Origin: a virus
DNA length: 64,000 nt
Direction: 5' to 3' (one strand)
IMG/VR virus record: IMGVR_UViG_3300035034_000127
Location: 1-64,000 of that record
Shown here piece after piece: positions 1-64,000 of the stretch. A program made the translations under genes and the position numbers. Each line of letters begins with the position of its first letter. Positions within the stretch are counted from its first letter, which is position 1. The notes under the pieces are model-generated. The model did no database searches. It was not told the origin of the DNA and was given only the letters and a program-made list of their open reading frames with translations.

Positions 1-2
1 AA

Positions 3-1010
3 ATCTTACACTGCGTCTTTGGTCACCTTACCCGACGTGAGCAGCGTGAGCATCAGTTGTATAACATTGCTGCTGACTACATTGTAAACAACACCTTGGT
101 ACGAGACCGCATCGGCGAGATGCCTAAGATTGTGGACTGCTACCAGGACTTTAAATACGAAGGCTGGACTTCAGAAGAAGTGTACGATGATCTTTTTGAG
201 AAGTATGATGAGGATCAGCTAAAGGCACTAGGCGAGATGTTGGACGAGCACGTTGACTGGGAGAAAGGTGACGGCGAAGGTGACGGGGACGAAGGCGAAG
301 AAGGTGAGGATGGAAATGGCAACAAGGTCAGCAAAAAGCGTCCAAAATACTCAGAAGAAGACCTGCGTCAGATTCGCGACGACATTAAAGAGAACATGCT
401 GAGCGCAGCACAGGCAGCTGGAGCAGGCAATGTGCCAGCTGGTGTAGCTCGCATGATTAAAGATCTTACTGAGCCCAAGATGAACTGGCGCGAGCTGCTT
501 CGTCAGCAGATTCAAAGCACTATTCGAAATGACTTTACGTTTGCCAGGCCAAGTCGAAAAGGCCAAATGACCGGTGCTATATTGCCAGGCATGAACTTCG
601 ACGAAACTATTGATATCTGCGTAGCACTTGACATGTCAGGGTCAATTGGCGAAAGTCAAGCACGAGATTTCCTAAGCGAGATCAAAGGCATCATGGACGA
701 GTACATGGACTACAAGATAAAAGTCTGGTGCTTTGACACTGATGTATATAGCGAAGCAGACTTTAGTGCAGACGGTGGCGAAGACCTTACTAGCTACGAA
801 ATTAAAGGCGGCGGTGGCACTGACTTTATGGCAAATTGGAAGTATATGAAAGAACAGGGTATTGAGCCCAAGAAATTCATTATGTTCACAGACGGGTATG
901 CCTGGAACAGTTGGGGCGACGAAGACTACTGCGACACAGTGTTTGTTATCCATTCTAATAGCAACAAGGAACTACAGGCACCGTTTGGACAAACTGCGCA
1001 CTATGATTAA
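3..1010 (+). CDS. VWA-domain metallopeptidase-like protein (5' truncated by window edge)
   Basis: The reading frame is open to the left edge, so the true start lies outside the window. A TTG at 57 is an internal codon, because the upstream codons (His, Arg-Arg, Glu-His residues leading into NIAADYIVNN) look like the end of the zinc-peptidase-like N-terminal domain of DUF2201-type proteins. An acidic Gly/Glu/Asp linker (about 255-330) follows. The C-terminal VWA-like domain has a MIDAS motif DMSGS at 630-644, GGGTDF near 814 and FTDGYAW near 886. Such proteins often pair with a MoxR-type AAA ATPase, which would have to lie to the left. The substrate is unknown; a role in protein remodelling is an inference from the family. 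The stop overlaps the next gene by 8 bases. Confidence 0.75.
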   Translation: MLHCVFGHLTRREQREHQLYNIAADYIVNNTLVRDRIGEMPKIVDCYQDFKYEGWTSEEVYDDLFEKYDEDQLKALGEMLDEHVDWEKGDGEGDGDEGEEGEDGNGNKVSKKRPKYSEEDLRQIRDDIKENMLSAAQAAGAGNVPAGVARMIKDLTEPKMNWRELLRQQIQSTIRNDFTFARPSRKGQMTGAILPGMNFDETIDICVALDMSGSIGESQARDFLSEIKGIMDEYMDYKIKVWCFDTDVYSEADFSADGGEDLTSYEIKGGGGTDFMANWKYMKEQGIEPKKFIMFTDGYAWNSWGDEDYCDTVFVIHSNSNKELQAPFGQTAHYD

Positions 1011-1284
1011 AAATCTTAATCCAAATCCTTTTGATGTGTTAGGACTACGCAAAGTGGGGTTCGCTGAGCCCCACTTTGAGTACGTTAACGTTCCTATGAT
1101 TTACAACCTAGAAAGAAGTCTTGCTGAATGGATCTCTAAAAACTTAAAACACAAGTTTTATGTAGGACGTACTGTTGTTCTTGATCACGATAACAAAATT
1201 GTGCAAGTTGTAACTGTTGGGTTTGAAGAATCAAAAGATGCAAGTTATTTCATGTTAGCATGTCCTTATCTAAAATATAAATAA
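1003..1284 (+). CDS. Conserved-type small phage protein, unknown function
   Basis: A 93-residue protein starting at the ATG at 1003, which overlaps the upstream stop (ATGATTAA), so translation is probably coupled to the VWA gene. An in-frame extension back to 862 lies inside the upstream gene and is not used. The product is soluble-looking, with no membrane segment, and begins with an Asn-rich stretch (MIKNLNPNPFDVLG). The C-terminal half (VGRTVVLDHDNKIVQVVTVG) reads like a small beta-sheet fold. I recognise no catalytic motif. The late promoter for the following gene lies at its 3' end. Confidence 0.7.
   Translation: MIKNLNPNPFDVLGLRKVGFAEPHFEYVNVPMIYNLERSLAEWISKNLKHKFYVGRTVVLDHDNKIVQVVTVGFEESKDASYFMLACPYLKYK
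1276..1283 (+). promoter_or_regulatory. T4-type late promoter TATAAATA
   Basis: An exact match to the T4 late -10 element, ending 38 bases before the TTG start at 1321. The predicted transcription start is near 1289. A 7-base segment at 1263-1269 could pair with 1306-1312 across the promoter, a weak version of the hairpins seen at 2446 and 3898. Confidence 0.6.
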
Positions 1285-1307
1285 ATAAAGTACGCACATA
1301 ACATTAT

Positions 1308-1313
1308 GAGGAG
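1308..1313 (+). promoter_or_regulatory. Ribosome binding site GAGGAG deciding a TTG start
   Basis: GAGGAG lies 7 bases before TTG at 1321. It overlaps the ATG at 1306, which therefore cannot be the working start. This sets the next gene to begin at 1321. Confidence 0.7.
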
Positions 1314-1320
1314 AACTATT

Positions 1321-1545
1321 TTGAGCGAAGACGAACAGGCAGTATCACAAGAAGTTGAACAGAAAGAAGCTGAAAAAAGTCCTGACTTGACAATACAAGA
1401 TCTATCAGCTATCAAAAGCATTATTGATATATCTTGCCAGCGGGGAGCATTCAAGCCCGGCGAGATGGCCGCAGTTGGGCAAACATACAACAAATTAGAA
1501 GCATTTTTAAAAGCAGTATTAGCACAGCAAGATCAAGGAGCATAA
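1321..1545 (+). CDS. Small acidic phage protein, unknown function
   Basis: A 74-residue protein (start read as Met: SEDEQAVSQEVEQ...). The start is TTG at 1321 because the strong Shine-Dalgarno sequence sits just upstream and overlaps the alternative ATG at 1306. The N-terminus is Glu/Gln-rich and disordered-looking. The rest (TIQDLSAIKSIIDIS, then GAFKPGEMAAVG and YNKLEAFLKAVLAQ) should form a small helical domain. Small proteins with this pattern recur in marine T4-like phages, as far as I recall, with no known role. An exact late promoter lies upstream, so late expression is likely. The next gene starts 1 base after the stop. Confidence 0.7.
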   Translation: MSEDEQAVSQEVEQKEAEKSPDLTIQDLSAIKSIIDISCQRGAFKPGEMAAVGQTYNKLEAFLKAVLAQQDQGA

Positions 1546-1546
1546 T

Positions 1547-2146
1547 ATGCTAAAACACGTAGGTCGTATGGCCAACAATAAAAGAAAAGTAGTAGTTGCT
1601 TATAAGGTAGTACCAGACGATGAGCATAACTGTATCGTAATTACTACTGAGAACTTAATGGCCGAAGAACACGATGCCCTTATTAAGTTAGTAGAAAGTG
1701 CAGCGGGACAACAAGCTGAAGATCTAGCAACAGTAATGTCCCGCACTCCTTTGCCAGATGGACGGAATATGCTAGCATCGTTTCATCACACAGGTAAGAT
1801 GGTTAAAGTACCAACTAACACCGTGCAGATGACACCTACTGCAAATGACCACATCATGTTAGATGAGCTTAACGATCTCATTGCATCGCAGCGCGGAGTT
1901 ACGCTAAGAGAATTAGCAATGTTAAATCCTTCTAAGGCAGATAGAAAAGATAATGTCGTGGCACCAACTAATGACGCAATGTCATTGGATGCCCCTGCTG
2001 TACTAACAGACGAGCAACTAGCTACTCAATATCGATCGCAGGCTAATGCAATGTACAAAGAAGCAAAGCGACTAAGAGAACAAGCTGAAGAGCTAGTGCC
2101 AACAAAGAAAAAAGTAGCCCCAAAGGCAACAAAAGCTCGTGCATGA
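1547..2146 (+). CDS. Conserved-type phage protein, unknown function
   Basis: 199 residues. The start ATG at 1547 is preceded by AAGGAG at good spacing. The N-terminal half is a mixed alpha/beta domain (RKVVVAYKVVPDDEHNCIVI, then DALIKLVESAAGQQAEDL and a TPLPDGRNMLASFHHTG segment). The C-terminal part is helical and charged (YRSQANAMYKEAKRLREQ), ending in a Lys/Ala-rich tail that may be flexible or nucleic-acid contacting. No catalytic motif is seen. It reads as part of a small late operon with the genes on either side and overlaps the next start by 8 bases. Confidence 0.7.
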   Translation: MLKHVGRMANNKRKVVVAYKVVPDDEHNCIVITTENLMAEEHDALIKLVESAAGQQAEDLATVMSRTPLPDGRNMLASFHHTGKMVKVPTNTVQMTPTANDHIMLDELNDLIASQRGVTLRELAMLNPSKADRKDNVVAPTNDAMSLDAPAVLTDEQLATQYRSQANAMYKEAKRLREQAEELVPTKKKVAPKATKARA

Positions 2147-2441
2147 TAAGCTACCTCCAGAAGTAATAGAACACTGGCCTGAAATATTTAAAGATGTTGA
2201 AATAAAAGCAGTTCCTATTGAATATATCAGCAGTGTTATAGTAACGTTTGATGACGGGAAAATATGGGAAATAGAATTAGATAAAGAAAATAGTCCGTTA
2301 GAAGCTCTTGACAAAACGCTTGATTCTTTTTTTGATGAATACGACGAATATATTGAATCAGTTGATTTTAGATTAGATACAGAACAGGTTATAAAAGACA
2401 TTAAAGCCCGCACAAAACAGTTCCTCAAAAAGAGAAAGTAA
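2139..2441 (+). CDS. Small acidic phage protein, unknown function
   Basis: 100 residues, starting at an ATG that overlaps the end of the previous gene (translational coupling). The sequence is strongly acidic in the middle (LDSFFDEYDEYIESVDF) and ends in a basic tail (ARTKQFLKKRK). The segment VIVTFDDGKIWEIEL suggests a short beta-hairpin. I do not recognise the family. It is the last gene before the fibre gene, and read-through from it would enter the hairpin at 2446-2498. Confidence 0.65.
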   Translation: MHDKLPPEVIEHWPEIFKDVEIKAVPIEYISSVIVTFDDGKIWEIELDKENSPLEALDKTLDSFFDEYDEYIESVDFRLDTEQVIKDIKARTKQFLKKRK

Positions 2442-2445
2442 AGTC

Positions 2446-2498
2446 CTCTTAAGATATCTTATACTCTGCATAAATACGTGTATAGCATATCTTAGGAG
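2446..2498 (+). promoter_or_regulatory. Hairpin with late promoter in its loop; sequesters fibre-gene RBS
   Basis: The left arm (2446-2466) and right arm (2478-2498) are complementary at 19 of 21 positions, counting two G-T wobbles, with mismatches at the 13th and 20th pairs from the outside. The 11-base loop (2467-2477) holds a late promoter, CATAAATA, at 2469-2476. The right arm ends in AGGAG (2494-2498), the ribosome binding site for the ATG at 2507. RNA read through from upstream would hide the site. RNA started from the late promoter (predicted near 2482) lacks the left arm and exposes it. The same design is known for T4 genes e and soc. Confidence 0.75.
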
Positions 2499-2506
2499 TT
2501 TTTATA

Positions 2507-3886
2507 ATGGCCCTACGTTTACGACGCGGCACCGAAGCACAACGATTATCAATAACGCCAGAAGAAGGCGAATTGATATACACCACAGATGAAAAAGCTT
2601 TATGGATAGGTGATAGTGACTCTACTCAAGGCGGTACACTAGTTACTGGCACTGGTGGTTCATCTCGACTAGACCAACTTTTTGACGTTGATAGTGCGTC
2701 ATTTGTAAACGGTGGTGTACTAAGTTATAGCAATGGCTTCTGGAGTAGTACGCTGCTTCCACTTGCACAATTAGCTGATGTTGAGCTAACTAGCCTTGCT
2801 GACAATCAAATTTTAATGTGGAACGAATCTGCAGAACAGTGGAGTGGCTCGTTTGTGACTCTATCTCAGCTGGCCGACGTCAACCTAGGCGCAGTTGCCG
2901 AAGGTGATATACTAGTATACGATGCAGGTACACTTAAATGGATATCTTCTAACGGGGACAGTTTAATAGGGTTGAATCAATTATCTAATGTAGATCTTGG
3001 CTCAGTTACCGACGGCGATTTATTAGGATATGATTCAGATACAAACCGATGGACTGCAACCACATTCAATGCTGCTGGACTAGTACCAGGCAATAGCTAT
3101 AACATAGGTCTGACAGCAGATGATGACTCACCGCTTGTTGACTCTGCAACTAAGACACACTACGGCAGCTTCTACGGAGGACTGTACTCCGATGATGGAC
3201 TAGTGCTAATAAACAGTAATACTGGAATTGCATCTACTTCTGCTGGTGATACTCTGATAGACTTTACTACCGGTGAATTCACAGGTACACTAACAGGAGA
3301 TGTTGACGGTGATGTAACAGGCAATGTATTTGGTAGTGACTCTTCTCTATTAGTAGACGGTGTCAACAGTGAGCTAACAGGTCTAGTAACAGGCGATGTT
3401 TCGACATCTTTCCTAGAAGTTAGCAAAGACAATACTATTGCAGATCAGGCTGCAATAGTATCATTTAACGGAATATCAGGAACGTACATTCCGTTTGTTG
3501 AAGTTAATAGTACAGCAGGTACTATCGTAGCTCCAGTTGATCAGATTGCAGGAGCCGGCGTTGGTGGCTATCGAATTAATACTACTATCTCAGGCACAAA
3601 TAAAACAATAACCGCTTTAATTAGTACACTAGCGTCTGATGCAGATACTAGCACTGTTAATCCTAAAGCAATCACTCAACTAGCAGTTGGAGGTAATAAC
3701 AGCCTTTCTTTCTTTAACTTTAACGGAAACGGAATATTCAGTGTACCTACTGCAATTAAGACCGGAGTATTTGTTGATGCTACAGACAGAGATGCCGCAG
3801 TTATCACTCCAGAAGCAGGAACTATTGTATTAACCGGAACAACATTCCAGGGATATAACGGTACTAATTGGGTCGACTTAAACTAA
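2507..3886 (+). CDS. Tail fibre / receptor-binding type structural protein with Mtd-like N-terminus
   Basis: 459 residues. The N-terminus (LRLRRGTEAQRLSITPEEG, then GELIYTTDEKALWIGD) matches the short domain found at the start of phage fibre proteins of the Mtd type. Residues about 55-190 contain four imperfect repeats of about 40 residues with the pattern LxQLxDVxL...GDxLxYD...W. Next come Gly/Asp-rich repeats (GDVDGDVTGNVFG, GLVTGDV) typical of fibre shafts. The C-terminus (RDAAVITPEAGTIV...GYNGTNWVDLN) resembles fibre tips. It is a virion surface protein by inference. It has its own late promoter inside an RBS-sequestering hairpin, so it should be made only late. It is separated from the main fibre block at 23952-32024. 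Confidence 0.8.
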   Translation: MALRLRRGTEAQRLSITPEEGELIYTTDEKALWIGDSDSTQGGTLVTGTGGSSRLDQLFDVDSASFVNGGVLSYSNGFWSSTLLPLAQLADVELTSLADNQILMWNESAEQWSGSFVTLSQLADVNLGAVAEGDILVYDAGTLKWISSNGDSLIGLNQLSNVDLGSVTDGDLLGYDSDTNRWTATTFNAAGLVPGNSYNIGLTADDDSPLVDSATKTHYGSFYGGLYSDDGLVLINSNTGIASTSAGDTLIDFTTGEFTGTLTGDVDGDVTGNVFGSDSSLLVDGVNSELTGLVTGDVSTSFLEVSKDNTIADQAAIVSFNGISGTYIPFVEVNSTAGTIVAPVDQIAGAGVGGYRINTTISGTNKTITALISTLASDADTSTVNPKAITQLAVGGNNSLSFFNFNGNGIFSVPTAIKTGVFVDATDRDAAVITPEAGTIVLTGTTFQGYNGTNWVDLN

Positions 3887-3897
3887 TACCAAAGTTT

Positions 3898-3954
3898 CAT
3901 TAATGCTACTCCTTACTAATATAAATAAGATTATTAAAGGATATAGCATTAATG
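3898..3954 (+). promoter_or_regulatory. Second hairpin with late promoter in its loop; sequesters RBS and start codon
   Basis: Arms 3898-3908 (CATTAATGCTA) and 3944-3954 (TAGCATTAATG) are perfectly complementary over 11 bases. The right arm includes the ATG at 3952. Further in, TCCTT (3910-3914) pairs with AAGGA (3937-3941), the Shine-Dalgarno sequence, and a short AT-rich inner stem follows. The loop region holds an exact TATAAATA late promoter at 3920-3927, predicted start near 3933. Only late transcripts would lack the left arm. This is the same arrangement as at 2446-2498 but a different sequence, which argues against coincidence. Confidence 0.72.
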
Positions 3955-4758
3955 ATAAAAGGTATAAACAACACTCCGTATTTTAATCTTGAATCTCACG
4001 TTGATATGTCAACGTTTGAAAATCTTCAACCAGAGATAATCAGAGGGATCTCTGAAGCAAGGCACTGTGCCAAAGAAGGTACATGGATGAGGCCGGGCTT
4101 TGACCAGAGCCAAGGAAGTTATAAGTGGCACTGGAAACCTATATTCCAGGCTCTAGACGAATATCTTGCACTACCAGACAACAACCCTATTAAGCAAGGA
4201 GGGTGGGATCTGTACTGCAATATCAAAGACCACGAAACACGTAATAAGTTTACTCGATACCTCAAATTAGCACTAGGTGCATACGATCCTTATACTTACT
4301 ATTTCTTATGGGAAGAGGGTTCGTGGGACGACAGAACTGCACTTCGTCAGCTTACTCCAGAAGCACAATACTTTCCTAACGTAGTTAATTGGGTAGAAAG
4401 TATGATCACTAATAATATATTTGAACATGTGGGCAGAGTAATTTTCTTTGTATGTGAGCACGGAGGTTATCCTTTTGAACATCGTGACCTCGATGGCAAT
4501 AAAGGAATGGATCAAACATATAGCCCTCATCGTAACGAGTTTATTCACATACGTCCTAACACTAAGAAAGCGTTTTACCTTTGGGATCCTGAGAAGAAAA
4601 ATAAGGTATACATAAACGCACAAGCCGCATGGTGGAATGACCAAGACTGGCACGGCGGCGAAATGATTATGGAACAGAGTTATGGTCTAAGAATTGACGG
4701 AAAGTTCACCCAAGAGTTTAGAACAAAGCTGGGTTTATCGCACTTGGAGAATTACTAA
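3952..4758 (+). CDS. Putative 2-oxoglutarate/Fe(II)-type oxygenase (HxD...H)
   Basis: 268 residues. The start ATG lies in the right arm of the upstream hairpin. The C-terminal half carries a likely double-stranded beta-helix iron site: H177-x-D179 (in FEHRD), a distal H234 (NDQDWHGG) and R247 (YGLRIDG) as candidate 2-oxoglutarate-binding arginine. The arrangement resembles aspartyl/asparaginyl hydroxylase-like and phage oxygenase families. The first 150 residues are an aromatic-rich extension I cannot assign. It begins a run of three oxygenase-like genes on this strand, the next starting directly after its stop. The substrate is unknown. The iron site is seen; the fold is inferred. Confidence 0.6.
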   Translation: MIKGINNTPYFNLESHVDMSTFENLQPEIIRGISEARHCAKEGTWMRPGFDQSQGSYKWHWKPIFQALDEYLALPDNNPIKQGGWDLYCNIKDHETRNKFTRYLKLALGAYDPYTYYFLWEEGSWDDRTALRQLTPEAQYFPNVVNWVESMITNNIFEHVGRVIFFVCEHGGYPFEHRDLDGNKGMDQTYSPHRNEFIHIRPNTKKAFYLWDPEKKNKVYINAQAAWWNDQDWHGGEMIMEQSYGLRIDGKFTQEFRTKLGLSHLENY

Positions 4759-5304
4759 TTGAAGTATGTAGGAAACTTTATAGACAAAGTGCCAGACGGC
4801 CTAATAGAAACACTGCTTACTGAAGACGGTGAAATTACTCCCGTTTACCAGCCAGACAAGTGGCAGGGTAGTCCTGAAATTGAAGCTGCTCTCAAACAAG
4901 TCGAAGATGCAGGATATCCTGCGCTAGACTACTACTTTCATCAGTACACTGATAATACAAAATGCATGCAGTCGTTCGTCGACGATCTCAAGTGGTTAAA
5001 ACTTGACGGCGTTGTGCCTAGAAGGTTTGATCGTCACCATTGGTGGATTGTTAAATATAATCCTGGAGATATGCAGCCTATGCATGTTGATCCGCATGTT
5101 CGCGACGCAAAAGAGTGTTTGCGTTATACTATGATGCTAACTGACTTTGCTGAAGGGCACATACTAACGCACGACGATTTTATGCTAACTGATTACAAAG
5201 CAGGCGATTTATTTTTATGGGAGGACTACTATTGTTATCATGGCGCAGTTAACATTGGATACACCCCCCGCATATCTTTACAAGTGAGCTTCTATAACAA
5301 ATGA
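4759..5304 (+). CDS. Putative 2-oxoglutarate/Fe(II)-dependent oxygenase
   Basis: 181 residues, starting at TTG immediately after the previous stop, with GGAG 10 bases upstream. All four expected residues are present: H109-x-D111 (MHVDPH), H161 (YHGAVNIGYTPR) and R171 exactly 10 residues later. This is the classic spacing for iron ligands and the 2-oxoglutarate salt bridge. It is paralogous to the next gene (both begin MKY.GN and share a DFMLTDYKAGD / KLLTDFIAGD segment). The length fits a minimal oxygenase domain. Hydroxylation of a phage or host protein, glycan or nucleotide is possible; no substrate can be read. It overlaps the next gene by 4 bases. Confidence 0.72.
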   Translation: MKYVGNFIDKVPDGLIETLLTEDGEITPVYQPDKWQGSPEIEAALKQVEDAGYPALDYYFHQYTDNTKCMQSFVDDLKWLKLDGVVPRRFDRHHWWIVKYNPGDMQPMHVDPHVRDAKECLRYTMMLTDFAEGHILTHDDFMLTDYKAGDLFLWEDYYCYHGAVNIGYTPRISLQVSFYNK

Positions 5305-5882
5305 AATATATCGGAAACTGCAAGGAATGGATTCAACCCTGGTGGATCGAAAGAATATTAAGCACCGACGGAGATATCTCGCCGCTGCACCAACCACAAA
5401 ATCAAAACGGCGAGCTGCCTGAACAGCAGGAACTTTATAAAAACTTCTGTAGCGCTGGGTTCGACAAACGAAAGTTTTACGTAAATATGTATACTCAGAA
5501 TAAGACTAAAGATATTTTAGACTTTAAAGTTGAGGCGCCGGAACTTATTGACATGACTGGAAAAGTTTGGAAGTGGTGGTTTATTAAAACTATGCCTGGT
5601 CAATTGTCTCATTGGCATTTTGATCCTCACACAGTGTATTATAAAGATTCAGAGAGGTACTGGATTGCGTTACACGACTACGAACCTGGACAGATATTTA
5701 CGTGGAAAGGTGGGAAACTATTAACTGATTTTATTGCAGGCGATATTTTTAAATTTGACAAGCCGCACATGATGCATGGTACGGCTAATATAAGTATGAA
5801 TCCCAGATACAGTTTTCAGTGCACTGTGCACAAGCCCGAGAAGGTCAGTCTATATAACAAGAAGTATTATACTATAGATTAA
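5301..5882 (+). CDS. Putative 2-oxoglutarate/Fe(II)-dependent oxygenase (paralogue)
   Basis: 193 residues, starting at an ATG that overlaps the upstream stop (ATGA). The iron/2-oxoglutarate signature is intact: H106-x-D108 (HWHFDPH), H159 (MMHGTANISMNPR) and R169, again 10 residues on. It is a tandem duplicate of the preceding gene, with the same N-terminal pattern, but its C-terminus is extended and Lys/Tyr-rich. Its stop codon overlaps the stop of the convergent gene on the other strand (shared TTAA at 5879-5882). Function beyond the family is unknown. Confidence 0.72.
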   Translation: MKYIGNCKEWIQPWWIERILSTDGDISPLHQPQNQNGELPEQQELYKNFCSAGFDKRKFYVNMYTQNKTKDILDFKVEAPELIDMTGKVWKWWFIKTMPGQLSHWHFDPHTVYYKDSERYWIALHDYEPGQIFTWKGGKLLTDFIAGDIFKFDKPHMMHGTANISMNPRYSFQCTVHKPEKVSLYNKKYYTID

Positions 5883-6409
5883 GAATAAGCTAAAAAATTA
5901 TACTGATACTTAGGAACCAACCCTACATTAGCTCCTGCATGCCAAGCACGGTAATCGTTCCATTCATAGATATTACCGTTTGCTTGGTTGTAGAAACATT
6001 CGTTCTCAACTATGCTAATATGCCCAACTGCTGGTTCGCCTATAAAACAAACAAATCGTCGTAGTTTTCCAAGTTTAAGATATTCTTCTTCGTTGTAGTC
6101 AATGTCGTAATGCCACGGAGCAGTGTAACCTGGATCAACGCGACTAATCCACGATCTAATGTGAGTAACGCCTATAATATTCTCAAACTGTTTTTCGACA
6201 TTGTAGCCATAGTCAGTTGCGTAATAGTTAGTCCACTTTATAGAATCTTGATTATACCCTGCTGCATCCCACATATTAAATAATCTTTCGTATTTTAATC
6301 CAGTAAGAACTGTTCGGTCAAGTATAATTTCTTTACCTGGTAGTTCCGAAATTTTGTTTATTATTGAGCCCCAGCCAGGATCATAATTTGTTACGTATCT
6401 ACAAGTCAT
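5879..6409 (-). CDS. Putative 2-oxoglutarate/Fe(II) oxygenase with Arg-to-Lys change
   Basis: 176 residues. The motif H100-x-D102 (PWHYDID) and H157 (AWHAGANVGLVPK) match the two preceding genes. The residue 10 positions after the distal His is K167, not Arg, so the 2-oxoglutarate salt bridge would be made by Lys or the co-substrate site has changed. It is encoded convergently to its relatives, suggesting inversion or separate acquisition. A GGA-type ribosome binding site lies ahead of the start. A CGTAAATA element at 6439-6446 on this strand is a weak late-promoter candidate. Function is unknown. Confidence 0.65.
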   Translation of the reverse strand: MTCRYVTNYDPGWGSIINKISELPGKEIILDRTVLTGLKYERLFNMWDAAGYNQDSIKWTNYYATDYGYNVEKQFENIIGVTHIRSWISRVDPGYTAPWHYDIDYNEEEYLKLGKLRRFVCFIGEPAVGHISIVENECFYNQANGNIYEWNDYRAWHAGANVGLVPKYQYNFLAYS

Positions 6410-6472
6410 AAATTTCCATATCGTCTAGTGTCTATTAGTATTTACGATAATTAATAGTAATAGAGGAATATC

Positions 6473-7168
6473 ATGGAATACTACTATAATCAAAAGTTAA
6501 ACGAGCCGCCGTGGCGTAACAACCTCGTATATACTAGTCTTATTAATAAAGATCATACTATTTTTTGTCAATGGTTTCATAACGATTCAGACTATCATAA
6601 GGGCCAAAACGAAGTCATAGACCAATGCTTAATGGATGAAAAATGGAACAGAGAAGTAAAGTATCTTTCGATTATGCAGCAAGAGTACCCACATCTAGTT
6701 CCTGAAGTAATTAGCATAGATCACAAAGAAAGAAAGGTCCTTCTTAAAATTGACGGTCCAGATTTATGGCAACGTAGTTTAGCTCAAGACGAATGCTCAT
6801 TTGATAAGATACTGCCTAATTGGGAATCCCAAATGCTAGAGATTGTACAGGCACACAAGGACCTAGGATTTTACAAGTTTTCGATGCATCCAAACAGTTA
6901 TTTTATCGTAGACGGGCAACTGAAAAGCATTAACTATTTTTTTGTGTACGCAGCGTCTGAGAAGGTTGTACGCATCAAAGACTTCATTAGCCACATTAGC
7001 CACAACCGTAGAACAGATTTAATAGCATATTCAGAAAAACTAGGCATAGACTGGCAGGAAGAAACACCGTTAACTAAAATACAGCAGCTAGCGTTTGACA
7101 GTTTTCGTAGTAACTACCCTAATGAATTTATTGATGCTGCCCAGGAGATATACCAGTGTACGAAGTAG
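6473..7168 (+). CDS. Kinase-fold-like protein, probable pseudokinase
   Basis: 231 residues; ATG preceded by AGAGGAA. The layout resembles small aminoglycoside/lipopolysaccharide kinase-type domains: an N-lobe with REVKYLSIMQQ (candidate helix with Glu61), a hinge-like KVLLKIDGPDLWQ, a helix ending LGFYKF, then a catalytic-loop-like segment SMHPNSYFIVDGQLKSINYFF. The Asp expected before HP is Ser137, the Asn position is Ser142, and the DFG-type Asp is Asn154. If the alignment holds, it cannot transfer phosphate in the usual way. It is paralogous to the minus-strand gene at 7700-8407, which has the same loop. It overlaps the next gene by 13 bases. Confidence 0.5.
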   Translation: MEYYYNQKLNEPPWRNNLVYTSLINKDHTIFCQWFHNDSDYHKGQNEVIDQCLMDEKWNREVKYLSIMQQEYPHLVPEVISIDHKERKVLLKIDGPDLWQRSLAQDECSFDKILPNWESQMLEIVQAHKDLGFYKFSMHPNSYFIVDGQLKSINYFFVYAASEKVVRIKDFISHISHNRRTDLIAYSEKLGIDWQEETPLTKIQQLAFDSFRSNYPNEFIDAAQEIYQCTK

Positions 7169-7713
7169 TTCAGTGGTCCTCCAAACTTGATCTAGCTGAA
7201 TTTTATAAAGAAGCTGATACTAGGGGATTTGTAAACAACGCTAGTCAAAAAGTTATGATCGATTGTTTTGCTAACGAACGTAAGTGGAATGCGTGGATTT
7301 TGTATAAAGACAGTAAAGCAATTGGTTCTGTTGCTGCCCATAGTTTTGACGACGTTATGGGACAAGACAGTTATCGTATATTAACAAGAGTATGCACATT
7401 TGGCGAAGCAAGGAAAGCAAAAGGTCTAACAACCGCAAAGAGATTATGCGGTGAGCATCAAAATCTCACAGACCAGTTTCTTCTGCCTAAGTGCATAGAA
7501 TGGGCTGGTCGAGAAAACTTATACGCAACATCAAATGCCAACACCGCAGCGAGTCAGCGTCTAGTACATTCTATTTATTTTCCTACTTTAGAAAAAATCG
7601 GAGTAGTAACTAGGATAAAAAACGTTCACTATCGCCATACTGACCAAACAGTATGGCAAATTAATGTAGACGAGTTTGAGGAGAACCTAGCTAAGTATCC
7701 TAGGTGGGTTTAA
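7156..7713 (+). CDS. GNAT-like protein, tentative
   Basis: 185 residues, starting at GTG 7156 with AGGAG 8 bases upstream, inside the end of the previous gene. The order of elements fits a GNAT acyltransferase: an N-terminal strand-helix (LDLAEFYKEADTRGF), central strands (WNAWILYKDSKAIGSVAAH, then YRILTRVCTF), a helix and a C-terminal strand region (ENLYATSNANTAASQRLVHS) resembling the part where GNATs have Asn and a following helix. The acetyl-CoA loop (Q/RxxGxG/A) is not clear. It sits between two paralogous kinase-like genes. Its 3' end overlaps the convergent gene by 14 bases. Confidence 0.45.
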   Translation: MYEVVQWSSKLDLAEFYKEADTRGFVNNASQKVMIDCFANERKWNAWILYKDSKAIGSVAAHSFDDVMGQDSYRILTRVCTFGEARKAKGLTTAKRLCGEHQNLTDQFLLPKCIEWAGRENLYATSNANTAASQRLVHSIYFPTLEKIGVVTRIKNVHYRHTDQTVWQINVDEFEENLAKYPRWV

Positions 7714-8407
7714 AAATCTTATCATACATATTAGACAGCACTTCGTTTGGCCATTCTATATGTGTAGAAATTGAACGCTTACAGAACTTTTCTAAGTCTA
7801 GTTTGTCTTCGTCAATTGCTTCGTCAAATCGGTGTCCTGAGTTTGTACCCATTAATCCCTTAATATCTTTAAGGTACATGTACGGAAACTCTTTGCCCGC
7901 AGTTGCATAAAAGTCAAACGTCTTAAGAACGCCGTTACTTATGAAATAACAATGCGGGTATAAACTAACTTTATAATATCCTGAATCTATAATATCCTGT
8001 AATATTCTTAACATCTGCTCTTCCCAGTTTGGTAGAACGTCGACTATGTTTCTTCCAGAATAAATGATATGGTTAAGCGTTTCGCCGCCCCATTCGATAA
8101 ATATCTTCTTAGTGTTATAATCTATTTCGACAATATTTGGTGCCCACAGCTTATCTTGAAATAGCATTAAGTATTTTACTTCTCGATAAAAAACGTAATC
8201 AACTAATTCTTTAGTATAGTCTGGTCGCTCAGGTAACCATTGTGCTAGGTCGGTAGTCTGGTATGCATTTGTGTGATCAAAGTGCATACATAGTACATCA
8301 TTTTCTTTATTTGCTAAAGGAGTATAAACCATATTAGTTCCGGCCTTCTCCATATCATACGACTTGTACTTATATACAGGATCCCATGTTGAGGTATCAA
8401 TACTCAT
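7700..8407 (-). CDS. Kinase-fold-like protein, probable pseudokinase (paralogue)
   Basis: 235 residues. It shares with the 6473-7168 product the REVKYLMLFQ helix, a VLPNWEEQMLRILQ helix and the loop KVSLYPHCYFISNGVLKTFDFYA. Here the position of the catalytic Asp is Ser148 and the Asn position is Cys153, but the DFG-type Asp is kept (D165). The two paralogues have therefore lost different parts of the kinase site. It may bind a nucleotide without phosphotransfer, or use an unusual chemistry. It overlaps the upstream minus-strand gene by 11 bases, so the two form an operon. Confidence 0.5.
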   Translation of the reverse strand: MSIDTSTWDPVYKYKSYDMEKAGTNMVYTPLANKENDVLCMHFDHTNAYQTTDLAQWLPERPDYTKELVDYVFYREVKYLMLFQDKLWAPNIVEIDYNTKKIFIEWGGETLNHIIYSGRNIVDVLPNWEEQMLRILQDIIDSGYYKVSLYPHCYFISNGVLKTFDFYATAGKEFPYMYLKDIKGLMGTNSGHRFDEAIDEDKLDLEKFCKRSISTHIEWPNEVLSNMYDKIFKPT

Positions 8408-9068
8408 TAGTCTGTCCTAATCTAACTTCGAATTGTTTAGGTACAATTTGCAATTCATCAATGCAACTGTACTCTATAAAAAATGCTACGCCTGCTGTAG
8501 TAGTTCTAAAATTTGTTATAATGTGCCTTTTATTAGAACAATTAAGCCACGAGCTAACACTGTTGTCGAAAAGATATCGACAATTTACACCCTGCACTAA
8601 GATTTCGACTTCCACAGGATTCATCAGAGTGGCATTATTAAGTAATTTCCTAACTACTAGCTGTACTCGGTTAAACTCGCCAAATACCGCTGCTGAATGA
8701 CATATACTAGTGTCCATTAAATACCACTTCCCGTCAACGATAGACGGGTACATCTTTTTACTTTCAAGGTCTATTAAAAATGCCTCATCGCTTCGAACAG
8801 TCAAATGATATCGATCGTCGATGTCAGCGTGACGAAGATAAGACGTGCCGTTTTGCATGATAATAACTCTAGCTTCGCCTATGTTGCTAGGTAAGCTGTG
8901 CAGTGCAGTTTCAAATACAGTGCCGTTAAACTCAGGCTTTATTGCCCACGGATCATAAAAAAAATCACCAGTAGGATAATTAATTGAAATTTTAGCAGGA
9001 TCGTCGCCCATTATGTCAAGAGATTGTGCGATCGATATAGGAATAAAAAAGTTAGTAGCTGATATCAT
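8397..9068 (-). CDS. Aspartyl/asparaginyl hydroxylase-like oxygenase (HxD...H...R)
   Basis: 223 residues. H80-x-D82 (LRHADIDD), H124 (SICHSAAVFG) and R134, 10 residues later, form a complete 2-oxoglutarate/Fe(II) site of the aspartyl hydroxylase type. The iron site lies in the middle, followed by an 85-residue C-terminal extension with several Cys (VNCRYLF, LNCSNK, YSCID) that I cannot assign. The start codon is 11 bases from an AGG that forms one arm of an inverted repeat shared with the divergent gene. It is the fifth oxygenase-like gene in 5 kb. Confidence 0.65.
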   Translation of the reverse strand: MISATNFFIPISIAQSLDIMGDDPAKISINYPTGDFFYDPWAIKPEFNGTVFETALHSLPSNIGEARVIIMQNGTSYLRHADIDDRYHLTVRSDEAFLIDLESKKMYPSIVDGKWYLMDTSICHSAAVFGEFNRVQLVVRKLLNNATLMNPVEVEILVQGVNCRYLFDNSVSSWLNCSNKRHIITNFRTTTAGVAFFIEYSCIDELQIVPKQFEVRLGQTNEY

Positions 9069-9073
9069 AAAGC

Positions 9074-9102
9074 TATTTACCTAACAATAGAACAGGTAAA
9101 TA
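9074..9102. repeat. Inverted repeat between divergent genes, carries both ribosome binding sites
   Basis: The 9-base arms TATTTACCT (9074-9082) and AGGTAAATA (9094-9102) are perfect inverted copies around an 11-base spacer. In each direction the AGG lies 11 bases before a start codon (ATG at 9068 minus, 9108 plus), giving the divergent genes mirror-image leaders. Read as a late promoter (GGTAAATA) the element would start RNA at the start codon itself, so a translational role is more likely, though a protein-binding site is possible. Confidence 0.5.
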
Positions 9103-9107
9103 TTAGT

Positions 9108-9845
9108 ATGAAACCGTACCACTATATTAATATCAACGGAGTTCGACTGCCTGTATCTAACGAATGGAAGAAGATAGGCATAAGCGTTAGCGGAGGAGCT
9201 GATAGTGCGCTGCTTGCTTATTTAATTTGTTTGGACACTACAGCAGAAATACATATTATAAGTCAAGTAAGAGGATGGAAAACAAAACCTTGGCAAAGAC
9301 ATAATAGTATAGAAGTATACGAGTGGCTGGTTCAACATTTCCCGCATTTAACATTTGTAAGACACGAAGGATTTATACCGCCAGACCTTGAGTGGGGTGA
9401 TAAAGGTCCTAATATTATAGACGAGTACAACAAGTTAAAAAGTGGTAATCAAATTATTCTTCGATCACACAATGAGTTTATAATTCACAAAGAAAAATTA
9501 GACTCGTGGTTTGCTGCTGTAAATAAGAATCCAGAGGTACCATTCCAAGGTGCACTTGCTGATAGAGACGAAGGGCACCTTCCGTTAATAATGGAACACA
9601 TGGGTATTACAATTTGCCATCCTTTTGTGTATACTATGAAAGACTGGATTATTAAACAATATTATAACTACGATATCCTAGACCTTCTTAATATTACAAG
9701 AAGCTGTGAAGGAGACCTAAACGATTACCCCGAGGTATTTGGAGACCTAGATTATCAAACATACATCCCAGGACAATACGTTCCAGAATGTCAACAATGC
9801 TTCTGGTGCAAAGAAAGACAGTGGGCTATTGAACAAGTCAAATAG
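9108..9845 (+). CDS. QueC-like PP-loop ATP pyrophosphatase
   Basis: 245 residues. The N-terminal PP-loop is SGGADS (residues 28-33), the ATP pyrophosphate-binding motif of adenylating amidotransferase and QueC-like enzymes. The C-terminus has C200 and C228-x2-C231-x2-C234 (CQQCFWCKER), the four-cysteine zinc site of 7-cyano-7-deazaguanine synthase. The rest, including the 120-190 region, is not typical enough for me to call it QueC outright. No QueD, QueE, FolE or DNA-modifying DpdA homologue was recognised here, so its product may be a QueC-like intermediate used by the radical SAM cluster. It overlaps the next gene by 17 bases, arguing for coupled function. Confidence 0.65.
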   Translation: MKPYHYININGVRLPVSNEWKKIGISVSGGADSALLAYLICLDTTAEIHIISQVRGWKTKPWQRHNSIEVYEWLVQHFPHLTFVRHEGFIPPDLEWGDKGPNIIDEYNKLKSGNQIILRSHNEFIIHKEKLDSWFAAVNKNPEVPFQGALADRDEGHLPLIMEHMGITICHPFVYTMKDWIIKQYYNYDILDLLNITRSCEGDLNDYPEVFGDLDYQTYIPGQYVPECQQCFWCKERQWAIEQVK

Positions 9846-11100
9846 TTGTACTTTTTGTATGCATCCTTTTACAGGATTAGCCACCCGCGAAGACGGCGCT
9901 ATTAAGGTGTGCTGTCGTTCTCAGCCCATTGGGTGGATACAAGAAGAAACCTTAGAACAAGCGTGGAACAACGACAAGATGAGAGAGGTTCGTAAGCAAG
10001 TATTAAACAACGAGCGTCCTGACGTATGTAAGCCGTGCTTTGATCTCGAAGATCAGGGGGTCGAGAGCTTACGACAACGCCACATAGCAGGTGTTATACC
10101 CGAAGCAAGGGCCAACTTATACCCTGACGCACTGGACGGTTTGGAGGACGACTATACTATGCCCTTCGAATTCCCTACTATAGAAATAAAAATCAACAAC
10201 TTATGCAATCTCAAGTGTAGAATGTGTAATCCACTGGACAGCACTAGCTGGAAAGACTGGGATCAGGTCACTGAGTTTTACAAAAAGGAAAACAACTACT
10301 TGATTCCCACAGTAGAAAAGCTAGTAGATAAGCCAGGACAGTACATAGGTCCGTTTGACAATACAGCAAACTGGTGGGATAGCTTCGAAAAGCTGCTACC
10401 TTTCTTTAGACGAGTAGAATTTGCTGGTGGGGAACCGTTAATGGACCCTAATCACTACAAGATTCTTGACATGCTAGCGCCGTACGGTGAGAACATTGAA
10501 ATAAAATACGCAACAAACGGCACAAAGCTGGGCATAGGCAAGGGCCGGACTATACAGGAGTACTGGCCCAAGTTTAGAAGTGTAGCTGTAAACGTGAGCA
10601 TAGACGGTATACACGATGTATACGAATATATCCGCGGCAACGGCAAATTTAACGAAGTAGTCGACAATATCAGAATTATGCAATCTATCCCTACAGTGAG
10701 CAGAATTGTTGGGGCATTTACTGTACAAGCAAATAACATCATGCAAATTGACAAAGTGATTGACTATTTCTTAAACGAACTAGATATTATCTTTTACAGC
10801 CACCGGGTAACCTATCCAATGGCGTTGAGTGCGCAAGTATTGCCGCCCGCATTAAAACAGGAGGTCGTTAACAAGCTAGAAATAATGAAAACAGAAGTGT
10901 TGACCTATCCTAAAATTCAATCAAGTGAGTTGCTAAAGAAAGTAACGCTGCAACAGATTCAAGACAACATTAACTTCTTACAAGCAAAGTGTATGTTCGA
11001 ATCACACTGGCAAGACTGCATTGCGTTTAACAAAAAACTAGATGCTACACGAGGTCAAGACTTTTTGGCAGCTAACCCAAGGTTTAGACCCTACGCATGA
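9829..11100 (+). CDS. Radical SAM protein with N-terminal twitch-type Cys domain
   Basis: 423 residues, from a TTG at 9829 inside the previous gene. The later ATG would remove the Cys pair CTFC at residues 7-10, so the TTG is preferred. The N-terminal domain has C7, C10, C28, C29, C67 and C70, a candidate auxiliary iron-sulfur site as in twitch-domain radical SAM proteins. The core follows: C126-x3-C130-x2-C133 (CNLKCRMC), binding the [4Fe-4S] cluster that cleaves S-adenosylmethionine, and a GGEPL SAM-binding motif (FAGGEPL). It shares architecture with the product of 13033-14442. Substrate unknown; these families often act on peptides. Confidence 0.75.
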   Translation: MNKSNSCTFCMHPFTGLATREDGAIKVCCRSQPIGWIQEETLEQAWNNDKMREVRKQVLNNERPDVCKPCFDLEDQGVESLRQRHIAGVIPEARANLYPDALDGLEDDYTMPFEFPTIEIKINNLCNLKCRMCNPLDSTSWKDWDQVTEFYKKENNYLIPTVEKLVDKPGQYIGPFDNTANWWDSFEKLLPFFRRVEFAGGEPLMDPNHYKILDMLAPYGENIEIKYATNGTKLGIGKGRTIQEYWPKFRSVAVNVSIDGIHDVYEYIRGNGKFNEVVDNIRIMQSIPTVSRIVGAFTVQANNIMQIDKVIDYFLNELDIIFYSHRVTYPMALSAQVLPPALKQEVVNKLEIMKTEVLTYPKIQSSELLKKVTLQQIQDNINFLQAKCMFESHWQDCIAFNKKLDATRGQDFLAANPRFRPYA

Positions 11101-11981
11101 AACACGTGACCAGCAAGTGGCCTCACCAAGACAGTATTAAGGTAGAATGGAATCTAGGAAAACGCTGTAACCTAGATTGCGGCTACTGCCCTGCTGAAAT
11201 CCACGATAACTTTAGCCCACACACTAATATTGAGATACTAAAACGCACAGTAGATCACCTTGCGGCTCTAGGCAAGCCGGTGCGTATAAGCTTCACAGGG
11301 GGCGAGCCTTGTGTGCATCCTCAAATAGACGAACTGCTACGCTACGCAAAAGAGAGAGTAGATTGGATTAATGTGACCACTAATGCATCCAGGAAAGCAG
11401 AGTGGTATATTAAACAACCTGTAAACCATTATGTGTTCAGTCTTCACTTTGACAATAAAACCGTAGATCGAATGATTAGGCAAATTATGCAAGTCAAAAC
11501 AACCTCAATCATTCCGTTCCATGTAAATATCATGGCGCACCACGAACACATGGACCGTGTTAGATCTGCTGTTAGATTATTTAGTTTGTTTGATATACAC
11601 TACGCTGTACGACGCATACGATGGACTGAAAAACACGACTGGTTTGACGACTTACGATACGTTCAAGAAGATCTAGAATGGTTGCTAGAAAACGATGCCA
11701 CGGCAAAATCCAACGTAATTATCGACCATACAACTGAGTTACATGCTAACGATGTTATTAAGAAACATCTTAATCAATTTAAAGGGTGGCAGTGTAACGC
11801 CGGTGTTGAGAGCTTGATGATAAACTGGGACGGTGAAGTGCATAGAGCAACATGCAGAGTAGGTGGCAGTTTAGGTAACATTTATACTGGAACATTTACG
11901 CAACCGCCCGAAGCTATAATTTGCACTAGGCAATGGTGTACTTGTGCCGCAGATATTCCTTTAACAAAGACCAAAATATGA
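11097..11981 (+). CDS. Radical SAM protein with C-terminal SPASM-like cysteines
   Basis: 294 residues; its ATG overlaps the previous stop (ATGA). C24-x3-C28-x2-C31 (CNLDCGYC) is the radical SAM cluster motif and SFTGGEP is the SAM-binding segment. The C-terminus carries further cysteines (GWQCNAG, RATCRVG, ICTRQWCTCAAD), the pattern of SPASM-type auxiliary clusters found in peptide-modifying enzymes. Asp and Gly residues near the end (INWDGEVHRATC) match the usual SPASM strand. It is the second of three consecutive radical SAM genes on this strand. Confidence 0.75.
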   Translation: MKHVTSKWPHQDSIKVEWNLGKRCNLDCGYCPAEIHDNFSPHTNIEILKRTVDHLAALGKPVRISFTGGEPCVHPQIDELLRYAKERVDWINVTTNASRKAEWYIKQPVNHYVFSLHFDNKTVDRMIRQIMQVKTTSIIPFHVNIMAHHEHMDRVRSAVRLFSLFDIHYAVRRIRWTEKHDWFDDLRYVQEDLEWLLENDATAKSNVIIDHTTELHANDVIKKHLNQFKGWQCNAGVESLMINWDGEVHRATCRVGGSLGNIYTGTFTQPPEAIICTRQWCTCAADIPLTKTKI

Positions 11982-13036
11982 TAAAAACAGAAGCAATAAC
12001 ATTAGCTGGCCCAGAAAAAATGATGGTGACCTGGGACACGGGTAGACGATGTAACTTTGATTGCACCTACTGCGAAGCTACTAGACACAACACGTATAGC
12101 CCCTATCATTCCTACGAAGAATTATTAACTACACTAGAATTTGTTAAAGAGTACACTAGTATATACGACACAGAAAAACAAGGCGTAAACGTAGATTTTA
12201 CCGGCGGAGAACCTACTGCTAATCCTAACTTTTGGAAACTGGCCAGACATATAAAAGATCACGAACCTCAGTTAAGTTGCGGATTAACAACCAACGGAGT
12301 ATGGAATCCTAGGCGAACTGAAGAGATAGTAGAATTGTTTCACGGGCTAACGGTTAGCTACCATCCCGAAGGCGGAGCAAAGGCCAAGGCTCACGTTATA
12401 GAAAATATAAAACGCCTTCACAAATCCGGTATTTGGTTGCAAATAAATGTAATGATGCACGTTGATCACTTTGAAGAAGTACAACGAGTGTGTCGCTTAC
12501 TAACAGATCTTGGTATAACGCATTTTCCAAGGCCAATCGGAGACGGAACGGTTGAAAGAAGTGGATGGTTTAAGGATACTGACGGATCTATGCGCAGAAC
12601 TAGTCATAGTTACAGTGAAGATCAACAAGAGTGGTTCTTTGACTATATTGGCCAGCCTAATCCTGCAAAACAAAAGAAGGAAGGATCTTCAATAGGAAGA
12701 GGCTGCTGCGGTGGAAGATGCATGACAGGAAAAGTTGACGGCGAGTGGATTCCAGTAACTCACGTTGACAATAATTTTAAAGGATGGTTTTGCTCTGTTA
12801 ATAAATTCTTTATGCATATTGACCAACATGATAAATTAGTCTATCATCATCAAACTTGTCAATCACTTCACGGTGGCAAAAGAGGACCGCTAGGCAGTTT
12901 AAACAACACTGCTGCCATTCTGGACTACGCCAAAAATGCAGTAAACGGTAGTCCTATAGTATGCCCGAACAATCGTTGCGGGTGCGGAACTTGCATTCCT
13001 AAAGCTAAACATATAGAAGTGTTCAACTTGCTTTAA
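11978..13036 (+). CDS. Radical SAM protein with Cys-rich C-terminus
   Basis: 352 residues. The start is the ATG at 11978, overlapping the previous stop by 4 bases. An in-frame extension to 11933 lies inside the upstream gene. C25-x3-C29-x2-C32 (CNFDCTYC) and DFTGGEPT are the radical SAM hallmarks. The C-terminal half is very Cys-rich (GRGCCGGRCMTG, WFCSV, QTCQS and a final CPNNRCGCGTC), suggesting at least one auxiliary iron-sulfur cluster. It ends in a palindrome shared with the convergent gene. The paralogue pattern with the two genes upstream suggests sequential steps on one substrate, which is inference. Confidence 0.75.
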   Translation: MIKTEAITLAGPEKMMVTWDTGRRCNFDCTYCEATRHNTYSPYHSYEELLTTLEFVKEYTSIYDTEKQGVNVDFTGGEPTANPNFWKLARHIKDHEPQLSCGLTTNGVWNPRRTEEIVELFHGLTVSYHPEGGAKAKAHVIENIKRLHKSGIWLQINVMMHVDHFEEVQRVCRLLTDLGITHFPRPIGDGTVERSGWFKDTDGSMRRTSHSYSEDQQEWFFDYIGQPNPAKQKKEGSSIGRGCCGGRCMTGKVDGEWIPVTHVDNNFKGWFCSVNKFFMHIDQHDKLVYHHQTCQSLHGGKRGPLGSLNNTAAILDYAKNAVNGSPIVCPNNRCGCGTCIPKAKHIEVFNLL

Positions 13037-13043
13037 AGCAAGT
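13026..13043. terminator. 18-bp perfect palindrome at a convergent gene junction; possible bidirectional terminator
   Basis: ACTTGCTTTAAAGCAAGT is fully self-complementary. It spans the last codons and both stop codons of two convergent radical SAM genes, which overlap by 4 bases (13033-13036). Both proteins therefore end in Leu-Leu. A hairpin could act in both directions, but there is no U-tract, so termination is only a possibility. Confidence 0.4.
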
Positions 13044-14442
13044 GTGCTAACTCCGGAAATACTATCTTAGCTGAGTTGCCTCGTATTGCATCCAGTTTAG
13101 TCACATATTCTTTAAAGCCAGGCAACAGATAGCTGTTGTCTTGAGCGTCCATATGTTTTAATACCGCTTCCCATCGCTTCCATCCATAAGGGTTAATTTT
13201 CCAAAAGTCGTCGTCTTGACGATAGTTTTCCCAAAGCCACATTTTAAACTCTGCAAAAATTCGATGTACTTCTAGTTTGTCTTCTAGCGGAAGTATCTGT
13301 ATGCTAAGAAACGTAGGAATATACAGTAGGTGCATGTTCACAAGTCCGCCTCCCATCTGTACTCCACCCGGAACTGTTCCTTCGTTTAGCTTCTTAAAGT
13401 TCGAACGTATCTTCCATTTCATGAACTCTGGCAAATGTTTGATGTTAAAAATCTGTATTGCTGTTGCTAGACTAGTCTGAATATTATCAGGTGAATCGTC
13501 TAACATATGAAGCGTCTTCTCAACTTGTGCAAAGTCTGTAGGAAAGCGAATGTATTCGTCGCGTGGACCACAGGCATCCATGCTGATAGCAAACTTAACC
13601 TTTTTAAACTTCTTCCATAACTCTAACAATTCGTTGTCGACTAGCAGTCCGTTTGAGTTATAACGCAGTAGTATCTTATCTTGGTAGCCTTGTCTTATAA
13701 TTTCTTGAATAAACATTTTGTGTTCTTTAATCATAAGCGGTTCACCGCCAGCAAAGTATACTTGTTTAAGGTTTGGTACCTGTTTGTACATCTCTTTCCA
13801 GAAAGTATCTTTTTGATGCCACTTATTGTCAAAATTATCTTTGTCGAATTGGAGTTGTTGTTTGACATTATCGTCTTCAATTTGAGGTAATAACTTTTGC
13901 CAATCTTTAACCCACTTACTAGAATCATGAGGACTACACATTACACATTTAATGTTACAAGTATGTCCGAGTCTTAGGTCAAGGTATTGCAGTTCTTCTG
14001 GTACTGTTCCGTCTTGTTTAGTTTGCTCTATTAGATAGGGGATGTCAACATCATCGCGGTGCCAAGTCATTGTCTCCCATATTCGTTTAGACACAACTCC
14101 TTGACTTTCTTCTTTAAAGCACTTAGTACAACTTGCAGGAACTTCGCCTTTGAGCATAGTTGTACGCACACTTTTCATGTAATCGTTATTCCATGCGGCC
14201 ATTGGAGTGTCCTTGCCAAAGTTTGCAGGTTTGCCGTCTTCCATTTTAACCAAGCCCACTTCGTGGTCATTGCCTGCGCCGCTGGCGTTTGCACTGCAAC
14301 ACAAGCGCATATCTCCGTTAGGACGAGTGGCGAAGTGAATCCACGGCAGTACGCAGTAACTTTGCGAACCTGAAACTGTTTCTATTTCTCGTTGATATTT
14401 GCCTAGTGCACTGTCTTTGTCATTGTACCATTTGTTAGTCAT
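13033..14442 (-). CDS. Radical SAM protein with N-terminal twitch-type Cys domain
   Basis: 469 residues. The N-terminal domain has C30, C48-C49 (MRLCCS) and C105/C108 (SCTKC). The radical SAM core has C162-x3-C166-x2-C169 (CNIKCVMC) and YFAGGEPL. It has the same order as the protein from 9829, so the two are probably paralogues placed on opposite strands around the island centre. The C-terminal half is helical and aromatic without further Cys clusters. It is the last gene of a minus-strand operon starting at 17778 and overlaps its upstream neighbour by 8 bases. Confidence 0.75.
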   Translation of the reverse strand: MTNKWYNDKDSALGKYQREIETVSGSQSYCVLPWIHFATRPNGDMRLCCSANASGAGNDHEVGLVKMEDGKPANFGKDTPMAAWNNDYMKSVRTTMLKGEVPASCTKCFKEESQGVVSKRIWETMTWHRDDVDIPYLIEQTKQDGTVPEELQYLDLRLGHTCNIKCVMCSPHDSSKWVKDWQKLLPQIEDDNVKQQLQFDKDNFDNKWHQKDTFWKEMYKQVPNLKQVYFAGGEPLMIKEHKMFIQEIIRQGYQDKILLRYNSNGLLVDNELLELWKKFKKVKFAISMDACGPRDEYIRFPTDFAQVEKTLHMLDDSPDNIQTSLATAIQIFNIKHLPEFMKWKIRSNFKKLNEGTVPGGVQMGGGLVNMHLLYIPTFLSIQILPLEDKLEVHRIFAEFKMWLWENYRQDDDFWKINPYGWKRWEAVLKHMDAQDNSYLLPGFKEYVTKLDAIRGNSAKIVFPELAHLL

Positions 14443-15514
14443 TGTTTAATATAGTTACCTTAATAAATTGATCTTTTGGCTTAGGAAGCTCTGCTACGCT
14501 TCCGCAGGTTCTCGCACATGTTACTAACTTGTTTTGCGTCCAATAGTATTCCCAAGCAGTCTGCCAACTATCAGAGCTAACAATGTCGTTAACTGATCGA
14601 TTCAGGGCGTTAGTATCTCCCAGTGTTTGTTTTAACTCTCGATACTGCTGTAGCATGTGAGTTCTTATCTCTCTAGTGATGTCATTTGCAGGTGCGTAGT
14701 TGTAAGGTGCGCTTGCAAGAAAACAGCACGGAAAAACATTTCTATACGCATCAATGTATATCTCTTTAGTGTGCTGAACGTAACAATTAATTTCAGAGTC
14801 GCCTAATACTTTTCTATAATTCTTAACAGTATCTTCTGAAATAAAAGGAAGCTCCGAGGAAGAAGGCGGCTCAATGAAGTACTGCGTTTCTCCTTTATTG
14901 TCGTATACCGGAAATTTAGGACTTCCTACAAATCTAGAACTGTTCTTCTCAGTAAACAGCGCAAATCCGGTCTCTTTGGCCCGGCTTCTGGCTTCTTCTA
15001 CTTGATGCTCGTTATGTTTAAATTTTATAAAACACCATTCGGCATTACCGCCGGCGCCGATAAATGCAATAGCATTTTTAATAATACGATTGAAATCAGT
15101 ACCAATACGATAAAGATGATGTGTATCTTCTAGCCCATCTAACGCAAAGATTACTTTATGTGTCCTAGGTAGCACTTTGGCTAACTGTGCCCACCATGCT
15201 GTAGTTCTAGCACTTCCGTTTGTGTGTATACGAATATTAAGACTAGGATTTGTTTGGGCGGCGTAATCAATCATATCAATAAGATCCTTGTTAATAATAG
15301 GATCACCAAAGTTGCCGCACATATAGAAACCTTTAATTTGGTCCAGAACTCCGGGCGTGGCTATCTTCTTAAAATCGTCAACTGACCATTCCTGATTTTT
15401 TATTAACGGATTATCTTGGCCGCCATGATGGTTTCTTGAGCACATCGGACAAGCTGCTTGACACTTGTTGGTTATCTCAAAGTGGATATCTTCGAGCTCT
15501 GTAAATTTAAACAA
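14435..15514 (-). CDS. Radical SAM protein
   Basis: 359 residues. C18-x3-C22-x2-C25 (CQAACPMC) is close to the N-terminus. The SAM-binding GGE motif is replaced by MCGNFGDPI, seen in some radical SAM subfamilies. The C-terminal region has AYRNVFPCCFLASA and CARTCGS, which could bind an auxiliary cluster. It differs from the other five in the island and is probably a separate subfamily. It is translationally coupled to both neighbours (8-base overlaps). Confidence 0.72.
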   Translation of the reverse strand: MFKFTELEDIHFEITNKCQAACPMCSRNHHGGQDNPLIKNQEWSVDDFKKIATPGVLDQIKGFYMCGNFGDPIINKDLIDMIDYAAQTNPSLNIRIHTNGSARTTAWWAQLAKVLPRTHKVIFALDGLEDTHHLYRIGTDFNRIIKNAIAFIGAGGNAEWCFIKFKHNEHQVEEARSRAKETGFALFTEKNSSRFVGSPKFPVYDNKGETQYFIEPPSSSELPFISEDTVKNYRKVLGDSEINCYVQHTKEIYIDAYRNVFPCCFLASAPYNYAPANDITREIRTHMLQQYRELKQTLGDTNALNRSVNDIVSSDSWQTAWEYYWTQNKLVTCARTCGSVAELPKPKDQFIKVTILNND

Positions 15515-16109
15515 TTTTCCTCCCTATCAACATAAATCTTGTGTACAGTGGTGTTTCTAGTTCGTCGCGGTGTATAACTTCTATTTCCGAATGTTCTTCA
15601 AATTCTTGTAGTGTTGAGTGGCACCGAACGTGCTCTGCACAATCAAAATAGTTGTTACTCTGCAGAACAACAAGCGCATTCGTCGGAACTAAGCTTAACC
15701 ACTGATCATATTGTACTTGTGTTAAGTGCTCACAAATAGTGTTAATTACTACGTCACCTCTATATATCTGCCGAGTTAAATCGCCAGTAATTGCTCGGAA
15801 CCTTCCCTGCATCTCTTGTCTTTTATTTACCGTGCAGGCTGTTTCCTCACAGTAAGGATCGATATCGTAAGAATGTATTTCTCTAATTTGCAGATTGCTA
15901 TTAAATAAAATACTAGCAAGCACGCCGTTCCAGCCACCGTGAATGACATATTTCGATGCACTTGTAGGGGCATACCTAGTAAGTGCTTCTACTAACCATA
16001 CTTTCGATCGTACTTGTCCCTTCCAAAAGCTCTCAAGAGTTCTGTATCTACTACTCGAGTTGCGCACCGCATCCATCCAAAATAATACGTCTTCGATTTC
16101 TACTTTCAT
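15507..16109 (-). CDS. Class I SAM-dependent methyltransferase-like protein
   Basis: 200 residues from the ATG at 16109, which overlaps the upstream stop (ATGA); a longer frame to 16166 lies inside that gene. Motif I reads IHGGWNGVLA, followed by the acidic strand SYDIDPYCEETA (Asp for the ribose of SAM), FRAITGDLT and VVINTICEHLT. This pattern matches a phage/bacterial methyltransferase group with a conserved N-T-x-C-E-H motif. The target is unknown. It lies between two radical SAM genes and is probably part of the same pathway. Confidence 0.65.
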   Translation of the reverse strand: MKVEIEDVLFWMDAVRNSSSRYRTLESFWKGQVRSKVWLVEALTRYAPTSASKYVIHGGWNGVLASILFNSNLQIREIHSYDIDPYCEETACTVNKRQEMQGRFRAITGDLTRQIYRGDVVINTICEHLTQVQYDQWLSLVPTNALVVLQSNNYFDCAEHVRCHSTLQEFEEHSEIEVIHRDELETPLYTRFMLIGRKIV

Positions 16110-17092
16110 TGTTTTACCTTGGGTATTTTTGAATCTGCAGAACTTACGCAAGTCGGAGTAATACAAGTAGCTGGACTTGTAAATAAGCTAAATCCGTCTT
16201 GGATAGTTCCTAGTGGAACGTCGTGGCAACTATAGGCTCGTTTAACTTCGCCACCGGGCTCGCGTATAATGCAACTTTGAAAACCTGCGTTACAGTTCCA
16301 TCCTTGAAACTTATTAAAACCAAATGCATTAAATCGTTCTGCTTGATCTATATAATAAGTATTGCCTTGTCTATCTTCCAAGCGAACTTGCGGAGCGACC
16401 TCTCCGTGGTACTCTTGAGGGAATCCAATTTGAAGAAGTTGTTTTTGTGCGTCAGTATAGCCCTCTACCACTTCAGTAGCCGTATCGTTGCTCTGTGGCT
16501 TTAGTGTGACGTTTATACCACGTTCCGCAAACCTTGCACATCTCTCATAATACTCGTCAAACAGTTCAGGAACCATTACTTGGTTAATAGTGAGATAAGT
16601 GTTGTTGTCAAGTAGTTGCAAACACTTGTCTCCAAACTCTTGTTCACGAGCAAACTCTGCATGAAAGCTAGCTGTAATACTGCGACGAGCAAGAGGTGCA
16701 GTTACTTCTAGCCATTTGTTCCACCATTTACTACCTGGGCTTAGATTCGTAGTCATATGCAGACTTTGATACTGGGCAAAGTCGTCGTTTACATAGTGCT
16801 CTATTAACTGGCCAAATTTCTTGTACGCTGTTGGCTCACCGCCACTAAACGAGAAATGAAACTCTGTAAATCCGTTGGCTCTAGCTTGACGTTTGATCTC
16901 TGTTATTGTGTTTTTGTATAGTTCTAGCTGACGGTGGTCCGGAACACTTGTTCGCGCATAAGGCCAGCAGTAAGAACAATTATAGTTGCAAAATCTAGCC
17001 AATATCCAAGATACAGCAAACAGTTTGTTATCTAACATTGTTTGCTGTCCGAAACTAGTTATGTCTTCGAACGGAATATCTTGATAGCTCAT
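16106..17092 (-). CDS. Radical SAM protein with SPASM-like C-terminus
   Basis: 328 residues. C35-x3-C39-x2-C42 (CNYNCSYC) and SFSGGEPT mark the core. The C-terminus (GWNCNAGFQSCIIRE, then AYSCHDVPLGTI and CITPTC) closely parallels that of the 11097 gene product, so the two are likely paralogues. The start overlaps the upstream glycosyltransferase gene by 4 bases, linking radical SAM and glycosyl transfer in one transcript. Confidence 0.75.
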   Translation of the reverse strand: MSYQDIPFEDITSFGQQTMLDNKLFAVSWILARFCNYNCSYCWPYARTSVPDHRQLELYKNTITEIKRQARANGFTEFHFSFSGGEPTAYKKFGQLIEHYVNDDFAQYQSLHMTTNLSPGSKWWNKWLEVTAPLARRSITASFHAEFAREQEFGDKCLQLLDNNTYLTINQVMVPELFDEYYERCARFAERGINVTLKPQSNDTATEVVEGYTDAQKQLLQIGFPQEYHGEVAPQVRLEDRQGNTYYIDQAERFNAFGFNKFQGWNCNAGFQSCIIREPGGEVKRAYSCHDVPLGTIQDGFSLFTSPATCITPTCVSSADSKIPKVKQ

Positions 17093-17778
17093 ACGTTGAG
17101 TTTGTTCTCCTCTAAGAATTGTTGGTACAGCCAGTCATAATCGTTTATCTTTCCTAGCTCATTATTAAACTGATAAACAGTGCCGTATTTGCGGCCAGCG
17201 GCGGCTCCTCTAAGAGCATAGTCTCCAAACATTGCTCCTCTGCCACTTGTGCACCAAACATCAAGGCGTTGTTTAGTTTCTTCGTCTATTTGTCCTCTTA
17301 TAGTGTTGCTTGCTAGTTTAGCACACTCTCTAAATGCGCTTCTCCATGTTGCAAACGCATCTGTATTAAAACTGGTTATATTTGATATATCTGGCATTGC
17401 TTTAAAATTGGTTGAAATACTGGTAGTCACGTCATGGCTGTCAAAATCCATATTTAAAGTGAGCCTGCGCGGCAGTAACTTTACGCCTCCGTAGCCGTAT
17501 TCTAATCCGTTAATAGGATTAATGCTGCGCCAAACATGCACTGTGTCTAGGGAATACTCATCTACTTTATATTCAAAAGAAAAATCGTCAGCTAGCTGCG
17601 CGTCAGCATCGACTACCCAAAACATCTTAGTAAAGCACTGTTTAGCTGCTTTGATGTGAGCTTGGTGAATTCCTTTAACTCCGTCTACCCGTTTAGCTGC
17701 CGGGAATCTGCGTTTAAGAGATTCCCAGTTTTCTTCTGCGTTAATTTCATTGTAGCTTATAAAAATTATATCATACAT
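17089..17778 (-). CDS. GT-A type glycosyltransferase-like protein (DxD)
   Basis: 229 residues. The N-terminus (DIIFISYNEINAEENW) and D57-A-D59 (FWVVDADA) fit a nucleotide-sugar transferase with a metal-binding DxD. It is paralogous to the product of 20340-21242, with the same start, the same KRV.GVKG segment and the same GGVKL / GGLKL region. A consensus-like sigma-70 promoter ends 5 bases before the ATG, so the transcript may begin at or within a base or two of the start codon. It heads the five-gene operon down to 13033. Confidence 0.68.
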   Translation of the reverse strand: MYDIIFISYNEINAEENWESLKRRFPAAKRVDGVKGIHQAHIKAAKQCFTKMFWVVDADAQLADDFSFEYKVDEYSLDTVHVWRSINPINGLEYGYGGVKLLPRRLTLNMDFDSHDVTTSISTNFKAMPDISNITSFNTDAFATWRSAFRECAKLASNTIRGQIDEETKQRLDVWCTSGRGAMFGDYALRGAAAGRKYGTVYQFNNELGKINDYDWLYQQFLEENKLNV

Positions 17779-17783
17779 AATAT

Positions 17784-17812
17784 ATTGTACTACTTTTTAT
17801 TAAATATGTCAA
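17784..17812 (-). promoter_or_regulatory. Sigma-70 type promoter TTGACA-17-TACAAT
   Basis: On the minus strand, the -35 TTGACA is at 17807-17812 and the -10 TACAAT at 17784-17789, with a 17-base spacer. The predicted start (near 17777) coincides with the ATG at 17778. It should drive the glycosyltransferase, radical SAM, methyltransferase and two more radical SAM genes. The -35 directly adjoins the stop codon of the upstream dehydrogenase gene. Confidence 0.7.
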
Positions 17813-19030
17813 TTACTTAGTATTACCATAATGAATAACTGTGCTTACACTGGATGTTATTTTACGCCAAGGATCGACTATAATACTAAAAGGAGGTATT
17901 GAACAGTACAGTTCATCTACTGACTGTTTACCTGTATACTCGTAAGTAACCGAAGCAGAGTGTGCCATTAAGAATACGCCTGGTTCTGTAGGTTGATAAT
18001 CATCACCAGTGTACGGATCTATATACGTGGGCAGAAATCCTGCTTTTTCACAATAATATCCAACCAGTAAACTGTAACTTCCGTCAACGTACGGAACCCT
18101 TGGCTTATACGCTTTTCCATGGATGTATATGGGCATATTGTGTTGTTTAGCTTGCTCAACTAATACTTTTGCTAGATTCTCTGCCTGGGTCTCCCTTGAC
18201 TGCATAACGGCACCAAACAGATCGTACCCTAGATCTAGCTTTTCTGCCAAATAGCGTAGAGCAATGTTATCTCTTGGGTGACAACCACCACCGTCGCCCA
18301 TTCCTGCTGTCATGTACTGTTTGCCCATAATGCGCATATCAGACTCAGCTAATGCTTTAGTCACAACATCAACGTCAATATTGCCTTGCTTTTGCGCAAC
18401 GTCTTGTATCATATTCACTAACCCAATCTTAGTTGATATAAAGGTATTGTAAAACACTTTGATGCACTCGCACTCGTCCCAAGTACCGACAACATAACGA
18501 GGATCGTTCTTCATGATAGTTTTATAGAACTCTATTAGTTCGTTAGCATCACCTGTCTCGTTGCCGTCACAAGTACCTATCATTACCATCTCTGGATTTA
18601 CCATATCCCACTTAACGCTGCCCATAGCAATAAGATACGGGTTGTAAACAAATCTAGTGTTGTCTACTAACTCAACAAACTCTCTTCTTGTAGTGCCCGG
18701 AAGAACAGTTGATACGAGAACTAGTAATTGGTTCTCATTCATATACTGGTTTGCTTCTGCTAACACAACTTTGACTATATCATAAGAAAAGTCTTTTGGC
18801 GTTAAATGCGCAGTCGGAATACTGCCGTCGTAGTCTGGGTCGTGTGGTGTCGGCACTGCCACAAATACAATATCTGTGTCCTCTACACATTCTTTAATCG
18901 AGTCTACTATATAAACTGTGTCGCTTGCGCAATGCGCAACGTCATATCCTTTAACACAGTGTCCGTTGCTTGACATTACTTCAGCGCAGGGCATGCCTAA
19001 TTTACCTGTACCTATAAATCCTATGTTCAT
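17813..19030 (-). CDS. UDP-glucose/GDP-mannose 6-dehydrogenase family protein
   Basis: 405 residues. The N-terminal Rossmann motif is GFIGTGKLGMP (residues 4-14). The catalytic set of UDP-glucose dehydrogenases is intact: K191 and N195 (IKVFYNTF), C250 and D254 (GGGCHPRD). A substrate-binding C-terminal domain follows (YKPRVPYVDGS). The expected reaction is two-step oxidation of a UDP-hexose to a uronic acid, making a sugar donor for the neighbouring glycosyltransferases. Length is normal for the family. AGGAG precedes the start. The exact sugar (glucose, N-acetylhexosamine or mannose) cannot be decided. Confidence 0.82.
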   Translation of the reverse strand: MNIGFIGTGKLGMPCAEVMSSNGHCVKGYDVAHCASDTVYIVDSIKECVEDTDIVFVAVPTPHDPDYDGSIPTAHLTPKDFSYDIVKVVLAEANQYMNENQLLVLVSTVLPGTTRREFVELVDNTRFVYNPYLIAMGSVKWDMVNPEMVMIGTCDGNETGDANELIEFYKTIMKNDPRYVVGTWDECECIKVFYNTFISTKIGLVNMIQDVAQKQGNIDVDVVTKALAESDMRIMGKQYMTAGMGDGGGCHPRDNIALRYLAEKLDLGYDLFGAVMQSRETQAENLAKVLVEQAKQHNMPIYIHGKAYKPRVPYVDGSYSLLVGYYCEKAGFLPTYIDPYTGDDYQPTEPGVFLMAHSASVTYEYTGKQSVDELYCSIPPFSIIVDPWRKITSSVSTVIHYGNTK

Positions 19031-19051
19031 CGTAGCTCCTGTTAGTTAATT

Positions 19052-19059
19052 TATTTACT
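19052..19059 (-). promoter_or_regulatory. Late-promoter-like element AGTAAATA
   Basis: On the minus strand, 21 bases ahead of the dehydrogenase start, with the predicted RNA start near 19046. It differs from TATAAATA at the first two bases. There is no SD-sequestering hairpin here. Confidence 0.3.
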
Positions 19060-20343
19060 CTACCCGTTGCAATGTTTCATTAATATCGGCACTAGCTGTG
19101 ATTCGGTACACCTTGCGGGAGAGTTTTTAACCAAATACGCATTGTGTAATAGATCTTCTGTCATATCATACAGCATATTAGCCCATTGCTCTGCCGGTAT
19201 TGCTTGAAGCCTATCAAATTCTGCTAACACCATCCTTAGGCGTTTAACATCATCTGGCTCACTATCATAGCTGTGATCAATGTAAGTGTCAAAAGTATTG
19301 TAGCCAAACTCTTTTAGAAATTTAATATTATTCATGGGACCGCACTGAATAAAAGGCTGTAGCATAGCACACGATTTTAATGTCTTTTCTGTTAAGAACG
19401 GATACGGTGCATTAGGTGAGTGTGTTTCTGTTACTAACTGGAAGCTAGAATTAAGTCCGTGTATCCATCCAGTAGTAGGAGCTAGATTTACTTGAAGATC
19501 AGCTTCTTTTTCTTTGATACTAGGGTATATATCTCCTGCTGTTTCTAGTATCTTAAACTGATTTTCGTACTCAGGAAAATAGCTTCTCCAATTAAACCAC
19601 CGAGACTCTTTTGGAATTTTAGAAAACGTCCCTAAGCTAAACAACGTCTGGTCTTCGTACTTCTTGTTCATTATGTGCGCTACTATCACAGTACGATGTT
19701 GACGAGGTAGTCTGTTATAGCATAAAGATTTATATGGCATTATCGACTTACGTAATATCAACGACAACTTTTCTTGAATGTATTCGTTATGATTGTCTAA
19801 GTTAACAAAGTCAAAAAGATCATACCCAGTAACAACATTGTATCTTTTATTTGTTAATGCATCGTCTGATAACAATCTTCCTGTACTTCCAAACGACGAT
19901 GACCCTGTAAGTAAAGTGACATTATCTGGGGTTGTATTAAGAGTTTGCAATAACTTTGCTGTATCAGTCCCCCATTGTTCATTAAGTTGCTCACATTCGG
20001 TAGAAAAGTCAATTATCCAATGCACTCGTCCTTTTCTATTATCTTTCTTAACACGCAGTGGCATTGGATATCTAGATAGTTTTAGACGACTATCTCTGTG
20101 AAATGCAAACATTGGGTTGTAAGCCTTATCAAGTATATCTCTGTACACACTTATATAAATTATGTATTTTTCTCCAGGTACAATTTCATCTAGGGTCTTG
20201 TGATCGCACAGGCCAAATTTATCATAAAGAGCATTCCATCTGTTCATATCAAAACTGTGCGACCAGTTGGAATGCTTGTGAGGCAATCCTGCCAGTAACT
20301 TGTGTTTGTGCTTTGTTACTAGTATATTAATTCTTTTATTCAT
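19060..20343 (-). CDS. GT-B-like glycosyltransferase, tentative
   Basis: 427 residues. The segment ETHSPNAPYPFLTEKTLKS, followed by CAMLQPFIQCGPMNNIKFLKEFG, resembles the nucleotide-sugar-binding end of GT-B enzymes (fucosyltransferase/exostosin-like), where a Glu-Lys pair (TEK) contacts the donor. The N-terminal half contains WIIDFSTEC and VTLLTGSSS, plausible Rossmann strands. No signal peptide or membrane segment is seen. It is in an operon with DxD transferases and overlaps its upstream neighbour by 4 bases. The assignment rests mainly on the one motif and on context. Confidence 0.5.
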   Translation of the reverse strand: MNKRINILVTKHKHKLLAGLPHKHSNWSHSFDMNRWNALYDKFGLCDHKTLDEIVPGEKYIIYISVYRDILDKAYNPMFAFHRDSRLKLSRYPMPLRVKKDNRKGRVHWIIDFSTECEQLNEQWGTDTAKLLQTLNTTPDNVTLLTGSSSFGSTGRLLSDDALTNKRYNVVTGYDLFDFVNLDNHNEYIQEKLSLILRKSIMPYKSLCYNRLPRQHRTVIVAHIMNKKYEDQTLFSLGTFSKIPKESRWFNWRSYFPEYENQFKILETAGDIYPSIKEKEADLQVNLAPTTGWIHGLNSSFQLVTETHSPNAPYPFLTEKTLKSCAMLQPFIQCGPMNNIKFLKEFGYNTFDTYIDHSYDSEPDDVKRLRMVLAEFDRLQAIPAEQWANMLYDMTEDLLHNAYLVKNSPARCTESQLVPILMKHCNG

Positions 20344-21242
20344 ACGCTCCTTCTAATAATTCGCGGAGTGTTCTCGTAAACTTGCTTAAAGAATGCCGAA
20401 CCCATTGAGTCAAGGGCTGCAATTTCGAGACCTGCGTTGACACGTAATACCGTGCCAAGTTCTTGCATTTTTTCATCAACGCAGGTCTCGGTCATGCCTT
20501 TGTACTTTTCGTTCCATAAACTTGTCAGGTACTCAAAATCTCTCACCTGATTGTGATCCCAGTCAGTGCAAGCTGTTAGGTAACATCCCTCGCGGGCCCC
20601 TAACATACTCCAGAGCCCGTTTTTTACATCTGCTCCCACATTACACCAAATTAATAATCGTTGATAGTTCTGCCACCACACGTCTTTAATGTTATTAGCC
20701 TTTACTCCTTGATCAAGACTCATTTTTACACCTTCACGAAATCCAGCGCGCCAGGCCTGGAAAGGACTAGAACAAATGAAGCTAGTACTGTAGTTTTCAT
20801 TAAACTGGTAATATCTATGATCAAAACAAAAATCAACTGCGCCGTCGGCGTCATCTACTTCTGCTGCTTCGTGCGTCCTCATGTTTTCAACAAACTTCTT
20901 GGTCCACAATTTGAGACCGCCGTTGCCGTACATTAATCCATTGACTGAAATCTTGCCGCACCAACTAAACACGTGATCTTGGGTCAGTTCTAACTTGTCT
21001 AAATCTATTTGCACTTGAAGGAACGCTGGGTCAACAATGTTGTCAGCGTCTACAGTAACAAAATACTCAGTCTCTGACAGTGCTGCACACGCTTTATGGG
21101 CTGCGTCACTGCCTTTAACACCGTGTACGCGCTTGGACCACGGTACCTTAGAACACAGGTCTGCGTAATTCTTCTCTGCGTTTGGCTCGTCGTAAGAGAG
21201 GAAGATTATATCACACTCTACTACGTTAATCACGCTTGACAT
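20340..21242 (-). CDS. GT-A type glycosyltransferase-like protein (DxD)
   Basis: 300 residues. The N-terminus (CDIIFLSYDEPNAEKNY) and D65-A-D67 (FVTVDADNIV) match the 17089-17778 protein; this copy is about 70 residues longer at the C-terminus. A second conserved stretch is MYGNGGLKLWTKKF. The pair looks like an old duplication with the dehydrogenase and GT-B-like genes between them. It starts within the stop codon of the upstream gene (TAATG). Confidence 0.65.
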   Translation of the reverse strand: MSSVINVVECDIIFLSYDEPNAEKNYADLCSKVPWSKRVHGVKGSDAAHKACAALSETEYFVTVDADNIVDPAFLQVQIDLDKLELTQDHVFSWCGKISVNGLMYGNGGLKLWTKKFVENMRTHEAAEVDDADGAVDFCFDHRYYQFNENYSTSFICSSPFQAWRAGFREGVKMSLDQGVKANNIKDVWWQNYQRLLIWCNVGADVKNGLWSMLGAREGCYLTACTDWDHNQVRDFEYLTSLWNEKYKGMTETCVDEKMQELGTVLRVNAGLEIAALDSMGSAFFKQVYENTPRIIRRSV

Positions 21243-21856
21243 TAAATTTCCTCTATTGAATATGTTTCAAAAAACTTAGTTGTATATATGCTGATGTTTT
21301 TTAACTTGGTATTATAACGAAATAGCGCAGTTAGGTCTAGGTAGTCGTTGGTCAAAAGGTCTTGTAGGTTAACTGAAAAGTGTTCATGCAGAATATTAGG
21401 ATCGTTATTTGCAGTTATACTAAAGTTCAAACTCAGTTTGGCACATTGATGCAGTAAGACTTTATCTAATCGTAGACTGTTGCTAGCTGATAATCTTAGA
21501 ATGTTGTTGTTTATGTCCTTAACGAATTTTATATCAGCAGGTTTGTTAGTAATTGGAATTTGATACAATTGCTGTCTGATGTCTGCTGATTGATGTTTAC
21601 GTACTACTTCGTTAAGAGCTATTCGTTTTAACGTGGCGTTGAATGCTACAAAAAACTCACTAAATTGTCTTTTTCCTAGCTTTAGCTCTTTTACTTCGCT
21701 GTAATCGACTTCCAGTACCTCGTAGTCTTCTACTTTAGATTGCCTATTAGCAATCTTAACAATTTCCCCTGTCTCTTGTACATAGTGAACGTAACCTTTT
21801 ATATTATTTGAAGTTTCTACTGTCATTTGATTAACTAGGTCTGTAAAATTAGACAT
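21242..21856 (-). CDS. Phage protein of unknown function
   Basis: 204 residues, soluble. The N-terminal part has short beta elements (GYVHYVQETGEIVKIAN, then EDYEVLEVDYSEVKEL). The rest (HFSVNLQDLLTNDYLDL, LKNISIYTTKFFETYS) also looks beta-rich, as in minor virion or assembly proteins. No catalytic motif is seen. It is tightly coupled to glycosyltransferase genes on both sides (1- and 8-base overlaps), so it may be a partner or acceptor of glycosylation, which is speculation. Confidence 0.6.
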   Translation of the reverse strand: MSNFTDLVNQMTVETSNNIKGYVHYVQETGEIVKIANRQSKVEDYEVLEVDYSEVKELKLGKRQFSEFFVAFNATLKRIALNEVVRKHQSADIRQQLYQIPITNKPADIKFVKDINNNILRLSASNSLRLDKVLLHQCAKLSLNFSITANNDPNILHEHFSVNLQDLLTNDYLDLTALFRYNTKLKNISIYTTKFFETYSIEEI

Positions 21857-22700
21857 TTAGGTATCTCCTATACGTGTCAAGTACTGAGTTTTCTTTCACA
21901 AAGCTGTTTTCAGTATAGTGAAATATGCCTGTCTGCAAGTAGTTTCCTATCTTTAGCTCACAGTTATCGTTAATATAAGTTCCTACAGATTCCTGCCAGC
22001 TTGTCTGTACACTTTTCCAGTCCTGTGCGTGGGGTTTCATGTGAGTGAAACATGGGAACTTAGCAACCTTATTAGTAATATTACTTTCGCAGGCAAGTAT
22101 CTTTGTAACAATTGCTGCACATACGTCTACGCTGTAATGCTGTGGACTACTACTGTCCTTGTTTGCATATAATTCATAAAACTTCTCCCAATTGTATGTT
22201 ACAAATTCCAACCATCTATAAAACTCATGAGCAAAGTCACATTTCTTAAAATAATGAAACCCACTATATATATTTGGCAAATCGTTAATTACAAAAGTTT
22301 TTCTATAAACACTGCTGGTTACTAATTCGTTTCTGTACGTATGAACCGCACTAGTAAAGTACAGATCGTAGTTGTTAAGAAAAGTTACCCAGTTAGATAT
22401 ATCCTGTAGTACCAACATATCTGTATCCATTACAATAGTTCTTTCGTAAGGTGTAGAGTGATATATCTTCCAGCGGTTTTCTACCTTCCATTCTTTATTA
22501 GCAGCATGGTCGCCAAACGGAATAGGTATTATTTTATCAAACAGTGGTTGATACTCCTGCGGCACTGTGTCGTTAGTAACCAAGCTTACAGGGAGAGAAG
22601 GATTTGTCACGCTAACGCTCATTGCCAAAAGACAAGCTTGCTGTACGTAATCGTCATTGGCGTTATTTTGAGCAAGTACTACTATTCCGGTATTATCCAT
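21849..22700 (-). CDS. GT8-like glycosyltransferase (DxD)
   Basis: 283 residues. The N-terminus GIVVLAQNNANDDYVQQA is the donor-binding strand-loop. D92-T-D94 (TIVMDTDMLVL) is the metal-binding DxD of GT8-type enzymes. IYSGFHYFKK resembles the region that follows in such enzymes, and FPCFTHMKPHAQDW supplies the late conserved His. Same length and pattern as the next gene (22693-23544), so they are tandem duplicates. They overlap by 8 bases. Confidence 0.66.
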   Translation of the reverse strand: MDNTGIVVLAQNNANDDYVQQACLLAMSVSVTNPSLPVSLVTNDTVPQEYQPLFDKIIPIPFGDHAANKEWKVENRWKIYHSTPYERTIVMDTDMLVLQDISNWVTFLNNYDLYFTSAVHTYRNELVTSSVYRKTFVINDLPNIYSGFHYFKKCDFAHEFYRWLEFVTYNWEKFYELYANKDSSSPQHYSVDVCAAIVTKILACESNITNKVAKFPCFTHMKPHAQDWKSVQTSWQESVGTYINDNCELKIGNYLQTGIFHYTENSFVKENSVLDTYRRYLNV

Positions 22701-23544
22701 TTGTTACCTTGTCTATTGCTCTATTCAAACTGAGCTTGTTCATTACATGGACAGTTTGTCCTTGTGTTTTTATTGGGGTATATTCTCCAAGTCGATGTTT
22801 CTTTTCAACAAGAAACATCATCTCGTCGTCTTGTAGTCGCCAAAGAATGTCTTTATCTGTGACATAAAGTATTTTTCCCGGCATACTCGCAGTAAAATTA
22901 CCCTTCTGAAAGCCGTTCATAATGTGTATAGCGATACTAAAAGCAAAGTCATTTCTGAACATAGTAGTTGAGAGTTGGTAAACTTTAACATAGTGTGTCC
23001 AATTATCTTGAACATGCTTTACTAGATCAAAGAAAGTACTGTTGATCTCATTTTTTCTAAAGAAAATACATGTAGCCCAGTAAAACTCTACGCCGCAATC
23101 GCTTATATATTCAAATTCCGACACATCTCGGACGTTTCCTAGGTCGTGTGATTCTTTATATATTAAAAAGTCACGAGACGACGTAAAACAATTTTTGTAT
23201 ATGTCATTACAAATAACAATATCGGTGTCTAACAACAAAGTTTCTGAGTAAGGACTTAGGGCATAAGCATCTGACCGCCGTCTATTGTTGAAGCTGGCAG
23301 AAGCATGAGCCATTGCTCCGTCAAAGTAAAGTCTACTATTTTCATCACTGTATTTTTCTAGTGAAATTACGTGATCAAAGGTATCAGGAAAGTTATCGTT
23401 GAGATAGCGGGGGCTGTCTGTTACAATACTTGTAGGAAGATCTAAATAATATTTTACTCTGTCTGCCAAGAAAGCAGCCTGCTTGACATAGTCAATGTGA
23501 CCGTTGTTTCTAGCAAAGACCAAGACACCTCTAGTCTTTGTCAT
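22693..23544 (-). CDS. GT8-like glycosyltransferase (DxD), paralogue
   Basis: 283 residues. N-terminus GVLVFARNNGHIDYVKQA and D106-T-D108 (TLLLDTDIVI) parallel the preceding entry. WATCIFFRKN takes the place of its IYSGFHYFKK. The two presumably use related donors but different acceptors. It overlaps the upstream small gene by 14 bases. Confidence 0.65.
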   Translation of the reverse strand: MTKTRGVLVFARNNGHIDYVKQAAFLADRVKYYLDLPTSIVTDSPRYLNDNFPDTFDHVISLEKYSDENSRLYFDGAMAHASASFNNRRRSDAYALSPYSETLLLDTDIVICNDIYKNCFTSSRDFLIYKESHDLGNVRDVSEFEYISDCGVEFYWATCIFFRKNEINSTFFDLVKHVQDNWTHYVKVYQLSTTMFRNDFAFSIAIHIMNGFQKGNFTASMPGKILYVTDKDILWRLQDDEMMFLVEKKHRLGEYTPIKTQGQTVHVMNKLSLNRAIDKVTNG

Positions 23545-23887
23545 AATTGACCAACTTTGCTGGACTTCGGTTTTTCTTTAGCTGCTCGTATTGTGTGTGA
23601 TAACTGTTTGATGCACTAAAGTATACATCGAGAATACTGTCGTAGAAATCAGTAAGATCGTCTATTGATGCAGGTGTGTCGTTGTCGTCTACAAGTACGA
23701 CCGTATCATTGCCTTTATCTACTAACATATTTACAAATGTTATTAGCTCACTGGAAACAGTAAACTGACTTCCTTTATAAAAGTAGAGTAACTCTTCGTG
23801 ATAGTTTTCTTTAAGTAGTCTTTTCTGGTTGGTTAACGTAACCATGTAATTAGAAAAGTCTAGTGCTTTTTCTAGTCGCTCGTCCAT
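23531..23887 (-). CDS. Small conserved-type phage protein, unknown function
   Basis: 118 residues from the ATG at 23887. A TTG one codon upstream is possible but sits only 3 bases from AGGAG, whereas the ATG has 6. The N-terminal half is helical (LEKALDFSNYMVTLTNQKR); the C-terminus ends in a Lys/Arg-containing tail (KKNRSPAKLVNYDKD). It is the first gene after a consensus sigma-70 promoter and thus leads the glycosyltransferase operon. I do not recognise the fold. Confidence 0.65.
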   Translation of the reverse strand: MDERLEKALDFSNYMVTLTNQKRLLKENYHEELLYFYKGSQFTVSSELITFVNMLVDKGNDTVVLVDDNDTPASIDDLTDFYDSILDVYFSASNSYHTQYEQLKKNRSPAKLVNYDKD

Positions 23888-23910
23888 CAAAATCTCCTAT
23901 ATGTTACACA

Positions 23911-23939
23911 ATTATATAGTAGTTTAACATTCTTGTCAA
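23911..23939 (-). promoter_or_regulatory. Consensus sigma-70 promoter TTGACA-17-TATAAT
   Basis: On the minus strand, TTGACA (23934-23939) and TATAAT (23911-23916) are both perfect matches with a 17-base spacer. The predicted start is near 23904, followed by AGGAG (23894-23898) and the ATG at 23887. It should give host-polymerase (early) expression of the glycosyltransferase/dehydrogenase operon, in contrast to the late structural genes next to it. Confidence 0.8.
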
Positions 23940-23951
23940 GGAGAGTTTTGG

Positions 23952-24968
23952 TTATAATCCAGAGATTAGAGTTCCTACTATAGCACCGTCATAGCTCACA
24001 GTATCCGTAACTACTCCATTGATAGTAGCACTACCGTCTGGAATTAGGACTGACACGTTGCTCGAAAAGTCCCCAAACACTGCTTCGTCAATAGGAGTAT
24101 CTGGTGGCGGAGATGACACTGCGTTGCCATCAACAAATAACACTCGAACTCTTACAGTAGTGTCATTAAGTGACAGGGCTTGTATTGTATAGTAATTATT
24201 AACGTAAGCATTAGAAAATGCATAAAAGTACAATTGCTGATAGGATCCAGTAAGGGAGTAATTGCCAACACTGGTGTTTTTATTGGTATAGAATGCTGTA
24301 GTATTACCAATAAAACTGCGATTGCCTGCTATACTATAAGCATCTAAGTCGTTCATCCTGTTGGCCCAATCAACTGATTTAGCTTGACTACCTGAATAGT
24401 TCACATCAGCATCTACTCGAATTTCGCCTCCTGCGTTAAAAAAGTGTCTTCTATCAGCAGCATTCTCAAAAGATACATCAAATATGTGAATTAGCTGTCC
24501 GTCCCATGTTCCTCTAACAGACTGATCGTAAACAGATGAAATCGAATTACTAAACTGATCGAACACTAACGAAGTACTGGCTTGTGATGCGGCATCAATA
24601 CTGAACCTGTCAGTCTCAACGTTGCTTGCTAGAGTTTCTAATAATTGTATGTAGGACTCGTCGATAATATCAGCGCCTGGATTGTTGTTAATATCTCCTT
24701 CGGGATAAGGTAAAATTGTAACGTTGCCGGAACCTAATTGATGAATACGAGATCGTATCAAGTCAAAGTATATCTCTTCGTATTCTTGTACAGATATCTT
24801 ATTGGTGTCTGTGTTATTGTCTTCGAAGTTGCCGACTACATCACTAGTAGAAATAAAGTCGCCATAACCGTACGTAGGAGTTAAAGGAGAAGATACTCCT
24901 AGTACTAGGTTTACTGTATCTCTAAGGGCATTATATCTTGCTGCTGTTACTGGTGTCGTGGTTGCCAT
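23952..24968 (-). CDS. Virion structural protein, paralogue of the next gene
   Basis: 338 residues. The N-terminus (TAARYNALRDTVNLVLGV) and a central segment (FENAADRRHFFNAGGEIRV, then ADWAN-like WANRMNDL) match the product of 25014-25940, so the pair is a duplication. The beta-rich C-terminus has an extended Pro-rich turn (VSSPPPDTPIDEAVFGDF). Similar proteins are annotated as virion structural proteins in T4-like marine phages. Position next to fibre genes supports a tail or neck role; the exact place in the particle is unknown. Confidence 0.62.
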   Translation of the reverse strand: MATTTPVTAARYNALRDTVNLVLGVSSPLTPTYGYGDFISTSDVVGNFEDNNTDTNKISVQEYEEIYFDLIRSRIHQLGSGNVTILPYPEGDINNNPGADIIDESYIQLLETLASNVETDRFSIDAASQASTSLVFDQFSNSISSVYDQSVRGTWDGQLIHIFDVSFENAADRRHFFNAGGEIRVDADVNYSGSQAKSVDWANRMNDLDAYSIAGNRSFIGNTTAFYTNKNTSVGNYSLTGSYQQLYFYAFSNAYVNNYYTIQALSLNDTTVRVRVLFVDGNAVSSPPPDTPIDEAVFGDFSSNVSVLIPDGSATINGVVTDTVSYDGAIVGTLISGL

Positions 24969-24992
24969 AATATTGTCTCTTGTATTGTTATA

Positions 24993-25021
24993 ATTATACT
25001 ATCAGAAACAAATTTATGCAA
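24993..25021 (-). promoter_or_regulatory. Possible sigma-70 promoter TTGCAT-17-TATAAT
   Basis: On the minus strand, perfect -10 TATAAT (24993-24998) and a weaker -35 TTGCAT (25016-25021), 17-base spacer, start near 24986. It would give the last structural gene of the block separate expression. Confidence 0.45.
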
Positions 25022-25940
25022 GAGTTGATTGATTGGAAAAACTAGGACCTGCAACTGATACATTAATGCTATTTGCTCGTAGTTGATTAACACTGCTTTC
25101 TAATTTACCGTCGACATTATCGTCTATGTTTCCTACGAAAGCTGCGTCGTTAAACTGTATTTTGAATAGAATAACGTTAGGATTTGCCTCAGGTTGCGTT
25201 GCTTGAATTGTGTAGATGTTCGAAGAGTAAATACCTGACCCAGTCTTGCTGTATATTCCTTGATAATTGTCTGTTAATTGATAATTACCAATGGCAGCCG
25301 CGGCGCCCGAACCAGTAGTCACTGTGCTATTACTTTTAAATTTTACAGTACCCATATTCGATAATAAATTTACCCAGTCAGCTCCTTTGCTGCCCGACGA
25401 ACTAGTAAGATTGGCACTAAACCGAATTTCGCCGCCTGTATTAAAAAAATAACGTCGTTCATTAGCATCGGCAAATGTTACTTGTACTTCGTGTGTTATT
25501 GTCCCGTTCCACGGAGATTCTCGTCGATCAGAAATACCTGTTTCTAGCTCAGCCTGAGTCGGTACATCTATTAAAGCTTTTTCTGTTTCAATTACGGACA
25601 TTAGGTTTTCGTAGTCAACCATACCTTTTAACGAGCCATTTACATCAGACGTTGTTACTCCGTCGTCATCAACAAAAAAGCTAGCATCTTCAGCTACAAT
25701 ATTTCTGTCTTTTATTAGCAAAGCAATCATCGTGCTAGTAATTCCTACTTGATGTGCTCTTGCATTAATCATATCTCTATATATACTGTTGATATCTTCA
25801 GCAAGTATAAAGTTGTTCTGGTTGCTTACCGGAGCACTTTCGACCAGTTGCCCGTAACCAAACTGTCCTGCGCCTTCTCCTAATACTAGTTTAATGCGTT
25901 CGTGTAAGTTTGTTACTCTTGCTGCTGTAACGTTTGCCAT
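25014..25940 (-). CDS. Virion structural protein, paralogue of 23952-24968
   Basis: 308 residues. N-terminus TAARVTNLHERIKLVLGEG and central FADANERRYFFNTGGEIRF...GADWVNLL correspond to the neighbouring paralogue; the middle (residues about 75-120) and C-terminus diverge. No enzyme motif. The gene begins 9 bases after the end of the fibre-type gene upstream and belongs to the same late block. Confidence 0.62.
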   Translation of the reverse strand: MANVTAARVTNLHERIKLVLGEGAGQFGYGQLVESAPVSNQNNFILAEDINSIYRDMINARAHQVGITSTMIALLIKDRNIVAEDASFFVDDDGVTTSDVNGSLKGMVDYENLMSVIETEKALIDVPTQAELETGISDRRESPWNGTITHEVQVTFADANERRYFFNTGGEIRFSANLTSSSGSKGADWVNLLSNMGTVKFKSNSTVTTGSGAAAAIGNYQLTDNYQGIYSKTGSGIYSSNIYTIQATQPEANPNVILFKIQFNDAAFVGNIDDNVDGKLESSVNQLRANSINVSVAGPSFSNQSTLA

Positions 25941-25949
25941 GCTGGATCC

Positions 25950-27440
25950 TTAAACCTTTAGTACACATTCTACTAGCTTTTCATTTTCATCATTGCTAGA
26001 CTCTAGTGCGATACCTACCATACTTGCTCCAGTATGTGATGTACATGCTGTGCCTTTTCCATGTACGTAAACTGCTTGACCTTTTTTTACCATACCAACA
26101 ACTCTCACCGGCACTCGACCTTTTAATCCAACTGCTTGACCGGGTGCATCGCTATTCATTAAATATGCAGGGTTTTCTGAAATTACGCCAATTGCAATTT
26201 CACCCGCGTTTGCAGCGCCGACGTCGTGGTCGTTGTGCGCACAGACGGATACCACAGTTCCAACCGGGTATGTTTTGTTAGTTGAATAAATTTCTGCTAG
26301 GTCCGCATAACGGGCTTGAGTTGCAGTACCCTGGAATAAGGTAGCTGATAAGTTGCCAGATGGGTCTCTTACTGCAATAGTGTTTGGAATAGCTGTGACT
26401 GAAGCAGTTCTAAAATTAGATCCTACTCTTAGGTTAGTTGCATTAACAGCTTCACCCCTAAAGTTAGCTGCATACACGTCCTGTATTCTATTGGTTAGTG
26501 ACCCAAGATTAAACACGTTGTCTGTCGCAGGTAACATACCAGTAGGACCAAACGTAAACGTAGGAGTAACTGCACCAGCACCGTCAGTAACTTTTATTTT
26601 GATAATACTATTTTGGCCTGTGACGTTTTGTATAACTCCCTGGTTACCGTTTTCTATGTTTAATTGCAAATCGTTAGAATCGCCGATTGCAATGCCAGCG
26701 TCTGGAAATTCTACTAAGCTGTCAAAACTAGCTAGATCCCGTGTTGCAAAGTTTTCTGCTGATATACCACCAAGCTTCTCAGAGTTACTAGCAGTTCCCC
26801 AGTAACGGAAATCGTTACCTGCAACTTGTTGGCTGTTGGTTACTCCATCGTCTGCTAGTCTAGTCCACTTTAGAGTTACGCCTCTTTTGATTCCATCGAA
26901 CCCAAGAATAGGAGTAGACACTCCTAGAGTAAAATTATTTGCAGCATTAATAACAAAAATAACTTCGTCGTTAACTGTAGCTGATATCAAATTGCGGACT
27001 GCGCCTGTAGCATCAACTACCTCAATACTCTGCAACTGAGTAACGCCGTTTCCTACGTTTTGCGGACCTACTAGAACAAAGTTAATTCCGTTGTATACAT
27101 ATAATTGATCACTTGATGAATTCCACCAAAAGTCCCCAACTGACAGTCCAGTTGGCTGAGTCCCAGAAGTCTCTGATCCGCCAGTACTACGCCACTGGGC
27201 TCCATCATAAAATTTTAACTTGCTACTTCCTAAGTCAAACCACACCTGTCCACTCAGTGGCCTGGCCGGTTCGTTAATTCCTGAAAAGTTTTCTAATAAG
27301 AACAAAAAGTTCTCGTTATGTAATTCACCGTAGCCCGAATAGTTCTTGCCGATAAATTTTAAATCAGTTGTTTGGTCAATAGTACCATCATCAACTACTG
27401 TTAATAAAGTATTATTGTATCTATCAATTTGATAAGCCAT
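25950..27440 (-). CDS. Fibre-type virion structural protein
   Basis: 496 residues. The N-terminal 100 residues (MAYQIDRYNNTLLTVVDDG, then ENFLFLLENFSG and LSGQVWFD) are shared with the next two genes upstream and include repeated W-D/Y-x-G surface motifs (LKFYDGAQWR, LYVYNGINFVLVGP). The C-terminal domain from about residue 375 (RYADLAEIYSTNKTYPVG to the end) is a small beta domain common at the tips of phage fibre and structural proteins. Function: tail or baseplate appendage, inferred. Its late promoter lies at 27467-27474. Confidence 0.72.
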   Translation of the reverse strand: MAYQIDRYNNTLLTVVDDGTIDQTTDLKFIGKNYSGYGELHNENFLFLLENFSGINEPARPLSGQVWFDLGSSKLKFYDGAQWRSTGGSETSGTQPTGLSVGDFWWNSSSDQLYVYNGINFVLVGPQNVGNGVTQLQSIEVVDATGAVRNLISATVNDEVIFVINAANNFTLGVSTPILGFDGIKRGVTLKWTRLADDGVTNSQQVAGNDFRYWGTASNSEKLGGISAENFATRDLASFDSLVEFPDAGIAIGDSNDLQLNIENGNQGVIQNVTGQNSIIKIKVTDGAGAVTPTFTFGPTGMLPATDNVFNLGSLTNRIQDVYAANFRGEAVNATNLRVGSNFRTASVTAIPNTIAVRDPSGNLSATLFQGTATQARYADLAEIYSTNKTYPVGTVVSVCAHNDHDVGAANAGEIAIGVISENPAYLMNSDAPGQAVGLKGRVPVRVVGMVKKGQAVYVHGKGTACTSHTGASMVGIALESSNDENEKLVECVLKV

Positions 27441-27466
27441 TTAAGTATAATCCTTAGCGTTTGTAT

Positions 27467-27474
27467 TATTTATC
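27467..27474 (-). promoter_or_regulatory. Late promoter GATAAATA
   Basis: On the minus strand, 26 bases ahead of the ATG at 27440. Flanking segments 27476-27488 and 27437-27449 can pair over 12 base pairs with two single-base bulges, with the start codon in the stem and the promoter in the loop. This may be another nested hairpin, but the arms are mostly AT so it is weaker evidence than the two plus-strand cases. Confidence 0.6.
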
Positions 27475-27479
27475 ATATA

Positions 27480-29375
27480 TTAATATGGATTTGTTACTAC
27501 TATCAAGTTCCAATTGGTTCCGTCCGCAGCGTATTCCATTAGTGCTCTACTTGGAGTTAATGACACTGTGCCAGCAGCGCCAGCTGGGTCAAACGCAATG
27601 TCCTTTACTACTGACTCGTTCTCAGTTCCGTTCTTGTCAACAAGAGTCGAAGTTATTGTTGTGGCGCTAGCAATATCTACACCACTAACGACTGAGTTAG
27701 AATACGATACTGTATGAATCATAGCTACTTTACTGGCATAAGGTTGGTAAAGATCTAATAGAATTACAGCCACAGCATCTGCTAACGCAGTTCCTGTGCC
27801 TAGGCCGGTCACGTCTAACGAAAATCCTACTGGTTCTGTTCTAGCAGCAGTGTCTGTATAGAGTTTAGTAGCAGCATCTTGCGGCTGAGTTGGATCCAAC
27901 ACGCCAGTAATCCTTGCTGGGGTTGTTAATGCAATGTTGCCGTTTAATGAAGATATGTTAATTCCAGCAGTGCCTATAATGTTTAGAGGAAGTAAGTTAT
28001 CAGTAGGGTCACTTGCTGCGATTGCAGCACCTGCCTTTATGGTCGTTCCGTCGATTGATGTATTGTCAACGCTGAGTGATATTAAAGTACCGATTTCATT
28101 TAGGTCGAGCGCTTTTTGAATATTAACTAAACTAGTATTTGTTAGTTTGAGCTCGCCTCCTATATGATAACCGGTAGAACTATCAGATATGTTGATTCCT
28201 ACGTTAGAAGTCCATGCATTGGTTACACTTTCCCACGTCCATTTCTTTGTTAACGAGCCGGCGATATCAAATATTATACCAGTATCATTTGCATCAGCAG
28301 CACTAAGTTCGGATCCAGGTACCGTCCTAGCTAGTTGTATAACCTTATCCTCAACTCTCAATATGTTAATATCTAGACTATTTGCTGTCCCTGAAAATAA
28401 TAGATTACCGGAAATTCGTAAATCACCGGTAACATCTAAAGCATACTGTGGGTTATTATTAAAAATACCTACCCTTGCTGTACTTGCATCTATATACACT
28501 GCATCTATTGTTGATGATGTTAACGATGATGCAACTCGTAAGCTCATATCCTGATCAAAAATTTGGTTTTCTATATAAAACTTTCCACCTACTATTTTTT
28601 GTGTAGTGTTTCGTATCATGCCAATTGTTAATCCACCTGCGTTTTGAATAGTAATCGTGCCTGAGGTTATTCCGTCTGTGTCTGACGGTAGGAACGAGTC
28701 AACCGGTCTAATTCTACCGTCAGACGATACTAATGACTCTGCTGCTTCTGCTATGCCTCTAAACTTAAATGTAGCTTGATTAATAACATTAAAGCCTTCG
28801 TATATTCGTCCTGTCGGATTTTCCTGAGTAATCAAACCAGCTATTTTCTGTCCAGTTACTGGAGTAAAATCTAAGCTGCTAAGTAGACCAACTAGGGTGC
28901 CGCCGATGTACAAATAAGACACTGTGCGAGAACGGCTACTTTCATCTAACAGTGTTCCGGTTCTAAAGCCGCTCTCACCTTGTGATTTAGTATACTGTGG
29001 ACCAATTAATATAACGTCAACACCGTCAAACGCATATAACTGATTATTTAGGTTGTCTATCCATAAATCGCCAGTTACCATTAGAGGAATAGTAGGCTGC
29101 ACAAACGGACTGCCGCTGGCTATCCACACTAATCCATTATAAACTTTTAGTCTTTGATTAGCAGTGTCCCACCAAGTTTGTCCTTTTAACGGATTACTCG
29201 GCGCTGCACTATTTGAAAAATTTTCTAATAGTCTAACAAAGTTTTCATTAAAAATTTCACCATAGCCGGTGTAGTTTCTCCCTACTAACACAAGGTTAGT
29301 ACTATTAGAATCAATTTGTCCGTCAACTAAGTCAACTAATAGCGATCCGTCAGTTTTGTTTATTTGATAACTCAT
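27480..29375 (-). CDS. Fibre-type virion structural protein
   Basis: 631 residues. The N-terminal domain (MSYQINKTDGSLLVDLVDG, FVRLLENFSN, LKGQTWWDTANQRLKVYNG) is homologous to the flanking two genes. The middle holds beta-solenoid-like stretches typical of fibre shafts (YALDVTGDLRISGNLLFSG, then SLDINILRVEDKVIQLA). The C-terminus (AVAVILLDLYQPYASKVAM ... YAADGTNWNLIVV) resembles a fibre head domain. It begins 2 bases from the upstream gene, so transcription is shared. Confidence 0.7.
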   Translation of the reverse strand: MSYQINKTDGSLLVDLVDGQIDSNSTNLVLVGRNYTGYGEIFNENFVRLLENFSNSAAPSNPLKGQTWWDTANQRLKVYNGLVWIASGSPFVQPTIPLMVTGDLWIDNLNNQLYAFDGVDVILIGPQYTKSQGESGFRTGTLLDESSRSRTVSYLYIGGTLVGLLSSLDFTPVTGQKIAGLITQENPTGRIYEGFNVINQATFKFRGIAEAAESLVSSDGRIRPVDSFLPSDTDGITSGTITIQNAGGLTIGMIRNTTQKIVGGKFYIENQIFDQDMSLRVASSLTSSTIDAVYIDASTARVGIFNNNPQYALDVTGDLRISGNLLFSGTANSLDINILRVEDKVIQLARTVPGSELSAADANDTGIIFDIAGSLTKKWTWESVTNAWTSNVGINISDSSTGYHIGGELKLTNTSLVNIQKALDLNEIGTLISLSVDNTSIDGTTIKAGAAIAASDPTDNLLPLNIIGTAGINISSLNGNIALTTPARITGVLDPTQPQDAATKLYTDTAARTEPVGFSLDVTGLGTGTALADAVAVILLDLYQPYASKVAMIHTVSYSNSVVSGVDIASATTITSTLVDKNGTENESVVKDIAFDPAGAAGTVSLTPSRALMEYAADGTNWNLIVVTNPY

Positions 29376-29377
29376 TC

Positions 29378-31411
29378 TTAATTTCCAGTATAGATTATGT
29401 AGTTCGACCCTAAAAATGGGTTCATTACTGATAACGGTTGGCCTAGTTGCTCATTTGTTTTTACGCCGCCAGATGACGCTAGTCCCTGCGTGCCGCCGGC
29501 GCCAGCTTCGGTTGAAAGGGTAATTGCATCATCGTCGATTGGTGCACCAGAGCCTACCCTAAACCCATAATACTGAGTTCCTGATTCCCCTTCCATATCG
29601 TGCTCGTGTTCTGGTAAGTTCTCTGTGTTAACTTGCACTGTTTCGGAACCGTTGACGCCCCCAATTATATCTGCTGCGGGGTTAGTCACTGTGTTAGCAC
29701 TAGGTCCTCCCATATTATCTAAACCTAGAGGAAATCTTCCTCTCATATCAGGTAGAGCAAATGTGCTAACACCTTGGTCGCTTAATAACGAAGCATCTCG
29801 AAAGTTATAACGTATTACGGTAAACAACTCTGTATACCGAGACTTATCAACTTCACTTCCGTCACACAGTAGCCAACCTGCAGGAGCTTCTTCACCAGCA
29901 AACGGCATATATGCTCCTACTGGCATAAGTGGGATTGACTTTAAAAAGTTTCGTTTAGTAACTCTAAATACCCCAGTGTCACCTACTATTCTATTTATTA
30001 TTATTTCGTCTGCGGAGTCTACGTCCAAAACCGGGTCTTTATTTGCTATAAAGCTATTCGCAATTCGAATGTCAAACGTCTTGTTAGTACCGCCAACCTG
30101 ACCATCAAAAGCAAAACTTGTATCTTCTACGTCCCCAGTAACTCCAAAGGTAGTAGTACTTGCTAGTCTGCTTGCACTGCCTGCTCTGCCTGACACAGTT
30201 CCGCTTACGTTACCCTGCAGGTTACCAAAAAACGTTTGGGCATGCATTTGATCATAGCGCAACGCTGAAGTGCCTACGTTTCGCTCAGTAGCACCGTCAG
30301 GAATAATATTTCCAGCAATTACGTCACCGTTTATTTTTGCATCGGCACCGACATTTAAGTTTCCAGCAACACCGGCACTTCCTTTGGTTACAAAAGAACC
30401 AGAACTAAAGTTTGTGCTATTTTCAGTGCTGCCAACAACTAGCGAGCCTGAAGTAACAACATTTCCTATAACGTCAAGCGCTTCTTCCGGAGCAGCATTA
30501 TTGATTCCTACTAGTCCTTCAGAGTCAATTCGAAGAACAGTTGGTGTTCTGTTTCCGTTCCTCAACCGAAAGTCAATGTTTGAGCCAGCTGTATTGTGCT
30601 GAATAACTCCGGCTTCGTTGTCAACAGCTAGAGATAGCTGCCCACCTACTCCTATTGTGATACCGTTGTTGTTTTTAACTTTAAATTCAAAGTTAGTAGT
30701 GGAAACTGAGTCTCCTCTTAGAAAAGAGCTTGCTGGTATTGCTTGCTCTGCAATAACTAAGCTTTCGGCTTTCTCTGACGTGCCCCAATATTTTGACACA
30801 CCTGCGCCTGCAATAATCAACGTACTTAGATTAAGTCCTGGATTTATTCCAGCTCTAAATCCCGATATTGCTGCTTTAGGTACGAACTGACTAGGACTGA
30901 CAATGATAGTTGGAACATTTTTTACTTTAATAGCAAGTACGGTATAGGTTATATTATCTGTTCCTACTATTTCCTGCGATTCTGTTCCTGTTAACAACCC
31001 GTCACTAAAATTAGGACCGACTAGCACCCAGCTAGTGCCAGTAAACAAATATAGTTGCTGACTTTCGGTATTAACCCAAAGTTCTCCTGAGACAGAATTT
31101 GATACTGCCGGTACAGAAGTTGCTTTTTTTAGTCCGCCACTTGCAGTCCAATTAGTGCCGTCATACACTTTTAACTGATCAATGCCGGCTCTAGTGTCGT
31201 ACCATAATTGACCTTCTACAGGAGTTTGGGGGGCTGTGTCACTAGCAAAGTTTTCTAACAAATGCAGGAAGTTCTCAGCAATTACTCCTCCATACTGCCG
31301 GGAGTCTCTTCCAGGAAAAGCCAAAGAAGTTGAAGTAGTGTCTATATCGCCTTCCTCAACAATAATAATACCCTTATTAACATTGTCGGTGTATTTAATT
31401 TCGTATGCCAT
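29378..31411 (-). CDS. Fibre-type virion structural protein with tail collar domain
   Basis: 677 residues. The shared N-terminal domain (IVEEGDIDTTSTSLAFPG, FLHLLENFAS, VEGQLWYDTRAG) is followed by shaft repeats (DVIGNVVTSGSLVVGST, AGNLNVGADAKINGDVIAG). Residues about 494-560 form a phage tail collar domain (VGAYMPFAGEEAPAGWLLCD, then FALPDMRGRFPLG), as in T4 gp12-type short fibres. It may be a short tail fibre or a receptor-binding appendage. AAGGAG precedes the ATG. Confidence 0.78.
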   Translation of the reverse strand: MAYEIKYTDNVNKGIIIVEEGDIDTTSTSLAFPGRDSRQYGGVIAENFLHLLENFASDTAPQTPVEGQLWYDTRAGIDQLKVYDGTNWTASGGLKKATSVPAVSNSVSGELWVNTESQQLYLFTGTSWVLVGPNFSDGLLTGTESQEIVGTDNITYTVLAIKVKNVPTIIVSPSQFVPKAAISGFRAGINPGLNLSTLIIAGAGVSKYWGTSEKAESLVIAEQAIPASSFLRGDSVSTTNFEFKVKNNNGITIGVGGQLSLAVDNEAGVIQHNTAGSNIDFRLRNGNRTPTVLRIDSEGLVGINNAAPEEALDVIGNVVTSGSLVVGSTENSTNFSSGSFVTKGSAGVAGNLNVGADAKINGDVIAGNIIPDGATERNVGTSALRYDQMHAQTFFGNLQGNVSGTVSGRAGSASRLASTTTFGVTGDVEDTSFAFDGQVGGTNKTFDIRIANSFIANKDPVLDVDSADEIIINRIVGDTGVFRVTKRNFLKSIPLMPVGAYMPFAGEEAPAGWLLCDGSEVDKSRYTELFTVIRYNFRDASLLSDQGVSTFALPDMRGRFPLGLDNMGGPSANTVTNPAADIIGGVNGSETVQVNTENLPEHEHDMEGESGTQYYGFRVGSGAPIDDDAITLSTEAGAGGTQGLASSGGVKTNEQLGQPLSVMNPFLGSNYIIYTGN

Positions 31412-31421
31412 TCTTTGCTCC

Positions 31422-32024
31422 TTAACCTGCTAGACTTTGAATACGCACTGTATAGTCAATTTGTATCAGTCGGTTTAATGATTTTTGTATTGGGTGAAAT
31501 ATAACATGAGTCATTAGACGACCAGCTTGCCCGGGCGAAAAAGCTCTCAGGCCTAACTCATCAAATACAAATAAATCATCTGTGTTAGTAGCAGTGTCAA
31601 ACGCTTGCTGACCGTCTGGCTCACCATAGTCTAATAAACAACTAATAATCAAGTCAGTGTAATTAGTACCACTAAGATGTCTTGTTTCTATTCTATTTCT
31701 GGCTGGGTCTGTATTATTTACGCTTCTGTCGTCAACAACCTTAGTATAAGTCTGATTATACAAGCTTGCGTTGGTGCCATTTGAGTTAGGAGTAAGATAT
31801 GTAATAATACCTGTTTGATCAACAGTAGTTCCACCGTTGCCAAAATTCATCTCGTAAACAAAACCGCGGCCAGCATTAGACACACTCTCTGCTAGCGAGA
31901 TACTCATATTTTCGTAATGTATAGCATTGCGTTTGTTTACGTACTCGTAATTAGTTTCAGGGTCAAAGACTCTAATATGTCCTGTTACTCGTATACCGTT
32001 ATTGTCTTGCATAGTTCCGCTCAT
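31422..32024 (-). CDS. Virion structural protein
   Basis: 200 residues from the ATG at 32024, with AGGA 6 bases upstream. A frame extending to 32072 would enter the giant gene and is not used. The sequence (GIRVTGHIRVFDPETNYEYV, MNFGNGGTTVDQTG, FDELGLRAFSPGQAGRLMTH) is beta-rich, without enzyme motifs, and resembles small structural proteins beside the fibre genes of marine T4-like phages. A late promoter AATAAATA lies at 32041-32048, overlapping the stop codon of the giant gene. Confidence 0.62.
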   Translation of the reverse strand: MSGTMQDNNGIRVTGHIRVFDPETNYEYVNKRNAIHYENMSISLAESVSNAGRGFVYEMNFGNGGTTVDQTGIITYLTPNSNGTNASLYNQTYTKVVDDRSVNNTDPARNRIETRHLSGTNYTDLIISCLLDYGEPDGQQAFDTATNTDDLFVFDELGLRAFSPGQAGRLMTHVIFHPIQKSLNRLIQIDYTVRIQSLAG

Positions 32025-32040
32025 TGTTTTTCCTATACTG

Positions 32041-32048
32041 TATTTATT
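32041..32048 (-). promoter_or_regulatory. Late promoter AATAAATA
   Basis: On the minus strand, overlapping the stop codon of the giant gene (32044-32046). Predicted start near 32035, just before the AGGA and the ATG at 32024. It gives the fibre genes expression independent of read-through from the 14-kb gene. Confidence 0.5.
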
Positions 32049-35000
32049 CTGGCTGCGCCGAAGTTCCTGCACGTAAGAAGTTTGCTATTGGTGTGTTAGT
32101 TGTTGCAAGAGATTCGCCGGGTTTAGCCCACGTATTTCCAACTTTTTTAACTACTGTAACTCTTACATTTTCAGCCGGTACTGTAGTTAGCACAATTTCT
32201 CCGTCCACAATTTCAAAGTCTGCAGGTATACTAATATCGCCGTCCGGACTATTTAATGCAACTGTTGCATCAAAAACCTGCGTTGCTTGCTTGCGCAATC
32301 TAGTGCCAGCTACAAATACTTCAATTTCGTTAACTGACGATATAGTAAAGCCAATTGCAAACGATCCAGTAACGCCATCTGTCGTAAAATTCTGTACAAT
32401 AGTTCTGTCTTTATACGGAATTGTTTTGTCACTGTTTTGATCGTACACTTTTGTTCCTACAGCATGCTGTTGGGCAGTGCCTGTGCCCAGCGTACCACGA
32501 CGCAATTGTCGGAGTGTGTTACCGTCTTTAACAAAATATTCAATTCTTTCTTTGTCAATAAAGATAATTCCAGGGAGATTTCTCCCTTTATCCGGCACTG
32601 CTAGGTTCGCCCCGTCTTGAACTTCGATCCTAAGATCATAACTATTTAAAGGTTGAGCAAGGGTTGTTACTGCACTGTTTAGACGCTTAAAGTGTGTTCT
32701 GTTGAGTATGTCTTTAAACTGGCGATATGCAAACGTTGACACATTTGTTGCCGCGGAGACATCTCTATTATAAACTCTCAAATCTAGCGCGTCCATTACC
32801 TGTCCAGATACTAGCTCCTCTGGTCCTCCGCTGGTTGTTGGAGTTATGAAGCTGTCACCGTCGACAATAATTTCCTCTGGGTTAATTCCTCGCGCAGACG
32901 AGTACGCAAGATTGCCACCTATCAATGCTTGGTCATAACTTTCATCATCAGGCGCTACACTACCGTCGCTAGTGGATTTTCTAATTATCAACACATCCTC
33001 GTTGACCAACGTAATTCCTAGATCAGCTAGCTCAACTACAGAAGTCGAACCGTCACCGAAGATACTTGATGTTACTGCATTTTGGTTAACCTGTTCTGCG
33101 GTTCCGTATTCTGGATCGTCTAAACGAATACCGTTCTTGTAGATGTTATAAATAACGCCATCTTCAAGAGCCTCTCTTAATTCAACAGCAGTTGTTGACC
33201 CATCTGCTACAAATACTTCATCTTCAAAGTTAGTACCATCAGTGTCCCATGTATCAGTATACCATCCTTCGGTATCCCACCCTGTTTCTATTTCAAAGCC
33301 CAGCCCGCTAACTTCTACTCCGCCATAATCAATCCCTGTCATTACCTGTGCTAGTTCACTACCTAACATTCCACTTAATGGGTTATATGCAAACTTAATT
33401 CTGTCTGCTGCTGACAACATACTTATTGGTCTGTAATACTCTATTCGTACATCAGACTGGTTAGCAGGAGGCTTAGTAAATATTATTCTTCCTTGCTGGT
33501 AAGTGTAGCCATTGGATATCTGTTGAGTGCCTGGCCCTGCTGCTACATTACCATTACCGTAGTTAAAATCTTCAGCTAATGTATCAATAGTCGGAGAGTA
33601 GGTTATATTAGTGTATGAATACTGGCTTCTCAACTGCTGCACTTCATTAACATATACTTTAACTTTTCTGTTATCAAGATCCATTGGCCATTTCAAGTTG
33701 TAGTTAATATCTACATTTGACCCTACAAAATTAGCAACTTCTGCCAGTTCTTCTATAGTGTATTGTCCAGAAGTTCTATCAAACTTAATCTTAACAGTAG
33801 GTGTACGTACAACACCGTCGCCTAGTATAGCTGTTGCAGATGCCCTAATTCCAACGTCACTCTGTGGAACATCAATTATTACAGTTGGCATATTGATATA
33901 CCCAACGCCAGGCGACGTAACTTTGATAGCAGTAATTTTGCCATAGCCGATAAATGCCTTAGCAGTGGCCTGCTTTGCAGATGCTCCTTCAAGTTTAATC
34001 TCAGGAGCAATGGTATAACCACTACCTGGGTTTTGTATCCTAACCTCAGTAACTGTGTATCCAATGTTGTCCTTCCAGTATTTCCTTGGGTAAGAGTCTG
34101 TATTAGCCCCTGCATCAATTAGTTCACCGTTACTGATAAACGCTTTGCTTGTAACAATTCGTTTAGTCAGGATGTCGTATTGTGGTGCTAAATCAAAGTC
34201 AGTAACAGCACTTTGAGTATCGTCGATACTAGTGTAGGAACTTATAAACTCTCGTACTTTAGAAGAATAAGGTTTTACTTCGTTTACATAGGCTTGATAA
34301 CTAGCTAGCTTATCGTTTTCAAAGTTTACTTTTTGATCAAGGTTACCTACATTATGCTTAACGTTGATAAACGCTGACTTAAACATCCAGTCAACTGCCG
34401 GCTGCTCAGATAGCACGTATCTAAGGCTAGCAAAGAACAACTGGTTGTATTCAACTGCTAACTCTGCAATGAATAGGTCGTCACGTATAACTTCAAAAAT
34501 TATTCTTAGTTCTTTTGCAATAACACTATCGTAAAAGAAACTGTCGTAACTTCTGCTGTCAAAGCCAACTGCATTTTTCTCAACATTATATAAGCTTTCA
34601 TTAAAGCTTATAGTTCCTGCTTGACGTCCGATAGTATCGTAATTAATCGTAAAATCTTCAGTTTCTTCGTTGGCAATCTTTTTAAGCAGTAACCAGCCAC
34701 CGCTGCTTATACTTTTAGCTTTTACTACATTGCCAATAGTGTCACGTAGGCCTCCTAGCAAGTAAGTGCCCTCGATCTCAAAATCAATGTCAGTAAACTG
34801 ATTAAACCCTTCTGCATACCAATCTCTGTAGTCCCAGAACCTGGACACGTCAAACGCTTGAATCTGCGTTCTAAACCAGTTTCTCTCAATTTCGTTCCAC
34901 GAATATATTGCCCATTTGCCATTTAGATTATCGTCATTATTTACTAACACACTGTAGCGTCTTGGCAGCAGCACTGTTGCATCACCGTAGCCACTGCCTT

Positions 35001-38000
35001 CATTTGTAATAATTGCAGTTGTAACTTGACCTAAATTGTTTATAGACAACTTAACTTCAAAGTTCTTACCGGCGCCTGCTACTTCGACTGTAGGTTCGAT
35101 CTTATACCCTCTTCCCGAAGACAGTATGTTAACTTGAATTATCTTACCATTAACGATCACCGGTTCTAGTCGTGCTGGTGTAATTTTGTTTATACTTAAA
35201 AAGTCTAGGTCAAATGTCGTGTCAACAACAATATCGTATTTACGAGTAGCAATCGAAGGTGCATCGTCCTTACTAAACAAGCGCGAAGTTTGATATTGAT
35301 CTACTACAAGATTCTTGGATAGTACTAGGTTTACACGCTCAATAAACTGCTTTAATGCTTCAGTCCTATTTACAAACATTCCCTGTCGTGGTCGATTTTG
35401 AATACCTGTGCGTTTTGCTATCGGAATAGCAGGGTTTGGCACTGGTCTGTTGTTTTCATCAAACCCAATTAAGCTATCGAACCACTTGCGTTCGATATCT
35501 GCGGTAGGCTTACTTACTCCTGATCCGTCCGACATCAACAGGTATTGTAAATGTGTATTCTGTATCTTAGTTTCTCGCGTATCATATCTAATGTTAAGTA
35601 CCACGTCATCTGATGTAACAATATTTTCAAAGTTGTTCAACACCATTCTTGAATCACTTAAGAAGCTAACAAATCTATAACCCTGCTCTCTAGGTGATCT
35701 AATTAAATTAGTAATATCAAATATACTTAGTGTGCGGTTAACAGGTACGTCACGCTTGTTCTGCACCCAGAAGTAATAGACAGTACTAAACGTTTGACTA
35801 ATATCATCATAAGTCAACCTAGCGCTATATTTTTCATCGCCGTATAACGAAGTCCCAGTAATACCTAACGAGGAGCCCGCATCTGTTGCTGATAATGCAT
35901 CCCACCGCAACGGAGTATACTGCGTTTCAACCCATTCATAAACATCTATAGAGGCCCCTTGAGCAAGAACGTTCCATACCTCCTTTTGGTACGATATGCT
36001 TCCTTGGTAAGGCCATTCAAATCTAGCAGTGTTAATATTCCACCAAACTTGTCCTACTTGCTTTTCCGCCCAGAATATGTCAACGTCAACTGTGTTGTCA
36101 CTTAGGATTCCTACGTTATACGCTGCTGGGTCTGTACCTATCTTGTAGGTAATGTCCTGCTCGGCAATACCTGCAATCTTGCCCTGAACTGGATCAATAT
36201 AATCCAAGTAAGTGATAATTTCGTTAGTACGTTTGTTATAGACAAACACACCCTGAATCTTCGAAATATCTACTGGAACAATACTTTCTCTTAATACGTT
36301 CCATGCAAACTTGCCTTTCGGCTTTCTGTAATCAACAACTACACCTTGGCCCGTAGTTGTAACCAGCGAAGGAATTCCTACGTAGACGTGATTACCGTTT
36401 GATAATAAAGTTTCACCAAATTGGCTAGTTGCACTGTCATACCTAAATCTTTCGCTAAAGACAAGTTGATCGTTTAGTGTTTCAAATATGTATACAACAC
36501 CTGAATCCAGTATAGTTTCGTTAAACCTAGTGAATCTATTGTCAATTATAGTCTCATTGTTGGTCACTAAGTCGAACGTTGTCGGAATCTTTTGATCCCC
36601 GTTCAGACTCGATATTACCAAATTATCTTGACCGTAACTCATATCGTACCCAAACTGCTCGCCTTCTTCGTTATTAGGCGGAAGCAGTGTTTGGGTCAAT
36701 ACAAACTCACTGTCAACTTGCATATAGATGTATACTTGCCCTTGATTTACTTTTGCAGAATCATCAAGAGAAGCACTGATAGCAAAAGACATACCGTCTG
36801 GTCGCATGCTAATTTTGTATGCCCAGTTAGTTGAGTTTTGCAATTCCGGAGCATTTATTATTTGAGATAACAAAAATTTATTGTCTGTTTCTCTATAAAT
36901 TAATACTCGAGTGTCGTTAACCGTGCTATCAGAACCTGTAATAGTAGCGGTAGTTACAATTACCTGGCCGTTTGAACTAATATCATATGCCTTACTGAAG
37001 TCTACTAACACATTCGGAGTATTACTGGATTCAAACACTTCCTCGTTGTATGCTGTAAATCCGGTAACGTTTGGCAAAAATCCCACATAGTCTATTAGGT
37101 TGGATAGTTGCTTCCAGTCTGTTGTGACAAAACCAGCACCGGTTGATATGTTAGTAACAGCGCTATAGAATTTATCATTATAAAAAACAATAGAACCCTC
37201 TGCATAACCATAGCTGTTATTCCATTCTCCTCTGTAGTTTGAATCTTTTCCTTGCTTCCAACTGATGTTAGCCCAAAATATTGAATCTTTAATCCTACTT
37301 TCTACTTCGGTTTGATCTTTATTAGCAACATAGTAATCGTCTTCGAAGGTAACTATATCTCCTTTTATGTAAGTGCCCGGTGCATAATTTCCCTTGAAGT
37401 TTTCGCCCGCCAGTGCGCCATGCCTAAAGATTTCAATGCCGCCTACTAACTCTTGTTGGTCACCATTGCCTATACTAGATACAAACAAAGTATAATAGTT
37501 GCCTACTTGCCTAATTTCTACATCTCTGCCAAACTGCCTATCTTCCATTCCGTATTCTGACACAATAGTACGCTGATAGCTGTAGGTGCCGCCAGTTAGT
37601 CTTCGGTATATTGCTACAGCACCTTCGTTTACTGGTCCAGCTGTTCCGAAGTTGTCTGCTTCTATATGGTATATTTGAACGTAATCCTTGTTTAGACTGA
37701 AGGGCGGATTAGGTACTCGGCCCGCTCCCTGTGCTATATTTTCTGTATAGAACCAATATTCTTCGCCAGTTATTGGAATAATTTCATTCCACTTTCTGCT
37801 ATCTGCAAAAATTTCGTCTGCTTCAAATACTATTAACTTACCTATTAGGTCATTACCTACACAGATATCATTATCGGAATCTTCAACGACACCAATAATT
37901 CGATCAACATCTGCTTGACCTCTTATAGCAGTGTTGCGGTTTCTTTTAACATTGTAACGGCCTATGTTGTTTAGCTGGTCCCATGTTCCGGTTATGTTTT

Positions 38001-41000
38001 TTACATAGACTCTGACTTGGTTAAAGTTTCGTTGTACCCATGTAACTTCGGCACTGCTAGTGGTTATTCCGGTAATTGCAAGTCCACCTTGGCCATTACG
38101 CGGCATCTGTAAATCTTCTAAAACATCGCCTATTTGAGGTTGAAACACAAATCCCTGTGCGTCAAACCTAGTAAAATTAAAGTCAATATAACCATCCCAC
38201 ATGTCTACTATTGTTTGTAATTTGTTGAATGTTGAATAGCCTCCAGTTAGCCCGCTAGGAGCAAAGTTAATAATTCGCTCGTTAGATTCGAATAGGCTAA
38301 GTTGAAGTTGATCACCGGATACTAGCGTATCACTGAATACTTTACCTGTCCTAACTAACCATTGACTGCTGGGTACACTGACTTCGGGGCCAACCTGCCC
38401 ATCAGCCGAAGTTAAATCACCAGTAAAGGATAGTTGAGCAACAAAACTAGCTTGATTTCGATCATCAAAATCATTGCCTATAACGCCTGCTGTTAGCTGT
38501 ATATTGTAGTAATCGTTGACCTCACGCGTCTCGTTCTCTATCCTGACATCGGCATAAACTAATCCCTTACCTGCATCATAATAAACACCATTATTAGAAT
38601 AATCAGTAGGGGTTTCAATGTACCAAAATCCTGTTACTGCATCATTAGTACTAACTGTATCTTCTTCAGTGTAAACGCCAATTAAATCCTGATTGTCTAT
38701 AAACAGCTGGCCAGATGTTTCAAATGTACCGTTTGATTCTTTTAGGTAAATGATGACTCCGTCTCTACTGGTGCTAACATAATAAACAGTTGCTTGGCCG
38801 GTGTCAGTAGTTACTCTGTCGTTTACTGACGGCAGTGCAGTATATAACTCAACATAAAAGACATGGTCTATCTTTTCCTTAATAATATGCTCTTGGTTCA
38901 AAAAGCTAGAAGAGATTTCCGGTATAAGTCCGTCAAATGGCTCGTAAAAATCCAGTGTAGGATAAGAGTAACTGCGAGCATTCCAGAACAAGTTAACTTT
39001 ATCGCCAGCTGTTGTTCCTTGGTACATTTCTTTAGGCGCACGTACTAATATGTGATTAGTAATATTATTTGCCAGTTGCGAATCGCCTGCTATTATCAGT
39101 GCAGCAAGTTGGTCATTATCATCAAACGAGCCTATAATGTTGTTGTACGAGCTAAAGGTCGAGAACGGCTGAGTGGAAATTTGAGGAAAAATTGTTCTGT
39201 TGGCTCTCCACAAGCTTTCTCTAAACTTAACAATTTGATTTTTTGTGTAAGTAGCGTCTGGGTCAAACAGCCCTTGAAACCTAGTTTTAACGCCAGATGC
39301 CTGAGGTAATCCGGCGATTAAATATTCACCGTCTGGCGACACACTTACTGAAGACGCAAACCCGTTAGCAAAGGAGGTCATTAGTCCTTGCTGGGCAAAG
39401 CTTATTTCCTGATCTAGTTGCACATTAAAACTTTCTGACGACCGTCTATAGTAGTATACTTTTCCGTTTTCTACTTCTGGAGCCGTTACAAACACGTTAT
39501 TGTTATCAGCAGTAACCAATACCTCGTTACCGTATTTGTGTTCAATACCTTCTTCTTGAACAGGATTAGTAAGTGCCTGCTCGTTAGTATATACGCTGGA
39601 GTTATTTAGAACAGCCCAATCGCCATTGTAATTATCAATCCATGCTGTTTGGTCTTGGTATAGTGTATCTTGTACAACATCCTGTAGTTCTAAAAGATTG
39701 TTTAGTCTAACTGAACGCAGCAAGGTTAACTGAAAATTTTCATCAGCAAATGTTTCAAATGCTGCATCGGTTGGTACACGAATGTTAATAACGTTTAACT
39801 TAATCAGGTCAATACTATCAACTTCGTAGAATCCATTAACTCCTAATGTTCGAGTGTCTCTTACTCCTATAATATCGCCAACTAAAATGCGATTAGTTGT
39901 GTATCGATCCAACGTCAACTCTCGTAAGGAGTCACCAAACTTGTTAGTTTCCTTATTATCAAGTAATTTACTAACCTTTATCCCAGTTGTTACGTGCTGA
40001 TAAACATCCCATGGTCGGTCAAGTATTTCGGTAATCCAGATGTATTCACCTAGTGCAACGTCATCTACATTGCCATTTCTAAGATCTTCTGTAGAGCCAG
40101 CAACAAAGGTTACGTCGTTTTCGTCTACGTAGCCAGCAGTTCTCACATACTCGTTAACTAACGGCTTAGTAAAGAACGGTGCTCCTGTATAGTTAGCAGG
40201 CTTATCATACAGCTCAAAAGATTTTATTCTGTAGACTTTTTCCAAATTACTTAGAGGAATGTCATCTGTTAATTCAATAGTCTGCGGAGAAATCCGTATT
40301 TGGTCTTGTTTCAAATTGATCTCAATTTGACTTGTGTTATCAATTGCACCATACCGGCCAACTTGTATGGCCCATTCTTCAAAGAACTCTAAGCTTTCTT
40401 TACCTGCTGCACCTAGTTTTTCGAACATTTTGGACAATGCATTTTTAGTACCTTTGTCCTGAATCATGCCTTGATAAAACTTGTACTGAGAAACGTCATC
40501 AGTAATGATGTTTGCTAGGTACTGTCTCTTTTGATAGCCAGTTAAATGTTGTGCCATTCTTTGTAGCTCAGCATCAAACCCGTCTGTATCAAGATCATAA
40601 AAGTCAGTAAACTGATTAATCCTATAATCAAAGTTAGTGATTAGTTCTGCTTCTGGCTTTTTGCTCAATCTGTACCAAAGATTAGTATTAAATTCTTTTG
40701 AACCAGGTACGTTTTCTGTAGCTACGTAATAGAATTGCTTGTACTTAACCAAGCTGCCAATTTGAAAATCTTTCCAGCTGGCCCATTCAGAAATAACTGC
40801 GCCATCGTAAACAAAACCAGGAATGTTTAGTCCACCGTTCCAATCACCTGAACGGTAACCTACTATCTTAATCCGATCTCTTCTATACCCAGTTGATGGC
40901 TCATAAATTATATCGTTAAAGATGGTTCGATTGTCTATTACGACTACATGTTCTTTTTGTACTAACGCAAGTGCTACTGAATACAACCCGTCGTCGGTGT

Positions 41001-44000
41001 TTACTGTTTGTATTCCGAAACTATTTTGATCTCGTAACAAGCTACTATATTCGCTTAGCAAAGCAAGTCCATCTGCTTTTAGCAAGCTGTATGTATAAAA
41101 ATTATCAAAAATGTTGTCTACTACTGTAAAGTCTCTTTTGAAATTAACCTTGTTAGCAGCTGGTGAAATTGTAATTGCTGTGCCCGCAGCCCATCCTTGA
41201 GTAGACCAAAACAAAAACTCTTTTGCTGCTTGGTTCCAATTATTAACTGTTTCGTTTTCAACATAATTAAAATCGAACCCTAAATCTTCTAGTCTTTGAC
41301 CGTAACCTAGCAAGAAGTCTATAACTTCTTGCGACGACTCTAGTCTTTCCCCATACTGTAGAGATAGTACCTTTCTGTTATCAAAGTTCTTTTTAAAGTT
41401 TGCTGACTTCCCCCCGTTTACGGGCAGCTTAGGTAGCTTGGCTAGATTATCTGTAGAAAACAACTGAGCTGATCTAAATCGAGCAGTAGCTCTATAATAA
41501 ACATTGTTATTTTCGATTACTTGCCCTTCATAAAATTGAGTGTCGGACTGCCACGCTGACGGAATTTCTGATATTCCACCCACAGTTATATCCACACTTG
41601 AAGTGCCTACTCTTGGGGCGTAATAATCTAAGAACGGCATATCGTTATTGTAGCCGCGTAACAAGAATCCGCCTGCTGTTTTTTCAATAGCTACACCGCT
41701 GTATATTACAAAATCAACAGGAGAGCTAGTATTGAAGACTACTTCATAGTTCTCCTGAGGAACGAATACTCCTGCTTGCGTATCTGTTCTCGGAGTTGTA
41801 CTTTCCAACACTAGATTAATTTTAGACTTATCACTAAAGCCTGCTAGTTTAAATCCTAGCTGATTTCTTAATTCTAAAAACTGTAACTGATAATCGGAAT
41901 ATACAGAAAGTATATCACCTGCTACTAAATTATAAATGTAATTTACAAAGCCGCTAGTTAATACTCTGCTACTATCCTGAGAAGTATTTGGAAACACAAC
42001 ATCAGCATTAGACATAAACTTCCTAGTCTCTGAGTAAACTTGCTGTCCTACTAGGTTAGTTGTAATTCTACTAACGTCATATCCCGCTGCGAACACTTTA
42101 GCAGGTTGGTTTAACAGCATTGTAGTTACTACAGAGAATGGATATTGTGAACTTCTTCTCCACGCGGTTTCGACAGGAGATTGGTCACCAAACTTAAAAC
42201 TCTGCGTGCTTAATCTTAAAATAAAGTTCTTAACATAGCTAGACGCTAGCGGTGATTTTAACTTTCCTTTTTGGTCCGACGGAATAAAATTTACCAAACC
42301 AGGTCTTGCAAATTTGGCAAGAAATATAATGTTCTTGCCAGGTTCGCGTACAATACCCTGTTCAAGGTCACGCCACATGTTGAGGTTATCACCTGTGTAA
42401 GGTGCCGAACCGTAAGATTCGTTCCACCACAACGGCTTGATTCTAAATCCTAACATTTCCCAAGGATGACTATGCGGTCTGTCAGTGTCAAATGCCTGCT
42501 TATAAACAGCTCGCCAAAATCCTAGTAGGTCTTCATCTGCTAGATTATTTGCATTAGAATAGTTGTAGGTAAACTCATTGGTCCTATCATAGAAGAAATT
42601 ATCAGTGTAGTCATTGTCTACTAATTTAAGCCATTGAGTAAACTCAGGTGACAAACTTTTATTAATTTCTGCTGAGCTAAACTCCGACGGTCTAAAGTCG
42701 CCGCCGAAGAATCCGTCTACATCAATTACGTCTTCAGACCATTGTACTTTAATATTGTTAAAAATGCGTTTTTCAAAATCAAGCAACAACTCGTCTCTGA
42801 AATCTAAGTAGGCTCGAACATAGCTTCCGTCGTGGCCTCTAATAAAAGGAATGCCTACCGGATACGCATCTATTTCGACGTCGTCCTGGCCTCCCAGTAT
42901 ATTTGCCGCACTGTTTGCTATGTAAAGTGATTCAGTTAGGCCTTTAAATCTGACTGTCGATACTTGGCCCGACCCGCCTGCATCTTGATCTGCGGTTTTT
43001 GCAGCGCTCTTAGTAGTATATACAGGGCGAAACCAGCCGCGAGCAGCATTTGCGGCTGCGACATCTTGTTCGCCGTAGACCTTATATGGGCCGGAATTGG
43101 CTGGCGCTGTTGTTTGATACGTGTCGTCAATTGTTAGCTCTGGTGAAAACTTAGGGTACAGTCCTAGCTTGCTAGGGGTTGGGGCAACAAATGAACCGTC
43201 TGTAACTTCATATTCAATCAGCTCAAGAATATCACCTTCCTGCTGTCCAGCATTAACAACAACAAATCCTTGAGGATCAAATGTATAATGCTGTCCTACA
43301 GTTAATTGCTTGCCGTTTAGGTAAACCAGCACGCTGCTTGCAGAAAGAGTTTCTAGATCAAATGCATTATTTAATGCGTATAATTCTGTTCTTGAATCTA
43401 GAATCTGGTATTCTATAATATTGTTAGGTCCGTAAGCTATCATATCTGAGAAGTAAAACGGTTGTGTTTTGATCTTGTCTTTGTTAACACGCTCTAGGAT
43501 CTTGTCAACATGCCTTGAAGTGTTGCCGTCAAAACCTAGAGTGGTCGCTGTCTCTAAAAATATTCTCTTGAACTTTGCATACTCGTCGCGACTGTATCGC
43601 AACGCCTTGACAATGTTGTATTCCTTGCTAGTTGTGTGATATAATGGAAAGTTGATCGATCCCGAATGCTTTACGAATTTCTTACCAAATCTAGAAACGT
43701 CTCCTAGATCTCTTAGGTTTCCTGGGCCCGGAAACGCACCTGCAAAACTAGGAACTTCTTCAATCAACGAATCAACATGAGCTATAACTTCACCTAAAGT
43801 AAAGTCTTTGATATCCTCATTTAGAGGATTTCTTTCTAGGTTATGTGGAAACTCATAATATCCATTGTTATTTTTAACAGTTTTTGAGTCTGTTTTTATT
43901 TGTACAATATCACCGCTTAGTAGGTTCTTATCAAATTGCACGATTGCTACTTTATTAATTCTGTTAATTTTGTAGTCAACGTTAATAAGTTGGAGTTTGT

Positions 44001-46143
44001 TGTTTACGTACACAATAGTTGTTAAATCGTTTAGTAATCCAGAATCCTTGTATACATCAATACGAAAGTTGTTGTTTTCGATATTAGTAACTTCATATTG
44101 TCTAATCACATACTGCTTGGATTTAACCGGAGTCTTGGACCATCCATTAAGCCATTCGAAGCTGGTTCTCGTTGAATACTTTCTTAGCAGAGCACTGCCA
44201 GTAGTTACTTCAGCTATTCCTTCATCTGCCTGATATGTAAATTTATCACTAAGAAGATTAAAGTCAAATAGTATGTCACCTGAGTTTTCAATATTTCTGT
44301 ATGCTAAGGGAAAGCCTAGCTCTAAGTCATTAGATCCCAATCCTTGCCTATAGCTAAATAGTTTGGTTCCGTTAAACGTCGTGCTATCAAAGATATCAGG
44401 ATCTTCAAGTCTATTACCGGCTTGGCAGTCACATAGATCAAAGCGTGGAGCTTGGTTTAACGTTTCTTTTAGTTGGCCTTTCTTCCACGTGTTATTGTAA
44501 TAAAAACTTACGCCAGCATTTGCTTTGCCTTGTGTTACCAGTACAGTTTCATTTTCCTTAGGTTCGCTGTCCTCTACCTCAACTAAACTAATTTGTCGTT
44601 GGTCACTAACATTGATAAAATTGACTTCATAAATCTTACCATTTATAAGGACGTCGGTATCTGCAGTAAACAATACTCGCATGCCCTGAGTTAGATCAAC
44701 ATTATCTACGTTGTATCCCAGCTGGCCTTCGATAGTAGAAAACACATCTTTTGTAAAATCGTCAATCAGCGTAACGTCGGCTTTAGCTTCTGTTCCAAAA
44801 GAATACAGCTTTAGTCCTGCTTCAAATTCAATAATAGGACGTTTTGCTCTAGTTTCTTCGTCGATATTTATAGGAAGATCGGCTTGCTCAAAGCTGGCAG
44901 TAATAACATCTTTATGGAACCATCTGTTATATCGCGACCACGCATTACGGTCTTTGCTTGCTCGGTTGCTTAATATGTAGTCTTTTGATTTAGCATACGA
45001 ACTGGCGTTAGCGAACGGAAACCTGTCAAACTGATCAGAGTCGTAAGGAATCAACTTGTTAGTAGAGTAGGCCGCAGGTATAACTAGGTCAGCTTCGTTG
45101 ATCAATCTTATATTGGTACCAACTCCTTCAACATACCATGCTGAGTTAGCGTAGTATGCTGGAGTTATGTTTCCAACAAAAGTTAGCTTCATACCGTTAC
45201 TTAGGTCTAGTCCGGTTGCTGTTTGATATGTTTTCTTTCCTAGTATATCATCAGCAACATCAAGAAAGGTATTACTCTCTATATCGTAAATTCGAAAAAG
45301 TCCGCTAGTGTCGATACTATTTTTACTTAGGTAGAACACTCGTTCCGCTGCATTATACGGTACTGTGAATTCAATCGTACCCTTCTCGATATACGCAATA
45401 GCTACTTCCTGGCCGGCGTCGTCTAAATTACGTACGCCGTCCGGAAGCAAAGTGGATACATTTACTGAATCATCAAATATTCTGTTAACAGAAAACGCTA
45501 ATGGATATCCAGGAGTGTTGATTTCAAATCTGTATGTCTGTCCTCTGTAAAGTTTTAGAGTTGGATTTCTTGTCGCAGTGTCATTAAATACATAGGCAAC
45601 ATTGTCGCCATCGTCTACAGTTGAAACTGAGTAGGTGCTTACAACGTCACGCTGCTCGCCTGATACTTGAATAGATAAAGGTCCATTGGGTAGCCAATAG
45701 TACTCACGAAAGTTAACAAACTTATCGTAATCAATATGAGGAGCCCAAGCGTAAGTGTCTTGTGAATTTAAACGGCTTGCGTTATCTGTGTTTGCGCCAA
45801 AATATCTCAGCGAGCCAAGGTAGTCGTTATAGTCTTTATAAAAAGTAACGTTGTCTAGATTATCCTTAATAACAGCCACTGGTTCTAGTTGATAATTGCC
45901 TCTATCAATACTTACGTCACCGATGTAATTGTCAGTACTCTTATAGGCCTTGGCAGTCTTGCGCCCAACAAACCCGTTGAGCTTTTCAGCTACGCCGGGC
46001 TGAATTAGCTGATCAATTGTGCCTTGCAGAAATTTTCTGTTAGCTTCTGTCCTAAAGAATTTAGGTAGAAGGTCTGCTGCTGTACGCTTAGTATTGCCTG
46101 GCGTCGGAAGTGGGCTCTCGTTTTGACTATCGTTATAAGCCAT
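32044..46143 (-). CDS. Giant virion structural protein, 4,699 residues
   Basis: One uninterrupted 14.1-kb frame. The N-terminus (ADLLPKFFRTEANRKFLQGT) begins a tail/baseplate-type region. Several CBM5/12-like modules (aromatic W/Y...G.iV.y....Y.a) occur near residues 1531, 1788, 2293, 2921 and 2968. FG-GAP or beta-propeller-like repeats (SVSPDGEYLIAGLP, SMRPDGMSFAIS, MSYGQDNLVISS, LLSNGNHVYVGIP) run through about 2260-3245. Beta repeats of the GSGY..P type occur near 3680 and 4030. The C-terminus has HAVGTKVYD and a beta domain. Position directly after gp6 matches the very large structural proteins of marine T4-like phages. A host-surface adhesin carried on the baseplate is a reasonable inference. 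Confidence 0.8.
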   Translation of the reverse strand: MAYNDSQNESPLPTPGNTKRTAADLLPKFFRTEANRKFLQGTIDQLIQPGVAEKLNGFVGRKTAKAYKSTDNYIGDVSIDRGNYQLEPVAVIKDNLDNVTFYKDYNDYLGSLRYFGANTDNASRLNSQDTYAWAPHIDYDKFVNFREYYWLPNGPLSIQVSGEQRDVVSTYSVSTVDDGDNVAYVFNDTATRNPTLKLYRGQTYRFEINTPGYPLAFSVNRIFDDSVNVSTLLPDGVRNLDDAGQEVAIAYIEKGTIEFTVPYNAAERVFYLSKNSIDTSGLFRIYDIESNTFLDVADDILGKKTYQTATGLDLSNGMKLTFVGNITPAYYANSAWYVEGVGTNIRLINEADLVIPAAYSTNKLIPYDSDQFDRFPFANASSYAKSKDYILSNRASKDRNAWSRYNRWFHKDVITASFEQADLPINIDEETRAKRPIIEFEAGLKLYSFGTEAKADVTLIDDFTKDVFSTIEGQLGYNVDNVDLTQGMRVLFTADTDVLINGKIYEVNFINVSDQRQISLVEVEDSEPKENETVLVTQGKANAGVSFYYNNTWKKGQLKETLNQAPRFDLCDCQAGNRLEDPDIFDSTTFNGTKLFSYRQGLGSNDLELGFPLAYRNIENSGDILFDFNLLSDKFTYQADEGIAEVTTGSALLRKYSTRTSFEWLNGWSKTPVKSKQYVIRQYEVTNIENNNFRIDVYKDSGLLNDLTTIVYVNNKLQLINVDYKINRINKVAIVQFDKNLLSGDIVQIKTDSKTVKNNNGYYEFPHNLERNPLNEDIKDFTLGEVIAHVDSLIEEVPSFAGAFPGPGNLRDLGDVSRFGKKFVKHSGSINFPLYHTTSKEYNIVKALRYSRDEYAKFKRIFLETATTLGFDGNTSRHVDKILERVNKDKIKTQPFYFSDMIAYGPNNIIEYQILDSRTELYALNNAFDLETLSASSVLVYLNGKQLTVGQHYTFDPQGFVVVNAGQQEGDILELIEYEVTDGSFVAPTPSKLGLYPKFSPELTIDDTYQTTAPANSGPYKVYGEQDVAAANAARGWFRPVYTTKSAAKTADQDAGGSGQVSTVRFKGLTESLYIANSAANILGGQDDVEIDAYPVGIPFIRGHDGSYVRAYLDFRDELLLDFEKRIFNNIKVQWSEDVIDVDGFFGGDFRPSEFSSAEINKSLSPEFTQWLKLVDNDYTDNFFYDRTNEFTYNYSNANNLADEDLLGFWRAVYKQAFDTDRPHSHPWEMLGFRIKPLWWNESYGSAPYTGDNLNMWRDLEQGIVREPGKNIIFLAKFARPGLVNFIPSDQKGKLKSPLASSYVKNFILRLSTQSFKFGDQSPVETAWRRSSQYPFSVVTTMLLNQPAKVFAAGYDVSRITTNLVGQQVYSETRKFMSNADVVFPNTSQDSSRVLTSGFVNYIYNLVAGDILSVYSDYQLQFLELRNQLGFKLAGFSDKSKINLVLESTTPRTDTQAGVFVPQENYEVVFNTSSPVDFVIYSGVAIEKTAGGFLLRGYNNDMPFLDYYAPRVGTSSVDITVGGISEIPSAWQSDTQFYEGQVIENNNVYYRATARFRSAQLFSTDNLAKLPKLPVNGGKSANFKKNFDNRKVLSLQYGERLESSQEVIDFLLGYGQRLEDLGFDFNYVENETVNNWNQAAKEFLFWSTQGWAAGTAITISPAANKVNFKRDFTVVDNIFDNFYTYSLLKADGLALLSEYSSLLRDQNSFGIQTVNTDDGLYSVALALVQKEHVVVIDNRTIFNDIIYEPSTGYRRDRIKIVGYRSGDWNGGLNIPGFVYDGAVISEWASWKDFQIGSLVKYKQFYYVATENVPGSKEFNTNLWYRLSKKPEAELITNFDYRINQFTDFYDLDTDGFDAELQRMAQHLTGYQKRQYLANIITDDVSQYKFYQGMIQDKGTKNALSKMFEKLGAAGKESLEFFEEWAIQVGRYGAIDNTSQIEINLKQDQIRISPQTIELTDDIPLSNLEKVYRIKSFELYDKPANYTGAPFFTKPLVNEYVRTAGYVDENDVTFVAGSTEDLRNGNVDDVALGEYIWITEILDRPWDVYQHVTTGIKVSKLLDNKETNKFGDSLRELTLDRYTTNRILVGDIIGVRDTRTLGVNGFYEVDSIDLIKLNVINIRVPTDAAFETFADENFQLTLLRSVRLNNLLELQDVVQDTLYQDQTAWIDNYNGDWAVLNNSSVYTNEQALTNPVQEEGIEHKYGNEVLVTADNNNVFVTAPEVENGKVYYYRRSSESFNVQLDQEISFAQQGLMTSFANGFASSVSVSPDGEYLIAGLPQASGVKTRFQGLFDPDATYTKNQIVKFRESLWRANRTIFPQISTQPFSTFSSYNNIIGSFDDNDQLAALIIAGDSQLANNITNHILVRAPKEMYQGTTAGDKVNLFWNARSYSYPTLDFYEPFDGLIPEISSSFLNQEHIIKEKIDHVFYVELYTALPSVNDRVTTDTGQATVYYVSTSRDGVIIYLKESNGTFETSGQLFIDNQDLIGVYTEEDTVSTNDAVTGFWYIETPTDYSNNGVYYDAGKGLVYADVRIENETREVNDYYNIQLTAGVIGNDFDDRNQASFVAQLSFTGDLTSADGQVGPEVSVPSSQWLVRTGKVFSDTLVSGDQLQLSLFESNERIINFAPSGLTGGYSTFNKLQTIVDMWDGYIDFNFTRFDAQGFVFQPQIGDVLEDLQMPRNGQGGLAITGITTSSAEVTWVQRNFNQVRVYVKNITGTWDQLNNIGRYNVKRNRNTAIRGQADVDRIIGVVEDSDNDICVGNDLIGKLIVFEADEIFADSRKWNEIIPITGEEYWFYTENIAQGAGRVPNPPFSLNKDYVQIYHIEADNFGTAGPVNEGAVAIYRRLTGGTYSYQRTIVSEYGMEDRQFGRDVEIRQVGNYYTLFVSSIGNGDQQELVGGIEIFRHGALAGENFKGNYAPGTYIKGDIVTFEDDYYVANKDQTEVESRIKDSIFWANISWKQGKDSNYRGEWNNSYGYAEGSIVFYNDKFYSAVTNISTGAGFVTTDWKQLSNLIDYVGFLPNVTGFTAYNEEVFESSNTPNVLVDFSKAYDISSNGQVIVTTATITGSDSTVNDTRVLIYRETDNKFLLSQIINAPELQNSTNWAYKISMRPDGMSFAISASLDDSAKVNQGQVYIYMQVDSEFVLTQTLLPPNNEEGEQFGYDMSYGQDNLVISSLNGDQKIPTTFDLVTNNETIIDNRFTRFNETILDSGVVYIFETLNDQLVFSERFRYDSATSQFGETLLSNGNHVYVGIPSLVTTTGQGVVVDYRKPKGKFAWNVLRESIVPVDISKIQGVFVYNKRTNEIITYLDYIDPVQGKIAGIAEQDITYKIGTDPAAYNVGILSDNTVDVDIFWAEKQVGQVWWNINTARFEWPYQGSISYQKEVWNVLAQGASIDVYEWVETQYTPLRWDALSATDAGSSLGITGTSLYGDEKYSARLTYDDISQTFSTVYYFWVQNKRDVPVNRTLSIFDITNLIRSPREQGYRFVSFLSDSRMVLNNFENIVTSDDVVLNIRYDTRETKIQNTHLQYLLMSDGSGVSKPTADIERKWFDSLIGFDENNRPVPNPAIPIAKRTGIQNRPRQGMFVNRTEALKQFIERVNLVLSKNLVVDQYQTSRLFSKDDAPSIATRKYDIVVDTTFDLDFLSINKITPARLEPVIVNGKIIQVNILSSGRGYKIEPTVEVAGAGKNFEVKLSINNLGQVTTAIITNEGSGYGDATVLLPRRYSVLVNNDDNLNGKWAIYSWNEIERNWFRTQIQAFDVSRFWDYRDWYAEGFNQFTDIDFEIEGTYLLGGLRDTIGNVVKAKSISSGGWLLLKKIANEETEDFTINYDTIGRQAGTISFNESLYNVEKNAVGFDSRSYDSFFYDSVIAKELRIIFEVIRDDLFIAELAVEYNQLFFASLRYVLSEQPAVDWMFKSAFINVKHNVGNLDQKVNFENDKLASYQAYVNEVKPYSSKVREFISSYTSIDDTQSAVTDFDLAPQYDILTKRIVTSKAFISNGELIDAGANTDSYPRKYWKDNIGYTVTEVRIQNPGSGYTIAPEIKLEGASAKQATAKAFIGYGKITAIKVTSPGVGYINMPTVIIDVPQSDVGIRASATAILGDGVVRTPTVKIKFDRTSGQYTIEELAEVANFVGSNVDINYNLKWPMDLDNRKVKVYVNEVQQLRSQYSYTNITYSPTIDTLAEDFNYGNGNVAAGPGTQQISNGYTYQQGRIIFTKPPANQSDVRIEYYRPISMLSAADRIKFAYNPLSGMLGSELAQVMTGIDYGGVEVSGLGFEIETGWDTEGWYTDTWDTDGTNFEDEVFVADGSTTAVELREALEDGVIYNIYKNGIRLDDPEYGTAEQVNQNAVTSSIFGDGSTSVVELADLGITLVNEDVLIIRKSTSDGSVAPDDESYDQALIGGNLAYSSARGINPEEIIVDGDSFITPTTSGGPEELVSGQVMDALDLRVYNRDVSAATNVSTFAYRQFKDILNRTHFKRLNSAVTTLAQPLNSYDLRIEVQDGANLAVPDKGRNLPGIIFIDKERIEYFVKDGNTLRQLRRGTLGTGTAQQHAVGTKVYDQNSDKTIPYKDRTIVQNFTTDGVTGSFAIGFTISSVNEIEVFVAGTRLRKQATQVFDATVALNSPDGDISIPADFEIVDGEIVLTTVPAENVRVTVVKKVGNTWAKPGESLATTNTPIANFLRAGTSAQPE

Positions 46144-46157
46144 TATTAATTATGTCC

Positions 46158-49100
46158 TTATCTAGATATAATGCCTGAAGTAGCTGTCATAACGCTAGTT
46201 ATTACGTTACCGCTTGCTTGCAATTCTGTTGCTGTTAGTTCGTCAATAATTTCTACATCACGTACACTAGCAGCACTAATAAAAATTTCATCAAGTTCGG
46301 ATTTTATTTCAAATAAACTACCGAACGATTGTGAACCTTGTCTTGGCACAATTACTATACTTACTAATCTGGGTGACATAGTGTTCATAATATATGCACT
46401 AAGCTCTTGAAAGTAAAAAGTCTCTCCAAAGTCCCAATTCTCAATAGCAAAAAATTGATTCATTGATTCAATTATCTCTGCTTTTAACTCATTTTCGTTA
46501 ACTACTATTGATTTATTTCGAACCACTTTAAACTTAACTTGTAAATCATTCATTGCCTTCTCACCAAACAGTACCTTGTACTTAACTGGATGATAAACTA
46601 TCTCGTCACTAATTGACTTTATTGCATTAATTGCAGTGCCGTAAGATCTGAAAAGGCTATCACTACTTTCAGGTTTTGGTTTTACTGTAACTATTCCTGC
46701 AACATATTTTCTAACTTCTGTATCATAATTCTTTGTTAGCAAGAAAGTATCAATAATATTACTTGCGCTGGGATCAATTCTATAATTGCTGTCAGCTACG
46801 TGCACGTAATGAAACTTCAGCCCTGACCTTCCAAAGTAAACTTTATAATCTGTATTAATCGTTGTATTATTTAACAATTTATTTAGAGTCTTAAATACGC
46901 CTACCTCAAACAGGTAAAATATTTGTCCTTCCTGTTCTGCGCTATAAATTATGTTCGATTGGTTATTAACTACCTTAATAGAACCACTCGAGTTATCGAA
47001 AAATCTAAAGTCTTCTACTCCGTCAGACGTCGTAAATCGCTGTTGAAAGATAATTTTCTGAGACGGTAATACTTCTGGTTCGACAATTCTATTAAATAGG
47101 TCCGGATCGTCAATAACACCGTCGTTGTCTAAATCAACAAACTGTATTTCGATCTTTGTAGTATCTACATATCCTTCTTTGTCTCTATAAGCATCAGAAA
47201 TTCCCCAGTTAAAATCTCTTGTGAAACTACTAGCACTGTCTGGCTGCTTATTAATTCCTAATACTCGAATCCCATCACGAGCAATTTTTCCTGTTTTGGG
47301 ATTAAAGACTTTGTCTGCGCCGTCAAATGTAAACCGGACTTCGTCTTTACTTTCGAATACGTATCTAAGATTGCGATGAGTAATAGTATACGTATTGCCA
47401 TTGGTTTTAAAATTCAATAACCAACTTGCATCAAGATTTTGTCCGCTGAGATCTCCTGCTTTACCTGTGCTAAATTCAGATAGTGTATTAATATTCGATG
47501 CAAGCACCAATTGCCACTCGCGAGTGTTTGTATTATATCTTAGAGCATAATCTTTGTAAGCAAATGTTTGATCAATTATTTGCGTTTTTAGGTCAGTTAG
47601 TAATGTTCTAGAGATTTTTGGAATAACTTGACTCAGCAGCGAACCATCAGGAATAAGATCAACTAGTGTAATAGGACCCCTATCGTCTATAGTTAATGTT
47701 GTTCCGTCTGATACAGTGCCAGCGACCTTGGTCCATAGGTATATAGTCGAGCCATCTAGATTTGGGTTAGCTGTGTAAGTACCGTCTGCTAAGAAATACT
47801 GTTGCACACCGTTAACAATGGGTGCCACAAACTTAAGAAGAGTTCCGGACTCTACTAATCGTAAATTATTAGCAGTAAACGCGCCGACAGCGTAGGCTTC
47901 GCCCTGTGTGTCATTAAGGAATCCAGTATACTGGTTAGTAAATTTCGTTGTATTTTCCCAACTTGCACTTAAATCCGAAGTAATTGTTCTTGGAAATTCC
48001 GAGTAGTAAAAGTTCTTGAGGTTAGTACTATTAATGATATCCTCAACAGTATTAACCAATATGCCTTCAATATCACTTTGTGAAGAAAATGCAAATTGTG
48101 TTTTTACCTCGTATAATTCTTTATATATAATGCCGTCATCAGCAAACAAACTAGTATTAGAATACTTGCCACTTGCATCTTTTAAATCAAAATATCTACT
48201 TATGCCACTACTAACTCTGTTAACACTCTTAGTTTTTATAATGTCTTGGCTGACTGCGAGAGGACCTATGTTGTAATCTTCGCCTGTGATTAATCGATTC
48301 TGTGTGTAATAAGTCGCAGGTGCATTTTGTTTAATACTGTCGTTAGATTCAGTAGGAGTACCATTAGATACTGTATAGTTTAATCTTAGTACAAACGTTA
48401 GTGTTTCGAGCGAACCGCTGCGGCTTTGATAAGGAATTTCAATAGTGACGTTGCCTACTGCGCCAGGTGAAATTACACTGAATCTATTCAAGCTGGTTCT
48501 GTAATATATTTTAAAGTTTCCTGCTGGAAGATTACCAAAAATTCCGTCACTAAACACTAGATTAATTCTATCACTAATTCGAGTAGACACAGCATACACA
48601 TTGCTAATACCTTTAAAAAGGCTGTTATAGATAATATTGTTGCCTTCTACTGCGTCTAGTTTGGACCACGCTGTAGTCTCAAAACCGTTTGTATCCACGC
48701 TGTAAAGCCATACATCGTCGTTATTAATATTCTCTGCGTCAATGCCTACGATCTGGTTCGGGATCGGATTGGTTACCGAAAATGTACCTTCGTCTAGTCT
48801 ACCCTGCCGAAAGTGCATGAAAAATCCAGTATTGTTAGAGCCAGCGCCCTGGCCGTCATCTCTAAACAAAAACGCAGGGCTAGTGCCAGGAAGTGGTGGT
48901 TCTTCTCTTATCACGCTATTGGAAAAGTCAGTAGATACTACTTCATATCTAGTACTAACTCCTTCAATAGACTTTGTAAACGGAAACACTGGGACCCCAG
49001 TGTTAGTTGCGTTCAATCGGTATTTCTGTGTCTGTACACCGTCAATATTTTCAGTCTTTAAAGGACTGCCTACTGCATTAGTAACAGGAAGAGCTGCGTT

Positions 49101-49580
49101 TATTATCTTAATAAATTGTTCAAAAAAGTTAGGATTGCTTTGATCGTTCCACCGAATTGCGGAACCTGCAAGATTTAATCCAGCACTGTCAACAACCTGC
49201 TCTGTGGTCTTTACTGTAGAAATTTTAAGCAGTCCATTAGCTGCTTGATTTCGACGAGGATTGTAGGTCAACATACGTGCAAGACGTAGTACGCTTTCCC
49301 TGCGTTCAGCTGTTTCGAGGAAGTTTTCTCTGGCATTTAAGTCTATTCTAAAAGATAGGTTTTGACCTAGAAACGCGATCATATCAATAAGAGCAAGATA
49401 TTCGCTTGATTCGATATAATCGTTAAAATCTTCAGGGTAGTTTTGTCGCAGATAATTAATCATGGTTCTGCGCAAGTTGTCAAAATCATAGCTCTGGAAG
49501 TCAGCGTTTCTGAAACTCTGATAGATTCTTTTCCAGTCTTCTGCTACTAAAAGCCGTGTTTGTCTATCTGTTGCAGACAT
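46158..49580 (-). CDS. gp6: Baseplate wedge protein gp6
   Basis: 1,140 residues. The N-terminus (DFDNLRRTMINYLRQNYPED, then FNDYIESSEYLALIDMIAFL and NARENFLETAERRESVLRLA) is the conserved gp6/J-type baseplate wedge signature. T4 gp6 is about 660 residues, so this is much longer, as in marine relatives; the extra part lies in the middle and carries beta-rich segments. Two gp6 subunits with gp25 and gp53 form the core wedge that joins the baseplate periphery to the hub. A late promoter GATAAATA lies at 49606-49613. GAGGA precedes the ATG. Confidence 0.88.
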   Translation of the reverse strand: MSATDRQTRLLVAEDWKRIYQSFRNADFQSYDFDNLRRTMINYLRQNYPEDFNDYIESSEYLALIDMIAFLGQNLSFRIDLNARENFLETAERRESVLRLARMLTYNPRRNQAANGLLKISTVKTTEQVVDSAGLNLAGSAIRWNDQSNPNFFEQFIKIINAALPVTNAVGSPLKTENIDGVQTQKYRLNATNTGVPVFPFTKSIEGVSTRYEVVSTDFSNSVIREEPPLPGTSPAFLFRDDGQGAGSNNTGFFMHFRQGRLDEGTFSVTNPIPNQIVGIDAENINNDDVWLYSVDTNGFETTAWSKLDAVEGNNIIYNSLFKGISNVYAVSTRISDRINLVFSDGIFGNLPAGNFKIYYRTSLNRFSVISPGAVGNVTIEIPYQSRSGSLETLTFVLRLNYTVSNGTPTESNDSIKQNAPATYYTQNRLITGEDYNIGPLAVSQDIIKTKSVNRVSSGISRYFDLKDASGKYSNTSLFADDGIIYKELYEVKTQFAFSSQSDIEGILVNTVEDIINSTNLKNFYYSEFPRTITSDLSASWENTTKFTNQYTGFLNDTQGEAYAVGAFTANNLRLVESGTLLKFVAPIVNGVQQYFLADGTYTANPNLDGSTIYLWTKVAGTVSDGTTLTIDDRGPITLVDLIPDGSLLSQVIPKISRTLLTDLKTQIIDQTFAYKDYALRYNTNTREWQLVLASNINTLSEFSTGKAGDLSGQNLDASWLLNFKTNGNTYTITHRNLRYVFESKDEVRFTFDGADKVFNPKTGKIARDGIRVLGINKQPDSASSFTRDFNWGISDAYRDKEGYVDTTKIEIQFVDLDNDGVIDDPDLFNRIVEPEVLPSQKIIFQQRFTTSDGVEDFRFFDNSSGSIKVVNNQSNIIYSAEQEGQIFYLFEVGVFKTLNKLLNNTTINTDYKVYFGRSGLKFHYVHVADSNYRIDPSASNIIDTFLLTKNYDTEVRKYVAGIVTVKPKPESSDSLFRSYGTAINAIKSISDEIVYHPVKYKVLFGEKAMNDLQVKFKVVRNKSIVVNENELKAEIIESMNQFFAIENWDFGETFYFQELSAYIMNTMSPRLVSIVIVPRQGSQSFGSLFEIKSELDEIFISAASVRDVEIIDELTATELQASGNVITSVMTATSGIISR

Positions 49581-49605
49581 AAATTAGATTCCTCGTTAAC
49601 TATGA

Positions 49606-49613
49606 TATTTATC
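49606..49613 (-). promoter_or_regulatory. Late promoter GATAAATA within a palindrome
   Basis: On the minus strand, 25 bases ahead of gp6. The element lies within a 16-base palindrome (49601-49616), TATGATA-AA-TATCATA on the minus strand. Unlike the 2446 and 3898 cases, the palindrome does not include the ribosome binding site. Confidence 0.6.
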
Positions 49614-49636
49614 ATAATAAAAAACTGCGTACTTAA

Positions 49637-50074
49637 TTAAGTTAGGCCGTTTTTCTGATCGAAGGTAAATGTAATTGATTCAGAGATATCGTAAGGTAAG
49701 TATGTAAGTTCACAATCAATAGAAATACCCTGTTCGTATGTATCGACTATTACATCCTTAGCTGATAGTCTAGGATCAAAGTTAAAAATATTTGTTACGT
49801 TTTCAATAATTGCTTCCTGTACAGCCGGAGTAAATGGCTCAAATAACATATCCCAGATTATACATCCAAAGCTAGGATTTGATAACTTTTCGCCCTGCCG
49901 TATGTGAAAGTGATTGATTAGATCCTGTTTAATTAGCTCGAAATCATACAAAGAAAAACCTTGGTTAGTCTGCGCCACAGAACTGAACCCTCTATACGCT
50001 CGGCCTGCCGAAGCAGTAGTTTTGGTAGGAGTTACACTTACTCGTTGGTATAAATTCTTTTCTAAGCTGCTCAT
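49637..50074 (-). CDS. gp25: Baseplate wedge protein gp25
   Basis: 145 residues, close to T4 gp25 (132). It has the gp25/lysozyme-like family pattern: ELIKQDLINHFHIRQGEKL, then PSFGCIIWDMLFEPFT and helix VQEAIIENVTNIFNFDPR. The EPR-type loop of contractile injection systems corresponds to this last segment. In the particle gp25 binds gp6 and nucleates sheath assembly. The start has GAGG 11 bases upstream (GAGGTAAATACGAT). It sits between gp5 and gp6 as in marine T4-like phages. Confidence 0.88.
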   Translation of the reverse strand: MSSLEKNLYQRVSVTPTKTTASAGRAYRGFSSVAQTNQGFSLYDFELIKQDLINHFHIRQGEKLSNPSFGCIIWDMLFEPFTPAVQEAIIENVTNIFNFDPRLSAKDVIVDTYEQGISIDCELTYLPYDISESITFTFDQKNGLT

Positions 50075-50090
50075 ATCGTATTTACCTCAC

Positions 50091-52688
50091 TCAGCTAGTG
50101 CTCTGCATGCCAGGAAGAATAGAGTCATCTACTCCGCTAGGCTCGTTAGTATCTGATGCGCCACCGGCTACTAATGGCACTCCGTCATCTCTATTGTCTG
50201 ACGGCCCTTTAGGTATAAAGCCTCTGCGAAAGTTAAATGCTCCGCCTTCACCTTTGTACGCGCTGAAATGCATAGCATCGTCAATCGACTGCCATGCACC
50301 TCCCCAGCCTAATCCATGTTTATTTGCTAACGAAAGCGTTGATCTTGGCATATCAGTAATAGGAGCATTTGGTGGCCGGGGTGAAAAGAACCCGTTTGGT
50401 CCGTTGTTAAACACTGGATTAGGTGGGTTAATATCTATAGCGCCGCCGCTGGCGTGAATCGACCATCCTGATCCACTTACTGTTTCTCGTTTAGCATATC
50501 CAAGTAATGTCCTTATCTGATAACCAGTAGACTCTAGGTCATCAATGAATCCCTGGAAATTAGTAACAAACACCTCTGCTACTTGCGCTGATAAGCCAGT
50601 CCTAGTTGTAATTGTACCTAACGCGCCGTCACCTATAAAGAAACGCTGAGAAATATTTGACGGTGTTCCTCTATCTGGGTCTATTCTAGCACCATTAGCA
50701 TACGAAGTAATAGAATTTTTAGATTCCACTGTGTTGTTAGTAATCGTAGAGTCACCGGTGCCGCCATCAAAGTTTTCTCCTCCGCCACTGTTAAACACAG
50801 TTTGACTGGACTGAGGACCAAACCCTCTAGTAAATGTATCAGGTGTAAGTATCCTGTCATTTACTGCTAACCCTCCTGGATCCTCTCTGTCAGACTGCTC
50901 TTTCTTATAAGCTTGTGGATTCATATTTTCGTGATGTGACCACGGTTCATGTTGCGGTGCTCTTGTTAATATGCTTTCATAGGGTACTGGTTTTGCAGAA
51001 CCAGGAAACATATAAGGCAGCGTAACAGTAGATAGTTCTTCTGCACGTTCAGCGTCTACTGCATCTTCCGCAGTCAGTGCAATTTTTACGGACGGACTTG
51101 CTGCTCCTACTGATCCTGCGGCTCCTTCAATACTAATGCCAGCAATTGCACTGATAGCCATTGCGCTTTTTGACTCTATTACCGCAGTACCAGCAGTGAC
51201 CTTATACGCTTTGCCAATATTTTGACTTAAAATTCCAGCAACTGAAAAACTGCTATTTGCTTTTATAGCAACGTCACTAGAGGTTGCGCTTAATAAATAG
51301 GAAAGACCGGCACTGTCATGCAGTGTTTTGCCAGCAGTTCTATATATACTGCTGGTTGCTTTTTCATGAATAGACTTGTTTGACAGAAAATTTATGTTTT
51401 GTTTTGCATGAAGATTGTAGGCTTGATCTATTAACTGGTTTGAATCTAGCCCTATCACTACATCGCTGTTTCCTTCTATAGTATGTTTAAAATTGTTGCC
51501 CACTAATATGTTGGTATCCCATGCACTTTCTATTTGTATTCTGCCACTTTGCTTATTATCTAAAAACTGTGCACTATCGGAATAACGTGCACTTGCTTTC
51601 ATATTAATGTTTCGACCTGCATCAATATTGAAATCTCGTTCAGCAGTAAAGTTAATATCAGTATCTGACATTACAGAAATACTGTCTTGAGCATGTATAT
51701 CTATCTTTCCATCAGATGTAAACTCTATCCAAGCTGTACCACGGCTGTTTCCAATATATATTAGATCCTCCGAATTATGTAGTACAATTTGGTGTCCGGT
51801 CCTAGTTCGAAAACGCATCAACTCGTTCTGGGGTATAGTTGTATCGCCTCCAGTTTCACCAGCTTGCTTGTTTACATAAATTGGTGGGCCGTCTTCTGCA
51901 TGAGTTTTACGCACAAACTTTTCGTCGCCGTCGTCCATAACAAAACTAGATCCGCCTAACCTATTGTAAGGAACACTTGCACTTTTTTTGTTTGGTCCGA
52001 AATTTGCTCTTGGAGCGCCGGTGCGTTTGTCTCTTGGTCCTGGTGTCGATATACCAAATACCATCGACGGAACTTCACGACGTGCTGAAGTAGTAGTAGT
52101 GCCCCTTGACTCATCGGTTAGCAACCCTTGAATTTCAAGAATTCGCGTAAAGTCTTTGTTGTAAGGCTTTTTAAACAACGTAGGGTCTAAAGAATCACCT
52201 GTTTCTATAAGTTTATTGTATTCACCTACAGGTAACTTTGCGCCTTCTAATTCTGGCGGGGTTTCTGGTGTTGTAAGTGTTGTGCTAGGTCTTCCGTCTG
52301 GAACCATAAAGTTCATGTAGTCGTCTTGGATACACCCAATCCAATAGCCATAGTTGGGATTGCCTTCAGCAAAAGTAACAAGAACCTTTGTACCTACATC
52401 AGGAGGTACAGCCCAGAATCCGTAGCTTTTTTGAGAGTTAGCATACCCATCTTGTGGAGTGGCACCTTTTCCAGGTGTTACTCCGTAAAAAGGACTGAGG
52501 TATCTCACGTTGAAAACTTCGCCGCTTTTTTCTGGAGTGTTAGCACCTCCTGTGTACTTTAATATTTCAACCTCAAGTGATCCCATGTAACGAGTATCAA
52601 GGTTGTTTACTACAATCGCCTCATACGGCCCTGCATTTTTTACTATTGTATTATTGATCGCTGAACGACTATACGAATCTTGCGACAT
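50091..52688 (-). CDS. gp5: Baseplate hub/spike gp5 with C-terminal M15 peptidase domain
   Basis: 865 residues. The N-terminal OB-fold region (YEAIVVNNLDTRYMGSLEVE, then VPPDVGTKVLVTFAEG and NYGYWIGC) is gp5/VgrG-like. The middle (DGKIDIHAQDSISVMSDTDI and repeats of SDTDIN / DAGRNINMKASA) forms the beta-helix spike. The C-terminus has an M15 D-Ala-D-Ala carboxypeptidase-like site: H745 and D752 (SIHASGGAID) and D804-x-x-H807 (DAMHFS). T4 gp5 instead carries an internal T4-lysozyme domain, which is absent here. The particle thus probably cuts the peptide side of peptidoglycan at entry; the glycan-cutting role may belong to the next gene. Confidence 0.85.
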   Translation of the reverse strand: MSQDSYSRSAINNTIVKNAGPYEAIVVNNLDTRYMGSLEVEILKYTGGANTPEKSGEVFNVRYLSPFYGVTPGKGATPQDGYANSQKSYGFWAVPPDVGTKVLVTFAEGNPNYGYWIGCIQDDYMNFMVPDGRPSTTLTTPETPPELEGAKLPVGEYNKLIETGDSLDPTLFKKPYNKDFTRILEIQGLLTDESRGTTTTSARREVPSMVFGISTPGPRDKRTGAPRANFGPNKKSASVPYNRLGGSSFVMDDGDEKFVRKTHAEDGPPIYVNKQAGETGGDTTIPQNELMRFRTRTGHQIVLHNSEDLIYIGNSRGTAWIEFTSDGKIDIHAQDSISVMSDTDINFTAERDFNIDAGRNINMKASARYSDSAQFLDNKQSGRIQIESAWDTNILVGNNFKHTIEGNSDVVIGLDSNQLIDQAYNLHAKQNINFLSNKSIHEKATSSIYRTAGKTLHDSAGLSYLLSATSSDVAIKANSSFSVAGILSQNIGKAYKVTAGTAVIESKSAMAISAIAGISIEGAAGSVGAASPSVKIALTAEDAVDAERAEELSTVTLPYMFPGSAKPVPYESILTRAPQHEPWSHHENMNPQAYKKEQSDREDPGGLAVNDRILTPDTFTRGFGPQSSQTVFNSGGGENFDGGTGDSTITNNTVESKNSITSYANGARIDPDRGTPSNISQRFFIGDGALGTITTRTGLSAQVAEVFVTNFQGFIDDLESTGYQIRTLLGYAKRETVSGSGWSIHASGGAIDINPPNPVFNNGPNGFFSPRPPNAPITDMPRSTLSLANKHGLGWGGAWQSIDDAMHFSAYKGEGGAFNFRRGFIPKGPSDNRDDGVPLVAGGASDTNEPSGVDDSILPGMQSTS

Positions 52689-52705
52689 CTAAAACTCCTG
52701 TGCTG

Positions 52706-53785
52706 TTACCTAGCACCAGTTAATGGACTGCTAGGCAATGCTTTCTTAATCTGTATTCTGGTCAGAGGAACTGGTGGACCCTGTCTTGTATCCTGCTCTT
52801 GGGTATCTGCTGCTAGGTCTTTTTCTGCAGATGCATTGTCGTAAACTGAACCTGCTCCTCCGGGTACAGGCCCGGGAAAGCCTGGCGGAGCAACTGCGCC
52901 AGAGTTAGTAGTTCTTCCTAGGGCCGGTCCTATGTTGCCGTTAATGATAGGATTAGCTGCTGCTGCGCCGGTTCCGTAGAGCAGCAGGTCTTTCACAGTC
53001 TGTCCAGTTCTAAAATCATAACGATCATCTAGAGGATCTAACGGTCGATAATCGTAAACATTTTTACTATCAGGCAACTCAGCAGCAGGAAGAGGACGAG
53101 CGCCGGCATTTCCGCCAGTGAATGCACCCACTCCTATACCAGCAGCAATCGCCGCGGTCTGTGACTTGGGAGTAGATCCTGTTGCTGGGATAACTCCGTT
53201 TGGCCCAGACTCTAGTATCGACACAACTCGAACTGCTCCCTCAGTTATTTCTAAAATGTCTTCTAGTTCCTGGAAGAACGTGTCTGCATTGTGTGTAGTT
53301 GTGTTGAATGCTTCTGTAGAATAATAACTCTCGCCCTTAACTACTCGACGGTAGGCTCCATTTAGCGGGTAAGGTACTGGAATACTAGAAAACTCCTGTG
53401 CTAATCTAATCATAAACTTATCAGATGTCAGTACGCCAGCTAACCATTGGTTCAGTAACCTAACGCTCTTTAATCGAGCAATCATCAAAGCATCCTGTAT
53501 GCCGGCTGTGAATCTAATTTTTCCTGCATCTACCGCTAAAACACTTATGCTCTGTTTCAAGTCAGTTCTTAACAATTGATAACGTCCCACTGCGTTTGAT
53601 CCAAAACCTTCGTTAGTTCTTACTTCTTGAAACCGCAAGACTTCACTAAGTGTCATTTGTGTTAGACTAGGTTCTGACGTACTAGGCCATAAACTAGTAT
53701 AGGAGTTTGCTCCTTTCAGAGCCTCTCCTTTGCTAACAAGAGCTAATAACGCAATTTGCTGTGCTGTAATTGTTATTTCTGACAT
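52706..53785 (-). CDS. Lysozyme-like baseplate protein, lambda-endolysin-type (GH104-like)
   Basis: 359 residues. The first 150 residues match the pattern of lambda-type lytic enzymes and their tail-associated relatives: ALLALVSKGEALKGANSY with a candidate catalytic Glu, LTQMTLSEVLRFQ, then NAVGRYQLLR. The C-terminal half is low-complexity, Gly/Pro/Ala-rich (IAAGIGVGAFTGGNAGARP, PPGFPGPVPGGAG) and probably a linker or docking tail. It lies beside gp5 in the hub region, so it is likely a virion-associated muralytic protein rather than the lysis endolysin. A weak late-promoter-like element is at 53805-53812. Confidence 0.6.
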   Translation of the reverse strand: MSEITITAQQIALLALVSKGEALKGANSYTSLWPSTSEPSLTQMTLSEVLRFQEVRTNEGFGSNAVGRYQLLRTDLKQSISVLAVDAGKIRFTAGIQDALMIARLKSVRLLNQWLAGVLTSDKFMIRLAQEFSSIPVPYPLNGAYRRVVKGESYYSTEAFNTTTHNADTFFQELEDILEITEGAVRVVSILESGPNGVIPATGSTPKSQTAAIAAGIGVGAFTGGNAGARPLPAAELPDSKNVYDYRPLDPLDDRYDFRTGQTVKDLLLYGTGAAAANPIINGNIGPALGRTTNSGAVAPPGFPGPVPGGAGSVYDNASAEKDLAADTQEQDTRQGPPVPLTRIQIKKALPSSPLTGAR

Positions 53786-53804
53786 TTATATTTCCCTTGC
53801 TCTT

Positions 53805-53812
53805 TACTTATA
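53805..53812 (-). promoter_or_regulatory. Late-promoter-like element TATAAGTA
   Basis: On the minus strand, one mismatch to TATAAATA, 19 bases ahead of the lysozyme-like gene and downstream of the 972-residue gene. The leader would be very short (predicted start near 53799, AAGGGA at 53793-53798). Confidence 0.3.
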
Positions 53813-53850
53813 TTACGTTTTAATATTAAAATGCAGTTTGGAAGAATTGT

Positions 53851-56769
53851 CTACCTGCTTGTTTGATTAACGTTAACTCTTCTAATAGCAGACGAAAGTG
53901 CTGCTTGACCAGTTGCTGCATTTTCCCGATTTGTTGGCGGTGCTGTAAATACTGAATTATTTTGATCAGTTACACCGTTAGAGTCTACAGGAACAACATT
54001 TATCAGAGGCTCAACATCTGTAGCGCTAGACGATTGTTCAACAGGGTTCTGTGCAGGTCGAGCTGTACTTGGCTTTCCTGGGGTATCACTGTACACTACA
54101 GCATCACTAAGCTTAGCACTATCGTCTAGTATAACTGGACCAGCATTATTAGGTGTTGAAGGATCGTCTTGTCCTCTTCTTCTAATTAACTTAATATTCT
54201 GCTCAAACTTGCCGCCTGAAAACGTATTAGTAACAGCCCAAACGCTAAACAGTCCGCTAAACTGCTTTACTACTCTAGGAAATTCCATTGTAGCTCCTTC
54301 AACTTGATAATCAAACGGAGTTTTAAAATTCACTATAACAAATACCTCGTCCATCATGTAGTTAACTGTGCCTTCTTCCAAAACGTTAGAATTCTTAATA
54401 GGGCTGCCTTTAAAGTTTCCAGTTTGTTGAGGTATGAAAAAAGGGTCTCCCATTATTTTCATTTCAGCAGTGATCATGTCAAGTGTTTGATTTATTATGG
54501 AATTATGAAATTGCTGCGCTATTCTTAGACGCATATCAGGCGACCTAGATCCGCTGTCCGGAATTAAGGAAGCTTGTCTATGTGTCATTTCGCCTATTTT
54601 AGCACCCGGTTCTGAATCAGGATTACCACAACCTTGTTTTACTACAGAAGCTCCAGTAGTTGCTGCTAGTGAGCCGGTACTAACTGCGCTGTCTGCACTG
54701 CCTACACCTCCGACGTTTTGCCCGTAATTACTAAATGCGGTTAGCATAAAAGCATTGTTAAACACTAGGTCAAAGTCCAGTATTTCCTCGTTTCGACCGG
54801 TATAGATATAATTGTATTCCTTTGCAGCCTTTGCTCTAAGCTGTTCTGTAGTATTTGGCGTTGGCTTTTGATTTGTAGCTAGAGTTTTTGCTTCGTCTGG
54901 ATAATACGGAATAACATTAAACAAATATATCTTAGCAAGTGAGCCACGTTGGCATTCTGATGACGGATTAGGATCAATAAACACCTGTGTATCTATCTTG
55001 AACCAGTTTCGTGTACCGTTAGCAGCGCTGATAGCAGTAGACTCTACAGCAGCGTATTGACTTCTCAGTACTACCTTTTCTATCATAGTAATTATTGTTT
55101 CGCCTTGACTGAATTTATGTTCTCTTGCTTTAGGACTAGGATTGTTCCCGGTACGACCAGTATCTTCAAACAACTCAGTTTCAGGGTTGTATACCTGCGC
55201 TGGTACAGCTTGAGCTTGGTCGCCGCCCTCACTAACATCGTCTACAATTGAACTTAAACCAATATTGTTCATTTGTCTAGTGTCACGAGCATACTGCTGC
55301 AATCTTTCATATAAACTCGAGTTAGGAGCAACTGATATTTTATTAGTGTTTACAGTTGCACTACCCAGCACAGGAGTTACACCCTGCTCCTGTTTAAGTT
55401 CCACATTTCTTGATAATCCGTCATCTTTGTCTACAACTTCCCTAGAAACTGTGCTATTAAAGCCATCTAGGTCACGAGGGAAAGCAATTATAAATCTGTC
55501 GTTCTTTGTGGTAACATTTTTGTCTTCGAGATTAGCCAATCGTTGATTCATTGTTTCAGCTACACTAGTGTCTTCGCCGTTTAACACTTCCCATACGTTT
55601 GATCCTACTGCGTTAATAGTAGTCTTTGTTTCGTTAATATTATCATCTAGTGCAGTTTCGCTAAACGGCACTGCCATTACAAAATATTCACTACCTGCAC
55701 CGCTTACACTGAGCTCTACTTTGGTTATCTTTATAGGTACGTAGATAGGCTTTCCGATATATTTTGTCGACCATTCACCGTATTCGTTCCATCCTACAAA
55801 GTCAATTCTTATGCAAAACGGTGCATCAATATAGTTAGAGTATCCTTCAAACTTTGCTGAACCAATAAGTGCTTGAATAAAATTACCCATTGAAAACGGT
55901 TCAGTTACTTTAAACGATAGGGTTGTGCCTAGTGCCACTCCAGTATTTTGATTAGGTGCTATTACTGCGTCCATTTCTAGGTCGTCTATATAGTACTCCG
56001 CATCGCCTCCGCTTGCAGAGTTTATTTCGTCCTGTACTTTGTAACGATTGGCATAATTTCCGCCGGATGACTTGATTATATAAGACGCAAAGTCGCCTCT
56101 ATTTCGGTAGGTGTTGGGATCGTTATATTCTCGAGGATTTAACACTCCTAGCGTAATGATATAATTGTAGGTGTTGTGATTTCTTAAAGGATTAGGTATT
56201 TTGCCTGTAGAGATATTACTTGCCCGTATTGTGCTGGCCCGCTGCATCGAATCTTCAGCAGAAGTAATATTTTGCCATTTCTCAGGCACAAGGTCACGTA
56301 AGCTGTCTTCATTGTCCTGGCCTGCTATGCGTCGTCTAATAGGTGTATAATCGTCGTTACTACCAGCAGGCAACACTGACGCTACCGAAGCGGTGCTTGT
56401 TTTTGTTTCAAAATTGCCCGACGGTGCGGCCTGTGCAGCATCGGTAGTGACAGGAGGCACTACAGGCGGCGCTGTTGCTCCGAGGGTTGCGGCCAGCTTT
56501 TTAGCACGTTCAGCAGCTTCCGTTTTTTCCATCTGGGCAACAACACGAAATACATTTTCGTTAAGTGTACGATCCCCCACAACAGAAACAGACTCCGGCT
56601 TTGGCGCGAAATCTTCCGGATTAGCAGCCCGCCTGTCGGCAGTAAACTGTGCAAGCCTATCCTGAAAATTTGTGGTTTTTAAATTGTCAGCGCGGATGCT
56701 TGCTTTTTCACTCTCACTTAAATTAGCAACGCGGATTCTTTCTCTCTCACTTCCACTTATTCTTTCCAT
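53851..56769 (-). CDS. Large baseplate/tail structural protein, unassigned
   Basis: 972 residues. The N-terminus carries a near-tandem motif (SGSERERIRVANL / SESEKASIRADNL) in a helical, disordered-looking region, followed by Ala/Pro/Thr-rich linkers to about residue 190. The ordered part begins at NTYNYIITLGVLNPREYND and includes beta-rich segments (GTTLSFKVTEPFSMGNFIQ, EYGEWSTKYIGKPIYVPIK). The C-terminus is Ser/Pro/Asn-rich. It lies between gp53 and the lysozyme-like gene, where hub components (T4 gp27-like) would be expected, but I cannot match it to gp27 with confidence. It starts 1 base from gp53. Confidence 0.6.
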   Translation of the reverse strand: MERISGSERERIRVANLSESEKASIRADNLKTTNFQDRLAQFTADRRAANPEDFAPKPESVSVVGDRTLNENVFRVVAQMEKTEAAERAKKLAATLGATAPPVVPPVTTDAAQAAPSGNFETKTSTASVASVLPAGSNDDYTPIRRRIAGQDNEDSLRDLVPEKWQNITSAEDSMQRASTIRASNISTGKIPNPLRNHNTYNYIITLGVLNPREYNDPNTYRNRGDFASYIIKSSGGNYANRYKVQDEINSASGGDAEYYIDDLEMDAVIAPNQNTGVALGTTLSFKVTEPFSMGNFIQALIGSAKFEGYSNYIDAPFCIRIDFVGWNEYGEWSTKYIGKPIYVPIKITKVELSVSGAGSEYFVMAVPFSETALDDNINETKTTINAVGSNVWEVLNGEDTSVAETMNQRLANLEDKNVTTKNDRFIIAFPRDLDGFNSTVSREVVDKDDGLSRNVELKQEQGVTPVLGSATVNTNKISVAPNSSLYERLQQYARDTRQMNNIGLSSIVDDVSEGGDQAQAVPAQVYNPETELFEDTGRTGNNPSPKAREHKFSQGETIITMIEKVVLRSQYAAVESTAISAANGTRNWFKIDTQVFIDPNPSSECQRGSLAKIYLFNVIPYYPDEAKTLATNQKPTPNTTEQLRAKAAKEYNYIYTGRNEEILDFDLVFNNAFMLTAFSNYGQNVGGVGSADSAVSTGSLAATTGASVVKQGCGNPDSEPGAKIGEMTHRQASLIPDSGSRSPDMRLRIAQQFHNSIINQTLDMITAEMKIMGDPFFIPQQTGNFKGSPIKNSNVLEEGTVNYMMDEVFVIVNFKTPFDYQVEGATMEFPRVVKQFSGLFSVWAVTNTFSGGKFEQNIKLIRRRGQDDPSTPNNAGPVILDDSAKLSDAVVYSDTPGKPSTARPAQNPVEQSSSATDVEPLINVVPVDSNGVTDQNNSVFTAPPTNRENAATGQAALSSAIRRVNVNQTSR

Positions 56770-56770
56770 G

Positions 56771-57067
56771 TTATAAACCCAACTCCTTCCTTAGATTAGC
56801 ACCTTGAGGCAACAATATTTTAGTACCTGCAACAAAATCGTACACAGGGTCTTTTATGATATCCGGATTACGCTGAGCAAACACCCACCACAACTCTTTC
56901 TTGCCATAGAGATCGTATGCCAGTAGGTCTGGTCGGTAAGTGTATGCCGGAGTAATTACATATAATACATCGTCGCCAGCAACTGGTACAGGCCTAGGAG
57001 TAAATATGTCTAAATATCCTGCTGGATTAATTTGTGTGTTACTGTATGGTCCAAAGTTTTTAGACAT
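56771..57067 (-). CDS. gp53: Baseplate wedge protein gp53
   Basis: 98 residues, shorter than T4 gp53 (about 196). The core (YRPDLLAYDLYGKKELWWVF, then NPDIIKDPVYDFVAGTKILL) is the LysM-like wedge domain shared by gp53 and related tail proteins. In T4, gp53 clamps gp6 dimers to gp7 in the wedge. Only this core is present, so it may be a minimal gp53. It overlaps gp48 by 1 base (TAATG). Confidence 0.75.
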   Translation of the reverse strand: MSKNFGPYSNTQINPAGYLDIFTPRPVPVAGDDVLYVITPAYTYRPDLLAYDLYGKKELWWVFAQRNPDIIKDPVYDFVAGTKILLPQGANLRKELGL

Positions 57068-57984
57068 TATACAAATCCTTCTGGTCCAGATATATGAGTT
57101 CCGTTAATGTAGTCCTGAAAGCTGAACTTGGATTGACTACGTCTTGCATAGTTTGGAGCTAGAGTAACAGTGAATACACTTTGAGTAGGTACATAATCAA
57201 TCTCTCCTGCTACATTGCACTCTATGTAGTCAACATCAGCTGGCATATCAGTAGTGAAGTTGGTTATTACTACTGGTATATTGTTTAGAACGTGCTTACC
57301 GTAGCCGTTAAGTCTTGCAATAGGTGGCGGATTGCCTAATGATTCTGTACTGGCTCCAGAGAACATCTTAGTCATCGCTCGTAAATAGTGCAGGCATGCT
57401 ATCCAATACCTCGCATCTTCTTGATTTTCATTATAAAACTCGCCTGTTATAGTTATATTATCAACTTGACTATTTTCATACACATGATATGGATAATTTG
57501 AATGCACAGGATGCATGTTAGTATAATTTGCAGTATGACCCAGTAATATTGTAGGAGTAAAAGGAAAGATCATTCTATTACCGGTTCTTGATAATTCTGC
57601 AATAATTGATCCTTGCATTACAACATCAGGCACACTAAGGCTAACTCGCCAGTCAACTGTGTCGCTACCAGTTAGTGAATCATTTAATATTACTCTTGGC
57701 AGACTTTTTGGTTCAGGAGCTGCACCTGGGAAGATTCGCTGAGCTGCATTACCTACCATCCTAATAGCTTTGCCAACATCAGAGTTAGCTCCGCCCTGCC
57801 TGGCGATTATGTTGTCTACTATCCCAATAGAGTTCTTTACTATCTCCCCGGTCTCTGCTCGATCAGCAGAATTATCCGAATCTTTCGTTCTCCTAAAGAA
57901 CGAAGTCTGGTTGGCTAGACCACCTGAGCTGCTTGCCGAGGCATCACCGCCTGAGTTACTATTAAAAGCGCTAAAAATTGACAT
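57067..57984 (-). CDS. gp48: Baseplate tail-tube cap protein gp48 (or gp54)
   Basis: 305 residues. A Ser/Gly-rich N-terminus is followed by the conserved tube-cap core (IFPFTPTILLGHTANYTNMH, then NITITGEFYNENQEDARYWI and LHYLRAMTKMF). This pattern matches T4-like gp48; gp54 is related and cannot be fully excluded. It closes the hub and starts tube polymerisation. It is the first gene of the long minus-strand late block. A late-promoter-like ACTAAATA lies at 58005-58012 and GGAG 10 or so bases before the ATG, within a small TGTTG-GAGAT-CAACA hairpin that shows the site in its loop. Confidence 0.75.
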   Translation of the reverse strand: MSIFSAFNSNSGGDASASSSGGLANQTSFFRRTKDSDNSADRAETGEIVKNSIGIVDNIIARQGGANSDVGKAIRMVGNAAQRIFPGAAPEPKSLPRVILNDSLTGSDTVDWRVSLSVPDVVMQGSIIAELSRTGNRMIFPFTPTILLGHTANYTNMHPVHSNYPYHVYENSQVDNITITGEFYNENQEDARYWIACLHYLRAMTKMFSGASTESLGNPPPIARLNGYGKHVLNNIPVVITNFTTDMPADVDYIECNVAGEIDYVPTQSVFTVTLAPNYARRSQSKFSFQDYINGTHISGPEGFV

Positions 57985-58004
57985 AAGTTGTTGATCTCCA
58001 ACAG

Positions 58005-58012
58005 TATTTAGT
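58005..58012 (-). promoter_or_regulatory. Late-promoter-like element ACTAAATA for the structural block
   Basis: On the minus strand, CTAAATA-type late elements are described in T4-like cyanophages. It adjoins, sharing one base, the -35 of the divergent gp55 promoter. The predicted start (near 57999) leaves only a few bases before the GGAGA site. Confidence 0.4.
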
Positions 58013-58040
58013 TGACAAAATTAAGTATGTAGTTTATAAT
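58012..58040 (+). promoter_or_regulatory. Consensus sigma-70 promoter for gp55
   Basis: TTGACA (58012-58017) and TATAAT (58035-58040), both perfect, with a 17-base spacer. Predicted start near 58047, then AGGAG (58053-58057) 6 bases before TTG 58064. It puts the late sigma factor under host polymerase from the start of infection. Confidence 0.8.
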
Positions 58041-58063
58041 AAATATATAATAAGGAGTAACAA

Positions 58064-59926
58064 TTGAGAAAACGCAATTACTTAAATAACAGAGATATCC
58101 TCAAAGAAATTCATAAATCTAAAAATACTTTCAATAGTTACGTTGAGCCTAGCTACAATCAATATGATATCATTCTCAAGAACGTGGATGATATACACTT
58201 ATTGGAATCGTACATGGTTAACGACGAAGGCGAAACTGTCAAGATACTCGGAACTATAGCGCAAGCCAAAACTAACAAAGCAAAAAGACTGTCAACTGCT
58301 GAATATGAAAGAAGACGTATTGCTGGTGAAAAGGTTAAACAAGCGGAATGTGAAATTACTCCAGACGAAATCACTAAAGAAGAACTAATCTTCAGAGTCA
58401 TGGATTTTGATCATATTCCTGAACAGCCGGGAAGAAAGAAAAATCCAAAAACAATAGCAGACACCAAGGTCAAGCTAAACTTTCCTCCTTTCAAGCATTA
58501 CAAGTTTGAAGGAGATGATCTAGTATGTGTTGGAAAAAGTCATTGGAAAGGGGATTTGGAATCTGGACATTTTGACAGAGAACACGGCAAGGCCACAAAT
58601 AATCTAGCTCTAATGTGGCTTAAATTAGTTGATAGATACGCTACTCGTGGGAATGTTAGAGGTTATTGTGTTGATATAAACACCGAAGCACTAACCGATC
58701 GTGGTTGGATGAGTATAAACGAAATTAGCGAAAATGATCAAATTTTATCATATACTGACGGCAATTTGAAATGGTCAAAAATTAAATCAATATACCGAGG
58801 TGACTATAACGGGTTAATGCACAAAATGACTCTTCAAGGGTTTGACTCACTAGTAACGCCGGGGCACAAGTTTGTTACAGAACGGGGACTAGTTAAGGCC
58901 GAGCACCTTAAAGAAACTGACAAATTGGTATTACTAGGTAATGCAGTAGTTGACATTACCCCTGCTGTATATACAGATGAATTTGTTGAATTAATTGGAT
59001 GGATTGTAACCGAAGGATGTTATCAAAAAGGCAGAAACAACAAATTTGGATGCATTAGTGTCTATCAAAATAAAGGAATTTATGCTGATCGTATGAGAGA
59101 CTGTTTAACAAAATTAAATTATAAATTTTCTGAAAATAAAGAAAAAAATATATGCTTTAGAATTTCTGCAGAATCTAGTAGAAACGTTGAATCTATCTTT
59201 AAAGAAAAAAACCTTAATATGAAATTTATAATGTCATTGACATCAAATCAGCGGCAATTATTAATTGAGACAATGATTGACGGTGACGGATGGAGGACTA
59301 ATGGGTATAAAAGATATTGTCAAAAAGATCCTGCTCACGTAAACCTATTCCAGGCAGTGTGTGCTATTTCTGGCATAAGAAGTAATTCTCATCTAGTAGA
59401 TGGTGTGTCATTTGGGAAGCCTGTTACTTACTATAACATAAACTTGTTTACCGAAAAGAAAAATACAACTAGAGTAGAATGTGTAAATTTTCACGGTGGG
59501 AAGAATAACGGCAGAAACAGAACAACTGGACGCGGTAAAGAGTCACATCCTAACTATCCAACAACGCAGTATAACGGGAAAGTATGGTGCCCGGAAACTG
59601 AATATGGTAGTTTTGTAGCCAGAAGAAGTGGTGGGGTATTTTTAACCGGAAACACCTACAACGATGAAATGAAAGGCCAGGCGATACTACAACTAGCGCA
59701 AATAGGATTACAATTTGACGAATCCAAGTCAGACAATCCTTTCGCATATTATACGGCGGCTGTAACCAATTCGTTTGTGCGAGTGATAAATATTGAGAAG
59801 CGCAATCAAAACATACGTGACGATATACTTGAAATGAATGACTTAAATCCGTCACACACGCGAATAAATAACGGCAAGTGGGAAGCAGAGGTTAAACGCA
59901 ATGAGTCTAACTCAGAAAACAATTGA
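58064..59926 (+). CDS. gp55: Late transcription sigma factor gp55, interrupted by an intein
   Basis: 620 residues as translated; starts at TTG 58064 (AGGAG 6 bases upstream). The mature protein would be residues 1-201 joined to 531-620 (291 residues). The joined region reads NVRGY + TYNDEMKGQAILQLAQ, followed by FDESKSDNPFAYYTAAVTNS and FVRVINIEKRNQ, matching T4 gp55 (GYTQSWKQEM..., then NPHAYITQA...). T4 gp55 (185 residues) recognises TATAAATA late promoters with gp33 and the gp45 clamp. The intein interrupts the conserved GY-T junction within the sigma region-2-like core. The N-extein is longer than in T4. It overlaps the following endonuclease gene by 26 bases. Confidence 0.85.
   Translation: MRKRNYLNNRDILKEIHKSKNTFNSYVEPSYNQYDIILKNVDDIHLLESYMVNDEGETVKILGTIAQAKTNKAKRLSTAEYERRRIAGEKVKQAECEITPDEITKEELIFRVMDFDHIPEQPGRKKNPKTIADTKVKLNFPPFKHYKFEGDDLVCVGKSHWKGDLESGHFDREHGKATNNLALMWLKLVDRYATRGNVRGYCVDINTEALTDRGWMSINEISENDQILSYTDGNLKWSKIKSIYRGDYNGLMHKMTLQGFDSLVTPGHKFVTERGLVKAEHLKETDKLVLLGNAVVDITPAVYTDEFVELIGWIVTEGCYQKGRNNKFGCISVYQNKGIYADRMRDCLTKLNYKFSENKEKNICFRISAESSRNVESIFKEKNLNMKFIMSLTSNQRQLLIETMIDGDGWRTNGYKRYCQKDPAHVNLFQAVCAISGIRSNSHLVDGVSFGKPVTYYNINLFTEKKNTTRVECVNFHGGKNNGRNRTTGRGKESHPNYPTTQYNGKVWCPETEYGSFVARRSGGVFLTGNTYNDEMKGQAILQLAQIGLQFDESKSDNPFAYYTAAVTNSFVRVINIEKRNQNIRDDILEMNDLNPSHTRINNGKWEAEVKRNESNSENN
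58667..59653 (+). mobile_element. Intein with LAGLIDADG homing endonuclease domain, in gp55
   Basis: Residues 202-530 (329 aa) of the gp55 frame. Splicing blocks: Cys202 as first residue with block A (CVDINTEALTDRGWMSINEI); block B TPGH at 265-268; two LAGLIDADG-type helices, VELIGWIVTEG (308-318) and LLIETMIDGDG (399-409); and the C-terminal block (YGSFVARRSGGVFLTGN) ending in Asn530. The downstream nucleophile is Thr531. The residue before Asn is Gly, not the usual His, as in some phage inteins. Two acidic residues typical of active DOD helices are present, so the endonuclease may be active. Confidence 0.88.
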
Positions 59927-61646
59927 TAGCTTTCTAAATAAAAAAAGACTAACTTTTGCTTTGCTGGCAGCGTCTTGTTTAAAAGACAGCGCCGTCAGCG
60001 TGTCTTTGGCTATTAATTCTAAAAACGCAAGACAGGTATTACATCACATAGAAACAGGATCTACTATTGTACCCCAATGTCCTTGTGGTACTGCGTTAGC
60101 TTGGCATCCCGACAAATACTGCTATCGAACGTATTGTTCAAACGCATGTACAGCCACATACACTGTTAAGGAAAAGAAAAAAAAGAACCTAGAATTACTG
60201 GGAGTAGAATGGCATTCACAAAGTGCGGATTGGGCTAACAAGGTTAAAAAGACTAGTTTAGAAAAGTTCGGAGTAGACCATTACAGTAAAACTAATAGTT
60301 TCAATCAGGCAGTCAAAACCACTAACCTAAAAAATTACGGAGTAGAACACCCGGCGCAGAGCTTTGAAATTAAAGAAAAGATGATTGCAACTTGGAAAAA
60401 GAATCACGGCGTAACTAATCCAATGCAGCTATTAAGCGTTCGACAAAAAGTTGCAGAAACAACATTTGATCGGCTAGGTGTACACAACGCATTCAGTTGT
60501 TTATTGGTACAACAGCAAATCAAGCAAACTAATCTAGATAGATACGGCGTAGAAAATCCTATGCAATGTGTAGATACTCAATCAAAGGTTGTTGCAACAC
60601 GTAAAAAAAACTATTATACAACTGACACGCTAGATAAACTTCATTCGCCGGCCTGGTTATTTAAAGAACACGTTAGTGGAAAGACAATTACAGAAATTGC
60701 CAGCAACATTGGCGTAAGTTCCAGCAACTTAGCAAAGTATTTTCAAAAATACAATATTGACGTGATTCGGCATCGACAAACATACGCTGAAAAAAAGATG
60801 TTATCATTTTTTAATCACTATAATGTGAAAGTAATACCTAACAATCGAAGTATTATATCTCCGAAAGAACTAGACTTCTTTTTGCCCGAACATAATTTAG
60901 CAATTGAGATAAACGGAGTATACTGGCATACTGAACAGTTTAACAAACACTCACAGTATCATCTTAATAAAACTCAGGAGTGTGCGCAATTGGGTATTGA
61001 ATTATGGCAATTCTGGGATTACGAAATAGAACAGTTATGGGAATTGATCACTCAGAAACTGCTATCCAGAATGCAAATACAACAAAAAAAGACAGGTGCT
61101 AGAAAACTAAAAGTAGTTAATGTAGGTAAAGAACAAAAAAGTGCGTTCTTTGCTGAATCTCACCTACAAGGAGACTGCGGTAGTTCTATAAACCTAGGAC
61201 TAGTAGATCAACACCAAACATTGGTTATGTGTGCTAGTTTCAGTAAATCACGATTTTCAAAAAAACACAAATGGGAGCTAATAAGATTAGCCACAAAGAA
61301 AGGTAACCTTGTCGTCGGTGGGGCTAGCAAATTAATAGCTCGTTTCTCGAAAGATTATATGAAACACAACGAGAACCTAGTAAGTTATTGCAATCGTAGG
61401 TTTTCTAGAGGTAACGTTTACCAAAAACTAGGATTTACCTGCATTTCATCCAATACACCAGGGTATGTATATGCAAAAGGCAATAGAATTATAGGCAGTC
61501 GACAGCAATGGCAAAAACATAAGCTGGCAGCTAGGCTGGCGGTTTTTGATTCGAGACTCACCGAAGTTGAAAATATGGCAGCAAGTTCCTGTTATAGGCT
61601 ATGGGATTGCGGGCAAGATACTTGGGTACTAACTAAACTCCATTGA
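59901..61646 (+). CDS. Free-standing homing endonuclease, EDxHD/Vsr-like
   Basis: 581 residues. An N-terminal zinc-finger-like cluster (CPCGTALAWHPDKYCYRTYC, then SNAC) precedes about five repeats of the pattern K.t....yGv.np.q (residues about 115-235), found in phage homing endonucleases. An HTH-like segment follows (TITEIASNIGVSSSNLAKYF). The nuclease core has D325 (KELDFFLPE), E336 and N338 (AIEINGVYWH) and H343, the EDxHD/Vsr-like pattern. The C-terminal third is a further unassigned alpha/beta domain. It is inserted between gp55 and the gp47 promoter, overlapping the gp55 end by 26 bases. Confidence 0.8.
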   Translation: MSLTQKTIDSFLNKKRLTFALLAASCLKDSAVSVSLAINSKNARQVLHHIETGSTIVPQCPCGTALAWHPDKYCYRTYCSNACTATYTVKEKKKKNLELLGVEWHSQSADWANKVKKTSLEKFGVDHYSKTNSFNQAVKTTNLKNYGVEHPAQSFEIKEKMIATWKKNHGVTNPMQLLSVRQKVAETTFDRLGVHNAFSCLLVQQQIKQTNLDRYGVENPMQCVDTQSKVVATRKKNYYTTDTLDKLHSPAWLFKEHVSGKTITEIASNIGVSSSNLAKYFQKYNIDVIRHRQTYAEKKMLSFFNHYNVKVIPNNRSIISPKELDFFLPEHNLAIEINGVYWHTEQFNKHSQYHLNKTQECAQLGIELWQFWDYEIEQLWELITQKLLSRMQIQQKKTGARKLKVVNVGKEQKSAFFAESHLQGDCGSSINLGLVDQHQTLVMCASFSKSRFSKKHKWELIRLATKKGNLVVGGASKLIARFSKDYMKHNENLVSYCNRRFSRGNVYQKLGFTCISSNTPGYVYAKGNRIIGSRQQWQKHKLAARLAVFDSRLTEVENMAASSCYRLWDCGQDTWVLTKLH

Positions 61647-61671
61647 CATCAACAACTTAATGCTGTATAGT
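61643..61671 (+). promoter_or_regulatory. Sigma-70 type promoter for gp47 (TTGACA-17-TATAGT)
   Basis: TTGACA at 61643-61648 overlaps the stop codon of the homing endonuclease gene; -10 TATAGT at 61666-61671; 17-base spacer; predicted start near 61678. AGAGGA (61684-61689) precedes the ATG at 61695. The homing gene ends exactly at the promoter, so the insertion leaves gp47 expression intact. Confidence 0.72.
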
Positions 61672-61694
61672 TTACTATAAATTAGAGGAAAAAA

Positions 61695-62702
61695 ATGTTT
61701 AATAAAGCAGCAGTTTTTACCGACATTCACTTTGGTCTCAAAGGAAATAGTCGGGTACACAATCAAGATTGTGAAGATTTTGTTGACTGGTACATCGAAA
61801 CCGCAAAATCCAACGGGTGTGAAACTGGAATCTTTTGCGGAGACTGGCATCACAACCGAAATTCCCTAAACCTAACTACAATGGACGCGACAATACGCAG
61901 TTTAGAGAAACTAGGAGCAGCATTTGACAACTTCTACTTGTTTGTAGGTAACCATGACTTGTATTATAAGGATAAAAGAGATGTAACGTCAATGAGTTTT
62001 GGACGGCACATTCCCGGCGTCACATTTGTTGACTCAATTCTAGAAAAAGATGATGTTGCTCTCATTCCGTGGCTAATAGGAGACGAATGGAAAAAAATTC
62101 AAAAGATCAAAGCCAAGTATATGTTTGGTCACTTTGAGTTACCGCACTTTTACATGAATGCCATGGTACAGATGCCAGACCACGGTGAGCTTAAAGCTGA
62201 AAACTTTAAGAACCAGGAATATGTGTTCTCAGGTCACTTTCATAAAAGACAACAGCAAGGAAAGATACACTATATTGGTAATGCGTTTCCACATAACTAC
62301 GCCGATGCCTGGGATGATAAACGAGGCATGATGATATTAGAGAAAAACGGAGAACCAGAATTTATCGATTGGCCTGAATGTCCCAAATACCGAACAGTTA
62401 ATCTTTCACAGCTGATCGATGAAGCGGATACGTTAATTAAGAGTAAAATGTACCTTAGGGTAACGTTAGACCTTCCTATCAGCTACGAAGAAGCAAGTTT
62501 TATCAAGGAAACTTTCATTAATCAATACGGATGTAGAGAAATTACATTGATTTCTCAAAAACAGATAGACGAATTGTCTACAGACTTAGATATTCAAGCA
62601 TTCGAGAGTGTAGACCAAATTGTTGCTAAAGAAATTACCGAACTAGACACTAACAACTACGATAAGAAAATGTTATTAGATATTTACAACGGATTAGAAT
62701 AA
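61695..62702 (+). CDS. gp47: Recombination endonuclease subunit gp47 (SbcD/Mre11-like)
   Basis: 335 residues, close to T4 gp47 (339). The metallophosphoesterase motifs are present: D10-x-H12 (TDIHFG), G49-D50 (CGDWHHN), GNHD (85-88), GHFELPHF and GHFHKRQ. With gp46 it forms the Mre11-Rad50-type complex that processes DNA ends for recombination-dependent replication and host DNA breakdown. Own early-type promoter; gp46 follows after 1 base. Confidence 0.92.
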   Translation: MFNKAAVFTDIHFGLKGNSRVHNQDCEDFVDWYIETAKSNGCETGIFCGDWHHNRNSLNLTTMDATIRSLEKLGAAFDNFYLFVGNHDLYYKDKRDVTSMSFGRHIPGVTFVDSILEKDDVALIPWLIGDEWKKIQKIKAKYMFGHFELPHFYMNAMVQMPDHGELKAENFKNQEYVFSGHFHKRQQQGKIHYIGNAFPHNYADAWDDKRGMMILEKNGEPEFIDWPECPKYRTVNLSQLIDEADTLIKSKMYLRVTLDLPISYEEASFIKETFINQYGCREITLISQKQIDELSTDLDIQAFESVDQIVAKEITELDTNNYDKKMLLDIYNGLE

Positions 62703-62703
62703 T

Positions 62704-64000
62704 ATGATACAGATACAGGATTTAACGGTTCGCAACTTTATGTCGGTTGGAAACTGTGCTCAAGCTATAGACTTTAGTAAAGAGCAACTAACACTGGTGC
62801 TTGGTGAGAACCTAGATCAGGGCGGGGGTGGTGACGGGAATCGAAACGCCACAGGGAAATCAACTATTATTAACGCGCTTAGCTATGCTCTTTATGGCCA
62901 AGCGCTGACTAACATCAAGAAAAATAATCTAATTAACAAGACCAACAGTAAAAATATGTTGGTCACTCTTCATTTTAAGAAGAGCAACGTGGACTATAGA
63001 ATAGAAAGAGGACGAAGCCCCAACATTCTTAAGTTTTATGTGGATGATGCAGAACAAGACATGACTGATGAGTCACAAGGTGATAGTCGCAGAACACAGG
63101 ACACGATTAACGACCTATTGGGTATGAGCCACGATATGTTTAAACACATTGTTGCTCTTAATACCTATACTGAGCCGTTCCTGTCAATGAGAGCCAACGA
63201 TCAACGTGCTATCATTGAGCAATTACTAGGTATTACTATACTAACTGAAAAAGCAGTGGCATTAAAAGAACAAGTACGAGTGTCTAAAGACTCTATAACC
63301 GAAGAGACACTAAAGATAGACGCAATTAAAACAGCAAACGGCAAAATTGAGCAAAGTATAGCTACCTTGGTCAGCAGACAACGTGCATGGCAATCAAAGA
63401 AGAAGCAAGACAGTATAAAACTACAACAAGGTATTGACCAATTAGAAAAACTTGATATTGAGCTAGAACTTAGCGATCACGAAAAGTTGCAGCATTGGAC
63501 TCAAATGAATACTGCTGTTACTGCTCTTAATAAAGAGAAAAGTACACTAGATACTGCGTTAATGAGAGCAGATACTGCTGTGAGCAAGGTAAAAAAGAAC
63601 ATTGTTGAACTAGATGATGCTACCTGTTACACATGCGGTCAAGAATTACACGCAGACAAAAGGGATGAAATACAAAAGTCCAAAGAAAAAGAACTAGCTG
63701 ATGCCACTGCTTATCAAAAAGAAGTAGTAGACAAGCTAAAGAAGGTAATGGCCAATCTGTCTGAGATCGGCGAGCTGAATGGTAAGCCTATCACATTCTA
63801 CGACAGTGCAAAAGAAGCATACGAACACCGCAGCAACGTTGAGAACCTAAAAAACACGTTAACTGCAAAACAGAACGACGAAGATCCGTATGAAGCACAA
63901 GTATCTGATCTAAAGACGTCAGCTCTGCAAGAAATTAACTGGATTACAGTAAATGAAATAACCAATCTAAAAGAACATCAAGAGTTTCTTCTCAAACTGC
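62704..64000 (+). CDS. gp46: Recombination endonuclease subunit gp46 (SbcC/Rad50-like), 3' truncated by window edge
   Basis: The frame starts at ATG 62704, 1 base after gp47, and runs off the right edge (432 codons seen; T4 gp46 is about 560). The N-terminus (QIQDLTVRNFMSVGNCAQ) is SMC-like; the Walker A motif GNRNATGKST ends with T54. A coiled-coil arm follows, with the zinc-hook C308-x2-C311 (CYTCGQ) at 63625-63636, and the second coil begins after it. The Q-loop region is near NTYTEPFLSMRAND. The signature and Walker B motifs would lie beyond the window. Confidence 0.9.
   Translation, partial: MIQIQDLTVRNFMSVGNCAQAIDFSKEQLTLVLGENLDQGGGGDGNRNATGKSTIINALSYALYGQALTNIKKNNLINKTNSKNMLVTLHFKKSNVDYRIERGRSPNILKFYVDDAEQDMTDESQGDSRRTQDTINDLLGMSHDMFKHIVALNTYTEPFLSMRANDQRAIIEQLLGITILTEKAVALKEQVRVSKDSITEETLKIDAIKTANGKIEQSIATLVSRQRAWQSKKKQDSIKLQQGIDQLEKLDIELELSDHEKLQHWTQMNTAVTALNKEKSTLDTALMRADTAVSKVKKNIVELDDATCYTCGQELHADKRDEIQKSKEKELADATAYQKEVVDKLKKVMANLSEIGELNGKPITFYDSAKEAYEHRSNVENLKNTLTAKQNDEDPYEAQVSDLKTSALQEINWITVNEITNLKEHQEFLLKL

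Follow-up and report, generated by a model that had tools for sequence, protein, structure and literature searches.

What is the purpose of a hairpin that carries a T4-type late promoter motif in its loop and the Shine-Dalgarno (SD) sequence of a fibre-like gene in its 3' arm? Such a leader lies at positions 2446-2498 of the window, the 64-kb part of a 72,030-base IMG/VR virus record from which, together with fetched loci, our genome-wide counts are drawn. To our knowledge, few natural examples of a gate of this kind have been described, nearly all of them in T4 and its close relatives. Judging from computed folds and homologous leaders, we think it probable that the hairpin makes translation of the fibre-like gene depend on where its transcript originates.

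The phage and its late sigma factor

On the evidence of recognisable genes for a baseplate wedge (46158-49580, minus strand), a gp25-like wedge protein, a hub/lysozyme protein and a gp55-type late sigma factor, the source of the window is an uncultured T4-like contractile-tailed phage. Nucleotide searches with the window returned no cultured relatives and protein searches returned only distant jumbo-phage and other fibre homologues, for which we found no RNA map; the protein encoded at 1547-2146 has a distant homologue in jumbo phages including GAP32 and 121Q. In the tail region (32044-46143, minus strand) a single open frame of 4699 codons is unusually long. The 7-mer ATAAATA is found 25-37 nt 5' of the starts at 2507, 3952, 58064, 49580 (minus) and 27440 (minus), and its putative reader is encoded in the same genome:

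58064-59926, plus strand: gp55-type late sigma factor with a probable intein inside (family matches)

The gp55-like gene appears to be split by this probable in-frame intein, with sigma matches at aa 1-202 and 531-596, a weak intein N-terminal match at aa 202-272 and borders reading CVDIN...FLTGN-T. An intein within the late sigma factor could by itself delay late transcription.

Anatomy of the leader

The elements at and around the first hairpin are as follows.

1277-1287, plus strand: ATAAATAAATA before gene 1306-1545, a possible late promoter of the upstream operon with no significant hairpin (z +1.05; motif and folding)
2139-2441, plus strand: co-directional upstream gene, 100 aa, no family match, stop codon 5 nt before the hairpin (ORF list)
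2446-2466, plus strand: 5' arm of the hairpin, carried only by RNA from upstream (sequence and folding)
2469-2476, plus strand: T4-type late promoter motif CATAAATA in the hairpin loop (motif search; ATAAATA in 91 of 107 homologous leaders)
2478-2498, plus strand: 3' arm of the hairpin, SD included (sequence and folding)
2482, plus strand: predicted start of late transcription, roughly a helical turn away from the motif (from T4 geometry, PMC2988020)
2494-2498, plus strand: SD sequence AGGAG, fully paired on read-through RNA (folding)
2507-3886, plus strand: fibre-like gene, 459 aa, with an Mtd_N (major tropism determinant N-terminal) domain at aa 4-36 and short repeats (domain match)

A first-pass annotation of this DNA had described 21-base arms, 19 of them paired, around CATAAATA with AGGAG in the 3' arm, and rereading and folding bear this out. 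Base pairing joins 2446-2457 to 2487-2498 and 2459-2464 to 2480-2485, C2458/C2486 and 2465/2479 are mismatches and C2466-G2478 is a further pair, which makes 19 pairs over 21 positions (two of them G-U) in an A+T-rich stem with a 15-nt loop. For 2446-2509 the minimum free energy (MFE) is -17.8 kcal/mol, whereas shuffles average -7.5 (z -4.43) and 1 of 200 is as low. In a comparison of long with short RNA, of the kind that the same annotation had suggested, the hairpin is present when 2430-2530 is folded (-25, z -2.56), whereas RNA from 2482, the predicted late RNA, shows no significant structure (z +0.86); the SD has a computed unpaired probability of 0.00 on the long RNA, which rises to 0.46 on the short one.

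The predicted start follows from the geometry of T4 late promoters, in which an 8-bp box lies about one turn from the start (PMC2988020). RNA beginning there would, as claimed at first, be without the whole 5' arm; the start itself, however, had been placed within the loop and would instead fall three bases inside the 3' arm, most of which late RNA would retain. Three features of the gates of the T4 e/soc/I-TevI type are found here as well, namely an SD sequestered in a stable helix on upstream-derived RNA (by computed folding), a late motif in the loop from which, if T4 geometry applies, RNA would start at 2482 without the 5' arm, and a gp55-type sigma factor in the same genome. The annotation's likening of the locus to T4 e also holds up as an interpretation, in that the anatomy fits the e and I-TevI gates (PMC3014915, PMC2988022).

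A fibre role for gene 2507-3886 is suggested by its Mtd_N domain, which is present in all 18 family members scanned, and by its fibre-like repeats. Upstream of it, the product of 2139-2441 is without match in PHROG and Pfam, and the gene occurs in the same order in relatives. Since this co-directional gene ends at 2441 and the same arrangement is seen in gated relatives with a readable neighbour (a co-directional gene ending 49-141 nt 5' of the start, allowing for antisense shadow ORFs), read-through RNA into the hairpin is anatomically plausible. Apparent minus-strand neighbours look like antisense shadow ORFs, as checked for the window and L019, and upstream-gene orientation gave no signal as a predictor of gating in a test that these shadow ORFs confound. 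With the upstream stop codon only 5 nt before the 5' arm, ribosomes that terminate at 2441 would overlap the arm in part and may open it for a time.

A proposed gate on transcript origin

From this anatomy we infer promoter use, start site, read-through from upstream with its timing, and translational silencing as parts of a gate model. In it, polymerase reading through from the upstream operon would make RNA with both arms, on which the 18-19 bp hairpin would form, bury AGGAG and block ribosomes from the fibre-like gene. Late in infection, a gp55-type sigma factor would direct initiation at CATAAATA in the loop, and the resulting RNA, beginning near 2482 and lacking the 5' arm, would leave AGGAG open and be translated. 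Fibre-like protein would thus be made only from its own late promoter.

In gates of the T4 type the gated gene follows genes of the early or middle period. Timing (late or early) is the weaker part of our model and origin the firmer one, because ATAAATAAATA precedes the co-directional upstream operon in the window genome, so that read-through RNA may also be late. It is conceivable, albeit on the whole unlikely, that the upstream operon is itself late and that the hairpin serves to uncouple the dosage of the fibre-like protein from that of the upstream genes rather than to delay it. The site at 1277 ahead of the upstream gene at 1306 and a similar one in L004 are consistent with such an arrangement, but of 27 related operons 21 have no such upstream site, whereas the fibre promoter occurs almost throughout, and L008 is gated without any late site at its upstream operon. 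Absence of ATAAATA from the upstream operon in these 21 of the 27 relatives favours an earlier RNA class there.

Homologous leaders in uncultured phages

Does the gate recur? Gene order is the same around relatives of gene 1547-2146, where the fibre-like gene again follows an ATAAATA, and a profile search with the Mtd_N start yielded 107 unique upstream regions from uncultured phages, 91 of which carry ATAAATA at -75 to -15 (7.1 expected); the base just 5' of the 7-mer varies and is most often C. We defined a strong gate as a hairpin that encloses the motif, buries at least three of four SD bases and reaches -12 kcal/mol, and as controls the 30 nt before the motif were either shuffled (100 sets) or exchanged between loci. 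Among 69 non-redundant leaders (less than 80% alike, yet still related, so that counts overstate independence), 20 have a strong SD-hiding hairpin, as compared to 4.6 expected from shuffled (at most 10 in any of the 100 sets) and 6.2 from swapped sequences. Mean MFE is -10.35 for real, -7.53 for shuffled and -7.80 for swapped leaders, and none of 5000 swap permutations reached the real mean. Motif-less gene starts from the same contigs show SD-hiding folds in 15 of 220 cases (10.9 expected; Fisher p 6e-6 versus the leaders), and when all ATAAATA-led genes are folded as segments ending at the start codon with the energy threshold applied, 19 are found versus 4.8. An earlier fold test on long segments around all ATAAATA sites had given a weak contrast (39 versus 37 at >=12 pairs) since outer pairing adds noise. 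With 49 of the 69 leaders below the strong-hairpin threshold, the gate is not essential for an Mtd_N gene.

The arms themselves fall into at least six unrelated types: GATATCTT (window, L004, L008, L152, L188), GATCAG (L065, L184), those of L168, L185 and L165, and a longer GGAGATAGC group (L069, L090, others). Within groups, some compensatory changes are seen. In six leaders of the window's GATATCTT group, three pairs have changed on both sides (A-U to G-C twice, C-G to U-A once) and 82% of cells pair at register 0 as opposed to 32-53% in slid registers; in L065, L184 and L062 all cells (100%) pair at register 0 and three pairs have changed on both sides. These samples are small (6 and 3 sequences), and sequence alone was used to align their columns. 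Directly seen are the hairpin and its motif, the way the two are arranged, a gene for the sigma factor and an above-chance recurrence with changed arms; we take the recurrence of the arrangement before homologous genes to support our interpretation.

Related layouts were noted in passing. In L005 (5363), L028 (5491) and L030 (3604), ATAAATA again lies in a hairpin, with arms that differ between loci, ahead of a small gene of 95-97 aa (MSRPKP...). A variant in L031 (9892), L154 (3001) and L139 (3001) uses the promoter's downstream part CTTGTAAC, about -5 to +4, as 5' arm, which pairs with GTTACAAG over and after the SD; a late start would remove part of that arm only. Leaders of L069, L090, L104, L126 and L129 are ~15 nt longer, and past the predicted start their outer stem encloses another small hairpin.

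A second hairpin behind the fibre-like gene

The window contains another leader of the same design directly after the fibre-like gene.

3897-3955, plus strand: second hairpin, arms 3897-3921 and 3932-3955 (folding)
3952-4758, plus strand: gene under the second hairpin, 268 aa, no family match (ORF list, family searches)

Here the late motif TATAAATA (3920-3927) sits at the top of the stem and in the loop, and both the SD AAGGA (3937-3941) and the start codon (3952-3954) are paired. At -19.5 kcal/mol and z -4.98, with none of 200 shuffles as stable, this hairpin is real, and the idea that it forms a recurring design with the unrelated one before the fibre-like gene holds in the window genome. 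A His/Asp pattern suggests that the gene 3952 product is 2-oxoglutarate oxygenase-like. A run of several small genes near the fibre-like gene (4759-9068) includes one with a weak 2OG-Fe(II) oxygenase match, the others being without family match.

Is the second leader a property of the gene or of the place? No usable late motif was found before 28 other gene-3952 homologues examined, which argues that it belongs to the locus and not to gene 3952. Similar hairpins around ATAAATA occur in L019 (12532), L020 (10209) and L026 (3863) before a desaturase-like gene right after the fibre-like gene, in the slot that gene 3952 takes up in the window; the product of the one in L019 matches fatty acid desaturase. 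By such sequence comparison the second gate is tied to place rather than to gene, given that gene-3952 homologues elsewhere are without the leader and desaturase-like slot genes have a similar hairpin. In 67 of 72 relatives, the slot after the fibre-like gene is without ATAAATA.

Other readings of the hairpins

That the first hairpin is a terminator or RNA processing site of the upstream operon, with SD hiding as a side effect, seems improbable to us. It does follow directly on the upstream stop codon and is itself followed by TTTTT, but its stem is A+T-rich, its loop measures 15 nt, a terminator scan gave no match and T content after the SD is alike in gated (3.10 of 8) and other leaders (3.18 of 8); moreover, a terminator gives no reason why arms of unrelated sequence should surround a late promoter and pair with the SD. 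An intrinsic terminator, which would have a G+C-rich stem and a short loop ahead of a U run, was rejected on these grounds, the U run being present here but not conserved.

Also quite improbable, to our minds, is an RNA switch that is opened by temperature, by a phage protein or by ribosomes ending at 2441 and in which the promoter is incidental. An A+T-rich stem and an upstream stop codon 5 nt from the arm would suit such a switch, yet the arms are unrelated and no loop or stem sequence is conserved beyond promoter and SD. Nor do Rfam covariance models at gathering score find any match in the window, so a described Rfam family was rejected as well.

As for an A+T-rich leader with an almost palindromic promoter folding by mere accident, many single leaders fold no better than shuffles and the no-motif control, too, lies slightly above its shuffles (15 versus 10.9), but z values of -4.43 and -4.98 at the two hairpins, 0 of 5000 swap permutations and compensatory changes leave this explanation hardly credible.

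Relation to known systems

The gate on transcript origin that we propose would use the mechanism of T4 e, soc, 49 and I-TevI, and is as such known in kind. Its logic has been reviewed for these genes (PMC3014915) as well as for homing endonucleases, 25 and 26 (PMC2988022). The leader resembles that of T4 e (lysozyme), which has late promoters within its arms or between them, a ribosome binding site (RBS) that is hidden on early RNA reading through, and late RNA without the 5' arm; in e the structure cuts synthesis about 100-fold on long RNA (PMC3014915). T4 e, however, is a lysis rather than a structural gene, has two late motifs and is unrelated in sequence. T4 soc, 49, 25 and 26 are likewise late genes read through from other transcripts and provided with RBS-hiding structures (PMC3014915, PMC2988022), albeit not fibre-like ones, and since soc encodes a virion protein, a gated structural gene has a precedent. 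I-TevI, I-TevII, I-TevIII, segB and Aeh1 mobE share a late promoter so placed that late RNA cannot form the hairpin (PMC2988022), but these homing endonuclease leaders serve mobile genes, in contrast to the fibre-like and putative oxygenase genes described here. Among jumbo phages, the same ATAAATA 7-mer was predicted as late promoter before structural genes of CBB and noted likewise for GAP32, while the CBB paper reports no hairpin, the word being absent from its main text (PMC5259590).

As a positive control, the same scan on 100 kb of T4 recovered gene e and I-TevII and, with the 30 nt of upstream sequence used, missed soc. In T4 (NC_000866, 87219; L137) we also observed a predicted hairpin that encloses a late promoter and hides the SD of gene 9, with 0 of 100 shuffles as stable; no earlier description of it was found.

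What is new here is the breadth and the arm turnover of such gates in uncultured phages, for which we found no earlier report in the open literature, most subscription journals being outside that search. It may be, though we put this forward tentatively and with somewhat more doubt than conviction, that in a broad group of uncultured T4-like phages late promoters inside hairpins serve as a general part that is easily re-invented, that one Mtd_N family acquired or re-wrote its gates with six or more unrelated arms, and that gated leaders in the following slot can stand before cargo that has been exchanged (a putative oxygenase or fatty acid desaturase gene). The leader set represents one family in which the same gene stands under different helices or is ungated, and so allows one to test when a phage needs a block on read-through translation and how gates evolve. 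For predicting phage expression from sequence, it means that leader structure must be read jointly with promoter position.

Follow-up and report, generated by a model that had tools for sequence, protein, structure and literature searches.

The late sigma factor gene gp55 of a T4-like phage is interrupted by what is very probably (probability about 0.93) a selfish mobile element, a large class 1 intein that encloses a LAGLIDADG homing endonuclease. The window, meaning the whole stretch of DNA that was analysed, comprised 64,000 bases out of a 72,030-base virus contig, and the frame at 58064-59926 (+ strand; 620 open codons, with a TTG start and AAGGAG ahead of it) was confirmed as a gp55-family late sigma factor split by an intein.

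Genomic features of the gp55 locus

The candidate promoter and the three parts of the split gene are as follows.

58012..58040, + strand: sigma-70 consensus promoter (TTGACA-17-TATAAT) upstream of gp55; 12/12 match, by consensus only
58064..58666, + strand: gp55 N-extein, 201 codons from the TTG start; phrog_12791, late sigma factor
58667..59653, + strand: intein, C1 to N329, with the LAGLIDADG homing endonuclease domain inside; 329 residues, CVD to TGN
59654..59926, + strand: gp55 C-extein, 90 codons and the stop, with Thr at +1; phrog_234, late sigma factor

Two PHROG late sigma factor families flank the 329-residue segment, one on each side: phrog_12791 matched residues 2-202 (E 3.7e-69), and phrog_234 matched residues 531-596, beyond the insert (E 1e-14). 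The exteins share their family with T4 gp55 (PDB 7d7c/7d7d), which differs in having no intein; a profile built from intein-free relatives matched T4 gp55 (7d7c) at E 4.1e-8. Without the insert, gp55 is 291 residues long.

The IMG/VR scan returned a gp55 protein without the insert and with 88% identity to that of the window (L013). When 58667-59653 was removed from the window and the remaining DNA was aligned to L013, the junction was crossed gap-free, the junction codons being GGT TAT / ACC TAC in the window and GGC TAC ACC TAC in L013. The empty site reads RGY(T/S)Y in all 86 intein-free relatives (L013 counted), and the cultured phages PA5oct and Atu_ph07 also have gp55 without an intein. 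The preliminary description, made from the letters alone, had placed an intein in gp55 at 58667-59653, with exteins rejoining at GY-T and an intein-free allele expected among relatives; the late sigma factor matches of the exteins, the gap-free alignment, the 86 intein-free relatives and the predicted intein-like fold (see below) all agreed with it.

The gene is followed by one of SbcD/gp47 type, and the opposite strand carries genes for virion and baseplate proteins; these neighbours fit a T4-like phage. A near-perfect candidate sigma-70 promoter (61643-61671; 11/12 consensus) was also seen upstream of gp47.

Splicing residues, endonuclease domain and predicted fold

Conservation was counted over 54 non-redundant full-length intein copies. 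The motifs of the window copy and their conservation are listed below.

58667..58708, + strand: splicing block A, CVDINTEALTDRGW, with Cys1 as nucleophile; C1, T10, G13 and W14 each in 54/54
58856..58867, + strand: splicing block B, TPGH, with Thr64 and His67; both in 54/54
58991..59017, + strand: LAGLIDADG motif 1, LIGWIVTEG, acid Glu116; E in 53/54, N in the L167/L007 lineage
59264..59290, + strand: LAGLIDADG motif 2, IETMIDGDG, acid Asp207; D in 53/54, A in the L167/L007 lineage
59582..59653, + strand: splicing blocks F and G, VWCPETEYGSFVARRSGGVFLTGN, with Cys308 at F:4, Gly328 and Asn329; C308 and N329 in 54/54, G328 in 52/54

The earlier claims that the frame holds the main splicing blocks and two LAGLIDADG helices were thus upheld, C1, T64, H67 and N329 being invariant and E116 and D207 being kept in every copy but one. 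The exception is the L167/L007 lineage, in which neither endonuclease acid survives but all of the splicing residues do. The +1 residue was Thr in 48/54 copies and Ser in 6/54.

The following features of class 1 inteins were present: Cys or Ser at position 1, TxxH in block B, a terminal Asn followed by Cys, Ser or Thr, an in-frame insertion and intein-free alleles of the host gene. The usual (non-obligatory) penultimate His was absent, and its place was taken by Gly (52/54) or Ser (2/54). Class 3 was considered and rejected; C308 (F:4) and T327 (G:5) are present, but B:12 lacks the expected Trp (the position holds F, L, I or M, with Trp in only one of the 54 copies) and Cys1 is invariant, and for these two reasons class 1 is the better fit. 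In mechanism, the gp55 intein looks like an ordinary member of class 1.

The AlphaFold model of the intein, a confident one (pLDDT 95.6, pTM 0.92), predicted an intein (Hint) fold, with the LAGLIDADG helices at 104-116 and 193-207. The best PDB fold matches of the predicted structure were the TliVMA intein (E 1.2e-15), PI-PfuI, PI-SceI and I-DmoI. With E-values from 1.2e-15 to 1.5e-8, the first three resemble the gp55 intein in having a LAGLIDADG endonuclease built into a splicing fold, and they differ from it in their host proteins, at 9-19% identity. The TIGR01445, LAGLIDADG_3 and Intein_splicing profiles match members of the gp55 intein family, and the window copy itself scores under the curated cut-offs (TIGR01445, 17.7 vs 24.5; LAGLIDADG_3, 16.6 vs 22.5). 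Where a pair allowed dN/dS to be estimated by domain (splicing and endonuclease), no value exceeded 0.24, and the closest pair gave 0.36 across the whole intein, showing that both domains are under purifying selection.

Insertion site in the sigma factor

In an alignment with T4 gp55, the intein sits at the Tyr63/Thr64 boundary; the predicted model of intein-free gp55 was too poor for this purpose (pLDDT 57.8), and the site was placed by way of the T4 gp55 structure paper (PMC7892883). According to that cryo-EM study, the helix after the site carries E70, D74 and E77, which bind the clamp helices of RNA polymerase, and promoter-pocket residues flank the site, with L54 and R57 before it and H95, Y97 and T99 after it. 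The insertion point is thus within the domain homologous to sigma region 2, and splicing should therefore be needed for function; judging by homology, gp55 should not function unspliced, and a deletion that removed the intein imprecisely should kill the gene.

Distribution of the intein family

The first IMG/VR scan, with the intein alignment as query, gave 80 kept relatives out of 151, all 80 of them at the same gp55 site, so the placement in gp55 is not due to chance. A second scan, with divergent copies as query, fetched 77 new records, mostly of contigs already found, and 77/77 were at the gp55 site (75 with the strict pattern, 1 ending at a contig edge and 1 in a cyanophage-type gp55). 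It contributed 10 further contigs, for a total of about 90 distinct contigs; the intein-bearing and intein-free samples were drawn by different queries, and these counts give no frequency. A cellular source was considered and rejected, as the relatives found in bacterial and archaeal genomes had at most 30% identity.

The same gene is also split in the cultured Synechococcus phage B23 (MN695335, b23_0289), at the same insertion point (NY/S), by an intein with the same blocks, both LAGLIDADG acids and 41-44% identity to the inteins described here. B23 differs in its exteins (25-30% identity), in being a distant host phage and in having Ser at +1. Its record lists b23_0289 as "hypothetical protein; phage T4-like gp55", with the intein unannotated.

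Horizontal transfer

Comparison of intein and extein DNA revealed copies that have moved between phages. The inteins of the window and L005 have 98.0% DNA identity over 842 bp (L005, the closest copy, stops at its contig end, and any downstream limit of the high identity would lie past it), while their N-exteins have 72.8%. Likewise, identity in the inteins against that in the N-exteins is 94.6% against 67.0% for L123 and L126, and 89.7% against 70.4% for L106 and L110. The reverse was seen in L159 and L162, whose gp55 exteins have 91.3% DNA identity while the inteins that occupy their shared site have 65.5%, which suggests that one allele has replaced another. The extein tree nests the window among intein-free phages with L013 as its sister, and it requires at least 3 changes of state. 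Inteins that are nearly identical although their gp55 genes have diverged, together with the converse case, show horizontal transfer.

Two further origins for the gp55 DNA of the window were tried and rejected. Co-conversion of flanking DNA from the L005 lineage did not agree with the 53-83% identity of the 150 bases that precede the intein, and a patchwork origin of the C-extein did not agree with L013 being unsurpassed as donor.

Proposed mechanism

Together, transfer, conservation and selection are what an active homing element would be expected to leave in the sequence, and we infer that the gp55 intein splices, cleaves and homes. The gp55 precursor would be translated whole, and the intein would excise itself through a thioester at Cys1, transfer to Thr+1 and cyclisation of Asn329, joining Tyr201 to Thr and giving a sigma factor of 291 residues. 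The freed endonuclease would then cut intein-free gp55 of co-infecting phages near the conserved TAY/ACNTAC, and repair of the break would copy the intein into the empty allele. The element would be shielded from deletion because it sits where an essential protein cannot be dispensed with.

Alternative explanations and neighbouring endonuclease genes

The preliminary description had gone further, proposing that splicing gates the switch to late transcription, that the Gly before the terminal Asn and the Thr at +1 point to slow or conditional splicing, and that TATAAATA late promoters occur across the window. The intein would then act as a post-translational timer, gp55 being inactive until a rate-limiting or condition-dependent splicing step, which is very unlikely. 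Such a role would agree with the insertion splitting the domain homologous to sigma region 2, by which unspliced gp55 should be inactive, with reports that other inteins splice conditionally, and with the perfect sigma-70 consensus promoter on gp55, by which the precursor could precede late transcription. However, many close relatives are intein-free, and all 86 of the intein-free relatives, sister L013 among them, manage without the element; moreover, the endonuclease is kept in 53/54 copies and copies move between phages, which fits a parasite, and the retained endonuclease favours a parasite over a tamed regulator. The reading of Gly-Asn and Thr+1 as signs of slow or conditional splicing was not supported, and the penultimate Gly was rejected as such a sign: it is present in 52/54 copies, and the mycobacteriophage RDF intein has a native penultimate Gly whose replacement by His slows splicing dramatically (PMC5050341). 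No enrichment of TATAAATA was found in the window (4 exact sites vs about 6.7 expected, only 1 of them upstream of a gene), and the late-promoter claim was not confirmed. The looser ATAAATA stands upstream of 5 genes (5/16 occurrences), a weak lead on late promoters. It is even less probable, to the point of being scarcely credible, that the segment is a dead intein retained as a permanent, non-splicing internal domain of gp55. The weak family-profile scores of the window copy would suit such a relic, but the splicing residues are invariant in 54 copies, the L167/L007 lineage has lost endonuclease acids only, the insertion cuts an essential fold and the segment is absent from near relatives.

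The remaining proposal adds to the selfish-intein explanation and concerns a second endonuclease gene at the locus.

59901..61646, + strand: gene for a free-standing, Vsr-like homing endonuclease; match to the homing endonuclease family phrog_3339, E 1.2e-109

This gene overlaps the final 26 bases of gp55, is absent from L013 and is possibly a companion element, separate from the intein. The two could be co-mobile, a break made by either moving both, which we regard as unlikely, if less so than the readings above. The window has both and its sister L013 has neither, and endonuclease-like genes lie just downstream of gp55 in 14/44 intein-bearing tree rows (some called by eye), whereas the intein-free loci have none. 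On the other hand, such a gene is missing from many intein-bearing loci, and a single clade supplies most of the intein-free sample. Once relatedness is allowed for, 3 independent contrasts are left and the link is suggestive but not significant; moreover, the window's downstream endonuclease and those of its relatives share only 28-44% identity. The gap between gp55 and gp47 was 17-70 bp in 84 intein-free loci. Among other intein-bearing phages it held GIY-YIG, HNH and other endonuclease-like types, and L124, L130, L165 and L176 had non-endonuclease genes there (desaturase-like, radical SAM-like and others, by eye); because such genes also occupy the gap, it looks like an insertion hotspot of intein-bearing phages.

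Similar elements in other genes

Outside the window, a second intein was observed at 71342-71824 of the contig (L001), in a gp20-like portal protein and truncated by the contig end. Its matches were Portal_T4 (E 8.7e-53), Intein_splicing (E 2e-7), a trace of HNH_3, and TIGR01445 at 29.8, above the 24.5 cut-off. A distant relative of the gp55 intein (23% identity) splits a gp47/SbcD-like gene at GHIH/C in L014 (3314-5443). The gp46 gene of L013 (5957-8848) is broken in its Walker A motif, GTGK/TT, by an apparent split intein whose two parts enclose a DUF559-like endonuclease gene; the locus in L248 is arranged alike, and gp46 of the window is unbroken.

Comparison with known inteins and significance

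Mycobacteriophage inteins in TerL, RDF and thymidylate synthase (Kelley et al. 2016, PMC5050341) are like the gp55 intein in their homing endonucleases and horizontal transfer, and they differ in their phages and host genes; the word "sigma" is absent from the main text of that paper. Inteins of the transcription machinery are represented by archaeal transcription factor IIB, going by a title cited in PMC7765530, and by the RNA polymerase subunit A'' intein (NCBIfam PRK14898), both from cellular hosts and with an unrelated insertion context. Searches of open-access papers turned up no description of an intein in gp55 or in any other sigma factor of a phage, and the earlier statement that no well-described gp55 intein is known stands within that scope. 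The gp55 intein family does not appear to have been described before; its new aspects are the host gene, the spread at a single site and the clear transfer events.

With this finding, a phage sigma factor joins the list of intein hosts, with a one-site intein family across about 90 environmental phage contigs. The recent moves between divergent phages make gp55 usable as a marker of gene flow among T4-like phages, and the endonuclease, with a conserved gp55 site as its target, could act between co-infecting phages. It also becomes testable whether or not an intein in the master transcription switch alters the timing of infection.
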